Positions 1 to 64,000 of a stretch of DNA of 64,000 nt are shown here, one piece after another. This DNA comes from Eutreptiella sp. 'Long Island Sound 2002'. Taxonomy: Eukaryota > Euglenozoa > Euglenophyceae > Eutreptiales > Eutreptiaceae. The translations under genes were made by a program, and so were the position numbers. The notes under the pieces are model-generated. The model saw only the letters and a program-made list of their open reading frames with translations. It was not told the DNA's origin and did not search any database. Positions within the stretch are counted from its first letter, which is position 1; the number at the start of each line of letters is the position of its first letter. The stretch spans positions 30,259,087 through 30,323,086 of the forward strand of contig OZ038392.1 of assembly GCA_964036045.1 (NCBI GenBank). Reading direction: 5' to 3'.

Positions 1-533
1 GCGCGCACCGCGTGTTGGTGTTGTGGGTCGCTCTCAGCCCGTGCACATCGCTGTGTTGTGTTGTGCGCAATCACGTTCTCCGGTCTCTGTGGTCCGGCTG
101 TTTTAAGATATATACACCAGCTCAAGCCCGTGGTTGCGTGTGTGTTGGCTTGGGGATCGGTTGCTGAGCGGAGGACACCCTCCTTCCGGATGCATCATGG
201 GCACCATGGGGCGACTTCTAACCCACCATATATGCTCACGATGCTCCCTTCAACGGGATTTGGGGCCGCCATCCTGGAGGGTGTCACTTTCGATCACATG
301 GCTGCGTGTGAGTGGTGTTGGTTTGCAATCAGCCACCCGGGCAGGGTTTGGGGCTGCCATGCAATCGTGGTCCAGGGCCTGTGGTGGTTGTGGTGGACCA
401 GGCCGGTGCACCTTGTTGGGCCATTGTGTAGGTGTCAGTGCTACACACGCCTCATCCGTGAGGCTGAGCCTGCCCACGGGGTGGGTCCCTCCGTTCGCCC
501 ATAGACGCCCATGTTGGAGGGGTGACACTGGGT
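1..533. other. Unassigned GT-rich DNA at the window edge
   Basis: Several overlapping open frames exist on both strands, but none resembles a known protein and none stands out by codon pattern. I see no gene here. Confidence 0.5.
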
Positions 534-582
534 GGAGGGAGGGAGGGAGGGAGGGAGGGAGGGCAAGTGAGCAAGTGAGCAA
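534..582 (+). repeat. (GGGA)n purine tract followed by GCAAGTGA-like repeats
   Basis: A GGGA tetranucleotide run at 534-562 is followed by three short units of the type GCAAGTGA. It is a purine-only low-complexity tract. Confidence 0.9.
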
Positions 583-668
583 GCGAGAAACCGAGAGGGA
601 GGGAGGGTGGGGGCGCAGGTGGGAGGGGCGAAAGAGGAACCAGAGGAGAAGATGCATGCTTCAGCGAC

Positions 669-670
<2 letters not shown>

Positions 671-754
<84 letters not shown>
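671..754 (+). repeat. (TG)n microsatellite
   Basis: About 42 uninterrupted TG dinucleotides. Open frames crossing it encode only poly-(Cys-Val) or poly-(His-Thr) and are not genes. Confidence 0.98.
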
Positions 755-756
<2 letters not shown>

Positions 757-1989
757 CAACATATGTGTGTGTGGCTCTGCATACGATGTGCATGTGTGTT
801 TGCGTGTGTTCCCCTGTTTCCCCACTTCCGACAGTTAACCGATAGTCGTTGCAATCAACGGACGGCGGTTCCCTGGCCCGACAGAAGGCGGTTCACTGCG
901 CTGAAGCGGCTGGGATTGCGTATTGTTGGACTCAGGGACTGCCATTTTTTTGTCTCGTTCTGCTTCATAGAACACGCTCCTTTGAGAGCTGAGCGGCTGG
1001 GCCGCAGATTGCTGTGCTTTTGCGGATCTAGTAACAACACCCAAGGGGTCCCAGTCAGGGTTACGAGCACAGGCAACATCCAAGGCAAAGGTTCAACCTG
1101 AAATATTTGGTAATTCTTGAGAAACGTGTCAAAGAATCCATCGTGGCTCTTGTTCAATGGATGGCGATCTTGTCGTTTTTGTTCAACAACCGTCGTCTGA
1201 GCTCGTCATGTCAAGCATCGCAGTCCTTGAAAGTCACCTCGAATTTTTCCTGAATTTCTTAGATGATTCACTTTTTGATATGGTGTTTCTGCAGAAAACC
1301 TTAAACTCAAGCAGGTCGATCAAATCGGTCTTTCATTTGGTCGTCACAGTGTGCAGTGTCGCACTTGTCGACGCCCCCCATACTCCATCAGCTTGATCTT
1401 GTTGATCTTGGGCATGCTCATGGAAAGTGGCATTTTTGAGGGAAGTACATGTGTGCATTACATGGTGAAGAAGGAGGGCCTCTCGTAGCCCAGGTCAATT
1501 AGAGAGGGGGGGGGGGGGAGCTTGAGCTGCTTTGTGGCGTGCTTTCCTGAATAATGCACAGGGCAGTCGTTTAACAACGAGACTGTTTTCTCCACTAAGT
1601 ACAGCACCCCCCCCCCTGTCCTGCCACAGGCTTGTCCAAACACGGCGACCTGTGTTTCCGCACTTTCGGGTCTTTTTTGGAACCATGGTTTTTGCGGTCC
1701 CAGTCCAATGGAGAATGTGGGTTGCAGCTTGGGCAGGCTGCAGGAAGGGTCCATCTGGGTGTCAGAGTGTTGGTGTAGCTGTAAGTCCATGTGCTCTTGT
1801 GTTCTGGGGTGTGCGTTGGCCTGTTGGGCACCCTTTTGCACTCATGAAGGGGTAGGGTTGGCTGATGTCTGCAACCTGTGCTTTCCACACTTTTGCCCCC
1901 TGAACCAGAATCTGGCCTGTGGCAGGGCAAGGGGGGGGGGGGTACAGCCCCTGAAGCACAGCCCTCTGGGCAATGGTTAATCGCCAGGC
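755..1989. other. Unassigned DNA with G and C homopolymers
   Basis: It contains a G run at 1506-1518, a C run near 1607-1616 and a G run near 1929-1940. Short open frames on the minus strand around 1100-1440 look mildly protein-like, but I cannot connect or identify them. No supported gene. Confidence 0.5.
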
Positions 1990-2107
1990 GCAGGCAGTTT
2001 CCCGCCAACCACTGGCGGTCAGTGGCCATTTTTATGTTCATTGAGCATCGACTGCGGCTGAAGCTTCATGTGTATCCTCTTTGTCAGTGATAAACTTCAG
2101 GTGGATG
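1990..2107 (-). repeat. Left arm of a diverged 118-bp inverted repeat
   Basis: Read on the minus strand, this segment matches 2938-3055 on the plus strand at roughly three quarters identity. The shared part runs from CACATCCACCTGAAGTTT to GGTTGGCGGGAAACTGCC. Several differences fall at third codon positions of one frame, so a duplicated exon is possible, but this arm carries a frameshift and stops. Confidence 0.7.
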
Positions 2108-2631
2108 TGGTCAAGCGCAAACCAAACCAATTTGTTTTGTGTGTTAAGGATCGCCCTGACGATGCACGGTGCTTGGGATCGCCGTTGGGCGGCGGCAGTC
2201 GTGTGCATATTAATGCCGTCCTAATAGCGCACTGAGCATTGCTTTTTCTATTGCAGGAACCCCCACCCCCACCCCCACCCCGCTCCATAGTGGCAAAGTG
2301 CGGTTGGCAGAGGTGCTCCGTCGGTGGGACCCACGGTCAGACACATTAGAACAAAAAAAAGGTAAGGAGGAGCCCCCCCCCCCCCCCCGGGTCTACACCC
2401 CCCCAGCGCCCCCCTCCTCCCCTTCCAAGTCACCTGGAAAAAAATTTCAAAGGCGCCGATGTTCTGTGTGTTCCTCAGGGTCATGTTAAGGGTGTGAGTC
2501 AGCTGTTCACATTGAATGGTATGTCTCTATGAAGCTGGACTGTCATGAACTGATACTGTCTTATTGTGGACACAGATTTTGCCACACATTTATTGCTTTG
2601 AGTTCACCTTGCACTCTGACCTTGTGGCCAG
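2108..2631. other. Unassigned spacer between inverted repeat arms
   Basis: It contains (CCCCCA)-type repeats near 2263-2281, a 16-base C run at 2373-2388 and an A run. No gene is recognised. Confidence 0.5.
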
Positions 2632-2833
2632 GACGCGGGCGGTGTGCCTCGATGAGCGTCCGTGTCCCGCTCCGACACCCCGATCAATCATCAACAAAAC
2701 CCATCAAATCGAACGAAGCCAACAGGCCCATGCCAACGCGGAGAAGGCGCCCGATCACTACACGCAGCAGAGTTTCGCATCCTCCAGCTACCGCATCGCC
2801 TTGCGGGACAATCGTGGCATCGGACAGCTCTGA
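2632..2833 (+). CDS. Possible terminal exon of an unidentified gene
   Basis: An open frame of about 67 codons starts just after a good acceptor-like site (CTTGTGGCCAG) and ends at TGA 2831-2833. Its composition is ordinary for a protein, with little low complexity and mixed codons: RTRAVCLDERPC near the start and YRIALRDNRGIGQL at the end. I do not recognise a domain. No upstream exon could be placed. It may be a real last exon, a relic, or chance. Confidence 0.35.
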
Positions 2834-2937
2834 TCCCTGATTCCGAGAGATTTCCCGAGGGCCTTCTGGAGAGCGGCCTTCGCCAGCTTGCCGTGGCTGG
2901 AACCGCCCCCCCAAAAAAAAGTTTTCACATCCTCCAG
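2834..2937. other. Short unassigned spacer
   Basis: It separates the 2632-2833 frame from the right inverted-repeat arm, and includes C and A runs near 2907-2922. Confidence 0.5.
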
Positions 2938-3055
2938 CAACACATCCATCTGAAGTTTGTCACTGGTATTGAGAACACACTGTACCTTCAGCCGCAGGCG
3001 ATGCTTAATGAACACAAAAATTGCTACTAACTGCTGGCGGTTGGCGGGCAACTGC
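2938..3055 (+). repeat. Right arm of the diverged inverted repeat
   Basis: Partner of 1990-2107. In one frame it reads openly as HIHLKFVTGIENTLYLQPQ followed by more residues to a TAA near 3030, so it may preserve part of an exon. Confidence 0.7.
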
Positions 3056-3122
3056 CAAGCACCCTCACCAGCCCTCAAAAACCCGAGCAAGAGCCTCCAA
3101 CACCCCATAGAAGCCCCCCGAC

Positions 3123-3410
3123 CAGGGATGTATTGGAACGGCCGTACACCGTAGGAAGAGCGTGGGTACCCCCCCCCCGCCCCCCCCCCCCCCTAGACCC
3201 CCCTCCCCTTTTTCCCCTTTCCAATGTTTGAGGCTGAAAGCCAAAATTTTGCTTCGCCCCTTCGGTGCCAAGAGGATTTAAGCTTCAAAATTTTCGGCCC
3301 GCCTTCGCCGGGGAGCACAGGGGGACCTGGCGGGGAGGGGGGTCCCAGCCAAACCCGCCTCCCCCGCTTTCAGACCGCCCCCCCCTCGCCACCCTTCTAA
3401 TACATCCCTG
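3123..3410. mobile_element. hAT-like MITE, 288 bp, with 8-bp target duplication
   Basis: The ends are inverted: CAGGGATGTATT at 3123-3134 and AATACATCCCTG at 3399-3410, with partial matching beyond. The flanks are CCCCCGAC (3115-3122) and CCCCTGAC (3411-3418), an 8-bp duplication with one mismatch. A CAGGG-type end with an 8-bp TSD is typical of hAT transposons. The interior is non-coding, with long C runs. It lies inside an open reading frame (see the 3419-3693 entry). Confidence 0.75.
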
Positions 3411-3418
3411 CCCCTGAC

Positions 3419-3693
3419 AGCCCCAGCGCCGCACATTCCTCCGTAGGCACGACGTTGTGTCCCGGGTCTACACGCAGGAATTCATGGGGCGGTTGGCGCA
3501 GCACATGGCCGTCGGGGCCACGGTGGCCTGCTACGTGCCCAGCCCCGAGGCAGGGGGGCGGCAGCTGCACATGGAGAAGCTGCGGGCCGTGCTGCGGCGG
3601 CTGCCGGACACAATGCGCGAGACCGGGTGCTTCGAGCGACTGCCGCCCCTGACCCCTCGACCCGACATTGTCTCCTTCCGCCGCATTCATTGA
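3419..3693 (+). CDS. Exon-like ORF of unknown function, interrupted by a MITE
   Basis: The frame reads QRRTFLRRHDVVSRVYTQEF and continues through MGRLAQHMAVGATVACYV to SFRRIH and TGA (3691-3693). It is GC-rich and protein-like, but I recognise no family. Just upstream sits the 288-bp MITE with its target duplication. If 3123-3418 (MITE plus one TSD copy) is removed, the frame joins the open frame at about 3056-3122 (ALKNPSKSLQHPIEAPR) without a shift. The inserted length, 296 bp, is not a multiple of three, so the exon is either broken or the insert is spliced out in a way I cannot show. An acceptor-like AG lies at 3419-3420. Confidence 0.45.
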
Positions 3694-3811
3694 AGTGCCG
3701 CCGGAAGTGGCACTGCGTTGCCAGGCCTGTGTTCCTCCCATGAACAGGCCAATGCTTCGTGGGGTCGGTCAGCCGCGGCTGGCCAAGGGCCCCAAGTGAC
3801 GCCCCCCCCCA
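3694..3811. other. Short unassigned segment between exon-like ORF and second MITE
   Basis: No gene seen. It ends in a C run at 3802-3810 next to the second MITE. Confidence 0.5.
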
Positions 3812-4030
3812 AGGGATGCATTGGAACGGGCGGGGGGGGGGGATCCCCCCTTTCCCCCTCCCGGGCGCCCAGCCTATGCCCAGCCACTGTCTCCCTGACG
3901 GCAGGCGCCGGCTTCAATGGCATTTGTAACCAACAGCAACCGCCCCCACCCGTTTTCACAACCTCCTCCAACCGCCTGTCCAGCAGCTTCTGGGGCCGCC
4001 TCTGAGGTCCGTTCCCTTCTAATGCATCCC
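3812..4030. mobile_element. Second MITE of the same family, about 219 bp
   Basis: It starts AGGGATGCATTGGAACGGG and ends with the inverted form CTAATGCATCCC. The ends match the 3123-3410 element in the first and last dozen bases. C runs on both sides hide any target duplication. The interior differs from the first copy and reads openly to a TGA near 4003. Confidence 0.6.
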
Positions 4031-4596
4031 CCCCCCCCCGGCGATCATCTCCGTTGACCTCTGACCAACAACACCCTGTACCCTCCATGACCTGGTGAAA
4101 GCTGAATGAACAGTGTGTGGCCGAATGGGACCCACAACCACAAGCGCACCAGACATAAGGTAGGAGCCAACATGGAACACTAACAAAAAGCCAAAACCCA
4201 GTCGCAATCCATGGAAAGGTGTACGCAGGCGCGAAAGCCCAGAACCCGAAGCCAGCCGCCACCCTCTAGCCCCGTTCAGAGAGGTGATGGAGCCGCACAA
4301 TGGCAAGGAGTTGGCGAAAGCCGCGGACATACCAATGGAACTGATATGGCGATGAAGGCCATGTGAAGGCAGGCGCGGCTGAAGCTAAGTGGCGGGTCCG
4401 CATCTGACCTTTGGAGGCCCCCCCTTCGGTGGTTACCAGTGAAGCCCTCCTTCCGGTAACAAAAGCCCCTGTGAGAGAACACAGTACACCGCACCGCACC
4501 ACCTTTTCACCCGTGCTTTGGCTATGGCAATGGCAGTCCCTGCCTCACGAGTCCCAAGAGGCAACCACAGTTCCGTGGGAACTCCTTTTACACTCG
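4031..4596. other. Unassigned DNA upstream of the satellite
   Basis: Moderately GC-rich, with no supported gene, promoter or repeat. Confidence 0.5.
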
Positions 4597-7500
4597 TGCT
4601 ACCTCATGTGACACACGCGCTACCTCACTTGACATGTGCGCTAGTTCACTTGACACGCGCGCTACCTCACTTCAGGTGCGCGCCACCTCACTTGAGGCGC
4701 GAGCTACCTCACTTGAGGCGCGTGCTACGTCACTTGAGGCACGCGCTACCTCACCTAAGGCAAGCGCTACCTCACTTGACACGCGCACTACCTCACTTGA
4801 GGTGCCGCTACCTCAATTGAGGTGTGTGCTACCTCACTTGAGATGCGTGCTACCTCACTTGACATGTGCGCTAGTTCACTTGACACGCGCGCTACCTCAC
4901 TTCTGGTGCGCGCCACCTCACTTGAGGCGCGAGCTACCTCACTTGAGGCGCGTGCTACGTCACTTGAGGCACGCGCTACCTCACCTAAGGCAAGCGCTAC
5001 CTCACTTGACACGCGCACGACCTCACTTGAGGTGCCGCTACCTCAATTGAGGTGTGTGCTACCTCACTTGAGATGCGTGCTACCTCACTTGACATGTGCG
5101 CTAGTTCACTTGACACGCGCGCTACCTCACTTCTGGTGCGTGCCACCTCACTTGAGGCGCGAGCTACCTCACTTGAGGCGCGTGCTACGTCACTTGAGGC
5201 ACGCGCTACCTCACCTAAGGCAAGCGCTACCTCACTTGACACGCGCACGACCTCACTTGAGGTGCCGCTACCTCAATTGAGGTGTGTGCTACCTCACTTG
5301 AGATGCGTGCTACCTCACTTGACATGTGCGCTAGTTCACTTGACACGCGCGCTACCTCACTTCTGGTGCGCGCCACCTCACTTGAGGCGCGAGCTACCTC
5401 ACTTGAGGCGCGTGCTACGTCACTTGAGGCACGCGCTACCTCACCTAAGGCAAGCGCTACCTCACTTGACACGCGCACGACCTCACTTGAGGTGCCACTA
5501 CCTCAATTGAGGTGTGTGCTACCTCACTTGAGATGCGTGCTACCTCACTTGACATGTGCGCTAGTTCACTTGACACGCGCGCTACCTCACTTCTGGTGCG
5601 CGCCACCTCACTTGAGGCGCGAGCTACCTCACTTGAGGCGCGTGCTACGTCACTTGAGGCACGCGCTACCTCACCTAAGGCAAGCGCTACCTCACTTGAC
5701 ACGCGCACGACCTCACTTGAGGTGCCGCTACCTCAATTGAGGTGTGTGCTACCTCACTTGAGATGCGTGCTACCTCACTTGACATGTGCGCTAGTTCACT
5801 TGACACGCGCGCTACCTCACTTCTGGTGCGCGCCACCTCACTTGAGGCGCGAGCTACCTCACTTGAGGCGCGTGCTACGTCACTTGAGGCACGCGCTACC
5901 TCACCTAAGGCAAGCGCTACCTCACTTGACACGCGCACTACCTCACTTGAGGTGCCGCTACCTCAATTGAGGTGTGTGCTACCTCACTTGAGATGCGTGC
6001 TACCTCACTTGACATGTGCGCTAGTTCACTTGACACGCGCGCTACCTCACTTCTGGTGCGCGCCACCTCACTTGAGGCGCGAGCTACCTCACTTGAGGCG
6101 CGTGCTACGTCACTTGAGGCACGCGCTACCTCACCTAAGGCAAGCGCTACCTCACTTGACACGCGCACGACCTCACTTGAGGTGCCGCTACCTCAATTGA
6201 GGTGTGTGCTACCTCACTTGAGATGCGTGCTACCTCACTTGACATGTGCGCTAGTTCACTTGACACGCGCGCTACCTCACTTCTGGTGCGTGCCACCTCA
6301 CTTGAGGCGCGAGCTACCTCACTTGAGGCGCGTGCTACGTCACTTGAGGCACGCGCTACCTCACCTAAGGCAAGCGCTACCTCACTTGACACGCGCACGA
6401 CCTCACTTGAGGTGCCGCTACCTCAATTGAGGTGTGTGCTACCTCACTTGAGATGCGTGCTACCTCACTTGACATGTGCGCTAGTTCACTTGACACGCGC
6501 GCTACCTCACTTCTGGTGCGCGCCACCTCACTTGAGGCGCGAGCTACCTCACTTGAGGCGCGTGCTACGTCACTTGAGGCACGCGCTACCTCACCTAAGG
6601 CAAGCGCTACCTCACTTGACACGCGCACGACCTCACTTGAGGTGCCACTACCTCAATTGAGGTGTGTGCTACCTCACTTGAGATGCGTGCTACCTCACTT
6701 GACATGTGCGCTAGTTCACTTGACACGCGCGCTACCTCACTTCTGGTGCGCGCCACCTCACTTGAGGCGCGAGCTACCTCACTTGAGGCGCGTGCTACGT
6801 CACTTGAGGCACGCGCTACCTCACCTAAGGCAAGCGCTACCTCACTTGACACGCGCACGACCTCACTTGAGGTGCCGCTACCTCAATTGAGGTGTGTGCT
6901 ACCTCACTTGAGATGCGTGCTACCTCACTTGACATGTGCGCTAGTTCACTTGACACGCGCGCTACCTCACTTCTGGTGCGCGCCACCTCACTTGAGGCGC
7001 GAGCTACCTCACTTGAGGCGCGTGCTACGTCACTTGAGGCACGCGCTACCTCACCTAAGGCAAGCGCTACCTCACTTGACACGCGCACGACCTCACTTGA
7101 GGTGCCGCTACCTCAATTGAGGTGTGTGCTACCTCACTTGAGATGCGTGCTACCTCACTTGACATGTGCGCTAGTTCACTTGACACGCGCGCTACCTCAC
7201 TTCTGGTGCGCGCCACCTCACTTGAGGCGCGAGCTACCTCACTTGAGGCGCGTGCTACGTCACTTGAGGCACGCGCTACCTCACCTAAGGCAAGCGCTAC
7301 CTCACTTGACACGCGCACGACCTCACTTGAGGTGCCGCTACCTCAATTGAGGTGTGTGCTACCTCACTTGAGATGCGTGCTACCTCACTTGACATGTGCG
7401 CTAGTTCACTTGACACGCGCGCTACCTCACTTCTGGTGCGCGCCACCTCACTTGAGGCGCGAGCTACCTCACTTGAGGCGCGTGCTACGTCACTTGAGGC

Positions 7501-8890
7501 ACGCGCTACCTCACCTAAGGCAAGCGCTACCTCACTTGACACGCGCACGACCTCACTTGAGGTGCCACTACCTCAATTGAGGTGTGTGCTACCTCACTTG
7601 AGATGCGTGCTACCTCACTTGACATGTGCGCTAGTTCACTTGACACGCGCGCTACCTCACTTCTGGTGCGCGCCACCTCACTTGAGGCGCGAGCTACCTC
7701 ACTTGAGGCGCGTGCTACGTCACTTGAGGCACGCGCTACCTCACCTAAGGCAAGCGCTACCTCACTTGACACGCGCACGACCTCACTTGAGGTGCCGCTA
7801 CCTCAATTGAGGTGTGTGCTACCTCACTTGAGATGCGTGCTACCTCACTTGACATGTGCGCTAGTTCACTTGACACGCGCGCTACCTCACTTCTGGTGCG
7901 CGCCACCTCACTTGAGGCGCGAGCTACCTCACTTGAGGCGCGTGCTACGTCACTTGAGGCACGCGCTACCTCACCTAAGGCAAGCGCTACCTCACTTGAC
8001 ACGCGCACGACCTCACTTGAGGTGCCGCTACCTCAATTGAGGTGTGTGCTACCTCACTTGAGATGCGTGCTACCTCACTTGACATGTGCGCTAGTTCACT
8101 TGACACGCGCGCTACCTCACTTCTGGTGCGCGCCACCTCACTTGAGGCGCGAGCTACCTCACTTGAGGCGCGTGCTACGTCACTTGAGGCACGCGCTACC
8201 TCACCTAAGGCAAGCGCTACCTCACTTGACACGCGCACGACCTCACTTGAGGTGCCGCTACCTCAATTGAGGTGTGTGCTACCTCACTTGAGATGCGTGC
8301 TACCTCACTTGACATGTGCGCTAGTTCACTTGACACGCGCGCTACCTCACTTCTGGTGCGCGCCACCTCACTTGAGCCGCGAGCTACCTCACTTGAGGCG
8401 CGTGCTACGTCACTTGAGGCACGCGCTACCTCACCTAAGGCAAGCGCTACCTCACTTGACACGCGCACTACCTCACTTGAGGTGCCGCTACCTCAATTGA
8501 GGTGTGTGCTACCTCACTTGAGATGCGTGCTACCTCACTTGACATGTGCGCTAGTTCACTTGACACGCGCGCTACCTCACTTCTGGTGCGCGCCACCTCA
8601 CTTGAGGCGCGAGCTACCTCACTTGAGGCGCGTGCTACGTCACTTGAGGCACGCGCTACCTCACCTAAGGCAAGCGCTACCTCACTTGACACGCGCACGA
8701 CCTCACTTGAGGTGCCGCTACCTCAATTGAGGTGTGTGCTACCTCACTTGAGATGCGTGCTACCTCACTTGACATGTGCGCCAGTTCACTTGACACGCGC
8801 GCTACCTCACTTCTGGTGCGCGCCACCTCACTTGAGGCGCGAGCTACCTCACTTGAGGCGCGTGCTACGTCACTTGAGGCACGCACTACC
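4597..8890 (+). repeat. Satellite S1: 21-bp monomers in a 230-bp higher-order repeat
   Basis: The monomer has the core ACCTCACTTGAGG followed by about eight variable bases. Eleven distinguishable monomers, ten of 21 bp and one of 20 bp, form a 230-bp unit repeated about 18.5 times and almost identical. Sporadic variants recur 1150 bp apart (5141/6291, 5497/6647, 4789/5939), which shows a third level of five units. The monomer is seven codons long, so frames stay open in heptads until the 20-bp monomer shifts them. Hence a stop occurs once per 230-bp unit in each frame and the array is not a gene. Every monomer carries a CACTTG (CANNTG) hexamer or a close variant. Confidence 0.97.
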
Positions 8891-10936
8891 TCATTTGACA
8901 CGCGTGCTACCTCACCTAAGGCGAGCAGTGCCTCATATGACACGCGCACTACCTCACTTGAGGCGCGCACTACCTCACTTGACACGTCCGCTACCTCACC
9001 TGAGGTGAGCGCTACCTCACTTGAGGTGCGCACTACCTCACTTGGGGTGTGCGCTACCTCACATGACACGCGCACTACCTCACCTGAGGCGCGCGCTACC
9101 TCATTTGAGTTGCGCGCTACCTCACTTAACAAGCCCACTACCTCACTTGAGGTGCGCGCTCCCTCATTTGAGGCATGTGCTACCTCACTTGAGGCGCGTG
9201 CTACCTCATTTGAGGTGCGACACCTCGCTTGACACACGTGCTACCTCACTTGACGCACGTGCTACCTCACTTGACACACGTGCTACCTGACTTGAGGCGC
9301 GCGCTACCACACTTGAGGCGCAAACTACCTCACTTGAGGTGCGCGCTACCTCAGTTGACACACATGCTACCTGACTTGAGGCGCATGCTACCTCACTTGA
9401 GGTGCAGGCTACCTCACTTGAGGCGTGCGCTACCTCACTTGCGGCTCGCGTTGCCTCACTTGACACGTGCACTACATCAGTTGAGGTTGAGGTGCATGCT
9501 ACCTCACTTGAGGCACGGGCTACCTCACTTGAGATTCGCGCTACCTCACTTAACACGTGCGCTACCTCACTTGGGGTGCACGATACCTCACTTGAGGCGC
9601 AGGCTACCTCACTTGAGATTCGCGCTACCTCACTTAGCACCTGCGCTACCTCACTTGGGGTGCACGATACCTCACTTGAGGAGTGTGCTACCTCACTTGC
9701 GGCTCGCGTTGCCTCACTTGACACGCGCACTACCTCAGTTGAGGTTGAGGTGCATGCTACCTCACTTGAGGCGCAGGCTACCTCACTTGAGATTCGCGCT
9801 ACCTCACTTAACACGTGTGCTACCTCACTTGGGGTGCACGATACCTCACTTGAGGCGCGGGCTACCTCACTTGAGGCACCCGCTTCCTCACTTTAGGTTC
9901 GCGCTACCTCATTTGACACGCGGGCTACCTCACTTGACACGCGTGATACCTCATTTGACACACACGCTAGCTCATTTGCGGTGCGTGCTACCTCGCTTGA
10001 GGCGCATGCTACCTCACTTGAGGTGTGCGCTACCTCATTTGAGATTTGCGCTACCTCACTTAACATGTGCCCTACCTCACTTGGGGTGCACGATACCTCA
10101 GTTTAGGCGCGCGCTACCTCATTTGAGGCACCCGCTTCCTCACTTTAGGTTTGCGCTACCTCATTTGACATGCGTGATACCTCATTTGACACACACGCTG
10201 GCTCATTTGCGGTGCGTGCTACCTCACTTGAGGCGCGCACTACCTCACTTGAGGTGCGCGCTACCTCACTTGAGGTGCCCGCCACCTCACTTGAGGCGCG
10301 CGCTACCTCACTTGACACGCGCGCTACCTCCTTTGAGGCGCGCGCTGCCTTGCTTGGGAACCACGCTACCTCTTTTGAGGCCCGCACTACCTCACTTTAG
10401 GTCCCGGCTACTTCGTTTGAACCTCATTTGACACGCGTGCTTCTTCACTTGACACGTGCGGTACCTCAGTTGACACGCACGGTACGGTGGCGCACCCATC
10501 AAGTGCGGTAACATGCGCCACAAGTGAGGTAGTGCGCCTATCAAGTGAGGTGGCGCACACCTCAAGTGAGGTAGACAAGTGCGCTTCCCCACTTGACGCG
10601 TGCTCCACCTCACTTGAGGCGTGCGCTACCTCACTTGAGGCGGCTACCTCACTTGGGTTGTGCGCTACATCACTTGAGGTGCACGCTACCTTGCTTGACA
10701 CGTGTGCTACCTCCCTTCAGGCACGCACTACCTCACTTGATGTGTGTGCTCCCTCACTTGTTCACGCGCACTACCTCTTGAGATGTGCACTACCTTACCT
10801 GAGGCGCCCGCTACCTCACTTGAGGGGCCCGCTACCTCGCTTGAGGCGCACGCTACCTCACTTGACACGGGAGCTACCTCACTTTAGGCGCACACTACTT
10901 CACTTGAGGTGCACGCTACCTCACTTGAGGTGGTGC
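8891..10936 (+). repeat. Satellite S1, diverged right flank with 252/258-bp sub-repeats
   Basis: The 21-bp periodicity continues, but the 230-bp order is lost. A local higher-order unit of 12 monomers appears instead: a segment with a TTGAGG duplication repeats at 9481 and 9739 (258 bp), and another repeats at 9871 and 10123 (252 bp). The absence of 20-bp monomers leaves a 400-codon open heptad frame (9229-10431) that I do not regard as a gene. Confidence 0.93.
10485..10575 (-). repeat. Inverted block of four S1 monomers
   Basis: Here the monomers read CAAGTGAGGTAG on the plus strand, the reverse complement of the surrounding array, for about four monomers. The orientation then flips back. 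Confidence 0.85.
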
Positions 10937-12907
10937 TGGTTGCGTACTCCGCACAAGGACTCCATATCAACCAACCAACCAACCCCGGGGGGGGGGGGGG
11001 CGGGGGGGCAATGGCGCCCATGTCAAATGGTGCCAAGACTGTTTGGAAGGGCCCGCCACATACTCAAACATTTCCCCGTCTAGGGCTTGGAACAAGGGTG
11101 CCATGCCCACCAGCAGCTGGTTCGTCACCTTTAGTATTCAAACGAAAGGTTGCAAGGCACGGCAGATGGGGTGTTCACAGTGTTTGGCAGCGCGATCCCC
11201 ACATCACGTTCTGCTTGTGAATCTGCCTGGATTCAGGGGACTGGCGCCTGAGTGATGCCGCAGTCCGTGACACCGCCGACTGTCAAACATAAAGCATTCC
11301 CCAGTCAGTTTGTTTTTTCATACCAAAATTGGTGTCCCCATGCAATTTCAAAGCGTTAAAAAAATAGGAATCTCACCAAGCCAAACTGTGAAAGATACGG
11401 ATCGACGGCAATGCCAGGAGAATCGCAAAGCAAACGCCACACTGATCGTCAATGATAAAATATTTCCACATTGTATGTCCAATGGTCCAGAAGGTCATGC
11501 ACTCCACACCGCCATATTGCAATCATCAGTGTAACGTTATACTCCACGGGCAGCTGGTTACACCTCCTGACATGGACAGACAGATTCCCACGTGGTTGCA
11601 ATGTCTTGGTCCAGGCTCCGAGGACGCCGCCCGCAGGCTTGTGGGATGCGTGTTGCGTTGCGCAGGTGTTTGTGCCAGGCCTCTGTGAGCAGCTGCTGCA
11701 TTTCTCATGCATTGGAACCGAAAGCACACGTTCCCAGTGACGATTTGATGTGTGAACCAAAGCTCGAGAGGGAGCATTCGGAAGTGGCGCAATTGTGGTG
11801 TTGTAGGCGCACATTCCTCTGCAGTTGTCGGCAGTTGCTGCTGCATGTGGTGCTATGAAGAACAGAAGTGGTAACCCCTCAGAAGCGGTGCTTTCCCCAA
11901 GACTGTGACAACAGATTGCCTATGAAGCAGGTGATGCATAAAGCTCATCCTGTCTCAGTGCGGCCAGATTTCCTGTTGTACTGCTGCTCTCTGACACATG
12001 CAGAGGTATCTACGCATTTGTGTTGGTTAAAGTTGTTGATGATTGCCATTGGCCTGAGTACCTCACGAACCGATCCAAAACAATAGAACGCAGGTCGTTC
12101 AATGTCATCAAATTGTATCAAACTGCACAGAGCACTGCTTTATCAGGTTGCGCACCTCCTGCCAGGATGAGCTGTTAAGAAGACGTCTCGTTGGTGCCCA
12201 CTTTTCAATTGGACCGTGCGGCCGGCCTGCGCAATTGCAGGGGCATGCACAGGGTGCGGACCCCAATCCCGCACTCATTGAACCTGAACTTTTCAAGTGT
12301 ATTCACTCAGTTTTTCTTTCAGATCCCATCCGCTCAAAATTGTGTTCTTTTTTTTCCTGTTCAGATGGTTTCAAAACCAAACTGCTCTAAACAAAAGGAT
12401 TTGGCGCTTAAAAAAAAAGGACCAAAGACCTGATAGCAAAAAAAAAGAAGAAGAAGATCAGCAGTTGTTAGTGGGGGGGGGGGGGCTCAAGCTTCTTGTG
12501 CATACATCAGACGCATGGCAGCATGCAATGTTCAGGTTTGGGGGCTTGGGGAAAGGTAGACTAAGGGCCAAGCTTCTTTTTTAGATGCGCCCAAAAAAGC
12601 ATAGGTTCCGCGCCAAAAAAAAGGATTCAGCGCTACAAAAAAAGATTCCACACCAATTAAAAGAATTTTTAAATGATCATCATGTATTTCTGAACAGGTT
12701 TCATGAGGGGGTTTACAAAGAGTGCTGCACCAAGCCAACGCATCAGACGCAATGTTTGCATTTTGGGATGTATGTTTGGCTGAAATATTATACTGTTAAT
12801 AAGTTTTCCTCGAAGGTTCCACCAGACGTAAGTTTTTTTTCTTTTCTATCGGCTTCTTTTAACGACCCTAGGACGTAAGAAGCTATTCCGGTAGAGGTAA
12901 GTGTATG

Positions 12908-12908
<1 letters not shown>
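10937..12908. other. Unassigned DNA with G runs and A-rich tracts
   Basis: It contains (CCAA)n near 10967-10984, a 14-base G run at 10987-11000, a 13-base G run at 12473-12485 and several A runs (12405-12650). Small open frames show no family resemblance. No gene supported. Confidence 0.5.

Positions 12909-12910
<2 letters not shown>

Positions 12911-12950
<40 letters not shown>
12911..12950. repeat. (TA)n microsatellite
   Basis: Twenty TA dinucleotides directly before a CTACACCCCTCTCC motif, the terminal motif of family R elements. Confidence 0.97.
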
Positions 12951-12952
<2 letters not shown>

Positions 12953-13803
12953 TCTAATCTACACCCCTCTCCTAAAAGACACGTGGGTTCATTATGTGGG
13001 AGGCGAGTACAAGGTGGAGGGGGAGGGTAATGGGAATTTATATCCGCTAAGAAAGAGCCCGATTGTACGTATGTCCATCAAACCGCAATGTACCGTACCC
13101 GTGTGGCAGTGTTGGAGGAACGAGGCATAGTTGGCAAAACACGTGAAGGAATTACTTGCGAGTCTCGTGGTAATCACTTTACAGAAACAGTTGTAACCCT
13201 TGCTCCCAAGGTTTAGACATGGCATGAAGGTGAAGGTAATTCCGTTGGCAGTACACCTGTACATTGGGAACTCCCACGGATGGCAACCTGAACTGGTTGG
13301 AACTCTTGGCTACTAGAAAAGTTTGGAATTGAGGGGGACTGGCTTTAAATTGCATAGTATTGCCGACGAAGGACCTAGTCGTCGTCGCTGTACAAATGGG
13401 GTGAATCAAATGCATCACATGAAATTGTTGTATGCACGTCAATGGCAAAGTGGGTTACTAGCACTTGCAATGCACAAACCCTCGCCATATCAATATTATA
13501 ATTGTAGAGAAGATTTAGGGAAAGCAGTGCGGATGTGTTGCTTTGTTGCAACACTTGTGGATTCCATTTGTTAACCAAGGTGTTGACGAGGTTAATCACA
13601 CGATGGTCAACAAGACCGGTGTCTTGGAAATCCAGTTGAATGGAACACAAAGTTGTTGCAAGTTCTTGGATGTCAAAGGGTTTGGCAAAGTCCGTTAAGA
13701 GTACACCTGTACTCCAAGTCCAATCACTAAGAGCAAAGGGCACGAAAGAACAAAGCACACAAACGGCAAAACAAAGCAAGGAACTGCTTGTCCTTCCTGT
13801 ACC
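12951..13803. other. Segment with an R-type left terminus but unrelated interior
   Basis: CTACACCCCTCTCC at 12959-12972 follows the TA tract exactly as in other R elements. The next 830 bp does not match the full copy at 40187-41388. It may be a captured or replaced internal segment. Confidence 0.4.
13375..13779 (-). CDS. Unidentified ORF, 134 codons, inside an R-like element
   Basis: A minus-strand frame without low complexity encodes a mixed-composition peptide. It begins with a hydrophobic stretch (MLCFAVCVLCSFVPFAL), continues with ELATTLCSIQLDFQDTG and ends in HLYSDDD. It could be a captured gene fragment with a signal-like N terminus, or a chance frame in AT-richer DNA. I do not recognise a family, and no splice partners were placed. 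Confidence 0.25.
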   Translation of the reverse strand: MLCFAVCVLCSFVPFALSDWTWSTGVLLTDFAKPFDIQELATTLCSIQLDFQDTGLVDHRVINLVNTLVNKWNPQVLQQSNTSALLSLNLLYNYNIDMARVCALQVLVTHFAIDVHTTISCDAFDSPHLYSDDD

Positions 13804-14475
13804 ATTTTGGGAATTTTAGTGGCCCAAAACGCGTCACCAGGGGCTCAAAATGGGCTAAAAACACTTGTTTGAGCATCCCGAATGGACCACAATCACTTTT
13901 GGAAAAACGCGTTTTTGACCCATTTTTGACTCATTTTTGGTCTTGAAACGGCCCATTTTCAAGGCATTTTGGGATTTTCCATGGCCCATAACGCGCCACC
14001 ATGGGCTCAAAATGGGCTAAAAACACTCGTTTGAGCATCCCAAGTGGTCAAGGAACAACATTTGAAAAAAATGTTTTTTTTCGCCCCGGGAACCCTGGTG
14101 GACCCACCGTTGGCCCCAACTGTGCGCGGGCTGTGCTACCCTCCGGCTCCACCAAGTGACCACTGGTACGGGGGTCTAGGTGACTCGTTGGGCGATTCTG
14201 AGGGGTGGAAACCACAAAAAGTGGGGGGTTGCGGGTAGACTAGGTGCCCTCGGAATTGGATTTTGAGCCACGTAGCCCAAGATACGGCCTGTTCTTGGTT
14301 TTGGGCTGTTGGTGCACATGGCGCAGATTTTGGGGCTTTTTGGCGCCTTTTTGGGCCGTTTCTCGGACATATCGTGGAGTTGAAGGGCACTAGAAGGCTC
14401 TTTGACACGATGAAGTCAAGCCGCATGTGGAGTGTAGCCACCGTTTCGCTTCGTTTGGCCGTTTTGACTAGGTTT
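13804..14475 (+). mobile_element. Partial family R element (copy A)
   Basis: It is colinear with about 40420-41060 of the full copy. It includes tandem 160-bp units with CACTTGTTTGAGCATCCC, a CGCCCCGGG block and the stretch around CGGACATATCGTGGAG. The right end is missing, being replaced near 14475 by unrelated sequence. Confidence 0.8.
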
Positions 14476-14856
<381 letters not shown>

Positions 14857-14858
<2 letters not shown>

Positions 14859-15785
14859 ATGTCTAATGTACACCCCTCTTCCCAAATCTAGGTGGCTCCA
14901 CCACACGGCTCTAAGGTACGTGCGAAGTGTAAAATTTAATGCATACATGTGGCGACACGGGCTACACTTGGCTCCAAAGGGCTTAAAATGGGCCATTTAT
15001 AAGGGTTTTTGGACCTTAGGGGGGCCAAAAAGCCTCAATCTGGAGTCAAAATGGGCTCATGTCACTTGCTTGTGCACCCGAATGGCCCACGGTCGCTTTT
15101 GGGAAAAAACGCGTTTTTGACCCACTTTTCATCCATTTTCGGCCCCGAAACGGTCCATTTGCAAGGCTTTTAGTCTCTCTTGGGATTTTCCATTGGCCCA
15201 AATGCGTCACAACGGCCTCAAGACAAGCTAAAAACACTTGTTTGAACATCTTGGATGGTGTACGATCCTTTTTGGAAAAACACCTTTGTGACCGTTTTTT
15301 GACGCATTTTTTCGTCGCAAAATGAACCATTTTCAAGGCATTTTGGGATTTCCCATGGTCCAAAACGCATCACCACGGGCGCAAAACGGGCTAAAAACAG
15401 TTGTTTGAGTAACCCAATTGGACTAGGTACAGCTTTGGAAGGATCAAACGATTTTTTTCGCCCCGGGATCCCAACTGGACCCACCGTTGGCTCCCACCGT
15501 GCGGGCCAGGGCCGCCCTCCGGCTCCACCACGTGACCACTGACACGGGGGTCTAGGCATCTCATTGGGCGATTTGGAGGCTTGGAAACCACAAAACCAGG
15601 GAGGTTGGGGTCAGACTAGGTGCCCTGGGGCTGCGGCTTTGAGCCACGTATACCTGCATACGGCCGTTCTTGGTTTTGGGGTTGTTGAACACCAACAGCG
15701 CGTAATCTGGGCCATTTTTGGGCCGTTTCTTGGACATATTGTGAGTTTAGAGGGCAAGAAATGGCTTGTTGTCATCATGCAATCG
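14857..15785 (+). mobile_element. Family R element copy B, left part
   Basis: It begins with the terminal motif TACACCCCTCTT (14869-14880) next to a TA tract. It then follows the full copy at 40187-41388: a CTAGGTGGCTCCACCACACG block, tandem units of about 162-172 bp, then a CGCCCCGGG block. It is cut at AATCG (15781-15785) by the LTR1 retroelement and resumes at 28458. Removing the retroelement and one AATCG copy gives 63 bases that align without gaps to copy A (about 14377-14439). Confidence 0.85.
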
Positions 15786-16494
15786 AGTAAGAAAAAGTCA
15801 CTGCCATGTCTTTCTTGGAGGGCTTGATCCAGGCCAAGCCCCCCTTAAAACCCTTTTGTTGATGCTAAGACAAACTTAAGTGTTTTTATCTCTCTTTTGT
15901 TGCCCAAAGTACACTTTCTCAAAGTAACTAGGGTTGTGACCCTAGCCCCCCATGAAGTTCACCCCTACCACTCAACTGAGCGGAGGTACCTTCCTTCATG
16001 GAGGATATACCGAAGTAAAATAGGCATTTCATGCTTTAGGCCTTGGAGGTTAAGCCTAGTGGTCTCCCACCCCAAGACCCCTATACTCAATTATTTCTAC
16101 CACTTATTGTGGTCCTAATTTGTAACTGTTTCTGAATTCAGTTGCTTGGCCAAGTCATTTTCTGTGTGGTCCTGACATCTATGCCCCACATTCCTAACCA
16201 GCACCATTTCACCCAAAAGAGTGCACATGAAGTGCCTAAGGCTATCTCTGAGGCAAGAGTCAGACCAATTTTCATATAAAATCTTTTGTATTATCCATTT
16301 GTGATTGAATCTTTGTGTATAAACCTGCTTTGTCTATCTGCAGCCTTTCTGTGTTACACCGGATTCCAAAACCAATCATTGATTCGATCCACATCCTGTT
16401 CTTGCTCTACTTGCTGCTTTGGTTTGGGTTTTCAACTACAAAACCTGCAGGATATCATCAAAATATCTAGGGCATAAATCAAGGACATCTTTCC
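15786..16494 (+). repeat. 5' LTR of LTR1 (709 bp)
   Basis: It begins AGTAAGAAAAAGTCACTG and ends CATCTTTCC directly before the PBS. It lacks the usual TG...CA ends, but its AGTAAGA...TCTTTC(T) ends form a short imperfect inverted repeat, as in the LTR2 family. The copy at 26298-27006 has the same length. Confidence 0.92.
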
Positions 16495-16508
16495 GGTAGC
16501 AGAGACAG
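16495..16508 (+). promoter_or_regulatory. Primer-binding site, initiator tRNA-Met type
   Basis: GGTAGCAGAGACAG immediately follows the LTR. GGTAGCAGAG is complementary to the CTCTGCTACC end of animal- and protist-type initiator tRNA-Met; the following A departs from the LTR2 version. Confidence 0.75.
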
Positions 16509-16576
16509 TCCCTTGTGACCTTTTGAACAGACCCTGAGAAGAAGTGCAGCACACAAAGCTCAACAACAAGTTCATC

Positions 16577-18783
16577 ATGTCCACGCCAAGCGTCAGGACC
16601 TGGCCCATCAGAACTGTCCAAGTGCAAATGGGCAGCATGGCCCACCCCATGAGTGAACCACCTTACCGAGCTCCACAACATCTCAGTGGCGCATCTGGGT
16701 CCCAAGGAGATCCAGAACGCAGAAGGGCGGAAGAAAATAAAGGCCTTACCACCGAGGCCTTAGCGGCCCACGGTGGAGACAGCTTCAGTCATCTCCACAG
16801 ACGTGTAGCAGCCTCAATATCCAGATCCAACTGTCCGGCTTCATCCTCAACAGCGATTGAAGGCCCTGAGGAGTATGAGGAACTGAGGAAGAAAATGGAT
16901 GAATACATCCTCCATGATGAGTACTACAAATCCATTCGTGGAGAAGATGGAGAGGAGCCATTGGCAGTACATGGATCCAGACCACGTACAGACCTAGGGT
17001 CCTACGCGCACTCTGGCCCGCTGTCCGACAAAGCCGAGACTGCATCCCTGCCAAGACGACCAAGACCTGAGTATCCAAGAGCATGTTGCCCAACCCCAAG
17101 GGCTCCCGAAGTGGGCCCGACGCGAGTTGAAGAACAACATCATCCAAGGCCAACCTACGGTGCCCTGGATCATACGGCCGAGCTGTTGGCCAAACTCCTA
17201 TCTGGATCAGAAGATCCAGATGTGACGGCCCTATCGGAGGCCATTCAGGCTAAACTGGGTATTGCAGAACCCTTACCCAAGCCAGAGTTGCCATCTCTCT
17301 CTCCAGGACTGAGTACCCTGGCCGAAGATCTTAAGAGATCAAGGGTCTCAAGGCTGTTGCCTAAGGTCACCTGCCCCAGCCCCTTTCACCCCCGTGCCAG
17401 GACAGTGCCTATGGCTGAAGTCCAGGACGTGCCTGTCACAGAGATTGAGAAAAGAGGGCTGTCAGCCCTGGCACCTCTTGCCGGCGTGTCGCCTTCAGGC
17501 CTAACTCCGGGGGTGGAAAGACGGGCAGACCTATTGCCCAGGCGAACATCCAGCTGGAACTGCCGGAGTTCGACCCCAAAAATCTGCCCGAATGGGCAGA
17601 AGAATTTGCAGAGTTCCTTTTGTTGACTGGCCAATCCCATGTGGATGTGGCCACCAAATGCTCACTGCTGAAACGCTCATGCAAAAAGAAATTTTTGCAA
17701 AAACAGGTGAAACAGATTGTGAAAACTTGTTCTACCTGGGCAGAGGTACTCCTGAGGTTGGAGAAAACATTCCCAGTCTATGAGACTGACCTCAGCGTAC
17801 GCACACAGATCGAGGAGCTACCTATGCTCCGTGAGTTTCCATCCGCTGCGCGAATTTCTGAATATGTGTGCGACTTGGAGTACTTGTTTTCGAGGATGAA
17901 CGTGGGCTCCTACGGAGCCACTGAGCCCCACCTGTGGCTCATGAGTAAGATCCCCCAACGTACGTGGGATGATTGCCGCTCCACCTCTGAGAGGAAGAGC
18001 AGGACCCACTCGTACGATGAACTGGTGGACCTCTTGATTGAGCTAGCTCTTGAGAGAGAGAATGACTCCCACATGGAGAAATTCCTCAAGAAGCATTTGG
18101 GTCGAGGTGGTACCCCTACCCCCGAACGTGGCGAAGGGAAAGCAGCTAAAAATCCCACTAACACCAACCAGGGAGGTGGTAAAGGGAGGGGTAACCTACG
18201 TGCCATGAATGAGGCTAAACCTGATGCAGGTACACCCCCCCTCTTCTACTGCAAACCTGTAAATGACAAGGGGGGACCTTGTCATGCCTCTGACTGCGAC
18301 CTCCGCAGTGGCTGTATGCTGCAGATGAAACGTCAGCAGCATACCAAAGATGGGAAACCTGTGACCCATCAGGACCATTTCAGGTGTACCATCACCTGTG
18401 GTTACTGTGGCAAATGTCGTCACTACGAGGACGAATGCCACATCAAGAAACGCGAGAGTGACAAACTCAAGCGTCAGGAGGCGGAACGCCAGAAGACCCA
18501 AACGCCCGCCACAAATCCCCCGAATGGGGATAAAGGTGGTAAAGGAGGTGGCAAGGGGGGTGGCAAAAATGGACCCCCTAACCCCCAGAGGCGCTCATGA
18601 GCGCCCGTTGCTACACCCACTCCTGCTGCTACACCCGCTCCTGCCGCAGGTGACCCCAAGAAGCGCCCCCAAGGGGATAACGCTACCCCTGAGGGGAATA
18701 ATTCCAAGAAGAGGCGCTTGGCCTGGATGGCCAAGTCCCTCATTGCTGCAGGGGTGGATGTGAAGTTCCCTGATGAGGAGTAG
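16577..18783 (+). pseudogene. gag of LTR1, broken by a frameshift and a TGA
   Basis: The ATG at 16577 opens a frame (MSTPSVRTWPIRTV). The N-terminal third is rich in Ser, Pro and charged residues. A one-base shift in a G run near 17505-17520 moves the reading into the frame that carries the capsid-like part (ELPEFDPKNLPEWAEEF; KQVKQIVKTC). The capsid part is followed by a zinc knuckle, CGYCGKCRHYEDEC (CX2CX4HX4C), near 18394-18435, and a Gly/Lys-rich tail. An in-frame TGA at 18598-18600 precedes a basic tail (KKRRLAWMAKSL) that matches the C terminus of the LTR2 Gag. The frame ends at TAG 18781-18783, in the same frame as pol. Gag would coat genomic RNA in cytoplasmic particles. Confidence 0.85.
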
Positions 18784-18807
18784 GGGGGCGGCTCCGAAGA
18801 GGAGGAC

Positions 18808-21800
18808 TTGGTTTTCTGGATCCTCGTGAAAATCGGGGATCAGGTTTTTCGAGCGGTGCTTGACACCGGTGCAACACTTTCCATAGTGGCCCGGCGCCTG
18901 CTAAAGACTTTCAAGAAAACTAAGACCGTGGCCATAAGAGTAGGGGATGGGCGTACCATCCATTCCTTGGGGGGGGTCGATGTGACTATATGTCTGGGCG
19001 ACGAAACCGTGACCCAACACTGCAGAGTGCTGGACACCGACGCCTTTGACATCGTCATTGGCACCGACTTCTTACGAAGAAACCCCCAGGTAAAAATGCT
19101 GTCCCTCCAGCGCCCCTATTCTTTGCACTGCGACTTTGGCAGTGGGCTATTCTCCGTACCTTTGGAGCTGTCAGGACGAAAAGAGTCTGGGCTGCGCTAC
19201 GCATCCAAGACTAACTATCGTACTGAAAACTACCAATTGGCCCGTCACGTTCTTGAAAATGGACTGGCGGCCCTTCAGGTAAACCTGGATGAGATCCAGG
19301 TGGAATTGTTTGCGAGCCAACAACAGCACATCATGCAGTTGTACTGCTCCAAACAACTGAACAATGCTTTCCGTTTCTTCTGGAAAGCAATGGGCCTAGC
19401 GTATGCTAACCCTCCCTTCTCCCTGCTCGCGAAGGTTCTAACCAAAATCGCTTATGAGGGAGGAAGGGTTGTTATGTGCACCCCTGACTGGGGTTGCTCT
19501 GGTGAACATGCTTACTGGCGCCGTATGCTAGATCGAATGACCGTGGGAAGAGTGCAACTCCCCGTCGGCCCCATCTATGTGCCTGAGGACTCAGACACAG
19601 CTCTGCAGGCCCCTGAGTGGGCCAGTTTCCTGTCCATCGTCGATGGATCTCTCAATCTTGTACCCCTGTGTGACCTAGACCAGGTGCTACTGAAAGAGGT
19701 CATGGCCAAAAATCGTGGCCTGACCCTTTATGATCTCAAAAATCGATCTCCTGAGCACCTATCTGCCACACTTACAGGGTGTGAGTCTCCCGATGACTAT
19801 CTGGAACCTGCAGCTGTAAAAGAGGATGCTGACGACCAACTGTCTGAGATCGCCAGCACTATTCCTTCTGTTGATCCCAGCTGTGTTGACCTAAAACATA
19901 GTGCCTTCCTAGCCCAGCTGTTGCTAGAGGAGGTAGATCTAGAGTCAACCTCTGAACCCGCTTCCCCTGTTGGGAAGCCAGTGCTACACATGCAGCCTAT
20001 GCACGCAGGTGAACCCGTGGCCCGGAGTGCTGATGCTCTGGCGCGGCCTGCTGCTAATAACATGCCATTGTCTGAGCATGACACTCAGGAACTCCGGCGG
20101 CTGTTGTACCTGAAGGCCGAAGGTATTGAGCGCCAAGAGCGGCTGCAATACCTCAGACAGACCTGGAAATCCTCCATCTGGTCTGAGGAGGACGATGAGT
20201 CCTATACGCTGCCTGATCCTGAGATACCTCTAGTGTATTCTCTGCACTATGGGCAGCAATGTCCCCCTGAGTGGGACGATGGTTCTGTGCCTGCCGAAAC
20301 TGCTGATCGGCAGAAAAAGAAAGAACATGGAAAAAGCAACCTCCATGCTGAGGGGGATTTCCTTCAGAAACTTGAGAGTCTTAACCTTGACCCCCGCCTG
20401 AAGAAACTGCTGATAACCTATGAGGAGGTGTTCGGCGCCTTGCCGCCTCCCCTTTCTTGTAAAAAACTGGTCCAGATGGACCTGAAATTGAAACCAGAAT
20501 TCGAAAAGACACGAGTGAGGCGTCGTCCCTATCCCGCTCCACAGGAACAGGTTGAAGAAATCGAGCGCCAGATCCAGGAATGCATTGATGCTGGCCTCGT
20601 TGAAGAGTATAAGCACGGGGACTATCCCCATCACTGCAGTCCCTGTTTCCTTGTTGCCAAACCAGGGTCGACTGCGCTACGTCTGGTTGTAGACTATGGT
20701 GAGGTCAACAAGAAAACCCAGAACCACTCAGGGAGTATTCCTAACATGGAAAACACCCTGGAGCGTATTGCCAAATGCAGGTACAAGACCAAAATGGACA
20801 AACGCTCTGGTTTCTGGCAGATGGACCTAACCGCCGCAGCTCAGGAGCTGTTGGCCTTTATAACCCCTAAGGGTCGTGTCTTCAAGTGGAAGGTTATGCC
20901 TTTCGGGGTGGCTAATGCCCCAGCGCTCTTCCAGGAGCTTATGAACAAAATTTTGTACATACTGAGGCGCAGGCCTCTAGTACAAGAGTTGATTTCTCGG
21001 GGTGCAGAAATGGAGGCTCACATCGACGACGTGAGTTTGGGTAATAATACCAAAGAGGACCGTGTCCTTCTCCTCCGTGAATTTTTCATTGTCTGTCAAG
21101 AAAACCATCTCCGAATCAAACTCGAAAAATGTGAGTTTATGAAAGAGGAGATGGAGTATTTGGGTTTCGACGTGGGGTATGGCTGGTGGAAACCAGCCGC
21201 GTCTAAGATGCAGCCCCTACAGGACATGCAGATTCGCGATGACCCTAAGAAGGGCCTACACGATGTGAGGAGTTTTGTGGGCGCCTGTAATTTCTATCGG
21301 CGTCACATCCACAATTTTACTTACTCCTCTGCACCCCTCACTGACCTAATCAAGAAAACTACTCCCTGGAGGTCGACCTCCAGAGAGGAAGAGTGTTTCC
21401 AGGAGTTGAAGAAGAAGATTGCCTCCTCCAACTGCCTGGGAGTGCCCCGCCCTGAGGGCGAGATAGTCCTGATCACTGATGCCAGTGATGTAGGGGGGGG
21501 AGGTACGATCTACCAATGGCAGGAGCTTAACCCCGCTGAACTAACCCACTGCCATTGTCGTACTACTGGGCTGAACCGTGATGGTTCTTTGAAACATGAC
21601 TATCCTACCAGTGAGTGGCGACTGGTGCCACTGGGACACTGGAATTGGAAATGGAACCAAGCGCGTTCCAATTACAGCACCTATGACCAGGAACTCCTGG
21701 CCGGTATGTTGGTGCTATCGTCACAATGCCGACTCCTGGGATCTAACCCTATTGTCTGGCTGTGTGACCAGGAGCCTGTGAAGTCTTTTCAGAAGGGCCC

Positions 21801-23586
21801 ACCACCAGAGAAAGCAAAGCTAAAACGGTGATGGACTTACCTGAGCCAGATCAGGCTGACAGTGCATCATATCCCCGGGATAAAGAATGAACTCTCTGAC
21901 TATATATCGCGCAACAACTTCGATGCGCTTATTGGTGAGAGCTCTGAGGCGCTCGCCAGAGAGGCTTTCCAGCGTATGGATGTCCAGCTTGACCTGTCCG
22001 TGCGCACTGCTGGAATCCTGGAGGGTTGGAGTCTAACCGACTATCAGTCAGAGTATGAAGAAATTCTCCAAGCCCTCAGCACTGGTCTCGAACCCCGTGT
22101 CATTGACGTGCACCAGTGGTATAAAAACAATCAGTACCTCTTCTACGAGGACGGAATTGTGGTGCCTGAGGCACGACTGGATGGGTGCCTACAGTGGTCC
22201 CATCTCAGTTCTGGTCACACTGGCGCTAATCGCTCAGTGGACTTCTTCCGTGATTGTTTCTACTCTAGTCTAACCCTGACTGAACTGAGGTCGCGTATGC
22301 AGACCATTGTGGATGCTTGTGGCTGTCATGCCAGCAAGCAGAGCGACAGTAGGGATAGGGGCCTGATCTCCAGCTTACCCATACCCTATTGTGCTAACTC
22401 TCTTCTCTACGTGGATTTCATCCACGGCCTACCACGCTTTGGCGGCTATGATAGTTGCCTCGTGGTCACCTGTGGTCTATCTCGCTTCACCCGTGTGTTC
22501 CCTTGCAATAAGAAAATCACAGGTGAGCAGACTGTGAAAATGTTGGTCGAACAATGGTTCAAACCCTATGGAGCACCTAAGCAGGTGCACTCTGATGAGG
22601 ATGTACGCATCCGCAGTGACACTGGGTGGTACAAACGACTGCTAAATGCCCTCAACGTGGAGGTAACCACAGGTGTGCCCTATACCCACACATCTAACCC
22701 TCTCTGTGAGAGACAGAACCGTGTGGTGGAGCAAAACTTAAGAATCCTGATGAAACAGGAGCGCACCAAGGACTGGGTACGCCTAGTGCCCTGGGCAGTG
22801 CTGACCATGAACTCACAGCGGAGCTCTTCTACGGGTTTCACCCCCCACGAACTGTTCCATGGAGGACGACCTGCTTGGTTCTTCAAAACCCCCTTTCCTG
22901 AGGACTTCAAGAGCCCTGTGGGAGATTGATTGGAACACAAGCAGTCTCTGGCTAACCAGGCTGGTACTAACCTGAGACACATTCGTGACCGTGAACAGAG
23001 CCGACGGAACCGCCTACGGCGACCTGCCAGCTTCAAGGTTGGTGACCTTGTTTTGGTACACCATTCACGCCTACCCTCCTGGCCACGTAACTGCCTACAG
23101 GACCCTTACTTTGGACCCTATCGTATCATCAGGATAGATGGATCCAGGATCCATGTCAGGTGCAGTCCACGTCTAGGTGGTGAACTGCTGTGTGCTCCTA
23201 AACAGTTGAGGCACTATCACTCCCCTGACGACTTGTCTTGGGATGACTGGCGCCTCAGCGACAGTGAGGTCGAGCGTATAGACCTAGAGAACGCTGCCAG
23301 TCCAGAGGAGGCAGACAAACTCGAAGAGATGACTGCCGATGAAATGGCAGTCGATGGTTACTACGTGGTTGCAGGTATTGCTCGCCACGAGTATAAACAG
23401 GGCTGGAAATTCCTAACCCTGTGGGATGGCTATGGGTTATCTGAGGCGACCTGGGAACCTATGTCAGCCTTCATACAACCAGATGGGAGTATCAACCCCA
23501 TCTTCCGCACTTACCTCGTTGAGAACAACGAGGGGCAGCTCCTAACCCGTGCTGAGACTATGTCCCAGCGTAAGAAGCGAAACTAA
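18808..23586 (+). pseudogene. pol of LTR1 (PR, DIRS-like domain, RT, RH, IN, chromodomain), two TGA stops
   Basis: The frame continues from gag after TAG with 24 nt between, and the ATG of LTR2 pol is not conserved. Domains by residue from 18808: aspartic protease LDTGATLSIV (about 17); a DIRS-like segment VELFAS...YANPPFSLLAKVL (about 160-235); RT from RRPYPAP (about 570) with HIDD near 738; RNase H TDAS (about 890) and CDQEPV; integrase with HLSSGH zinc motif; DDE core (LYVDF, SDED, CERQ); GPY/F motif; chromodomain near the end (EATWEPMSAF). TGA codons at 21829-21831 and 22927-22929 each replace a Trp present in LTR2. The integrase zinc finger has Ser where LTR2 has its last Cys (HAS against RSC). 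These lesions predict no full-length product. Confidence 0.9.
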
Positions 23587-26297
23587 TTGCCCTGTGTCAG
23601 TCTACTGACAGGTGCAGTGAGCACTCTTCTGCAGACGTGCCTGTGTATGGGTGTAAGAACAGCTGTCACAGTTGCCCCGCGTTGCATCGCAGGACAGGAC
23701 CGTTAGCCCCCCGTGACAACCACTCCCTGGCCGAAGGCCATTGGTTTTTTTCACAGACTACTGCTTACTGAGCACTGCACTGACCCTGTCTGTGCCCTGC
23801 AGACCCATGCCAATGGTTTGCAGCGTGGGCCAGGTGGCCGCTTATCAGGATTGCAGCCACCCAGCGAGTGTATGCTTGTTGACCATGTGTTGCATGGGGA
23901 CTGCCCTGATGTAATGACCTTGGGGAGCCAACGAAGAACGGTGGCTTACTACACCAGGGGGGGATGACAAGCAAGGTGTTATGAGGCAAGGTGTGTCTTC
24001 CCTCCTTGGGGACAAGCGAGCCCACAGTTAGGACCCCTGACTGGTCCAGACCCATGGGGTTCTACCCTTCCTTACAGGGTTTACCATACCCCTAAGTGTG
24101 CTACGTATGTCTGTGTGTGTCTCACTTCTCTCCCCGGCGTGGCTCCCGGAGACCGGGCTTCGCTGATGTCGGACCGAAGGTCCTAATCAGGTACTATTAC
24201 CACTCCTATGGCGCCCAATTTCTGTGCTGGCGCCTATCCTTGGGGGAAGACGGCAAAAGCCCTACCTACTAGAGGGGAGGGGTGGCCAAGTGTGCTAAGG
24301 GCATACAAAACGCCCATTTTTGCTACAGGCCAAAAGCTAACGCACTCCCCTGCCCACGAGGAAAAGCACGCGGGACAGGAGACACCACTACACTACACTC
24401 ACTAACGCCAGCACCGGCCTTCGAAGGCAGGGTGAGCACTCATCACTTGCACTCAACTCCTGCCAGGCCTGCTGACCCTAACCCCTACACACGCTACTGG
24501 GTGCTGCTGTCGAAGATGTCTCGGGTCCTAATGACCCTCCTGTGAAGAAGACAAGAGAACACAGCGCTGCTAAGCAACTGTGGCCTAACAGGGGACGCCA
24601 CAACGCGTTTCCCCTACTAGGGCTTGGAGGGAAGGGGTGCTCTTGTTGCGTGCACAGCGCAGATGTCGATGAAGTCGAACTGCCCTCGCCATTCCTGGCT
24701 GAGGCACAGTCAATTGATTTGTGATCAGCGCCCCTGTTTTGCTGGGGCAGAAAAATTGGATAGCCGCCGAAGGCAGCTGCTGCGTGCACCAATCACCCTG
24801 AACCTCTCCCACCTGTACAACAGAGGCAAATGAAGGGGTGTTTGCGGCGGAGGAACCAAGCCACACTCCACGTATTATACGCTTCTCAGTGTGACCTATA
24901 ATACACTGTCCGCAAACGCGCTGATTTGTGATCAGCTCCCCTGTCAAGCAAGCAAGCGTTAAGCGACTCCTCAGGTTCTCTTAAAGAACGTACCGAGGAG
25001 CCCCTGGGTAACCGAAACAAGGTTCACCGTGCGCAATTCGCGTGGCCTACCCTTTAATGCATCATGTGCACGCGTGAAGGGAGGCTGACCAATTCCACAC
25101 TGACTCAACCAGGAGGTGAGCTCCTCCTGGGCTAACCAACCTTACTCACCATGCATCGTGTGAATGCGGAATAAAGCGAACACAAAACAAGCCTAAGCGT
25201 TTTAAGCAACCCTACTTTAACGCCACGGCCACACACGAACAAACACTTTCTTTACTTACCTGTGAAGAGGAAAACAAGGGTGAATTTGGGGTACAGGGAA
25301 AGCCTCACAGCGTGTGAATGCCTCGATTAGGCACATGCATCGCGAGCACAGCGCATATTCTAACCCTACGTGCGCGCTGCGCGCTCCATTCGCATCGCAT
25401 ACCTTTCATTCCTGTTTTGACCTGTGCAAAGCACGAGAGAGGAACACCTGACCCCCCAACGAGCACAGCGTTGGCAACCCTAACGTTTTGACGAAACAAC
25501 CAACACGAACGCAATGCGTGCGTGTGAGATGACACTGACATACCTGAGAGATGGGTTGTTGATCTGCTCTGTGGTGTGGGTTGAATTTGAATACTTTTCT
25601 CTGAAGTTTATAAAAAATTTGATGCAACTGTGCAAAAATTTCCTTTGGAACTCTAAAAACTGCGGCTCATACCTTCTTTTTCAAAAGCCGTTTACGCTTG
25701 CGCAACCCTTTTCTTGGAGTCCGCTTCCTTTGCGCTTGTCTGCGACTTTGAGTTATGTGTAAAAATGACGATTTCCCGCGTGGTTTCGTCGATTTTTAAC
25801 GATTTCACTTGCTAAATCGCAACCCCTTCCGCTAAACCGCAGGAATCACTCCCTTTTGGTTACATTGTCTATTTTTTCCAGCTCCTGGAGATTTGTGTCC
25901 TCCATTGGGAGTATTGCTTCGCCCTGGCCCTTGGTCAGGACGTTTACTAAAACGCTGTTTATAGAGCGATAGCCGTCCGCATTAGAGCGTTCGACTGTAC
26001 CCTTGTGGGCAAGCATATGTGCTCTAGGGAGGGAGTCCTGGGTTCAAACCCCACTACCCCGAAATTTTTTCCAAAAGTTTTCATCGCACGCCGGCGACTT
26101 TTGAGGAATGCCCCATCGAAGGGACATCATTCGGGGTACATTACACTGTTTTTCAAGGGTACCTACAGTGTGATAGGCTTCTATGAACTGATGAGAATGT
26201 TTTTGGTAAGTTTAATGCATTTTCTGAGGTAATTTTGGGAATATTTGAGCCTTTTTCCTTGGTCCTACTAGCTTACCTAACTAGTACTCCAGTGGGG
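23587..26297 (+). other. Long conserved 3' non-coding region of LTR1
   Basis: The 2.7 kb between pol and the next LTR carries no long ORF. Scattered blocks match the same region of LTR2: GCGCCCAATTTCTGTG (24210 and 52957), AACGCGTTTCCCCT (24603 and 53383), GCGTGCACAGCGCAGATGTC (24647 and 53427), CACGTATTATACGCTTCT and CTCCTCAGGTTCTCTTAAAG. It ends with a purine-rich AGTGGGG before the LTR, a likely polypurine tract. Its conservation in two diverged families suggests a cis-acting or RNA function. Confidence 0.75.
25968..26068 (+). other. tRNA-like sequence with A- and B-box-like motifs
   Basis: TTAGAGCGTTCGACTGTA resembles the D-arm to anticodon part of tRNAs, and GGGTTCAAACCCC looks like a T arm with a Pol III B box. 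No acceptor stem closes the fold, so it is probably a tRNA-derived relic or SINE head rather than a functional tRNA. LTR2 lacks it at the same place. Confidence 0.3.
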
Positions 26298-27006
26298 AGT
26301 AAGAAAAAGTCACTGCCATGTCTTTCTTGGAGGGCTTGATCCAGGCCAAGCCCCCCTTAAAACCCTTTTGTTGATGCTAAGACAAACTTAAGTGTTTTTA
26401 TCTCTCTTTTGTTGCCCAAAGTACACTTTCTCAAAGTAACTAGGGTTGTGACCCTAGCCCCCCATGAAGTTCACCCCTACCACTCAACTGAGCGGAGGTA
26501 CCTTCCTTCATGGAGGATATACCGAAATAAAATAGGCATTTCATGCTTTAGGCCTTGGAGGTTGAGCCTAGTGGTCTCCCACTCCAAGACCCCTATACTC
26601 AATTGTTTCTACCACTTATTGTGGTCCTAATTTGTAACTGTTTCTGAATTCAGTTGCTTGGCCAAGTCATTTTCTGTGTGGTCCTGACATCTATGCCCCA
26701 CATTCCTAACCAGCACCATTTCACCCAAAAGAGTGCACATGAAGTGCCTAAGGCTATCTCTGAGGCAAGAGTCAGACCAATTTTCATATAAAATCTTTTG
26801 TATTATCCATTTGTGATTGAATCTTTGTGTATAAACCTGCTTTGTCTATCTGCAGCCTTTCTGTGTTACACTGGATTCCAAAACCAATCATTGATTCGAT
26901 CCACATCCTGTTCTTGCTCTACTTGCTGCTTTGGTTTGGGTTTTCAACTACAAAACCTGCAGGATATCATCAAAATATCTAGGGCATAAATCAAGGACAT
27001 CTTTCC
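26298..27006 (+). repeat. Second full LTR of LTR1
   Basis: Same 709-bp length as 15786-16494, with about five single-base differences by eye. It is followed not by flanking DNA but by a PBS and the start of gag, so it serves as the 3' LTR of the main body and the 5' LTR of the deleted tail. Confidence 0.92.
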
Positions 27007-27553
27007 GGTAGCAGAGACAGTCCCTTGTGACCTTTTGAACCGACCCTGAGAAGAAGTGCAGCACACAAAGCTCAACAACAAGTTCATCATGTCCACGCCA
27101 AGCGTCAGGACCTGGCCCATCAGAACTGTCCAAGTGCAAATGGGCAGCATGGCCCACCCCATGAGTGAACCACCTTACCGAGCTCCACAACATCTCAGTG
27201 GCGCATCTGGGTCCCAAGGAGATCCAGAACGCAGAAGGGCGGAAGAAAATAAAGGCCTTACCACCGAGGCCTTAGCGGCCCACGGTGGAGACAGCTTCAG
27301 TCATCTCCACAGACGTGTAGCAGCCTCAATATCCAGATCCAACTGTCCGGCTTCATCCTCAACAGCGATTGAAGGCCCTGAGGAGTATGAGGAACCGAGG
27401 AAGAAAATGGATGAATACATCCTCCATGATGAGTACTACAAATCCATTCGTGGAGAAGATGGAGAGGAGCCATTGGCAGTACATGGATCCAGACCACGTA
27501 CAGACCTAGGGTCCTACGCGCACTCTGGCCCGCCGTCCGACAGAGCCGAGACT
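27007..27553 (+). pseudogene. PBS and gag 5' fragment in the deleted tail of LTR1
   Basis: Nearly identical to 16495-17041: PBS, leader and the first 150 or so Gag codons. At 27553/27554 it joins the middle of an LTR (position equivalent to 16122), with a 2-bp TG overlap at the junction. All pol and the rest of gag are deleted. Confidence 0.9.
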
Positions 27554-28457
27554 GTAACTGTTTCTGAATTCAGTTGCTTGGCCTAGTCATTTTCTGTGTG
27601 GTCCTGACATCTATGCCCCACATTCCTAACCAGCACCATTTCACCCAAAAGAGTGCACATGAAGTGCCTGTAAAACGCAAGCACCCAAAAGGCTTTTCAA
27701 AATCCTCCAATTTTGAACTCGTGTGCTTTCCTTTTCAAAATCCCGTCACTGAAAACCCAAGCGGACACGGCAACGAACGAATACAATACAAACCCAAGAC
27801 TGATTGAAATCTTGAACTCTCTCACTGTATTCACAGATCCGTCAGTGTGTCCATACTGAGATCAAACGATCCCATTGCACACTATACAAACAATAGACAT
27901 TCAGCAATGCATTACATACATTAACACACACTAAATCCTACAAAATCAGATCTTTTTATAATAAAAATCAGTGCTTCTCAGAAAGAAAACAATGCACAAA
28001 TCAGTGCGCACGCGTGCCCTGCAGTGCCCAAAAAGCGGCATCTGCGACGCACCACAGCACATAACTTATATGGGGCTATGTCATGCACAACACACAAAAT
28101 TTAAACATAATTCCTGTAATCCTGACCCTGCCAACTGCAGAGGTCCACAGAAGAAATCAACCTTGTCCTGTCCTGTCCTGAGCTGCCCTTTACAGTGCCT
28201 AAGGCTATCTCTGAGGCAAGAGTCAGACCAATTTTCATATAAAATCTTTTGTATTATCCATTTGTGATTGAATCTTTGTGTATAAACCTGCTTTGTCTAT
28301 CTGCAGCCTTTCTGTGTTACACTGGATTCCAAAACCAATCATTGATTCGATCCACATCCTGTTCTTGCTCTACTTGCTGCTTTGGTTTGGGTTTTCAACT
28401 ACAAAACCTGCAGGATATCATCAAAATATCTAGGGCATAAATCAAGGACATCTTTCT
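27554..28457 (+). repeat. 5'-truncated 3' LTR of LTR1, split by an insertion
   Basis: 27554-27669 and 28201-28457 together match positions about 16122-16494 of the 5' LTR. The first 335 bp or so are missing. It ends CATCTTTCT followed by the target duplication AATCG. Confidence 0.9.
27670..28193. mobile_element. 524-bp insertion in the LTR with 7-bp target duplication
   Basis: AGTGCCT flanks it on both sides (27663-27669, 28194-28200) where an intact LTR has one copy. The ends are GTAAAACGCAAG and CTGCCCTTTAC, a short inverted GTAAA...TTTAC. AT-rich, with no ORF. Probably a MITE of an unassigned family. Confidence 0.7.
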
Positions 28458-28806
28458 AATCGTGGCGCATGTTGAGTGTAGCAACCATGTCTCTTCGTTT
28501 GGTCGTTTTGCATGGGTGCCCGGGCCGTTTTGGGCCAAAAAAGACTGTTTTTGGGCACAAAATGTGTGGTTTTTGGAGGGTACTTCCCAAGTTGGCGTCC
28601 CCGCCCCCGGAGCGCCAGCGGTGAGTTTTTGGCTCAAACTTGGATTCTGCAAGGCCACGACCTAAGGTATGACATGGCTAGAGTAGAGCAGAGCCCGAGG
28701 CGGTGGAACGGAGTAATGGCCAAAACGGAAAGGAAAAGTGCTTGCTTGTTGTTTGCTTGCTTGTTGTTTCTTGTTAGCTAAATTTAAGGGCAGAGGGGTA
28801 TAGTAA
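28458..28806 (+). mobile_element. Family R element copy B, right part
   Basis: It continues the R element cut at 15785 and matches about 41040-41388 of the full copy, including the TTGTTGC-type repeat and the end AGAGGGGTATAGTAATATA, the inverted form of the left terminus. Reassembled length is about 1.27 kb. Confidence 0.85.
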
Positions 28807-29382
28807 TATACATATGTATATGATATAAGAATTTACATTGTTTGTTTCATATAATCCAAATGCACATGCATGGTGTTAACTAGCTGATAATTACAACTAT
28901 TATCAATCAGGCTGTGCAGAATTACGCCATTCCAAGTAACAAATTCTAAGTCAAAACATGAACGGTTGATTATACATTCCTGCTTGGCAAGTCATACAAA
29001 GAGAAGGCAGAACATCAAGGAAAGAACCATTGCATGACTACAAGCAAAACCGGTTTGTCTCCCTGTAACATAGATTGTATGGTTTCTTGTTTGAGTATAT
29101 TTGGGCACAAGATTGGTACTCTGCATATTTGGTAGTTCTTTGTGCTCTTATTTTGAACAAATTACATACGTGAACCTTTTGTGTAGACCCTAAATACGTC
29201 TATTTATTTTTATAGCATTCATGTTTTCATTCCAATCTCAATACTTTTAAGGTGAAATCATTAGTAAGTGTACCAACTTTCGTGATTTCGAGGTTGCACA
29301 TGGGTTTTGAAATGTAAGTTGGCTATGCAAAAACTAGAATTGAAAATCAAAAATCTTGCCTATGATCACAAATTGTTATCAG

Positions 29383-29538
29383 CCTGCGAAAATACCACTG
29401 CAATGTGTCTTGCGAGAGATGCAAAAGTATGGTTTCGCCAGTCGCTATACCAACGTAGCGGAGATGAGAGGTCGGGTAAATCAGTGTACTTTGTTTGAGC
29501 CCAATGGAGAGCCCCAAGGCTTGCAACAGCCATCACCG
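29383..29538 (+). CDS. Possible internal exon, unidentified gene
   Basis: A 156-bp frame of 52 codons lies exactly between an acceptor (TTGTTATCAG) and a donor-like GTATCC, with phase 0 at both ends. The peptide (VLREMQKYGFASRYTNVAEM inside it) has normal composition. I cannot identify it or place neighbouring exons with confidence; 30368-30470 might belong to the same gene, but the phases do not join directly. Confidence 0.3.
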
Positions 29539-30367
29539 GTATCCTCCGGTGCCGATGAGTTTGAGTTGTATGTGTCATATCAGTCTTCCCGTTATTTGAT
29601 TAACCTTTGCAACATGTTTTAAATTTGTGTTCTTAACCAAAATCAACATGGTGCCATCATACGTGGAAAGTGCCCCCCAAAAATTGACTGCAGATGTTCA
29701 GTGCTTGTTGTAGTATGTGGCATTTCCTTCTTGCTTCAAATGCACACCGCTCCTAGGCTTGCAAGAAACTTAACGAAAAAAATTGAAAAAAAATACCCAA
29801 TGCACCATTGAGAAAAGAAATTTCATGGCAGAACAGCATGTTAGCTTGCTGGAAAAAAGATTTCCCATGGCATGGACATGTGCATTGAGGATTGGATAGG
29901 CTGCTCTTTGGATATGCGAGCAGAGTGAATTTCAGTGAACACCTTTTTTCATCGGCCGTATGCATGGGAGTCCTGTCCCACCGCTTTTCCCCAATTGCTT
30001 TTGGGTACCCCTTGGCACAGAAATAGGAAGAAGTTGTAAGTTGGCTCTAAAAATCTGTGCAAATGTGATTTATGTGAGAAAAATAGATTTACTATAGGCG
30101 GTACACTTACTAGCACCTGGTAAATTTACTAGTCTTTTTTTTCTTGACGGCGTTGGTCGTCAGCCTAAACAACAACTTCATTGTCGCCGTGAGTCAGTGT
30201 TGCTAGTATTGTTGTATGTACGCCATGGTATGCACACTTATTGGTCCTTTTGCCTGACTCCAATTCTTATTGAACACACGTATCATCCATCTTCATTTGA
30301 CTGCATTTTGTCGTAGTTCCCTGGGCGGCCACTGGTCCGGTGTTTTCTTGGTTGTTCTCATCTTTAG

Positions 30368-30470
30368 CATTCTTACTGTATCAACTCAAAGAAAACCTTC
30401 CAAAAAACTTGATACACCGTTGGCGGTCAAGAGCACGTACAAGTCCGTGAGGTATCCCGAACGGGTCTAG
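30368..30470 (+). CDS. Possible terminal exon, unidentified gene
   Basis: After an acceptor-like CATCTTTAG the frame reads ILTVSTQRKPSKKLDTPL and ends YPERV at TAG 30468-30470. It is basic and short, with no family recognised. If the frame extends upstream without splicing, it contains a hydrophobic segment (GVFLVVLIFSILTV), so a membrane-anchored tail is another reading. Confidence 0.25.
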
Positions 30471-30829
30471 CTGGGGGTTGGGTGCTTGGCAGTCGTCAAC
30501 GAGAAGTGAAGGTTTGCACTATGCAAAACATAGACAATTCAGTATAATAGGGGACCTTGTATGACATAGCATAGGGCCACACAGAGCTTGTATTCAGAAA
30601 GGTGCAATAGAAATTGGGATGTAGGTCAACCATCATGACATGCGGAAAGGGGAGCAACCACCCTGTTTGGCACGAAAACGGGGAAGTGGGGGGATCAACA
30701 CCATCAAAGGGGGAATGTTTGCCCGGCGCGCGCCCTGCGCGCGCCCGGTGCGCTACTTTTAGACTATGTTCCCCCCGAAGAGCCCCCAAGCACACCCCTT
30801 GGAAACACCCTTAGAATTAGGTGACCCAA

Positions 30830-31013
30830 ACTGCCCCAGCTCAAGAAAGATTGAAACTGGGGTACATAGTACCACTCTCGCTCCTTTAAGGGCGGTCTTG
30901 GTCAACACCTTAGCAAGTTGGGAGAATGGGGGGTTAGGATAGCACAACCGCATCGATCTCCAGTAGAAGCGATAGGCGTTATTGAGGTATCGCGAACAAT
31001 AGAGCTGCATCAT
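30830..31013 (-). pseudogene. Retroelement pol fragment (DIRS-like domain)
   Basis: The frame reads MMQLYCSRYLNNAYRFYWRS and PNPPFSQLAKVLTKTALKGA. This closely matches the segment between protease and RT in the LTR1 and LTR2 Pol (MQLYCSKQLNNAFRFFWKAM in LTR1). It degenerates after VVLCTPV. It is a relic of a third family member, with no RT or integrase nearby. Confidence 0.75.
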
Positions 31014-31139
31014 AACATTGGTCCCACAAGTGTGGGTGTCAATACATTCAGTACAATAGTGCTCCTTACACTCATCCCAAACTACAACGGTGGAGCGTTA
31101 TGGCAACACAACACACACACTTCTGCCTCATCCTCTGCC

Positions 31140-31466
31140 TCATCTTGCGTGCCACAACCGAGCAAACAGCTGCTCAATGCGTGCCCTATACCACCCGTGC
31201 ACATCATTGTAACATTGTTGGCGGGCTGTCAAAGTGCCATTCTTTCTTCCAATTAATGGCACAATGACACGAATCCGGCCCTTATAAGCACCATCATGGC
31301 CCCCAACTTCGAAATCAAAGAAATCACCTCGGGTACGAGAAGGTCCATACCCATCCCAAATCTGCTGATGTCCCGGGGGCCAAGGGGCAAATCCATATAA
31401 TGTTGCCCAACATATCAACGGCAACAGTCCACCGGTAGGGCACGGGTCAAAAAAGATGCCCGGCAC
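31140..31466 (-). pseudogene. DDE transposase C-terminal fragment (PIF/Harbinger, DDE_Tnp_4-like)
   Basis: A 108-codon minus-strand frame includes GGHDGAYKGRIRVIVPLIG and HGWYRARIEQLFARLW. An aspartate plus Ala-Tyr segment, a basic IVP strand, LTARQQCYN and then RxRIEQxFARLW are typical of the last third of DDE_Tnp_4 transposases, the Glu of IEQ being the third catalytic acid. There is no first catalytic Asp or helix-turn-helix, so it is inactive. Family assignment is by motif memory. Confidence 0.55.
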
Positions 31467-31491
31467 GCGCCCGGCGCGCTAACGTTCCCCC

Positions 31492-31780
31492 AAAACTTAG
31501 CAGGTGAATTTCCTAAAGATCGGGGCGGGTGTTGAGGACCTTTCGTGTTGTACAATGGGCGGTGTTACACATTTGATATGTGCAAAGTGATGGTCAAGAG
31601 AGCAATTGGAGTTTGCAATGTCAACATCGAACGTTGGGTGACATTCAGTGAAACCTAGCGATGTTCTAAAATCAACCCGTGCTTTGTTTCAGTAGATGGT
31701 CGGCCAATAGCGTGTGATTCTTACAAAGTGAAAGTGTTTGCACCTAAACATGTCGTGTAAAAAGGGGGGACAAAATATTT
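31492..31780. other. Unassigned short spacer
   Basis: AT-rich; nothing recognised. Confidence 0.5.
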
Positions 31781-32011
31781 TCAGTGTCCAATGACGGGTT
31801 GCGCATGGCGGAGTGTTGGTGCTAACTCTTGTGGCTTCTTACTCCAAACCTTGGTCATGAGCATTTTGTCCATACCTTGAATGTTCACCACGCCCTCGTT
31901 CAGGTCCAACACCTTCCCCCAAAAATCAGGAGTACCTTTGGAGTGAATGTGCTCCCTCATTTTGTTACATCTTTTCTTCGAAGTTTCTCCTTCAATGGCA
32001 TTACAACCCTC
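31781..32011 (-). CDS. Possible terminal exon, 76 codons, unidentified gene
   Basis: On the minus strand an acceptor-like CATTTACCCAG precedes a phase-0 frame of exactly 77 codons including TGA. The peptide is protein-like (SKKRCNKMREHIHSKGTPDF; DKMLMTKVWSKKPQELAP). I recognise no family. Upstream on the same strand is a duplicated exon-like segment (32294-32640) that may belong to the same gene or relic. Confidence 0.35.
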   Translation of the reverse strand, partial: EGCNAIEGETSKKRCNKMREHIHSKGTPDFWGKVLDLNEGVVNIQGMDKMLMTKVWSKKPQELAPTLRHAQPVIGH

Positions 32012-32293
32012 CTGGGTAAATGAATGAGTTGACCCAAATATTATTTTCTTTTGTTGCTGACACCAGACTGAGTTCAGGCCATCTGGCCTCTGGTGTGTGT
32101 GGGCACTCCAGCCCAGTGAGTTGACCCAAATATTCAACTTGTGTAACAATGTATGCTTTTGAATTCTGATGAAAATATGCAAGAATTGCAGCATTGGTTT
32201 AACTCCACTCACGCAAACTCCTCTTTATTTCCTCAGCTCCTTTGAATCTAACCTTCATTGCAGTCCCCACCAAAATGCACTATCTGCTTGTCC
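32012..32293. other. Unassigned DNA
   Basis: Nothing recognised. It lies between two minus-strand exon-like pieces and could be intronic. Confidence 0.4.
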
Positions 32294-32640
32294 ATTTTGC
32301 GTGCCGTTCGTATTGCTGATTTGTCATGAAAAAACGAATGTCCTTTAAGACCTTCACCAAATCCTCTTTGGAAAACCCCTGCACCCTTGCAATCTTGCAC
32401 TGTTTCCGTGAAACAAGGATCTTTGATGGTGCTTGTGCTGCGCTGAAACGGGGATTCCGCATTTTGCCTGCCGTTCGTATTCTTGATTTGTCATGAAAAA
32501 ACGAATGTCCTTTAAGACCTTCACCAAATTCTCTTTGGAAAAAAACACATTTGACTACCCTTGCAATCTTGCACTGTTTCCATGAAACAATGATCTTGAT
32601 GGTGCTTGTGCTGCGCTGAAACGGGGATTCCGCAGTCCAA
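32294..32640 (-). repeat. Tandem duplication, 167-bp period, exon-like on the minus strand
   Basis: Two copies (from 32294 and 32461) share long identical stretches, for example around TTTGTCATGAAAAAACGAAT. In one minus-strand frame each encodes FSKE(D/N)LVKVLKDIRFF followed by MTNQ(Q/E)YER; a second frame is also open. A duplicated exon or exon relic is possible. Confidence 0.7.
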
Positions 32641-35600
32641 AAAAGAAACCTCACTGCAACGATATTGAACTGGCAATCGGAAACAGCAGATGCAAAACCA
32701 AGAAGCATAGAGCTGAAAATATGAATTTCTTCCACTTTGCATCCAGTGCTCTGGTAAAACAATCCTTGCAGACACCCACACAAAGATGCAGACAGCAAAT
32801 GGGAGTCCCACATTCGATTTGACCTGTGTCATGACCAGTGTACCACCACCCTGGGTTAGACAAAAAGGCAAAAAGGGAATCAAATACTGCAAATCCAAAC
32901 TAATCGACGTTAAGATACTTTAATTTACCTGTCCCTTCCTGTAGCCCAACGTTGGAAATCAGACGAGTTCTAGCGAAAATATGCACCTGCCCTCCCAACT
33001 TTACGAGATTCCGGAAAAAGGATGATATCATGTCTCAAATTCACCATCCTTTTGGATCGAAGAAGATCTAAAGGGATCTGACCCAAACTCAAAACCTGAA
33101 GAAAATATCTATACCTCACTGGCAATCTGCCATCAGAGAGTAGAAAAGCAGAATGTGTCCGGGCCCTTGCAGCACTCATCATCGGGACATGTGGGTCTGT
33201 GCATTCTCAGCAACCTCATGGTTGGCTGCAGAAAGAAAGCACAGAACCCTGCAGCACAAGCTGCTTGTGGGACGTGCCGTGTTGCCGACAACCTATTCGC
33301 TCGCTTACTTCCCAATACACAATCAGCTGGGATAGAATCTGCACTCAAGCTTTGAGTGCCTGACTTTCTCTCACAATCTGGATGACAAACAAAAACCATC
33401 TTGGTTTCAACAACCATTTTGCAGGAATATCCTGTCTGCCACACACACATGGAGTACAACCTGCAAGGAACTCCATCTTACAAGTAAAGCACAGTGGTTG
33501 TGTTTTATACTGAGAATAATCAGGGTAAATCTGTCGCCCAAAGCAGTAATACGCGCAATGCACATGCGAAGCCCTGTTAGGTACATCCATTGGATGCACC
33601 CATTTCAAAACCTTCGACAGGGGGTGGAGTCAGCTATTCCTACTACAGACTGTAATCCCATTATTCGCAGGTTCCCTGGGTGCCCTCGGCAAATGATTGG
33701 CGTCAGACGTCAGGAACGAATACCCACTCTGTGCAAAGAGGGATCTGTATTTGGCATGCGTTGGAACCCCAAAAGAGCTGTGAGCGCAAGAGGACGGCGG
33801 GTGCTGAGGCATGGGCCAGCATTGTGCAAGGATTTGATTCATGACTTCAGAGTAATAGCAAAGACGGTGCCTTGAGACCACAACCGTTCCTTGCCCCCTC
33901 TCTTGGATCAATTCACTGGGTTCTCTTCGCTCAAGCAGCATCTAGCATTGTGTGAAATGGTACCCACAAACACTGAGGGGCGGATGTCACCCCGAGGGAA
34001 ACATTTGGGCTCTTGTCCCCCCAGGCCCACCCCCAAAAATCCGCTCATTTCACAGAGCCATATCTTCGTGATTGCATGCTAACGTGTTCTTTCATGCCCT
34101 CCCGCACTGTCATCTCGGACCTGGTTGACGTCTCGAAAGCTTGCTCCCCTGGTCAAAAGCCCCATTGTGCTTTGGAGCTGCACCTCTGGTTCCCGGGGCT
34201 GGAGGTGGGGCTGGAATCCAGTTCGGAAAAAAGGAGCAATAGAAAGAAATCACTTGCCAGTGTTGAGATGCAGAACAAACCGAGAGAATGCACCTCACAG
34301 TCTGGAATGGGTGTATCTTGATTCTCCGGGCTTGATTCTCCAGGTCCAGACAAATCATACGCGGGCGAGGGGTGGGGATGGCTGCGCGGGAGTCGCTTCA
34401 TGGTGTTGTCTGCTGTCGGCTTAGCACCACACCACGCACAAACGAACGGTATTTACACAATCCAGAGCCCAGCTTGGAGGGCAGAACCAGCCACAGAAAA
34501 TCACCTCTTCAGCCCTACTCCATTACTGGGCTTACATGCAATTCGACCCCCCGGTATGGGGCACCTTGCCCGCAGATCTGCAGAATGCATCGCGTGTCTG
34601 GCAAACCTGCGAGGTCACAAACACCTCCCCACCTTCCAAATGCCCCACAGGTTAGGACAGGACCGGATCAATTTCCCAAAATCAATTTCCCAGACTCACG
34701 GGACACAAACGAACAGTGCCGGAATATTGGGTGGCTGGCTTCTCAATGCCTCTGCACAGCTGCAATTCCATCCCAGCTGCAAGAAGCTCCATCAGCACCA
34801 CGGATGCGCAAGGATATGCATGCATTACCAGTGCCAAGTGCAGCTCAAGTGTTAAAAGGGTTGTCCAACGATCATAGAAATGGGCAGTCAAACAGTCAGT
34901 GAAAAGGGTCACGCTTTGAATTGAAAAATATCAACGAGGCATAGTGCAGCTGATAAAAGTTGCAGGGGGTCCAAGAACTCGGAAAACATGAGTCAGCAGG
35001 CTTTGGGAGGGGGGGGGGGGGGTAGGGCACGTGACACGGCTGTCCATGAAAAGCTGCGCTTCGGGTTGCCATGCTTCGGCGATTGAAACCTGAAATGGCG
35101 GGTAAGATGGTTTCATGGCGACTTTTGGTGTACTGACCAGTGAACGTGTAGCAGGTTGAAAGTGGTAAGATGCGAATGCCAGTAACATACTTGAGCTGTG
35201 TGTCACCAACATGGGCTGGCGAGAGGCGGTGCGTGAGGTTTTGGATGCCAGGAGGACTTCTTCACTGGATGCACAATCCCAATCAAATCACACCAACAAG
35301 ACTGCACCAACTTTGTTTTGGTGTGTTTTGTGTCGCCCTCTGATGACCGAATCAAACATACACACTCAAAAAGCTTCCGGTTTCCGGGACTGACGCGAAA
35401 TAAAACGCTGCATAAAAAAGAGGTGGCGCGGCGTAACGAGTCGAGTTGAAAATGACAGAGACGTTGAGGCACCCTCGTCTGTGCTGCTCAAAAGGTTGAC
35501 GGACGGGTGCTGCTCTGGGTGGGAACATGGCCCCATGAAAGTTTCGGGCACGAAACATGTGTGATATTGCTCTGGATTGGAAACGATGGCACCCTGCGCT

Positions 35601-35905
35601 TTGTTGGACACATCCCAAACTTGCGAAACAGTCACTTTTCCAGGGGACAGGCGAGAAGCCAACGGCAGTCAGCTGTGGCTGCAGCTGTGGTTGACATCTT
35701 TGGTGTGTGCGCCGCTTGCGCTCCAAAGAGCTTTTGGAACTTCTCATCCAAACCCGCTGTTCATTACTCCACCCAACCAGTAGAGGAGCACAGTGACGCA
35801 ATGTGAGTGGCAGTGAAACACCACAACTGCGTTGCACCAGCAGAAGGTGCAAGCGTGGACCCACCACACACGCACAAGTTCAGCGTGGTGGGGCCGGCGG
35901 TACGG
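32641..35905. other. Unassigned intergenic DNA downstream of the kinase gene
   Basis: Many short open frames on both strands (for example 33498-33875 plus and 35352-35867 minus) lack family resemblance or supporting splice sites. The part next to 35905 should include the 3' UTR of the kinase gene. A 14-base G run lies at 35009-35022. No gene supported. Confidence 0.5.
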
Positions 35906-38388
35906 TTAGTTGATAGGGCCGTAGTCATGCTGGAGCCAAGGGTGCCGCAGGGCCTCTGCCGCTGTTGGTCGCTTGGCAGGGTCTATCTGCAGTAGACAAT
36001 TCACGAAATCGATGAACAACTCATCATCCGACCCGATACGGTGCCGCAGCTGACAACGCTTTGGCTGCAGAAAAGTGAGCTGGCCCGTCTGCTTGTTCCG
36101 CTCATACAGGGCCCCTTGCTTGGTGAAGAACCGGTTCACGTACCGCCCCGACTGCATCATATGGGTTGGTATGGGCCCACAGATTGACATGATACGGGCC
36201 ATCATCGTCTGGATAGAGTCGTTGTGGAAGATCACTCGGCCGTTGTACAGTTCGGGCAGAATGGCCCCAAGTGACCACATGTCTATTTTCTGACTGTAGG
36301 GGAGACCGAGGATAACCTCGGGGGCTCGATAACAACGGCTTTGAACATAGGAACTCAAGTGGTCTGTGGTGAAACACGTCGAACCGAAATCAATCACTTT
36401 CACTTCACAGCGGCTATAGCTTTTGATGAGGATGTTCTCTGGCTTGAGGTCACAGTGGATGAGGTTGAGACGATGAATGAATTTTAGTGCCGTCAGAACT
36501 TGTTTGGTGATACGCTGCATGCGCGGAATAGTGAAGTATGGTTCATCTCCACTTTCTCGATTATACTTGGAGAACTCGTACAAATTGTCCCTCAACAACT
36601 CGCACACGAGGAACAAATGCTCTTTGTGGTAGAAGTAATCGTACAGTTGCAAGACGCAGCACTCATCGGCGTCCCCGGCAGAGTTGATGTATTGCAACAG
36701 CTTGATTTCGTCTAGGCCCTGGGGCAAGGGGAGAAACGGCGGTTCGTGCACTTGCGAGAGCGAGGAAAGAAACTCTTCCGGGTGGCTGGCTCAGTACGTT
36801 GCAGTCAAGAGCATGGAGGATACACGACAGGCAAATGGTCAGGAATTCCTCCCCAGCTTTCTGCTCTCTCTCTCTCTGACCTGACAAACCTGTGTTCCGG
36901 TGTTGGGCCAAAGTAACTTCAGATTGGGCAGAAGCGGGCCGAAGCTCCGTGTGTGCGCTGGTGCGCAGTGCAGGGGATGAATCACTCTTATGCCAAGGTG
37001 CTGCAAAGAAATACCTGATCGAAGAAATCCTTGTTGTTCCGGATGATCTTCACACAGACGAGTTGCCCATTCTTCAAATCTACACACTGCACAGCCCGCG
37101 AGAAGGCAGCTGAACCAAGGTACTCCAAAATCTGATACCGACCAGCAATGATCGCGTGCATGCGAATCGGATAGTCCTTGTGTTCTTCGAACCCAGTGCG
37201 GTTGACCTCGTAAATCACTTTTAGATCGAAGGCTTCATACAGCGTCGGCTGCTGCTTATGCTTATGCTTCTCGCTGCCTGTGTATTGCTGCTCCGTGCCC
37301 GTGGGTGGTAGCTGTTCAGTCTTCGACTTGTCTTCTTCGGCCTTTTTCGTTTTTGCCTCTCCCGTGCTCTGTTTTGCTTCCTCCTTTTGTTTGTTTCCAG
37401 CTTCTGCAGATTCTGATAACAGCGCGGAGACGGGCTGGGGCATTGGGCCGTCGTCAGTAGAATCTCTCTCCAGGGACTCCACCGGGGGGGCGTCGTCGTT
37501 CTTATCCAAACTTGGAGAGGTGGGAGGGTCAATGGGCTCAGGGTCTGACGGAGGTGGGGCAACTTCTCCGTCCTCTTCATCGTCGTACTCTGAAACCTCA
37601 CTCTTGCTTTTGGGCAGTTCAACTGATTTGGCATCACTTGGCGTTTGCTGCTGTTGCTTCGGCTGTTCCTTCTTGACTTCTTTCCAGTGGTGCTCTTCCA
37701 CATACGGAAGCAGGTTACGGCGATGCTCGGCATCCTCGATAATGTCACAATGTTCCTCACCAGCTCGGCCAGGAACGCGCTTGTAGCCCAAATCATCCGG
37801 GCCATCCCACTGATCGACGACAGCACCCGTTGAACCTTGCGGATTTTCAGCCGGCGCCCAAAGTGGAGAAACGTGGGTTGCCTCTGAACTTCTCTGATGG
37901 GAAAGATCGTTGACAACTTGCTTGAGCTGCTCTGCCAGGCTGGCTTCGAAATTCACCACATCTACTTCCTCATTTTCGGTTCCAACCTCTTCACTTTCAG
38001 TGCTGGTGTTCACCTCCGCAGCCTTTTCCTTCTTCTCTTGGGGAGGAACGGCGGATGCGTCGCCACAGCCGCTTTCGAATGGATAGGAAAGCTTTCTTTT
38101 GTCGTTATCCTCTGCTGGTTTCACAGCAGCAGCAGCAGCAGCAGAAGCAGGTGGAGCTGCGCTGTCGACTTTCTCTGACTTGGTGTCTGACTTGGTGTCT
38201 GACTTGGTGTCTGGCTTGGGTGCATCTGCTTCTGTTTTGCCAGACGAGGTTTTCTGCTGCACAGTGCTACTATGGGCGCGGCTAAATTTTTCGAATTCCG
38301 TGACTAGTGCTTGCTCTGTTTTTCCCAGACGATTCTGCCTGAGCCATTCAACGAAGAGACCAACGATTTCCTTGTTGTTGTCCTCCAT
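35906..38388 (-). CDS. DYRK-family protein kinase, plant/protist type, two exons
   Basis: Exons at 38388-37015 and 36718-35906 join in phase 0 across a GT-AG intron to give about 728 residues ending at TAA. Residues 5-38 resemble a LisH dimerisation motif (EIVGLFVEWLRQNRLGKTEQ). A long acidic, Ser/Pro/Gln-rich linker follows, with poly-Ala and three SDTK units. The kinase domain begins near residue 418 (YQILEYLGSAAFSRAV): Lys447 in VCVK, αC Glu from LDEIKLL after the splice, HCDLKPEN near 547-554, DFG at 568-570, activation loop SSYVQSRCYRAPEV. NRTGFEEHKDYPI upstream and KNGQLVCVKIIRNNKDFFDQ are typical of the DYRKP group of plants and algae. These kinases autophosphorylate the activation-loop Tyr and phosphorylate Ser/Thr, and act in growth and starvation signalling in algae. 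GAILPEL replaces the usual GCILAEL. No in-frame lesion is seen. Confidence 0.93.
36719..37014 (-). other. Spliceosomal intron of the DYRK-family gene (296 bp)
   Basis: The donor is CAG|GTATTT and the acceptor is CCCCAG|GGC. It separates FFDQ from GLDEIKLL, two halves of a block that is contiguous in relatives. This fixes the splice sites by protein continuity. Confidence 0.92.
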
Positions 38389-39106
38389 TTCGTAATTGAA
38401 AATGAAAAAAATTGAAATCTACCGATGCATGCGGTGTGCCAAATTTGGCGGCACAGACCTGCAAGGCAGACAGGCTGAATGCGTACGGTTTCACACCAGG
38501 CAAACAAGTGAATACTTGCCACTTATCTGCATGCATCGCGAAAGCCTGAAATCAAGTGCATGTCTTTCAAAAGACAAACAACATCGCAATTTTTGAAAAT
38601 GCCCCCCCTGAACAAAAATTCCTCATCCCTCAAATCAGAGGCCACCACCAAGTTCTGATGCAATGTGTGAACTGTGTGGGAGGTTTGCAGTGTCGCACAC
38701 ATTTGAGTCTACAGATCTGGCTTTCAGGCTCGCCACTTGCTCAGTCAGGCAGTTGTCGCACAAGTCTAGCCGGTGACGGTATGCAGACTGCGGCCCTAGC
38801 AGACTGCGAAAGACTGCGCACGAACAGGCGACACGCGTAACTGAAAAAACCACCGCAACTGACAGAAAGGTATGAATTTTATGTTGTTGTTCTAATTACC
38901 GCAAGCGGTTCGAATTTCACCTTCTGGTCACTCTGTCACTTATTATTAATTACTGACAAATGTGTGATTGGCGAGCGTTGCCCTTTACTTCGCTGTTTTG
39001 AATGCGTTTAGCGCTGTGCGCAAATCGACTCCCTCCCCCTCAATTTGAACTCCCTCCAAGTGAATATCCACTCCCTTCTACTCAATTTCTACTCCCTCCA
39101 AGTGAA
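38389..39106. other. Region upstream of the kinase gene
   Basis: It should hold the 5' UTR and promoter of the minus-strand kinase gene. I see no clear TATA box or other motif. GCGGTTCGAATTTC near 38909 resembles a Pol III B box but no tRNA fold surrounds it. Confidence 0.4.
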
Positions 39107-39186
39107 ATATATACATATATATATACAAATACATGTATGTACATCTATATATATATATATATATATATATATAGATGTAGATATGT

Positions 39187-39220
<34 letters not shown>

Positions 39221-39254
39221 GCATACATACACGCACATCCACACACACACATAC

Positions 39255-39292
<38 letters not shown>
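39107..39292. repeat. Compound (TA)n / (CATA)n / (CA)n microsatellite
   Basis: Several TA tracts are separated by ACATGTATGTACAT, CACACACACA and CATACATACATA segments. Confidence 0.97.
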
Positions 39293-39298
<6 letters not shown>

Positions 39299-40144
39299 GA
39301 AAACCTGGGGGGGGGGGGGTTCATTGGCCTGTTTCGGTGGTTTTGATGGTTTTGGGTCCGGGGCGCCAAAATATCGTTCGATAGGGGGGGGTATGTGTAT
39401 ACTTTTCCGAAAGCCCTTGGAAATGGCTTTAGATTGCCGATGGTTTCAGGTTCCAACTCACCGGTATGTCAAAGAAATTGGTCCGAGACCGTGTTTACTT
39501 CATGTTTTCAGCCTCTGGTACCTGCGCTGCGCAGCACTGTTTTGTCGTGCACCCTGCCCCATGTTGCCTTGTTGCCCCTACCCATTTCCTTTGCACATTT
39601 TGTTTTCAAGTGACCACCACAATGTCAAAACGCACAGCCACAGCCCCCTCCACCCTCCCCAAACGCGAACGGGTGGCAATGGGGGTCAATCTTCGGACCA
39701 TCAGCGAGTCCATGTCAGTGGCGGGTGTGTCGCGGGAGATTGGGATGCATGCAAAAATGCCCAAATTTCTGGGCCTTGGGACTCTTGTAAAGTTCGCGAA
39801 AAGCCATCCAATGCATCCCAAGACTCCGAATGTGCTTCCCAAGCATCCGATTTGTCGGACATGTCGGACGATTCGTGTTTCGCATAAAACTGCTACCACC
39901 GTCCACCTGCCCTGTCTGCTCGTACTGCCCACCAGAGCGAAATTTCTGATGGTTCCGGCCATTTTTCTCAAAAATATGGTCACCTACCCCCCCCCAACCC
40001 ATACATCTCCGAAAAGCCCTTTTCAAGGCCATTTCAAAAAGGTATAACATACCCCCCCCTACGAGACACGTAGCAACGGGAAAAAGGCCGACACTAGCAA
40101 AAATCCATCAAAACCATCAATGAACCCCCCCCCCCCAGGTTTTC

Positions 40145-40151
<7 letters not shown>
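39292..40151. mobile_element. Foldback-type DNA element with long inverted ends
   Basis: It starts TATGTCCGAAAACCTGGGG and ends with the reverse complement (CCAGGTTTTCGGACATA). The inner sequence is also inverted on both sides: GATGGTTTTGATGG-like, GGGGGGGGTATG and the segment around GAAATGGC. The ends are therefore imperfect inverted repeats of roughly 130 bp. TA repeats lie on both sides, so a TA target is likely. The middle has open frames without recognisable domains. Confidence 0.7.

Positions 40152-40182
<31 letters not shown>
40149..40182. repeat. (TA)n microsatellite
   Basis: TA tract between the foldback element and the left end of a full R element. Confidence 0.95.
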
Positions 40183-40184
<2 letters not shown>

Positions 40185-40186
40185 TC

Positions 40187-41388
40187 CAATCTACACCCCT
40201 CTCCCAACTCTAGGTGGCTCCACCACACGGCTCTATGGTACGTGCGAAGGGCACAAAGTGGTGCATACATGTGGTGGAAGGGGCTAAACTCGGTCAAAAC
40301 GGGCTCAAAACGGGCTACAAACACTTGTTTGAGCATCCCAAATGGTCCGGGATCCTTTTTGGAAAAACGCATTTTGGACCCATTTTTGACCCATTTTTGG
40401 TCCCAAAATGGCCCACTTTCAAGGCATTTTGGGATTTTCCACGGGTCAAAACCCGTCGCCACGGGCTCAAAATGGGCTAAAACCACTTGTTTGAGCATCA
40501 CAAATGGTTCAGGATCATTTTTGGAAAAATGCGTTTTTGACCCATTTTTGACCCATTGTTGGTCCCAAAACGGACCATTTTCAAGGCATTTTGGGATTTT
40601 CCATGGCCCAAAACGTGCCACCACGGGCTCAAAATGTGCTAAAAACGCTTGTTTGAGCATCCCAAGTGGTCTAGGAACAACTTTGGAAAAAATGATTTTT
40701 TTCGCCCCGGGGACCCTGGTGGACCCACCGTTGGCCCCCACTGTGCGTGGGCTAGCCGGTCCTCCGGCTGCACCAAGTGACCCCTGGTACGGGGGTCTAC
40801 GTGTCTCGTTGAGCGAGTCTGAGGCTTGGAAACCATAAAAAGTGGGGGGTTGCGGGTGGACTAGGTGCCCTCGGAATCGGATTTTGAGCCACGTAGCCCA
40901 AGATACGGCCCGTTCTTGGTTTCGGGGTGCTGGTGCACATTGCGCCGTTTTTGGGGCTTTTTGGCGACTTTTGGGGCCGTTTCTCGGACATATCGTGGAG
41001 TTAGAGGGCACCAAAGGTCCCTTGGTCGCGAGAAAGTCAAGCCGCACGTGGAGTGTAGCAGCCGTTTGCCTTCATTTGGCTGTTTTGAACCCTTACTAGG
41101 GCTGTTTTGGGCGAAAAATGGCTGTTTTTGGCCCAAAACTGCGCAGATTTGGGAGGGCACCTCCCGACTTGGCGCCACCGCCCCGGGCCGCCACCGCTGA
41201 GTTTTCGGCTCAAAACTTGGATTTGGCAAGGCCACCACCTAGGCTCCAAGATGGCTACATGGGCAAATGATCCGAAGCGTTGGGACGGAGCAAGGGCCAA
41301 AACGGCAAGGAGACGTGTTGTTGCTTGTTGTTGCTTGTTGTTGCTTGTTGCTTGTTAGCTAGATTTAAGGGGAGAGGGGTGTAGTAAT
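40187..41388 (+). mobile_element. Full-length family R element (copy D), about 1.2 kb
   Basis: The left terminus CTACACCCCTCTCC (40191-40204) and right terminus GGAGAGGGGTGTAG (41371-41384) are perfect inverted repeats, in TA-rich flanks. Inside are about two and a half tandem units of 162 bp (CACTTGTTTGAGCATC at about 40323, 40484, 40646), a CGCCCCGGG block, and (TTGTTGC)n before the right end. No coding capacity is evident. It looks like a non-autonomous DNA transposon that targets TA. Confidence 0.8.
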
Positions 41389-41391
41389 ATA

Positions 41392-41441
41392 TTGTAACAT
41401 AAACCGATCACGGACCCAAACACCGTGTTGATCCAAGTCAT
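41392..41441 (+). repeat. 50-bp direct repeat, left copy
   Basis: TTGTAACATAAACCGATCAC starts both this and 43261-43310, and about 48 of 50 bases match. The copies flank 1.8 kb. Confidence 0.85.
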
Positions 41442-42829
41442 GTTTTCATTGAAATCTCGAACTATTCTTGATCCCAACATTTTCTCTTAGTGGTTGCTGC
41501 TTTTCCTCAAATCGTCAAAACCTTTGATCCCGTCGTAACCCTTTTCCAAAACTGCAAAATGTCGATAGCTCTGTCATACACGTAAAGCACGTACAAGAAT
41601 GCAAACACCAAACCCCAAAACATACACCGTCTACTGGGAGTCCATCACCGGAGTCCGAGATGTTGATATTTCGCCCGCACCACTGCAGGGCTCATCAGGG
41701 GGACACAGTGGTGCTTGTCCCCAACATACTATATACACTGTGCACAACAGAGCGAAGACTTGATGCCATAAACCCACAGCAAACACCAGGACGTTCGACC
41801 ATAACCGTAACCCAAACCAACAATCACGATAGATCAATAATAATCTAACACTCATGAATCTACAATCATTTCACTCCAAAACATCGTAAATCCTGATCTT
41901 CATAATTATTCAGCCACGCTGGCAAATCGCCCTTGCGACACGACAACGTCGAGACTGCTGACAAAGGCGCGCACGTTGCAACGCCTGTCCTAGTTGCCCC
42001 TGCTGCCCATTACACTCCCCTCCTAAGACCTGACAGGAGAATGCGGGTCTGATACAAAGGCAAATACCAATATATGGGCAGCAGGGGCAATACAATGTAT
42101 TGCCATACTAAATCTCCGGGGGGGGGCATGCAGCGGTGGAGGACCCAGTACAACAGGACCACCCCACATACATATTCCTTGACAGAAAATGGTCCCCTTC
42201 CCTCACGGGAGCATAACTGGGGGGTGAGGGATCCGTCAACGCTGCACGGCTGCCCAACAGTCGCAGCCCATGCCAAGCATGGTGGCCCCTCCTGTGCAAA
42301 GGGGGAGGCGCGGCACTCCAGCGGGCTGTCCTTAGCCCTTGCCTTACCCCCAAGGATAACTATACAGGCATTCCTGCCTGAACTTGCAGAGGCATGCCAC
42401 ACCCCAACTACACCCGACGCTGACCAACACTGCCTGCCATGGACACATGCAACGTCAGTGGATAGCTGCTCTCAGCTGCCGAACAGCGACACACAACCCC
42501 AACAGACACCCACCCAGCTCGTACAATACCCGCCCCCGCCAGACCTTGTACCACACACGATGAACCACCCACAATGTGACCCACCACGCACTTTCACAGA
42601 AACAAATATAAAATAATAAGATCCGAAACATAAAATTTACTCGGCGACTGCCGACTTCCAGATCGCCAATGGGCAGCAGCTCTTAGGACCCCAGAGTTCA
42701 CTTCTCCTCCTCCCTTGCTGGATGAGGCTCCTTCGTTCCTTCGAACTTCACTTCTCCACTCAACCTTGATCGTGGCTCCATCCTCGGCTGCCCGCGAGGA
42801 ACTGCACACCTTTTTGGCGACCCACAGCT
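41442..42829. other. Unassigned DNA with a perfect 17-bp inverted repeat
   Basis: No gene is supported. TTGCCCCTGCTGCCCAT (41994-42010) and ATGGGCAGCAGGGGCAA (42074-42090) can form a 17-bp perfect stem with a 63-base loop. A G run lies at about 42119-42126. Confidence 0.55.
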
Positions 42830-43210
42830 CTTCGCCAAATGCCCCTTCGCTGAGCGCTTCTTCGATGAAGGACGCCTCGCTGAGCACTGCTTCGCTAGGC
42901 GCTGCTTCGCTGAGCGCTCTTGCGTTGAACGCTCCTTCGTTCAGCGCGCCTGCACTGCACTCCTTCAGAAGACGCTGCATCGCTGAGCGCTCCTGCATGA
43001 CACTCCTTGGCTGAGCGCTCCTTCGCTCCGGCGCTGAGCGCTCCTTCGTTGCGCTCCTTCGTTCGTGCGCTGAGCACTCCTTCGTCGCGCTCCTTCGCTC
43101 CTGCGCTGAGCGCTCCTTCGTTGCTGCGCTGAGCGCTCCTTCATTGCGCTCCTTCGCTGAACGCACCTGCACTGCCGCTGCGCTCCTTCACTGAGCGCTG
43201 CTGCTTCTGT
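42830..43210. repeat. Minisatellite of about 36 bp, GAGCGCTCCTTCG-rich
   Basis: Irregular units contain GCTGAGCGCTCCTTCG alternating with GCGCTCCTTCG. The minus-strand frame reads as ERSA/ERRSA repeats and is not a gene. Confidence 0.85.
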
Positions 43211-43260
43211 TGGCCTCACCGCCAGTTCAGTAGGTCTACAGGATGTCTTAGATGACGATT

Positions 43261-43310
43261 TTGTAACATAAACCGATCACGGACCCAAACACCGTGTGAA
43301 TCCAAGTCAT
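43261..43310 (+). repeat. 50-bp direct repeat, right copy
   Basis: Matches 41392-41441. It abuts the start of the S2 satellite at 43311. Confidence 0.85.
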
Positions 43311-44476
43311 GGTACCACCGGTGACATACCCAGATTTGGCTGGAATGGCCCTGGGCTGGGCTAGCCAGAACTGAGTTTGCCCAGGGGCGTGCGCGGCGCG
43401 GCGCGCAAAAAGGTTTCCGTTTTGACCGGGAATAGATTTGGGTGGAATCGGCATGCTGAAAAAAGTCGGAAAAGATGGGTTTGAAATTCTGTGTCAAACT
43501 GGGGTACCCCCGGTGACATCCGCAGATTTGGCTGGAATGGCCCTGGGCTGGGCGGACCAGAACTGATTTTGCCCTGGCGCGCGCGCGGCGCGGCACGCAA
43601 AAAAGTTTCCGTTTTGACCGGGAATTGTTTTGGGTGGAATCGGCATGCTGAAAAATGTAGAAAAAGATGGGTTTGAAATTCTGGGTCAAACTGGGGTACC
43701 CCCGGTGACATACCCAGATTTGGCTGGAATGGCCCTGGGCTGGGCTGGCCAGAACTGATTTTGCTCAGGCGCGCGCGCGGCGCGGCGCGCAAAACAATTT
43801 TCCGTTGTGACCGGGAATCGATTTGGGTGGAATCGGCATGCTGAAAAATGTAGGAAAAGATGGGTTTCAAATTCTGGGTCAAACTGGGGTACCCCCGGTG
43901 ACATACGCAGATTTGGCTGGAATGGCCCTGGGCTGGGCTAGCCAGAACTGATTTTGCCCAGGCGCGCGTGCGGCGCGGCGCGCAAAAAGGTTTCCGTTTT
44001 GACCGGGAATCGATTTGGGAGGAATCGGCATGCTGAAAAATGTAGGAAAAGATGGGTTTCGAATTCTGGGTCAAACTGGGGTACCCCCGGTGACATACCT
44101 AGATTTGGCTGGAATCGCCCTGGGCTGGGCTGGCCTGAACTGACTTTGCCCAGGCGCGCGCGCGGCGCGGCGCGCAAAAAAGTTTCCGTTTTGACTGGGA
44201 ATGGATTTGGGTGGAATCGGCATGCTGAAAAATGTAGGAAAAGATGGGTTTGAAATTCCTGGTCAAACCGGGGTACCCACGGTGACATCCCCAGATTTGG
44301 CTGGAATGGCCCTGGGCTGGGCTGGCCAGAACTGATTTTGCCCTGGCGCGCGCGCGGCGCGGCACGCAAAAAAGTTTCCGTTTTGACCGGGAATTTTTTT
44401 GGGTGGAATCGCATGCTGAAAAATGTAGGAAAAGATGGGTTTGAAATTCTGGGTCAAACTGGGGTACCCCCGGTGA
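43311..44476 (+). repeat. Satellite S2, first block (about 6 units of 192 bp)
   Basis: Units start GGTGACATACCCAGATTTGG, carry a GC block GGCGCGCGCGCGGCGCGGCG and end GTCAAACTGGGGTACCCCC. Their spacing is 192-193 bp. 192 is a multiple of three and the minus strand lacks stops in several frames, which gives long false ORFs. It is interrupted at GGTGA by the LTR2 element. Confidence 0.96.
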
Positions 44477-45270
44477 AGTAACAAAAAGTGCTTTTCCAAT
44501 GCTTTAGGGTATACGTTAGTTGTATTAGAGGTGCTCTAAGCACTCATGCATTTTTATCTTAGTATTGGCCCAACCAAAATGGGTGATAACACATTTTGAC
44601 CTATGGAACCAAACACTTCATCAGGATGTGGTGTGGACCCCTTTATCCCCAAGCTATAGGCACTAAAACATCTTTTCCTGGGTTGCTGAGGCACTGATAT
44701 ACTGAGGGCAGAGCCTATGAATTTATCTATGTTTTCTCATGAATTCTTAGCTATCCTAGTGGTATGCATCCTAGGGGGCTGGGGCACCTCTTTTTGAGAG
44801 GTCCTGGGTTCAATACCCAGTCAGCCTAGCTAAGTAGGAATATCCCATGTGACATGGCAGTGACCTCAGCGCCACAAGCCATGCCACCTCAGCACCTATG
44901 GGACCCAAAAACAAAGAGTGCACATCTCAAGATGGCACTGTGGATGAGAGTGAGCCCTTGGGGCAGTTTTTCAATCAGTGTTTCTCAATCATGTAAAATA
45001 TTTCATCCTGAGTTGCATTGTATGCTAATTGCTGTGGTCTATTGTTGATAGTTGTCTTTATCTAACTCTTTGTGACTGCAGCCCTTCATGCTTTGATCCT
45101 GTTTATCTTCTACTTGCTTATCTCTGGCTTGGGTTGTCCTGGATTGGTTGTATTTCAACAAATAAAACATTTTCTTCATCAAAAACAAGCAGCAGGAAAC
45201 CCTACACCAGCAGCAAGCAGCAGGAGAGGCACAACAAACACACAGTGTTGAAATCACTATAAAACTTTCT
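44477..45270 (+). repeat. 5' LTR of LTR2 (794 bp)
   Basis: Starts AGTAACAAAAAGTGC and ends ATAAAACTTTCT before the PBS. It shares the AGTAA(G/C)AAAAAGT start with LTR1 although the rest is unrelated. Confidence 0.93.
44747..44833 (+). other. tRNA-like folded segment in the LTR with a B-box-like motif
   Basis: TTAGCTA near 44747 pairs with TAGCTAA near 44827. Inside, GGCTG pairs with CAGCC, ACCTC with GAGGT, and CTGGGTTCAATACCCAG is a perfect T-arm-like hairpin with B-box-like GGTTCAATACC. CTAG(TGGTATGCATC)CTAG resembles a D arm. The spacing is wrong for a true tRNA. The same segment recurs in the 3' LTR near 55310-55396. Confidence 0.4.
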
Positions 45271-45284
45271 GGTAGCAGAGGCAG
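45271..45284 (+). promoter_or_regulatory. Primer-binding site, initiator tRNA-Met
   Basis: GGTAGCAGAGGCAG follows the LTR at once. With the last LTR base it gives TGGTAGCAGAGG, the complement of the CCTCTGCTACCA end of initiator tRNA-Met. Confidence 0.85.
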
Positions 45285-45367
45285 ACTGTCTCTGCGTACC
45301 GGCAGCAACCCCGTGCCGTACATCCAGTTCGCCGAGATCAGTCATATATAAGCAGAAGGGCGAGAAT

Positions 45368-47857
45368 ATGGACACAAGGAAAGAGGACACCGACGTGAGG
45401 ACGGCGCCTGAGGCACCAGCAATGCCAGCACCTGGTGAACCTGGACCTGGACCTAGCGCTGTACCTTCGTTGCCCTTACATGGGCCAGTGGACTTGGCGG
45501 AGGATTCGCTGGAAGGACTTCAGTCGGCCTTTCGGGCCCTCTCAGTCGAGGAGGTGGACAGCAATCCTGTGAAGAGGAAGAGAGAGAGAGAGAAGGATGC
45601 TGGAGAGAGCATAGCAGACGAAGGAGCAGACCAAGGGCACGACCCGACGAATGATCCTACCTTCGAAGGCCCACCAAGCGCTTCTGGCCTCCACGCATGA
45701 CCCTCTCCTACTACCACCACACTCCCAGCTCCAGACCCAGCCGCTACAACATCCACACCCATAACCAACCCGCCTATGGCTGAGGGCACAGGCTTTACTG
45801 GTATGCCTACCTACCCTGCCTATGGTGTGAACCCACCTACCACTGCGTTTCCAGAGGCAACTACTACCAGTGAGCCAGTGGCCTCCAGTTCCGCGCCGCG
45901 ATGGTATGCGGCTGACTACCCTCATCCTCTACCCACTACGGGAGCCTATGTGGATGTTCCTGGGTATGCAACCTTGAGTGGACTGAGGAGAGGACCTGAG
46001 TCATGCGGGAGCAGGAGTAGAGGATCGGGGAGATCCTCCAACAGGTCCCTGACGCGGTCGGAGATCAACGAGGCGCTCCGAGGAGCCACCTCTAAAATTG
46101 TGGTCGATCTCACTCAAGAGATTCGAGAGAAACTGGAGCCCCTGATACCGCCCCAAGCGTCACGTACCACGGTGGGAATGTCACCCCATCGAGTACAGGC
46201 TAACCACCTGGTGGCGGGGTTGACAAACACCCTGGGGAGCCTGAGGAGCCGACCGATGCCGACCCCTGCAGCTATACCGAGAAGCCCTTTCGTGCCGAGG
46301 ACGGCCCAGCCACCCTACAGCCACGTGGGGAATTCTACGAGAGCCGAGCTGGACCGGCTGGGGCTGACTGCCCTGAGGGCAATGGTGGACGTGGAGCCCT
46401 ATGGCTCCAGTGACCTAGGCGGAGACCCCTCTGACGATGAGCCGCCTTCAATGACTTCTGCTTCGCCCTCGGAGGACGACGACCCTGAGGACCCCGAGAA
46501 ACCAAGTGGGAAGAAGAAGAAGAAGAAGAAGAAGACCCGACGCCCTGGAGGACGCAGGTCTCAGGAGGCTAAGGCTATTGCCACCTCCAAGATCGTGGTG
46601 AACCTGCCTGAGTTCACAGGCAAGGATCTCAGCGAGTTCGCTGAGAATTTTGGCCGGTTTCTCCGAGTGACCGGCCAAACCCACGCTAGTGGACGGGTCA
46701 AGTGCGATCTGCTCCTGCAGTGTTGCAAGACCAAGTACCTGGAGAAGCAGGTTAAGCAGATCGTGACTAAGTCCGCCACCTTTGCCGACGTGTTGGTTGC
46801 CTTGGAGAGGCAGTACCCAACCTATGAAACCGACCTCTCCATCAGGGCCGAGATCCAGAACCTACCCATGCTGCCCAACAACCCCAAGCCGGGCAGAGTC
46901 TCTGAGCTGTTGGCTGACCTGGATCACTGGGCTGGACGATTGACGCCCGGTTCCTACAGCAGCGACGACCTGCTTTTCTGGTTGGTGGCTAAGCTCCCTC
47001 GAGAGCTGTGGGACGAGTGCCGTTCAACGGCAGAACGCAAGGCGAGAGCCCTCCACTACGAGGATCTATGTGTACTACTCTTGGAGCTGGCGCTGGAAAA
47101 AGAAAGCGACCAGCACCTGAACAACTACCGTCCTGGAGGTGGAGGCTCCGGAGGTCAAGGCAAAGGGTACCAAGGATCCAGACATGGGCAGGGGACTACC
47201 CCCAAACACGCCCGTATCATGGAAAACGTCAAGGAGCTCTTCTGGTGTGATGCCAGAGACGAGCAGGGTCACCTGCAGCACGCCCCTGACTGCGAGCAGC
47301 GAGACTGCTTCGTAGTTCAGGGGAAGAAGCAGGAGACCAACACCGGCGCCAAGGCGAAGATGCCGGATCACTACAGGTGTACCATCACCTGTGCCTTCTG
47401 TGGGAAGAGGAAGCACTACGAGGATGAGTGCTACCACAAGCAACACCTGTCGGCGAAGCTGAAGGGTGAGGATCCTGGCAAAGGCTCTGGCAAAGGTGGA
47501 GGCAAAGGCAAAGGCAACGACTCCGGCAAGGGCAAGTCGAAAGGACGTGGACAAGGGCAAGACAAGAGTCAAGGTGGACGAGGAGGAGGCGCTAACCGTC
47601 AGCCAGACAAGGACAACAAGAATCCTGACAAGAACGGAGGCAACCCTAACCCTAATCCAGGGGGGAACTCCGAGCCCTCTGGAGGGCAGTCTGGTCCCAC
47701 CACACGCTCGCAGACGCAGGCCCAGCGAGAACAAGGGGCCAAGCGTGAGCATGAAGGTGGTGAGGACGGCAACGCTAAAAAGAGAAGCCGTTTCATGAGG
47801 ATGGCCCGCAAATTGCGGAACAAGGGGTTCGAGGTGGTGGTTCCCGCTGAGTTCTGA
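45368..47857 (+). CDS. Gag of LTR2, with one in-frame TGA near the N terminus
   Basis: An ATG at 45368 opens 110 codons to TGA 45698-45700. The same frame continues with a second ATG at 45776 for 693 codons to TGA 47855-47857. Either the true start is 45776, or the first TGA is a mutation or is read through. Features of the 693-aa part: Pro-rich N terminus, RSRGSGRSSNRSLTRSEI, a KKKKKKK patch near residue 246, a capsid-like region (NLPEFTGKDLSEFAENFGRF onward), zinc knuckle CAFCGKRKHYEDEC (CX2CX4HX4C), and a Gly/Lys-rich RNA-binding tail. It matches the LTR1 Gag in capsid, knuckle and tail. Gag would assemble the particle and bind genomic RNA. Pol follows in the same frame. Confidence 0.9.
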
Positions 47858-47878
47858 CGAGGACGCTCCGGTGGGGAC

Positions 47879-50800
47879 ATGGACCTGGTGTTCTGGGTAC
47901 GTATCCGTCTTGGGGGACGTGAATACCTGGGGGTACTGGACACTGGCGCCACAATATCTATAGTGGCTAAGAAAATTTTACCTTGGGGGATCCTGAAGAA
48001 CACCATGCCTACCGCGGCTATACGTAAGGGGGCTGGCCATGTGGTACACAGCTGTGGGGACTGTGAAGTGGATGTGCCTATGGGCTCACAAACTATAGCC
48101 CATCGTTTCTATGTCATGGACACTGAGGCCTTCGACTTCGTGCTGGGTACTGACTTCTTCGTGCAGCACACCCAGATTCAGTCTCTGACGCTCCAGGCCC
48201 CCTACCTCCTCTACGTGGACCACGGCAAAGGCACAGAGTCCGTGCCATTGGAGCCGTCTGACCACACCTCGAGCTACCTGCGGTTAAAGAAGGAGAACCT
48301 GATGGCAGCCTCAAAAACGGAGGACTATCAACTATTGGGGGAAGTCCTAGACCAAGGTCTGAAGGAGTTGGGTTACTCTAGAGAAGACCTGAGTGTGGAG
48401 TTGTTCGCCAGCGACAAGCAACATGTACTGGACTTTTACTGCAGCAAGGGGAAGAACTGCAGCTACAAATTTTACTGGCCCTCTTTCGGGATGGCCTACG
48501 GGAACCCCAGGTTCAGTGAACTGGGGAAGGTCTTGACCAAGGTGGCCTTGGAACGTTCCCGTATGGTCCTTTGTTCCCCCGATTGGGGAGCCCATGGGGG
48601 CAACGAGTACTGGCGAAACCTCCTGGACAGGCTGACTATCAGCTCTGTCCGGTTACCTGATGAGGCCATCTACGTGCCTCTGGGGCGTAAGACGCCTATT
48701 GGGAGACCCGGATGGGGGAGTATGCTCAGCGTGGTGGATGGAGGTCTTACCTCCATCCCCTGGGAGGACCTGGACTCGACTCTGGTCCAGGCAATACAAC
48801 GAGAAAGCGATGGACTCGCCTTGGGTGACTTGAAGGATCGACTACGACCTCAAGATGCTATTGAGACTATACCCGGGGGAGATGAATACGTCGTGACTAA
48901 CACCAACGCCCCCAACTTTCCCTGCCATGTACCTGTTCCTGATGGAGTCTCTGAGTGTGGACTATCCGAGCTACCTAGCTCAATCCACTCAGGTGACGAA
49001 ACCGAGCATGACGCCTTCTTCGTGCAGACCTGTGTGGAGGAAGTGGAGAACGCCGAGTACGTCGCCCCACTGAAACTCCTACTCTCCATGAGGGTGGAAG
49101 ACCCCGTGGACGAAGAGCTGGACCCCCGATCCAGGCTCAGGGAGTATGTGGACTCCAAGAGGAAGTTGGTGGCGAAAAAGCTATGCTACGCTAAGCCTAC
49201 CCGCAGCTCATGGCCACTGAAGCAAGGACGTATGGGAGATCTATCCCAATTGAAGGAGGACCTCGAACAGAAGATCACCACCTGGCAAAGGGAGGTAGAT
49301 CTTAAGCTCATGAAGAGCGTGTGGGGTGCCCATGTGAGGACCCCAGAGGAGGACGACCTCTCGGAGGAATGTGTATGTGAACCCCCTCGAGCGTGCCTAT
49401 GTTGCCATCGTCCACCGGAGATGGTTGAACGAGACCTACTATATGCCTACCAAGGGTTGAAGGATACTACCAAGGGCGAAGAGTCGGTGGAGGATCACCT
49501 CCCGACGTCTATTACTCAGGGGGCAAGCAACCTACACTCTGACGAGGACATGGAGGACAAGATCAAGCTATTGGACCCGCGGGTACAGACGCTTATAAGG
49601 ACCTATCTGGAGGTGTTCGGGGAACTACCACCCCCAGCCTCATGTGACAAGCTGGTGCAGATGGACCTCAAGCTGAAGCCCGGGTTCGTGGGTCACAAGA
49701 TCCGGAGGAGACCCTATCCAGCTCCTAAAGAGCAGGCAGACGAGATTGAGCGACAGATACAAGAATGTATCGACGCTGGCCTAGTCCTGGAGTACAAGGA
49801 CGGGGACTACCCCCAACACTGCAGCCCCTGTTTCCTGGTGGCTAAACCTGGGTCTACAGCCAAACGGCTGGTGGTGGACTACGGAGAGCTGAATAAGAAA
49901 ACGCTGAACCACTCAGGGTCCATTCCTAACATGGAGTCTACCCTAGAGAAGATAGCCTCCTGTCGCTACAAGACCAAGATGGACAAGAGGAGCGGATTCT
50001 GGCAAGTGGACCTGACGCCCAACGCTCAGGAGCTACTGGCCTTCATCACCCCTCAGGGGAGGGTGTTCAAGTGGAAGGTCATGCCATTTGGCGTGGCCAA
50101 CGCACCCGCTCTATTCCAGGAGCTGATGAACAAGATCTTGTCCATCCTACGAAGGAGACCTAAGGTGCAGGAACTCATATCCCGTGGGGCCCAGATGGAA
50201 GCACACATTGACGATGTATGCCTTGGGACCAATACCCAGGAGGATCACCTAATCCTCTTGGGTGAGTTCTTTGCAGTCTGCCAAGAGAACCACACACGAC
50301 TCAAGCTGGAGAAGTGTGAGTTCATGCAGGAGACCATGCAGTACCTGGGGTTCGATGTTGGCTATGGGTGGTGGACCCCAGCGGCCTCTAAGGCCAAACC
50401 CCTGATGGACGCTAAGGTACGACACGAAGACCCCAAGAAAGGACTTCATGATGTACGCAGTTTCATTGGGGCGTGCAACTTCTATCGCCGCCATATCAAA
50501 AACTTCACCTACACCAGCGCCATTCTGACGGACTTGATCAAGAAGAGTACTACGTGGCGCTGGGGCCCACAAGAGCGACAAGCGTTTGACGAGCTCAAGG
50601 ACAAGGTGGCCAACGCTAAGTGCCTGGGCGTGCCTAGGGCACAAGGGGAGATTATCCTGGTGACTGACGCCAGCAATGTGGGCGGTGGTGGAACGTTGTT
50701 CCAATGGCAAGCACTAGAGAAGGAGGAGTTCGACTCGGCCATTTCCCAATGGGGGACGGAAGGTCTCAACCGAGACGGGACTCTTAAGCACAGCTACCCT

Positions 50801-52780
50801 GACGACAAGTGGGTCCTAGTACCTCTGGGCCACTGGAACTGGAAATGGAACCAGGCCAGGGGGAACTACTCCACCTATGAGCAGGAATTGCTCGCGGGTA
50901 TGCTAGTGCTATCCTCACAATCACGACTGTTGGGGAGTAACCCTGTGGTCTGGCTGTGCGACCAAGAGCCGGTTCGCACTTTCCAGAAGGGCCCCCCACC
51001 TGAGAAGGCCAAGCTACGGCGCTGGTGGACCTACCTCAGTCAACTACGGCTGACGGTACACCATATCCAGGGGGTGAAGAACGAGTGTGCAGACTACATC
51101 AGCCGCAACAACTTCGACGCCCTGATTGGTGCCCGGTCTGAAGCGCTAGCTAAGGAGGCGTTCAGTCGTATGGACGTCCACTTGGACCTCAGCATGACTA
51201 TGATACGCCCCCTGGATGGACTCCAACAATCGGAGTACCTGAAGGAGTTTGGGGATATCTACAAGCGCCTGGAGAAACGCCTTGAACCCCTCCTGGTCAA
51301 CCAAGATCAGTGGAAGAGGGACAAGAGCTACCTCTGGCACGAGGACCGCATCGTGGTGCCCAGTGACAGAGTCCCAGCGCTGCTGAAGTGGACCCATGAG
51401 TCCAGCGGTCATGTGGGTGCTGACCGTACCCTGAGGTTATTCAAGCAGTGGTTCCACACTACGTGGACTGACGACCAACTGCGAAAAACCCTCCTGCCTA
51501 TCGTGGACAAGTGCCCGTGCAGGTCCTGCAAACCAGGGGATATTAGGGACAGGGGTCTCTACTCGACCCTGCCCATCCCTCACTGTGCTAACAGTGTTCT
51601 ATACGTGGACTACACGGAGATGCCGGAGTTCGGGGGCTATGACTTCGCCCTCGTGGTAACCTGTGGGTTGACCAGGTTTACCAGGGTGTTCCCATGTACC
51701 AAGCACATTACCGGAGAGGAGACTATCAAGATACTCCTGGAGGAGTGGTTTTGTGTCTATGGGGCGCCTAAGGAGATCAACTCCGATGAGGACGTACGAG
51801 TACGCTCAGATACCGGCTGGTACAAGAGGGTCCTGAGATCCCTCAATGTCCAGGTGTCTACGGGGATCCCCTACTCTCACACGAGCAACCCCCTATGTGA
51901 GCGACAGATTCGTGTCCTCAAGGAGAATGTCAGGATATGGTGCAAAACTGAACGCACCAGAGACTGGGTGAGACTACTCCCCGTCATATCCTTGATGATG
52001 AACTCCCAGGAGAGTTCAGCTACTGGCTACTCGCCCCATGAGCTATTCCTAGGGCGCCCGGCGTGGTTCCTACATGCCCCCTATCCAGAGGACACCCATT
52101 CTTCAGTGGGTGGATGGGTCCAAGAACAACAAGCAAAGGTGGACAAGGCCAAGGCTATGCTCCAGAGAGTGAGGGAGCGCCAGTGGAACAAGAAGAACAA
52201 GCACCGAGTACCGGCCACCTACCAAGAGGGGGACTGGGTGCTGGTGCACCACAGTCGGCTACCCGCCTGGCCACGCTCTACCAGCGATGACCCTTACTTC
52301 GGGCCCTACAAGATTCTATCTGTGGATGGACACCGTATCACCGTGCGGTGTTCTCCCCGTCTAGGGGGGACCCTGGTGTGCGCTGCTCAACATCTTAAGC
52401 GCTACTATGATCCCGAAGACCTCTGTGGGGAAGAGTGGGAGCTGAACGACGAGGAGATCGCTGCCCTAGACCTACAAGGGGCTGCCAGCCCTATGGAAGT
52501 TGAAGGGGAACTCCCCGACATGAACGCCGAGGAGATGGCTAAGGAGGGCTTCTACCTGGTGAAGTCTGTCCTACGCCACCGCTATCGCCAGGGTTGGCGC
52601 TTCCTTACCCTCTGGGAAGGGTTTGGAGTCGAAGAGGCCACCTGGGAGCCTTTCTCTGCGTTTGTACTACCTGAGGGACACCTAAACTCAGTTCTGGTTG
52701 ACTACTTGTCCCAGAACAACCTTGGGGAGTTGCTGAGGCTCGCTGAGACGCTTGCCTCCAAGACTAAAGCTACCGACTGA
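47879..52780 (+). CDS. Pol polyprotein of LTR2 (PR-DIRS-like-RT-RH-IN-chromodomain), 1633 aa
   Basis: Fully open from ATG 47879 to TGA. Approximate residues: protease LDTGATISIV 20-30; DIRS-like segment with VELFASDKQH...YCS and YGNPRFSELGKVLTK 170-240; RT 575-790, with RRPYPAP, FKWKVMPFGVANAPALFQEL and HIDD (about 776) where most RTs have (Y/F)xDD; RNase H TDAS 927, E in YSTYEQELLAG, D in WLCDQEPV; integrase HHCC zinc finger (HESSGH...CPCRSC); DDE core D in LYVDY, D in SDEDVRV, E in CERQ; GPY/F near 1470 (DPYFGPYKI); chromodomain 1555-1615 (EEATWEPFSAF). It would copy the RNA to cDNA and integrate it; the chromodomain probably guides insertion to marked chromatin. It begins 21 nt after the gag stop in the same frame. 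Confidence 0.95.
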   Translation: MDLVFWVRIRLGGREYLGVLDTGATISIVAKKILPWGILKNTMPTAAIRKGAGHVVHSCGDCEVDVPMGSQTIAHRFYVMDTEAFDFVLGTDFFVQHTQIQSLTLQAPYLLYVDHGKGTESVPLEPSDHTSSYLRLKKENLMAASKTEDYQLLGEVLDQGLKELGYSREDLSVELFASDKQHVLDFYCSKGKNCSYKFYWPSFGMAYGNPRFSELGKVLTKVALERSRMVLCSPDWGAHGGNEYWRNLLDRLTISSVRLPDEAIYVPLGRKTPIGRPGWGSMLSVVDGGLTSIPWEDLDSTLVQAIQRESDGLALGDLKDRLRPQDAIETIPGGDEYVVTNTNAPNFPCHVPVPDGVSECGLSELPSSIHSGDETEHDAFFVQTCVEEVENAEYVAPLKLLLSMRVEDPVDEELDPRSRLREYVDSKRKLVAKKLCYAKPTRSSWPLKQGRMGDLSQLKEDLEQKITTWQREVDLKLMKSVWGAHVRTPEEDDLSEECVCEPPRACLCCHRPPEMVERDLLYAYQGLKDTTKGEESVEDHLPTSITQGASNLHSDEDMEDKIKLLDPRVQTLIRTYLEVFGELPPPASCDKLVQMDLKLKPGFVGHKIRRRPYPAPKEQADEIERQIQECIDAGLVLEYKDGDYPQHCSPCFLVAKPGSTAKRLVVDYGELNKKTLNHSGSIPNMESTLEKIASCRYKTKMDKRSGFWQVDLTPNAQELLAFITPQGRVFKWKVMPFGVANAPALFQELMNKILSILRRRPKVQELISRGAQMEAHIDDVCLGTNTQEDHLILLGEFFAVCQENHTRLKLEKCEFMQETMQYLGFDVGYGWWTPAASKAKPLMDAKVRHEDPKKGLHDVRSFIGACNFYRRHIKNFTYTSAILTDLIKKSTTWRWGPQERQAFDELKDKVANAKCLGVPRAQGEIILVTDASNVGGGGTLFQWQALEKEEFDSAISQWGTEGLNRDGTLKHSYPDDKWVLVPLGHWNWKWNQARGNYSTYEQELLAGMLVLSSQSRLLGSNPVVWLCDQEPVRTFQKGPPPEKAKLRRWWTYLSQLRLTVHHIQGVKNECADYISRNNFDALIGARSEALAKEAFSRMDVHLDLSMTMIRPLDGLQQSEYLKEFGDIYKRLEKRLEPLLVNQDQWKRDKSYLWHEDRIVVPSDRVPALLKWTHESSGHVGADRTLRLFKQWFHTTWTDDQLRKTLLPIVDKCPCRSCKPGDIRDRGLYSTLPIPHCANSVLYVDYTEMPEFGGYDFALVVTCGLTRFTRVFPCTKHITGEETIKILLEEWFCVYGAPKEINSDEDVRVRSDTGWYKRVLRSLNVQVSTGIPYSHTSNPLCERQIRVLKENVRIWCKTERTRDWVRLLPVISLMMNSQESSATGYSPHELFLGRPAWFLHAPYPEDTHSSVGGWVQEQQAKVDKAKAMLQRVRERQWNKKNKHRVPATYQEGDWVLVHHSRLPAWPRSTSDDPYFGPYKILSVDGHRITVRCSPRLGGTLVCAAQHLKRYYDPEDLCGEEWELNDEEIAALDLQGAASPMEVEGELPDMNAEEMAKEGFYLVKSVLRHRYRQGWRFLTLWEGFGVEEATWEPFSAFVLPEGHLNSVLVDYLSQNNLGELLRLAETLASKTKATD

Positions 52781-55039
52781 ACCTTACCCTTACCTGCCTA
52801 AGCGTATGTGTGAGTGTGCTATTCCTAAGGTCCTGAGAGCAAGCCGCAGAAGTGGTGTCCTAATTATACCCAAGTCTGCTCGCTTGCTAAACCCGGAGGG
52901 TTGTCTTTTTGATGCCACGGGGTACGCCCCGGGTCTCCCCTCCCCTAAGCGCCCAATTTCTGTGATGGCGCAAAACCTTGGGGGAATACCCAGCGTACTA
53001 ATCCAGGTATTCTTTTCCCTACCTATCTGTCTACTACAGGGAGGGGTGGCCAAAAGCTATGAAGGCATGAAAACGCCTATTTGCTAAGCGGCCAAAACGC
53101 TGACCTAACCACTGCCACAGCCCACCAACCCTGCTAACATTGCAGGAAACAGGTGGGACTGTGACACACGCACTACAGGTCCTACACACCCTGCAGTGGC
53201 ACCATCCTGGTGGGCGAGCACTGCTGCAATTGGCTCAAGCCCCCACACAGGACTACCACTCCTACACGCACGCTCTACTGGGTGGTGTTGAAGATGATGT
53301 CAGGAGCCCTAGCGGCTCACCTGTGAGAATACAAGGAAAAACAGCGCTACTAAGCAGCTGTGGCCTCACAGGGGACGCCACAACGCGTTTCCCCTGCAAG
53401 GGCTTGGAGTGAAGGACGCACAGGTGGCGTGCACAGCGCAGATGTCATTGAGGTCGGACTCCCTTCTCTGCCACAGGCAGAGGCGGAGTTGCTTGTGTGT
53501 GATCTGCGCCTCGTTTTAGCTGAGGCTTTAAAAAACGCTACAGCTGCTGCACCAATCACCCTACCTGCCCACCTGGAGAACAGAGGCCAATGAAGGAGAG
53601 TTTCTGGCGGAGGAACCAAGCCATGCTCCACGTATTATACGCTTCTTAGCATGACCTATAATACGCTGTCCAGAAAAACTCCTGCCAAGCAAGCAAGCTT
53701 AGAGACTCCTCAGGTTCTCTTAAAGAGCGTACCAAGGAGCCTCAGGTATCCTAAACAAGGTTTACCGTGTGCACTCCGCGTGGCCTACCCTTTAATGCGT
53801 ATGTGCATGCACGAGTATGCAACGGGTTCTTCTTAATCTTTCAGGGGACCATCAAATCTTTCCTAATCTCGACCAATCACAAACCTCAGTGAACCAACTC
53901 TACCAGGGGGTGGCCCCTCCTGGGCTACCTACCTTACTCACCGCTGGAGAACGTGAACAGGTGAGGAGCGAAGTAAAAACGATGCTATGCACTTGTGTGT
54001 ATGTCTAATCACCCTGATCTTACCTCTAATCATCTGCAATCTTACTAATCTATCCCTCTATCGTGTTCTATCGTGCAACCAGGCTTGAAGACGACGACAC
54101 AAGGCGAGCACTGTGCGTCATGCAAGCATAACGAGCACACCTGCAGTTTATACCTGATTCAGTGAAGTCATATTCTTATTTTTCGAATTCTTGAATTTCT
54201 GATTGATTCTGTCAGTGTGGGTGGAATCTTTAATTATGTCTATTTATGTGTGTCTCGTCTTTTTCTTGTTTACGTGAGACATACGTTTATAATTTGTTTA
54301 TTTCTGTATTTTCCGGCGCTTCGCTAGGAGCCGCTCCTGCGCGCCGCCTTTTTCTGCGTAAGAATTTCTTGATTTAAAAATTCAAGAGATGACTATAAAT
54401 TTTATAAAAATGTGCATCCGATGCACAATTGGATTCTGTTCAGGTGTGTGGCTTCAGAAAAATTCCAGGCCGTCATTTGACGGATTTAGGTGTTGTCGCT
54501 TCGCGTTTGCGAGGATTCGTCCCTCATCCTCTCATTCCTCTGTTGTACAGACCTCCTCGCAAAGCCTCGTTGAGTAGGCCGCTGTTCGGGCCAAAAAGCA
54601 GCCACAGGAGACTGAACCAGAATCAAGACCCCTCCAAGGGGCAATTCTAATTAAATCAGCGCACCCTCGCCCCAGTACCAGGACAGGTGTCTTCAATAGG
54701 TTCAATGAGACTTGGGTCGAGCGTCCTATGTGAGTCTGGCGTTGGGTTGTGTTATGCTGCAGCTTGGAGGGAGGGATGCACATGCATATTGTCTTGGCAT
54801 GCCCTTTTCTAACCCCACCAAGCCACAGGAACCCCGGCAGCGCCAAGAGCGCTGAGTTTTCTGTTGGAAATTGTCATCAACAATGCAGCAAGAGTCGCTG
54901 GCCATGGTAAAGCGCTCTTTTCCAGTGTAAGGGAAGCTATAGGTATTTTTAAGTAGGTGTGGAAACCAAGGAAAGGCCAAGAAAAAAATCCCTTTTTCCT
55001 GAAAATGCGACAGTGGTGGCCAGCACAGCACAAGGGGGG
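52781..55039 (+). other. Conserved 3' non-coding region of LTR2 with polypurine tract
   Basis: It holds the same ordered blocks as LTR1 23587-26297 up to about 53960. After that the two differ. CAAGGGGGG at 55031-55039 abuts the LTR and is the likely polypurine tract for plus-strand priming. No long ORF. Confidence 0.75.
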
Positions 55040-55833
55040 AGTAAGAAAAAGTGCTTTTCCAATGCTTTAGGGTATACTTTAGTTGTATTAGAGGTGCTCT
55101 AAGCACTCATGCATTTTTATCTTAGTATTGGCCCAACCAAAATGGGTGATAACACATTTTGACCTATGGAACCAAACACTTCATCAGGATGTGGTGTGGA
55201 CCCCTTTATCCCCAAGCTATAGGCACTAAAACATCTTTTCCTGGGTTGCTGAGGCACTGATATACTGAGGGCAGAGCCTATGAATTTATCTATGTTTTCT
55301 CATGAATTCTTAGCTATCCTAGTGGTATGCATCCTAGGGGGCTGGGGCACCTCTTTTTGAGAGGTCCTGGGTTCAATACCCAGTCAGCCTAGCTAAGTAG
55401 GAATATCCCATGTGACATGGCAGTGACCTCAGCGCCACAAGCCATGCCACCTCAGCACCTATGGGACCCAAAAACAAAGAGTGCACATCTCAAGATGGCA
55501 CTGTGGATGAGAGTGAGCCCTTGGGGCAGTTTTTCAATCAGTTTTTCTCAATCATGTAAAATATTTCATCCTGAGTTGCATTGTATGCTAATTGCTGTGG
55601 TCTATTGTTGATAGTTGTCTTTATCTAACTCTTTGTGACTGCAGCCCTTCATGCTTTGATCCTGTTTATCTTCTACTTGCTTATCTCTGGCTTGGGTTGT
55701 CCTGGATTGGTTGTATTTCAACAAATAAAACATTTTCTTCATCAAAAACAAGCAGCAGGAAACCCTACACCAGCAGCAAGCAGCAGGAGAGGCACAACAA
55801 ACACACAGTGTTGAAATCACTATAAAACGTTCT
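55040..55833 (+). repeat. 3' LTR of LTR2 (794 bp)
   Basis: Differs from the 5' copy at about four positions by eye (for example AGTAAG against AGTAAC, AAAACG against AAAACT). It includes the second tRNA-like segment and ends at GTTCT before GGTGA. Confidence 0.93.
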
Positions 55834-58165
55834 GGTGACATGCCCAGATTTGGCTGGAATGGCCATGGGCTGGGCTGGCCAGAACTGATTTTGCTCAGGC
55901 GCGCGCGCGGCGCGGCGCGCAAAACAATTTTCCATTGTGACCGGGAATCGATTTGGGTGGAATCGGCATGCTGAAAAATGTAGGAAGAGATGGGTTTCAA
56001 ATTCTGGGTCAAACTGGGGTATCCCCGGAATGGCCCTGGGCTGGGCTAGCCAGAACTGATTTTGCCCAGGCGCGCGTGCGGCGCGGCGCGCAAAAAGGTT
56101 TCCGTTTTGACCGGGAATCGATTTGGGAGGAATCGGCATGCTGAAAAATGTAGGAAAAGATGGGTTTCGAATTCTGGGTCAAACTGGGGTACCCCCGGTG
56201 ACAGACCTAGATTTGGCTGGAATCGCCCTGGGCTGGGCTGGCCTGAACTGAATTTGCCCAGGCGCACGCGCGGCGTGGCGCGCAAAAAAGTTTCCGTTTT
56301 GACTGGGAATGGATTTAGGTGGAATCGGCATGCTAAAAAATGTAGGAAAAGATGGGTTTCAAATTATGGGTCAAACTGGGGTACCCCCGGTGACATACCC
56401 AGATTTGGCTGGAATGGCCCTGGGCTGGGCTAGCCAGAACTGCGTTTGCCCAGGGGCGCGCGCGGCGCGGCGCGCAAAAAGGTTTCCGTTTTGACCGGGA
56501 ATAGATTTGGGTGGAATCGGCATGCTGAAAAATGTAGGAAAAGATGGGTTTGAAATTCTGGGTCAAACTGGGGTACCCACGGTGACATACCCAGATTTGG
56601 CTGGAATGGCCCTGGGCTGGGCTGGCCAGAACTGATTTTGCCCTGGCGCGCGCGCGGCGCGGCACGCAAAAAAGTTTCCGTTTTGACCCGGAATTTTTTT
56701 GGGTGGAATCGGCATGCTGAAAAATGTAGGAAAAGATGGCTTTGAAATTCTGGGTCAAACTGGGGTACCCCCGGTGACATACCCAGATTTGGCTGGAATG
56801 GCCCTGGGCTGGCTGGTCAGAACTGATTTTGCTCAGGCGCGCGCGCGGCGCGGCGCGCAAAACAGTTTCCATTGTGGCCGGGAATCGATTTGGGTGGAAT
56901 CGGCATGCTGAAAAATGTAGGAAAAGATGGGTTTGAAATTCTGGGTCAAACTGGGGTACCCCCGGTGACATACCTAGATTTCGCTGGAATGGCCTTGGGC
57001 TGGGCTGGCCAGAACTGATTTTGCTCAGGCGCGCGCACGGCGCGGCGCGCAAAAAAGTTTCTGTTGTGACCGGGAATCGATTTGGGTGGAATCGGCATGC
57101 TGAAAAATGTAAGAAAAGATGGGTTTCAAATTCTGGGTCAAACTGGGGTACCCCCGGTGACATCCCCAGATTTGGCTGGAATGGCCCTGGGCTGGGCTAG
57201 CCAGAACTGATTTTGCCCAGGCGCGCGCGCGGCGCGGCGCGCAAAAAGGTTTCCGTTTTGACCAGGAATCGATTAAGGAGGAATCGGCATGCTGAAAAAT
57301 GTAGGAAAAGATGGGTTTCAAATTCACGGTCAAACTGGGGTACCCCCGGTGACATACCTAGATTTGGCTGGAATGGCCATGGGCTGGGCTGTCCTGAAAT
57401 GATTTTGCCCAGGCGCGGGCGCGGCGCGGCGCGCAAAAAAACTTCCATTTTGACCGAGAATCGATTTGGGTGGAATCGGCATGCTGAAAAATGTAAGAAA
57501 AGATGGGTTTCAAATTCTGGGTCAAACTGGGGTACCCCCGGTGACATCCCCAGATTTGGCTGGAATGGCCCTGGGCTGGGCTGGCCTGAACTGATTTTGC
57601 CCAGGCGCGCGCGCGGCGCGGCGCGCAAAAAAGTTTCCGTTTTGACCGGGAATCGATTTAGGTGGAATCGGCATGCTAAAAAATGTAGGAAAAGATAGGT
57701 TTCAAATTCTGGGTCAAACTGGGGTACCCCCGGTGACATACCCTGATTTGGCTGGAATGGCCCTGGGCTGGGCTAGCCAGAACTCATTTTGCCCAGGCGC
57801 GCGCGCGGCGCGGCGCGCAAAAAGGTTTCCGTTTTGACCAGGAATCGATTAAGGAGGAATCGGCATGCTGAAAAATGTAGGAAAAGATGGGTTTCAAATT
57901 CAGGGTCAAACTGGGGTACCCCCGGTGACATACCTAGATTTGGCTGGAATGGCCATGGGCTGGGCTGTCCTGAAATGATTTTGCCCAGGCGCGGGCGCGG
58001 CACGGCGCGCAAAAAGGTTTCCGTTTTGACCGGGAATCGATTTGGGTGGAATTGTCATGCTGAAAAATGTAGGAAAAGATGGGTTTGAAATTCTGGGTCA
58101 AACTGGGGTGGCCCCGGTGACATCCCCAGATTTGGCTGGAATGGCCCTGGGCTGGGCTGGCCAGA
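55834..58165 (+). repeat. Satellite S2, second block (about 12 units)
   Basis: It resumes directly after the LTR2 target duplication. One unit near 56030 has an internal deletion (CCCCGG joined to AATGGCCC). It breaks off inside a unit at GGCCAGA, where TAGG repeats begin. Confidence 0.96.
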
Positions 58166-58184
58166 GGTAGGTAGGTAGGTAGGT
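58166..58184 (+). repeat. (TAGG)n short tandem repeat at the S2 break
   Basis: About four and a half GTAG units mark the junction between S2 and the GC-rich block. Confidence 0.9.
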
Positions 58185-58709
58185 GCACTCGGTCGTGGAG
58201 AGGCGCCCTATGGTTCCCGCTGGCGTTGCCGCTGTGACGAACAGGAAGAGGCTCCGCGCTTGAAGAGGGGAGGCGACTTACATCCCGCTAGACCTGACTG
58301 GTGGCCCCCAACAAAGCGGCCCCGGGCAACACCGGGAGGGCTGATCGCCGCCAGCGTGACTGCTTGTCATGCCGGGAGGGTGGGCCCCCGTGCTTGCGCA
58401 CGTCCCCTCCTTTGGGCGGAACCCTAGGGGTTCACCGGACTTCCTGGTGTATCCCGTTCGCAAGGCATGCATGCATGTTCTTGGTACCGGGGTTCCGAGG
58501 TGCTTGGGTGTCGCACGCTCCGCCTCGAGTCCCAAAGCAGCGCTGGCCTTAGGATGCAGCCTTACCCCCGGGCTCCGGATCTCGTTTGGCCGGGTCACCT
58601 GCATGGCACGGGCTGCCTCAGTGCCCGGGCTATGGACACTGGGTCTCCTACTGTTGCGTGGCGCTTGTGTTTGGGTCTGGGTTGTGGTTGGATTCGGGTT
58701 TCGGTTGCG
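58185..58709. other. GC-rich single-copy segment before S3
   Basis: No gene recognised. The composition (GC-rich, A-poor) resembles rDNA spacers, but I see no rRNA sequence. Confidence 0.4.
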
Positions 58710-60812
58710 CCCCGCCACTCCTGGCTGGGGCGTTGGGGTGTGTGTGTTTGTGTGCGTGCTCCGCTCGTACCCCGCCACTCCTGGCTGGGGTGTGCGGTGT
58801 GGGTGTGTGTGCTTGGGTTCGGGTTTCGGCTGCGCCCCGCCACTCCTGGCTGGGTTGTCGGGGTTGGTCTCTGCTTGTGTGCGCGCTCCGCTTGCACCCC
58901 GCCACTCCTGGCTGGGGTGTGCGGTGTGGGTGTGTGCGCTTCGGCTCGGGTTTCGGCTGCGCCCCGCCACTCCTGGCTGGGGTGTTGGGGTGTGTGTGTG
59001 TTTGTGGGCGCGCTCCGCTTGTACCCCGCCACTCCTGGCTGGGGTGTGCGGTGTGGGTGTGTGTGCCTGGTCTCTGGTTGCGGCCGCGCCCCGCCACTCC
59101 TGGCTGGGGTGTTGGGGTGTGTGTGTGTTTGTGGGCGCGCCCCGCTTGTACCCCGCCACTCCTGGCTGGGGTGTGCGGCTCGGGTGTGTGTGCCTGGGCT
59201 CGGGTTTAGGCTGCGCCCCGCCACTCCTGGCTGGGGTGTTGGGGTGTCTGTGTGTTTGTGGGCGCGCCCCGCTTTTACCTCGCCACTCCTGGCTGGGGTC
59301 TGCGGTGTGGGTGTGTGTGCCTGGGCTCGCTTTTCGGCTGCGCCCCGCCACTCCTGGCTGGGGTGTTGGGGTGTGTGTGTGTTTGTGGGCGCGCTCCGCT
59401 TGTACCCCGCCACTCCTGGCTGGGGTGTGCGGTGTGGGTGTGTGTGCCTGGGCTCGGGTTGCGGCCGCGCCCCGCCACTCCTGGCTGGGGTGTTGGGGTG
59501 TGTGTGTGTTTGTGGGCGCGCCCCGCTTGTACCCCGCCACTCCTGGCTGCGGTGTGCGGCTCGGGTGTGTGTGCCTGGGCTCGGGTTTCGGCTGCGCCCC
59601 GCCACTCCTGGCTGGGGTGTTGGGGTGTCTGTGTGTTTGTGGGCGCGCCCCGCTTGTACCCCGCCACTCCTGGCTGGGGTCTGCGGTGTGGGTGTGTGTG
59701 CCTGGGCTCGGGTTTCGGCTGCGCCCCGCCACTCCTGGCTGGGGTGTTGGGGTGTGTGTGTGTTTGTGGGCGCGCTCCGCTTGTACCCCGCCACTCCTGG
59801 CTGGGGTGTGCGGTGTGGGTGTGTGTGCTTGGGTTCGGGTTTCGGCTGCGCCCCGCCACTCCTGGCTGGGGTGTCGGGGTTTGTCTCTGCTTGTGTGCGC
59901 GCTCCGCTTGCACCCCGCCACTCCTGGCTGGGGTGTGCGGTGTGGGTGTGTGTGCTTCGGCTCGGGTTTCGGCTGCGCCCCGCCACTCCTGGCTGGGGTG
60001 TTGGGGTGTGTGTGTGTTTGTGGGCGCGCTCCGCTTGTACCCCGCCACTCCTGGCTGGGGTGTGCGGTGTGGGTGTGTGTGCCTGGGCTCGGGTTGCGGC
60101 CGCGCCCCGCCACTCCTGGCTGGGGTGTTGGGGTGTGTGTGTGTTTGTGGGCGCGCCCCGCTTGTACCCCGCCACTCCTGGCTGGGGTGTGCGGCTCGGG
60201 TGTGTGTGCCTGGGCTCGGGTTTCGGCTGCGCCCCGCTACTCCTGGCTGGGGTGTTGGGGTGTCTGTGTGTTTGTGGGCGCGCCCCGCTTGTACCCCGCC
60301 ACTCCTGGCTAGGGTCTGCGGTGTGGGTGTGTGTGCCTGGGCTCGGGTTTCGGCTGCGCCCCGCCACTCCTGGCTGGGGTGTTGGGGTGTGTGTGTGTTT
60401 GTGGGCGCGCTCCGCTTGTACCCCGCCACTCCTGGCTGGGGTGTGCTGTGTGGGTGTGTGTGCTTGGGCTCGGGTTTCGGCTGCGCCCCGCCACTCCTGG
60501 CTGGGGTGTGCGGCGTGGGTGTGTGTGCTTGGGCTCGGGTTCCGGCTGCGCCCCGCCACTCCTGGCTGGGGTGTTGGGGTGTGCGTGCTCCCCTTGTACC
60601 CCGCCACTCCTGGCTGGGGTGTGCGGTGTGGGTGTGTGTGTTTGGGTTCGGGTTTCGGCTGCGCCCCGCCACTCCTGGCTGGGGTGTTGGGGTGTGTGTG
60701 TGCTGGTGTACGTGCTCCGCTTGTACCCCGCCACTCCTGGCTGGGGTGTGCGGTGTGGGCGTGTGTGCTCGGGCTCGGGTTTTGGCTGCGCCCCGCCACT
60801 CCTGGCTGGGGT
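58710..60812 (+). repeat. Satellite S3: dimeric 127-bp repeat (62 + 65 bp), about 16 dimers
   Basis: Every monomer starts CCCCGCCACTCCTGGCTGGG. One type continues with TGTTGGGGTGTGTGTG and ends CTCCGCTTGTA; the other continues with TGTGCGGTGTGGGTG and ends TTTCGGCTGCG. Starts at 58710, 58770, 58835, 58897, 58962, 59024 and 59089 alternate near 62 and 65 bp. CCCC-GCCA...TGGC-GGGG in each monomer can form a hairpin. Confidence 0.95.
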
Positions 60813-61497
60813 TTGTGGTGCGTGGGTTGGCTGTTGCCTGGCACCTGTTCCTGTGCCGTGGTTCGTTGCGTGTTGTGCGCGCTGCCCGGGTTTACGGCAC
60901 CCGGTGGCCGTTGTTGCTTGGCACCTGTCCGTGTGCCTTGGTTCTGGCCGGCGGCGTGCCTCTCTGGCGTGCCTCGTGGCCCCGCGTTGGTGCGCCGCGC
61001 CTCGTCCGGTCCGGTTGCTCTCGGTGCTCCGGTCGGCTTTCCCGACGCCGTGGTGCCTTTCCCACCCCGGGGGCTTGCGCCCCCGGCTTTACTGTGTGGC
61101 TGCGCGGGGCACGCGGAGGCCGGCCGAGAACCGGGCTCATTGTGCCTGCCGCTGGCCCCTGCCGAGGCGGGGGCGCTGGGCTCGCTCCGCGTCGTACCCG
61201 TTCGGGGCCCCGCGATGGGGTTGTCCCTGGCGGGTCCCTCCGGCGTCGGTCTTGGGCTGCGTGCGCTGCGGTGTTTTGTGTGTGTGGACCCGGTCACTGA
61301 CGCGTCCGGTTTCCCGTACCGTCCGTCTTTCGACGGGGGACTCGGCCGGTGCACCGGGGCTGTTTCGTGTGGACGCCGACACCGCCCCTTTCGGGTCGGA
61401 GGACGCCACGCCCGGGTCCCGTGCGTGTGTGCGTGTGCGTGCTTTCTTGGCCGGGTTGGGCGGGCCGGCCTCCCGGGCGCGTTTTTGGTGCGCCTCA
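60813..61497 (+). other. GC-rich, A-poor transition segment
   Basis: Single-copy, with few adenines. It looks like a transcribed spacer in composition (for example TTTCGACGGGGGACTCGG near 61327) but carries no identifiable RNA or protein gene. Confidence 0.45.
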
Positions 61498-62899
61498 CCT
61501 TTTCCTGTGGCCGTTGTTGTTGCTCTCTTTGTCTGCTCGGCCTCCGCCGGGCTGGGGTTGCCCTGCTTGTGTTGTTTGTGGGTTTTTGTTTTTTTTTTTC
61601 CTTCTCTCTTGTGCGCCCCCTTTGTCTCTGGCGTTTTGTGTTTTCCGGCCCCGGGTGCCTTGGGCCTTGGCGTCTTGTGGTCCTTCCCCCCCCCCTCTTT
61701 GGTTTGTTTTTTTTTTTTTTTTCCTCCCCCCTGCCCCCCTTTTTTTTTTTTTGCCCTTTGTCTTCGTGTTCGTGTTCGTGGGTTTTCCCTGCTCTTTTTT
61801 CGTGCTGTGCTGGCTGTGCGGTGCCGTGCTGTTGTGTCGTGGGCTGTGGGGCGTGTTGGTGTGTGTTGTTGTGGGCCTTGTGCTGCGGCGGGGGCCGGTG
61901 TGCTTTTGCGCTCCCTTGTTCGGTTCCCCCTTTTGTGTTGTTCCTTGTTTTGTTGCGTGTGCCCGGTGGCACCGCGCTGGCGGCGTTGCTCTTCCGCTTG
62001 CTGCCTCTGGTGGCTGCCGTGTGGCTTGGTGTTGGGCTTGGTTTTTTTTTTTTGCGTCGGGTTTCTGCTGCTCATGCCCCCCCCCCCCCCTGTGTGCTGT
62101 CCCGTGTTGTGGGTTGTCGTGCGTCGTGTGGTGTGGTGCTGCGGTCTGTGGTGTGTTCTGTGTTGTGTCCGTTGTTGTGTGGCGTGCTTGTGTTCTTGCG
62201 CCGTGTTGTGCTGGGTCGCGTTGCTCTGTTGTTGTTGTGCCCTGCTTTCGTGCGCTGCTGCGTTCTCGTTCTCTGCTGGTTTCTTTTTTGCTTTTTTTCG
62301 TTGTTCCCTGCCTTTCCGTGGTGCTGTTTCTGTTTCTGTGCTCTGCTTGTGCGGTGCTGTGCTGGTGTGCCTGTGTCGCTGCCCTCTGTGCGCTGCTCTC
62401 GTGCCCCTGTGGCGCTGGCTGGTGTTTTGTGTTGTTGTCTGTTGTGTTTGCGTGTTTGCTGTTGGGCCTGGCTGTCCTCTGTTGCCTCCTGGTGGGTCCT
62501 GGTGTCGTGTGTTGGTGGTGTGCTGTGGTGTGTCCCTGGGTGCCGTGCTGCGCTGTGTTGCTGCGCGTTGTGCCGCCCGGCGTTGTGTGGTTTCGTTTTG
62601 CCCTGTTTGGTGCTGTCGTGTGGTGTGTCGTGTCCTGGGGCGCTGTCCGTCGTCCTGGGGTCCTGTGCCTTCCGGCGCTGTGTTTTGTCGTGTCTCGCCG
62701 CGCTGTGTGTGTTTTGCTGTGGTGTGTTGCTGCGTGGTGTTGCTCGCCGCTGTGTGTCGTGCTGTGCGGTCCCTGTCCTCTCCTCCCTGTGCGGTGCTGC
62801 TGTGGGGCCCTGCTCTCCCTTGGTGCCCTGCTCCCCTGTGCTGTGCCCCGTGGTGCTGTGCTGCCGTGTGGTGCTGTGGTGTCCCGTCCTGCTGCTTTG
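61498..62899 (+). other. Adenine-free block: 1,402 bp with only two A residues
   Basis: Reading base by base, the only adenines are at 61971 and 62074. 61498-61970 (473 bp) and 62075-62899 (825 bp) have none. The sequence is otherwise varied G/T/C DNA with T runs (61706-61722, 61740-61752, 62042-62053) and C runs, and is not a simple repeat. All stop codons on either strand need an A on the plus strand, so all six frames are open and the long ORFs here mean nothing. Confidence 0.97.
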
Positions 62900-63033
62900 A
62901 TTGGTTTGTTTCCTGCCGTTGTTTGGTTTCTCCTACTTGAAAAACCGCTGCAAAATTTGTTTAAAATTAAAATTTTTTTGAAAATAAAATAAAATTATAC
63001 ACTACCCAACGCACGCACACTCGCACACTTGCA
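62900..63033. other. AT-rich junction between the A-free block and S2
   Basis: Composition flips within about 40 bp: 62936-62998 is A/T-rich (GTTTAAAATTAAAATTTTTT). ACGCACGCACACTCGCACAC then leads into S2. Confidence 0.9.
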
Positions 63034-64000
63034 GGTACCCCCGGTGACATACCCAGATTTGGCTGGAATGGCCCTGGGTGGGGCTGGCCAGAACTGATTT
63101 TGCCCTGGCTCGCGCGCGGCGCGGCGCGCAAAAAAGTTTCCGTTTTGACCGGGAATCGTTTTGGGTGGAATCGGCATGCTGAAAAATGTAGGAAAACATG
63201 GGTTTGAAATTGTGGGTCAAACTGGGGTACCCCCGGTGACATACCCAGATTTGGCTGGAATGGCCCTGGGCTGGGCTGGCCAGAACTGATTTTGCCCAGG
63301 CGCGCGCGCGGCGCGGCGCGCAAAACAGTTTCCGTTGTGACCGGGAATCGATTCGGGTGGAATCGGCATGCTGAAAAATGTAGGAAAAGATGGCTTTCAA
63401 ATTCTGGGTCAAACTGGGGTACCCCCGGTGACATCCCCAGATTTGGCTGGAATGCCCCTGGGCTGGGCTGGCCAGAACTGATTTTGCCCAGGCGCGCGCG
63501 CGCGGCGCGGCGCGCAAAAAGCTTTCCGTTTTGACCGGGAATCGATTTAGGTGGAATCGGCATGCTAAAAAATGTAGCCAGAACTGATTTTGCCCAGGCG
63601 CGCGCGCGGCGCGGCGCGCAAAAAGGTTTCCGTTTTGACCCGGAATCGATTTGCGAGGAATCGGCATGCTGAAAAATGTAGGAAAAGATGGGTTTCAAAT
63701 TCAGGGTCAAACTGGGGTACCCCCGGTGACATACCTAGATTTGGCTGGAATGGCCCTGGGCTGGGCTGGCCAGGAACGATTTTGCCCAGGCGCGCGCGCG
63801 GCGCGGCGCGTAAAAAAGTTTCCCTTTTGACGGGGAATTGATTTGGGTGGAATCGGCATGCTGAAAAATGTAGGGAAAGATGGGTTTGAAATTCTGGGTC
63901 AAACTGGGGTACCCCCGGTGACATCCCCACGTTTGGCTGGAATGGCCCTGGGCTGGGCTGGCCAGAAATGATTTTGCCCTGGCGCGCGCGCGGCGCGGCG
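63034..64000 (+). repeat. Satellite S2, third block (about 5 units, runs off the window)
   Basis: Same 192-bp unit and orientation as the other blocks. Near 63577 two partial units are fused (AAAAATGTAG joined to CCAGAACTG), an internal deletion. Confidence 0.96.

Follow-up and report, generated by a model that had tools for sequence, protein, structure and literature searches.

The 1402 nucleotides between positions 61498 and 62899 of the window (the whole stretch of 64,000 nucleotides that was analysed) contain only two A on the + strand, at positions 61971 and 62074, and they are, on balance, probably the base-excluding domain of a non-autonomous retroposon-like element in a euglenid genome, the propagating lineages of which are selected against U. 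Copies of the element appear to be born with almost no A over about 1.4 kb of one strand and to regain A on decay. Judged from its sequence, the element is large and apparently non-coding, and it forms a dispersed family.

Structure and genomic setting of the element

The domain is part of an insert in a 192-bp satellite, with the following features:

58166..63035, - strand (inferred sense): element copy, an insert of 4.87 kb within the 192-bp satellite, right-truncated at 63033-63035 (inferred 5' side of the RNA)
58166..58184, - strand: (GGTA)n end, which is the (TACC)n 3' tail on the inferred sense strand; fixed left end in 13/20 loci
58185..58690, - strand: unique 3'-side part, its first ~235 bp 91.9-98.7% identical to relatives
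58694..60824, - strand: 127-bp tandem array of alternating ~62- and ~65-bp units, with 34 hairpin-core copies
60825..61497, - strand: GC-rich unique segment, A-poor (4.5%) by base composition
61498..62899, - strand: domain nearly free of A on + and of T on -, by base count and an alignment of 16 copies
62900..63035, - strand: AT-rich segment and sharp stop of the A exclusion, by composition and comparison of loci; the window copy terminates here against the satellite
56027..58165, no strand: 192-bp satellite, left target flank, by tandem-repeat scan
63034..64000, no strand: 192-bp satellite, right target flank, starting at an earlier phase than where the left flank stops (~61 bp overlap, read by eye)

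The ~61 bp overlap in satellite phase at the two ends of the insert could reflect a target duplication, though in a tandem array such an overlap has no unique reading.

The satellite is GC-rich, occupies 43311-44476, 55834-58165 and 63034-64000, and is interrupted by an LTR element as well as by the A-poor element. This LTR element (44477-55836, with 797-bp LTRs that are 99.5% identical) is one of two of Ty3 type, the other being at 15785-27554; both have reverse transcriptase, RNase H and integrase, and the matches to integrase and, in one element, to a chromodomain (a weak match) fall slightly short of the Pfam thresholds. A second satellite with a 230-bp unit, ~21-bp subrepeats and ~25 copies lies at 4596-10930, and a DYRK-like protein kinase with a probable intron extends across two frames at 35909-38418 on the minus strand. 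By the predicted products of the two Ty3-type elements and of the DYRK-like gene, the window is eukaryotic DNA. The 2.28-Gb genome has 3690 exact copies (1785 + 1905) of a 20-base pattern which we take to be the Euglena spliced leader, and none of the reversed control; at the three loci inspected, the copies stand in a repeated, gene-like context.

Composition of the domain

Base counts confirmed the two A in 1402 bp and the stretch of 825 nucleotides without A (62075-62899) that the original prediction had reported; a further A-free run of 473 bp extends from 61498 to 61970. In the rest of the window, with the insert excluded, the longest A-free run is a GT microsatellite of 90 bp. The statement that random DNA cannot yield such a block withstood simulation with first- and third-order Markov models, even though these were trained on the already A-poor flank (58694-61497): among 1000 simulated sequences of 1402 bp for each order, none had an A-free run of 825 bp (the longest were 377 and 411 bp for the first and third order, respectively) and none had two A or fewer (the fewest were 21 and 23). 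The edge towards the AT-rich segment is as sharp as predicted, with 32.1% A from 62900 to 63033. Upstream, the DNA is indeed A-poor, but the proposed gradient from 58690 is mostly a series of steps from module to module: the A content is 13.7% in 58166-58690, 2.5% in 58694-60824, 4.5% in 60825-61497 and 0.1% in 61498-62899.

The block had also been described as not being a short repeat. This is correct in that no tandem repeat spans it and the tandem-repeat scan finds just two short arrays within it, but the block is cryptically simple: 3-4-mers cluster 1.87 times as strongly as after base shuffling (z 11.4 relative to dinucleotide-shuffled sequence), self-matches are in excess at lags 5, 10, 13 and 30 within 62100-62899, and long T and C runs are present. 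Folding energies along the block are mostly shuffle-like (z -2.1 to 2.8 on the + strand), and a structured RNA in the block was rejected on these values. A parent sequence within the window, from which the block could have arisen by conversion of A to G, T or C, was sought and rejected, as nothing scored clearly above controls (best 41.9 versus 41.0 bits, and a tie at 45.5 bits). The block has no coding signature: the lengths of 99 indel events are 1, 2 and 0 modulo 3 in 53, 20 and 26 cases, respectively, substitutions are spread over the three phases as 397/410/420, and a Pfam search with six open frames of the window copy returned no match. In the ~500 bp to the right of the domain, the longest stop-free frames of 11 copies have 81-167 codons, with strand and frame differing between copies; short frames may be present in the end parts of the element.

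Relatives of the element are dispersed in the genome

The original prediction had suggested a search of the assembly for other A-free blocks, and this search found dispersed relatives at many loci: with the block as query, the 2.28-Gb genome gave 41 matches, including the block itself and one piece of 146 bp, with 40 of 2715 candidates scored; the remaining scored relatives have 81-89% identity. Twenty loci of 10 kb were fetched for comparison (labelled L0xx), all of which match the insert in whole or in part. The (GGTA)n left end is found in 13 of these loci, with flanks that differ except in near-duplicate pairs, and left-truncated fragments are common. In 17 of the 20 loci the element continues beyond 63035, by ~510 bp in the fuller copies, so the window copy is right-truncated; the fuller copies are ~5.65 kb long (L011). 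The locus pairs L011/L012, L010/L015 and L016/L017 are alike in flanks and element and probably represent segmental duplications or the two alleles of one locus, assembled separately.

The A content of the region matching 61498-62899 could be determined for 18 of the 20 loci (L013 and L020 have no clean domain and were omitted), and all 18 are A-poor, with 0.28-2.08% A and a longest A-free run of 195-748 bp. The mean identity of a copy to the other copies is 0.89-0.92. An alignment of 16 copies has 1455 columns, and its majority sequence contains a single A (L012, which duplicates L011, was excluded from this alignment, and the near-duplicates L015 and L016 from the substitution counts below).

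Copies gain A with age

The number of A per kb of domain rises with the divergence between the two arms of the target duplication (slope 130, intercept 1.87+-2.29, n=9, p 0.03; two of the points are from a second family, described below, and L024, the oldest copy, has fewer A than the line predicts). Without near-duplicates, the slope is 116 and the intercept 2.19+-2.59 (n=7, p 0.07). A slope of 100-150 is expected if 20-30% of new substitutions yield A, and both intercepts are compatible with zero A in newborn copies. The A count did not correlate significantly with the mean identity to other copies (Spearman -0.37, p 0.13). An artefact of assembly or base-calling, which had been named as the finding that would overturn the original prediction, is exceedingly unlikely: similar domains are found at many separate loci and their A content depends on age.

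Substitutions to A make up 125 of 627 singletons in the domain and 18 of 131 changes common to two copies, mostly in inconsistent pairs, but none of 56 changes present in three or more copies (singletons versus three or more copies: Fisher p=1.4e-5). The contrast is kept on leaving out any one copy (p 1.7e-4 or lower) and is also seen with transitions only: G>A and C>T number 64 and 97 in singletons, and 0 and 22 at three or more copies (p 5.6e-5). The set of widely shared changes is small, 47 of the 56 being C/T with transversions scarce too, and some singleton transversions may be alignment errors. In a control region of 490 bp at the right end of the same element (10 copies), changes to A account for 41 of 181 singletons, 7 of 39 changes in pairs and 3 of 5 changes at three or more copies.

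The window copy has the lowest fraction of private changes to A among the 16 copies tested (1/32, p 0.005), followed by L018 (3/36, p 0.04), as if its private changes had mostly arisen while its lineage was still propagating. Within a single array, the substitution spectrum is mixed. Counting was done on 31/33 units (62 and 65 bp) of the 127-bp array, with 14 copies of the 192-bp satellite, recognised by an anchor pattern, as control: 3 of 38 variants of the array are to A, versus 22 of 72 in the 192-bp satellite (p 0.008), but this is not clearly below the 230-bp satellite (3/11, p 0.12), and singleton variants do not differ (3/22 versus 10/46, p 0.52).

Target duplications and the strand of the RNA

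Long direct repeats flank seven independent insertions (L010, L011, L016, L022, L024, L038 and L039, 0.33-1.14 kb). Six of them are 334-1057 bp long, and their left arm adjoins the (GGTA)n end; the seventh, at L038, has at least 931 bp, as its left arm would reach ~1137 bp and its right arm is seen for 931 bp, to the end of the locus. Cross-comparison of the seven revealed no similarity between insertions, and the repeats are therefore target duplications, not LTRs. Four more insertions have short duplications of 8-17 bp; two of these are exact and those of L021 and L025 are inexact. With near-duplicates dropped, a duplication of at least 14 bp is present in 10 of 12 left-intact copies and in none of 6 left-truncated ones (Fisher 0.0015, on a hand-entered table; L013 and L028 were outside this test). 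The right-truncated copies L016/L017 and L026 still carry target duplications, the right arm of L026 being 488 bp beyond the last aligned base of the element; for the left-intact L027, no target duplication was detected. The duplications are unusually long and variable, and so wide a nick spacing is puzzling: 0.3-1.1 kb is much longer than the usual duplications of LINEs and SINEs.

In target-primed copying, the constant end of an element corresponds to the 3' end of the RNA and the truncated end to its 5' end. Here the left end is constant and the right end truncated, which suggests that the RNA of the element corresponds to the minus strand, so that it would carry a (UACC)n tail and a domain free of uracil. 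Elements that are copied in trans usually have their 3' ends in common. A part of ~475 bp that is 92% identical between the two families lies at the inferred 5' side, and this fits the minus-strand reading less well.

A second family with a different array

This second family was found with the right end of the element as query (40 scored of 2561 candidates): 11 of the 40 scored matches begin only at query position 75-78. Of three loci fetched, L037 has only the right ~535 bp, while L038 and L039 have the part shared with the first family, followed by a 65-bp repeat array, an A-poor segment and a near A-free domain with 4 A in 1667 bp and 6 A in 1684 bp, respectively. The array of L038 consists of 67 copies of the 65-bp repeat, the unit of which matches the unit of the first family over 11 bp at best. 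Between the domains of the two families, patches match at 71-82%; overall aligned identity is 0.72, compared with 0.70-0.74 for shuffled sequences, with a score of 221 versus 108-127. In a search with the block of the second family, all 40 scored matches including itself were at least 95% identical (3129 candidates). The second family has thus diverged strongly and still excludes A, indicating that composition and architecture persist longer than the sequence itself.

In both families, the repeat unit of the array folds as a hairpin (for the two dimers, z is -1.26 and -3.23). On the sense strand, 51 of 53 U of the window array are predicted to be paired; this is 96% and 85% of U for the two families, compared with 47-60% and 57-66% when U are moved at random (8 trials each). 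Since array copies are not independent, these figures are support for a placement of U in stems, not proof. The 34 hairpin cores have a spacing of 48-65 bp that leaves no room for a unit without the kept base, although the search pattern itself requires that base.

Possible reasons for the absence of A

The original prediction had proposed a strand-specific removal of A, or selection for an A-free transcript. A strand-specific exclusion does exist, but the window locus is not where it acts, given that older copies are richer in A and that A is missing only from changes that have spread to three or more copies; and the transcript is more likely to be the other strand and thus free of U. The gain of A with age together with the absence of A from widely shared changes favours either selection or a purge tied to the propagation cycle. 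Tentatively, and with a little less than even confidence, we suggest a class of mobile RNA that is selected to exclude one base, with no U over 1.4-1.7 kb and nearly no exposed U over ~4 kb or more, as the cell or the copying complex recognises U; the conserved trait would be composition, with the tandem repeats being replaced between families. The RNA of the element would correspond to the minus strand and have (UACC)n at its end, with a U-free stretch of 1.4-1.7 kb beside a hairpin array of ~2-4 kb that keeps nearly all its U in stems, and an enzyme from another element would copy it where the target is nicked. Propagation would be poor for RNAs that have U in the domain, so that source lineages would remain free of U and inserted copies would regain it by drift. 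The least certain step is that the RNA must present no accessible U. The agent could be, for example, a need to lack GU donor sites and polypyrimidine tracts in a host that performs both cis- and trans-splicing; alternatively, single-stranded linkers of A, C and G between GC hairpins could be needed for binding by the copying machinery.

The main rival to selection is a base change during the RNA or cDNA phase of the cycle (U to C, or else A to G on the opposite strand) that erases the base in each round, with selection unneeded. It likewise predicts A-free newborns, gain of A with age and no A in widely shared changes, but we regard it as unlikely: the 490-bp control of the same element has ordinary A and transmits changes to A, each unit of the array retains one base, T>G and C>G are not enriched in widely shared changes (4/56 and 0/56), and a sharp limit of the domain would be demanded. 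That the domain is instead a frozen product of slippage, grown in one ancestor from seeds that lack A (runs of T, C, TG and TGC) with nothing maintaining the absence of A, would agree with the cryptic simplicity, the lag-5 periodicity and the long T and C runs; we consider this quite improbable, as the source lineages have diverged without gaining A (see the widely shared changes and the private changes of the window copy) and two strongly diverged families are both nearly A-free.

More improbable still is a plus-strand reading, in which the domain is a giant intron or acceptor region that excludes A and AG as far as a 3' splice site, TTGCAG (63032-63033). Just six AG start between 58621 and 63032, the AT tail of the window copy has 0 AG for 42 A (0-2 AG in 15 copies), the left end looks like repeats of AG|GTAGGT, and the window copy stops at that very CAG, which may be coincidence. 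Its ends are thus donor- and acceptor-like, but the acceptor is absent from the second family (the CAG is missing at L037-L039), the only match to a spliced-leader junction at 63033 has three mismatches, which is the limit, with none convincing, avoidance of AG alone leaves the missing AC, AT and AA unexplained, and the truncation pattern favours the minus strand. A very small chance is left for transcription-coupled mutation asymmetry or R-loop damage, as at highly transcribed loci. For mammalian introns, the reported direction of asymmetry gives a G+T-rich strand, at least in the accessible part of that study (PMC2927911), and the strand here is G+T-rich too; the array also has more G runs on the + than on the - strand (107 versus 40) and 12 versus 0 G4 motifs. 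This bias is confined to the array, with no + strand excess in the A-free block itself (20 versus 28 G runs), and a reading by R-loops or G4 was rejected for this reason; moreover, A accumulates in inserted copies at a roughly normal rate, the domain has an abrupt limit within the element and a bias of this type hardly seems able to lower a base to 0.1%.

It is difficult to show that selection acts on base composition by itself, and dated insertions separate the limits on propagating lineages from later decay. If selection against U is confirmed, it would point to a U-sensing step in a euglenid, in splicing, RNA decay, RNA modification or the reverse-transcription complex. The target duplications of 0.3-1.1 kb are unusual in themselves and bear on the integration of the element. 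The accessible text of the Euglena gracilis genome paper describes an assembly of 2.37 Gb in 46 chromosomes, with 32.7% annotated as unclassified repeats (PMC11252322), on which the element would then give a handle; very abundant high-copy repeats are likewise reported in what is accessible of an earlier Euglena genome paper (PMC6366073).

Comparison with known elements

Target duplications are present, in 10 of the 12 left-intact copies with at least 14 bp, as is typical of retroposons, but their length of 8 to ~1137 bp is atypical. The (GGTA)n end, seen at 13 of the 20 loci, and the duplications at right-truncated copies (L016/L017 and L026) would correspond to a constant 3' tail with 5' truncation, but left-truncated fragments are common. 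Several other classes were rejected. A SINE derived from a tRNA or small RNA is not supported, as there is no tRNA in the window or five loci (ARAGORN, with the bacterial code) and no Rfam match in the window or three loci; an rDNA spacer was dismissed because no Rfam family reached the gathering score in the window, L011, L023 and L039 (with E<=5 there were just two matches, both below it). An LTR retrotransposon would not have flanking direct repeats that differ at each of seven insertions, and target duplications are contrary to expectation for a Helitron-like element, although inspection by eye showed a short palindrome close to the right end. Scans of IMG/VR with the array core and the Ty3 protein of the window, and of GTDB with the Ty3 protein, gave no match in collections from which records of this or near genomes may be absent.

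Non-autonomous non-LTR retroposons, be they long and SINE-like or LINE-derived, are dispersed, make target duplications, are truncated at one end and have a short tandem tail, and the element is like them in the first two, probably also in the other two, and in being apparently non-coding. It differs in its length of ~5.65 kb, the hairpin arrays, the base-excluding domain, duplications of up to ~1.1 kb and the absence of a tRNA-derived or Rfam-listed RNA part. In mouse L1, the monomers of the 5' UTR form tandem arrays that, as here, are part of a retroelement and are replaced from family to family, but the array of this element is on the inferred 3' half, and we know of no base exclusion in the mouse arrays.

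The spacers of human rDNA are low in A, but A is not absent. They are described as GC-rich, strand-asymmetric and transcribed in the accessible part of the source (PMC12869075) and share the first two properties with the element, which has no rRNA family at the Rfam cut-off. Intron 21 of PKD1 contains a kilobase-long polypyrimidine tract (2.5 kb according to a 1996 title cited in PMC11696556, itself accessible in part) that is, like the domain, kilobase-long, strand-asymmetric and rich in repeats; however, that tract is poor in purines and belongs to an intron of one gene, whereas the domain is made of three bases, occurs in a dispersed family and has an exclusion tied to propagation. A literature search for A-free or asymmetric DNA, mostly in records short of the full text, retrieved no element or domain that excludes one base; the nearest strand-asymmetric sequences were PKD1 intron 21 (PMC11696556) and the rDNA spacers (PMC12869075), with no propagation-linked exclusion in the accessible parts of these papers. 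Non-autonomous retroposons are a known kind of element, and what appears to be new here, judged from the records searched, is the exclusion of one base over 1.4 kb in propagating lineages.
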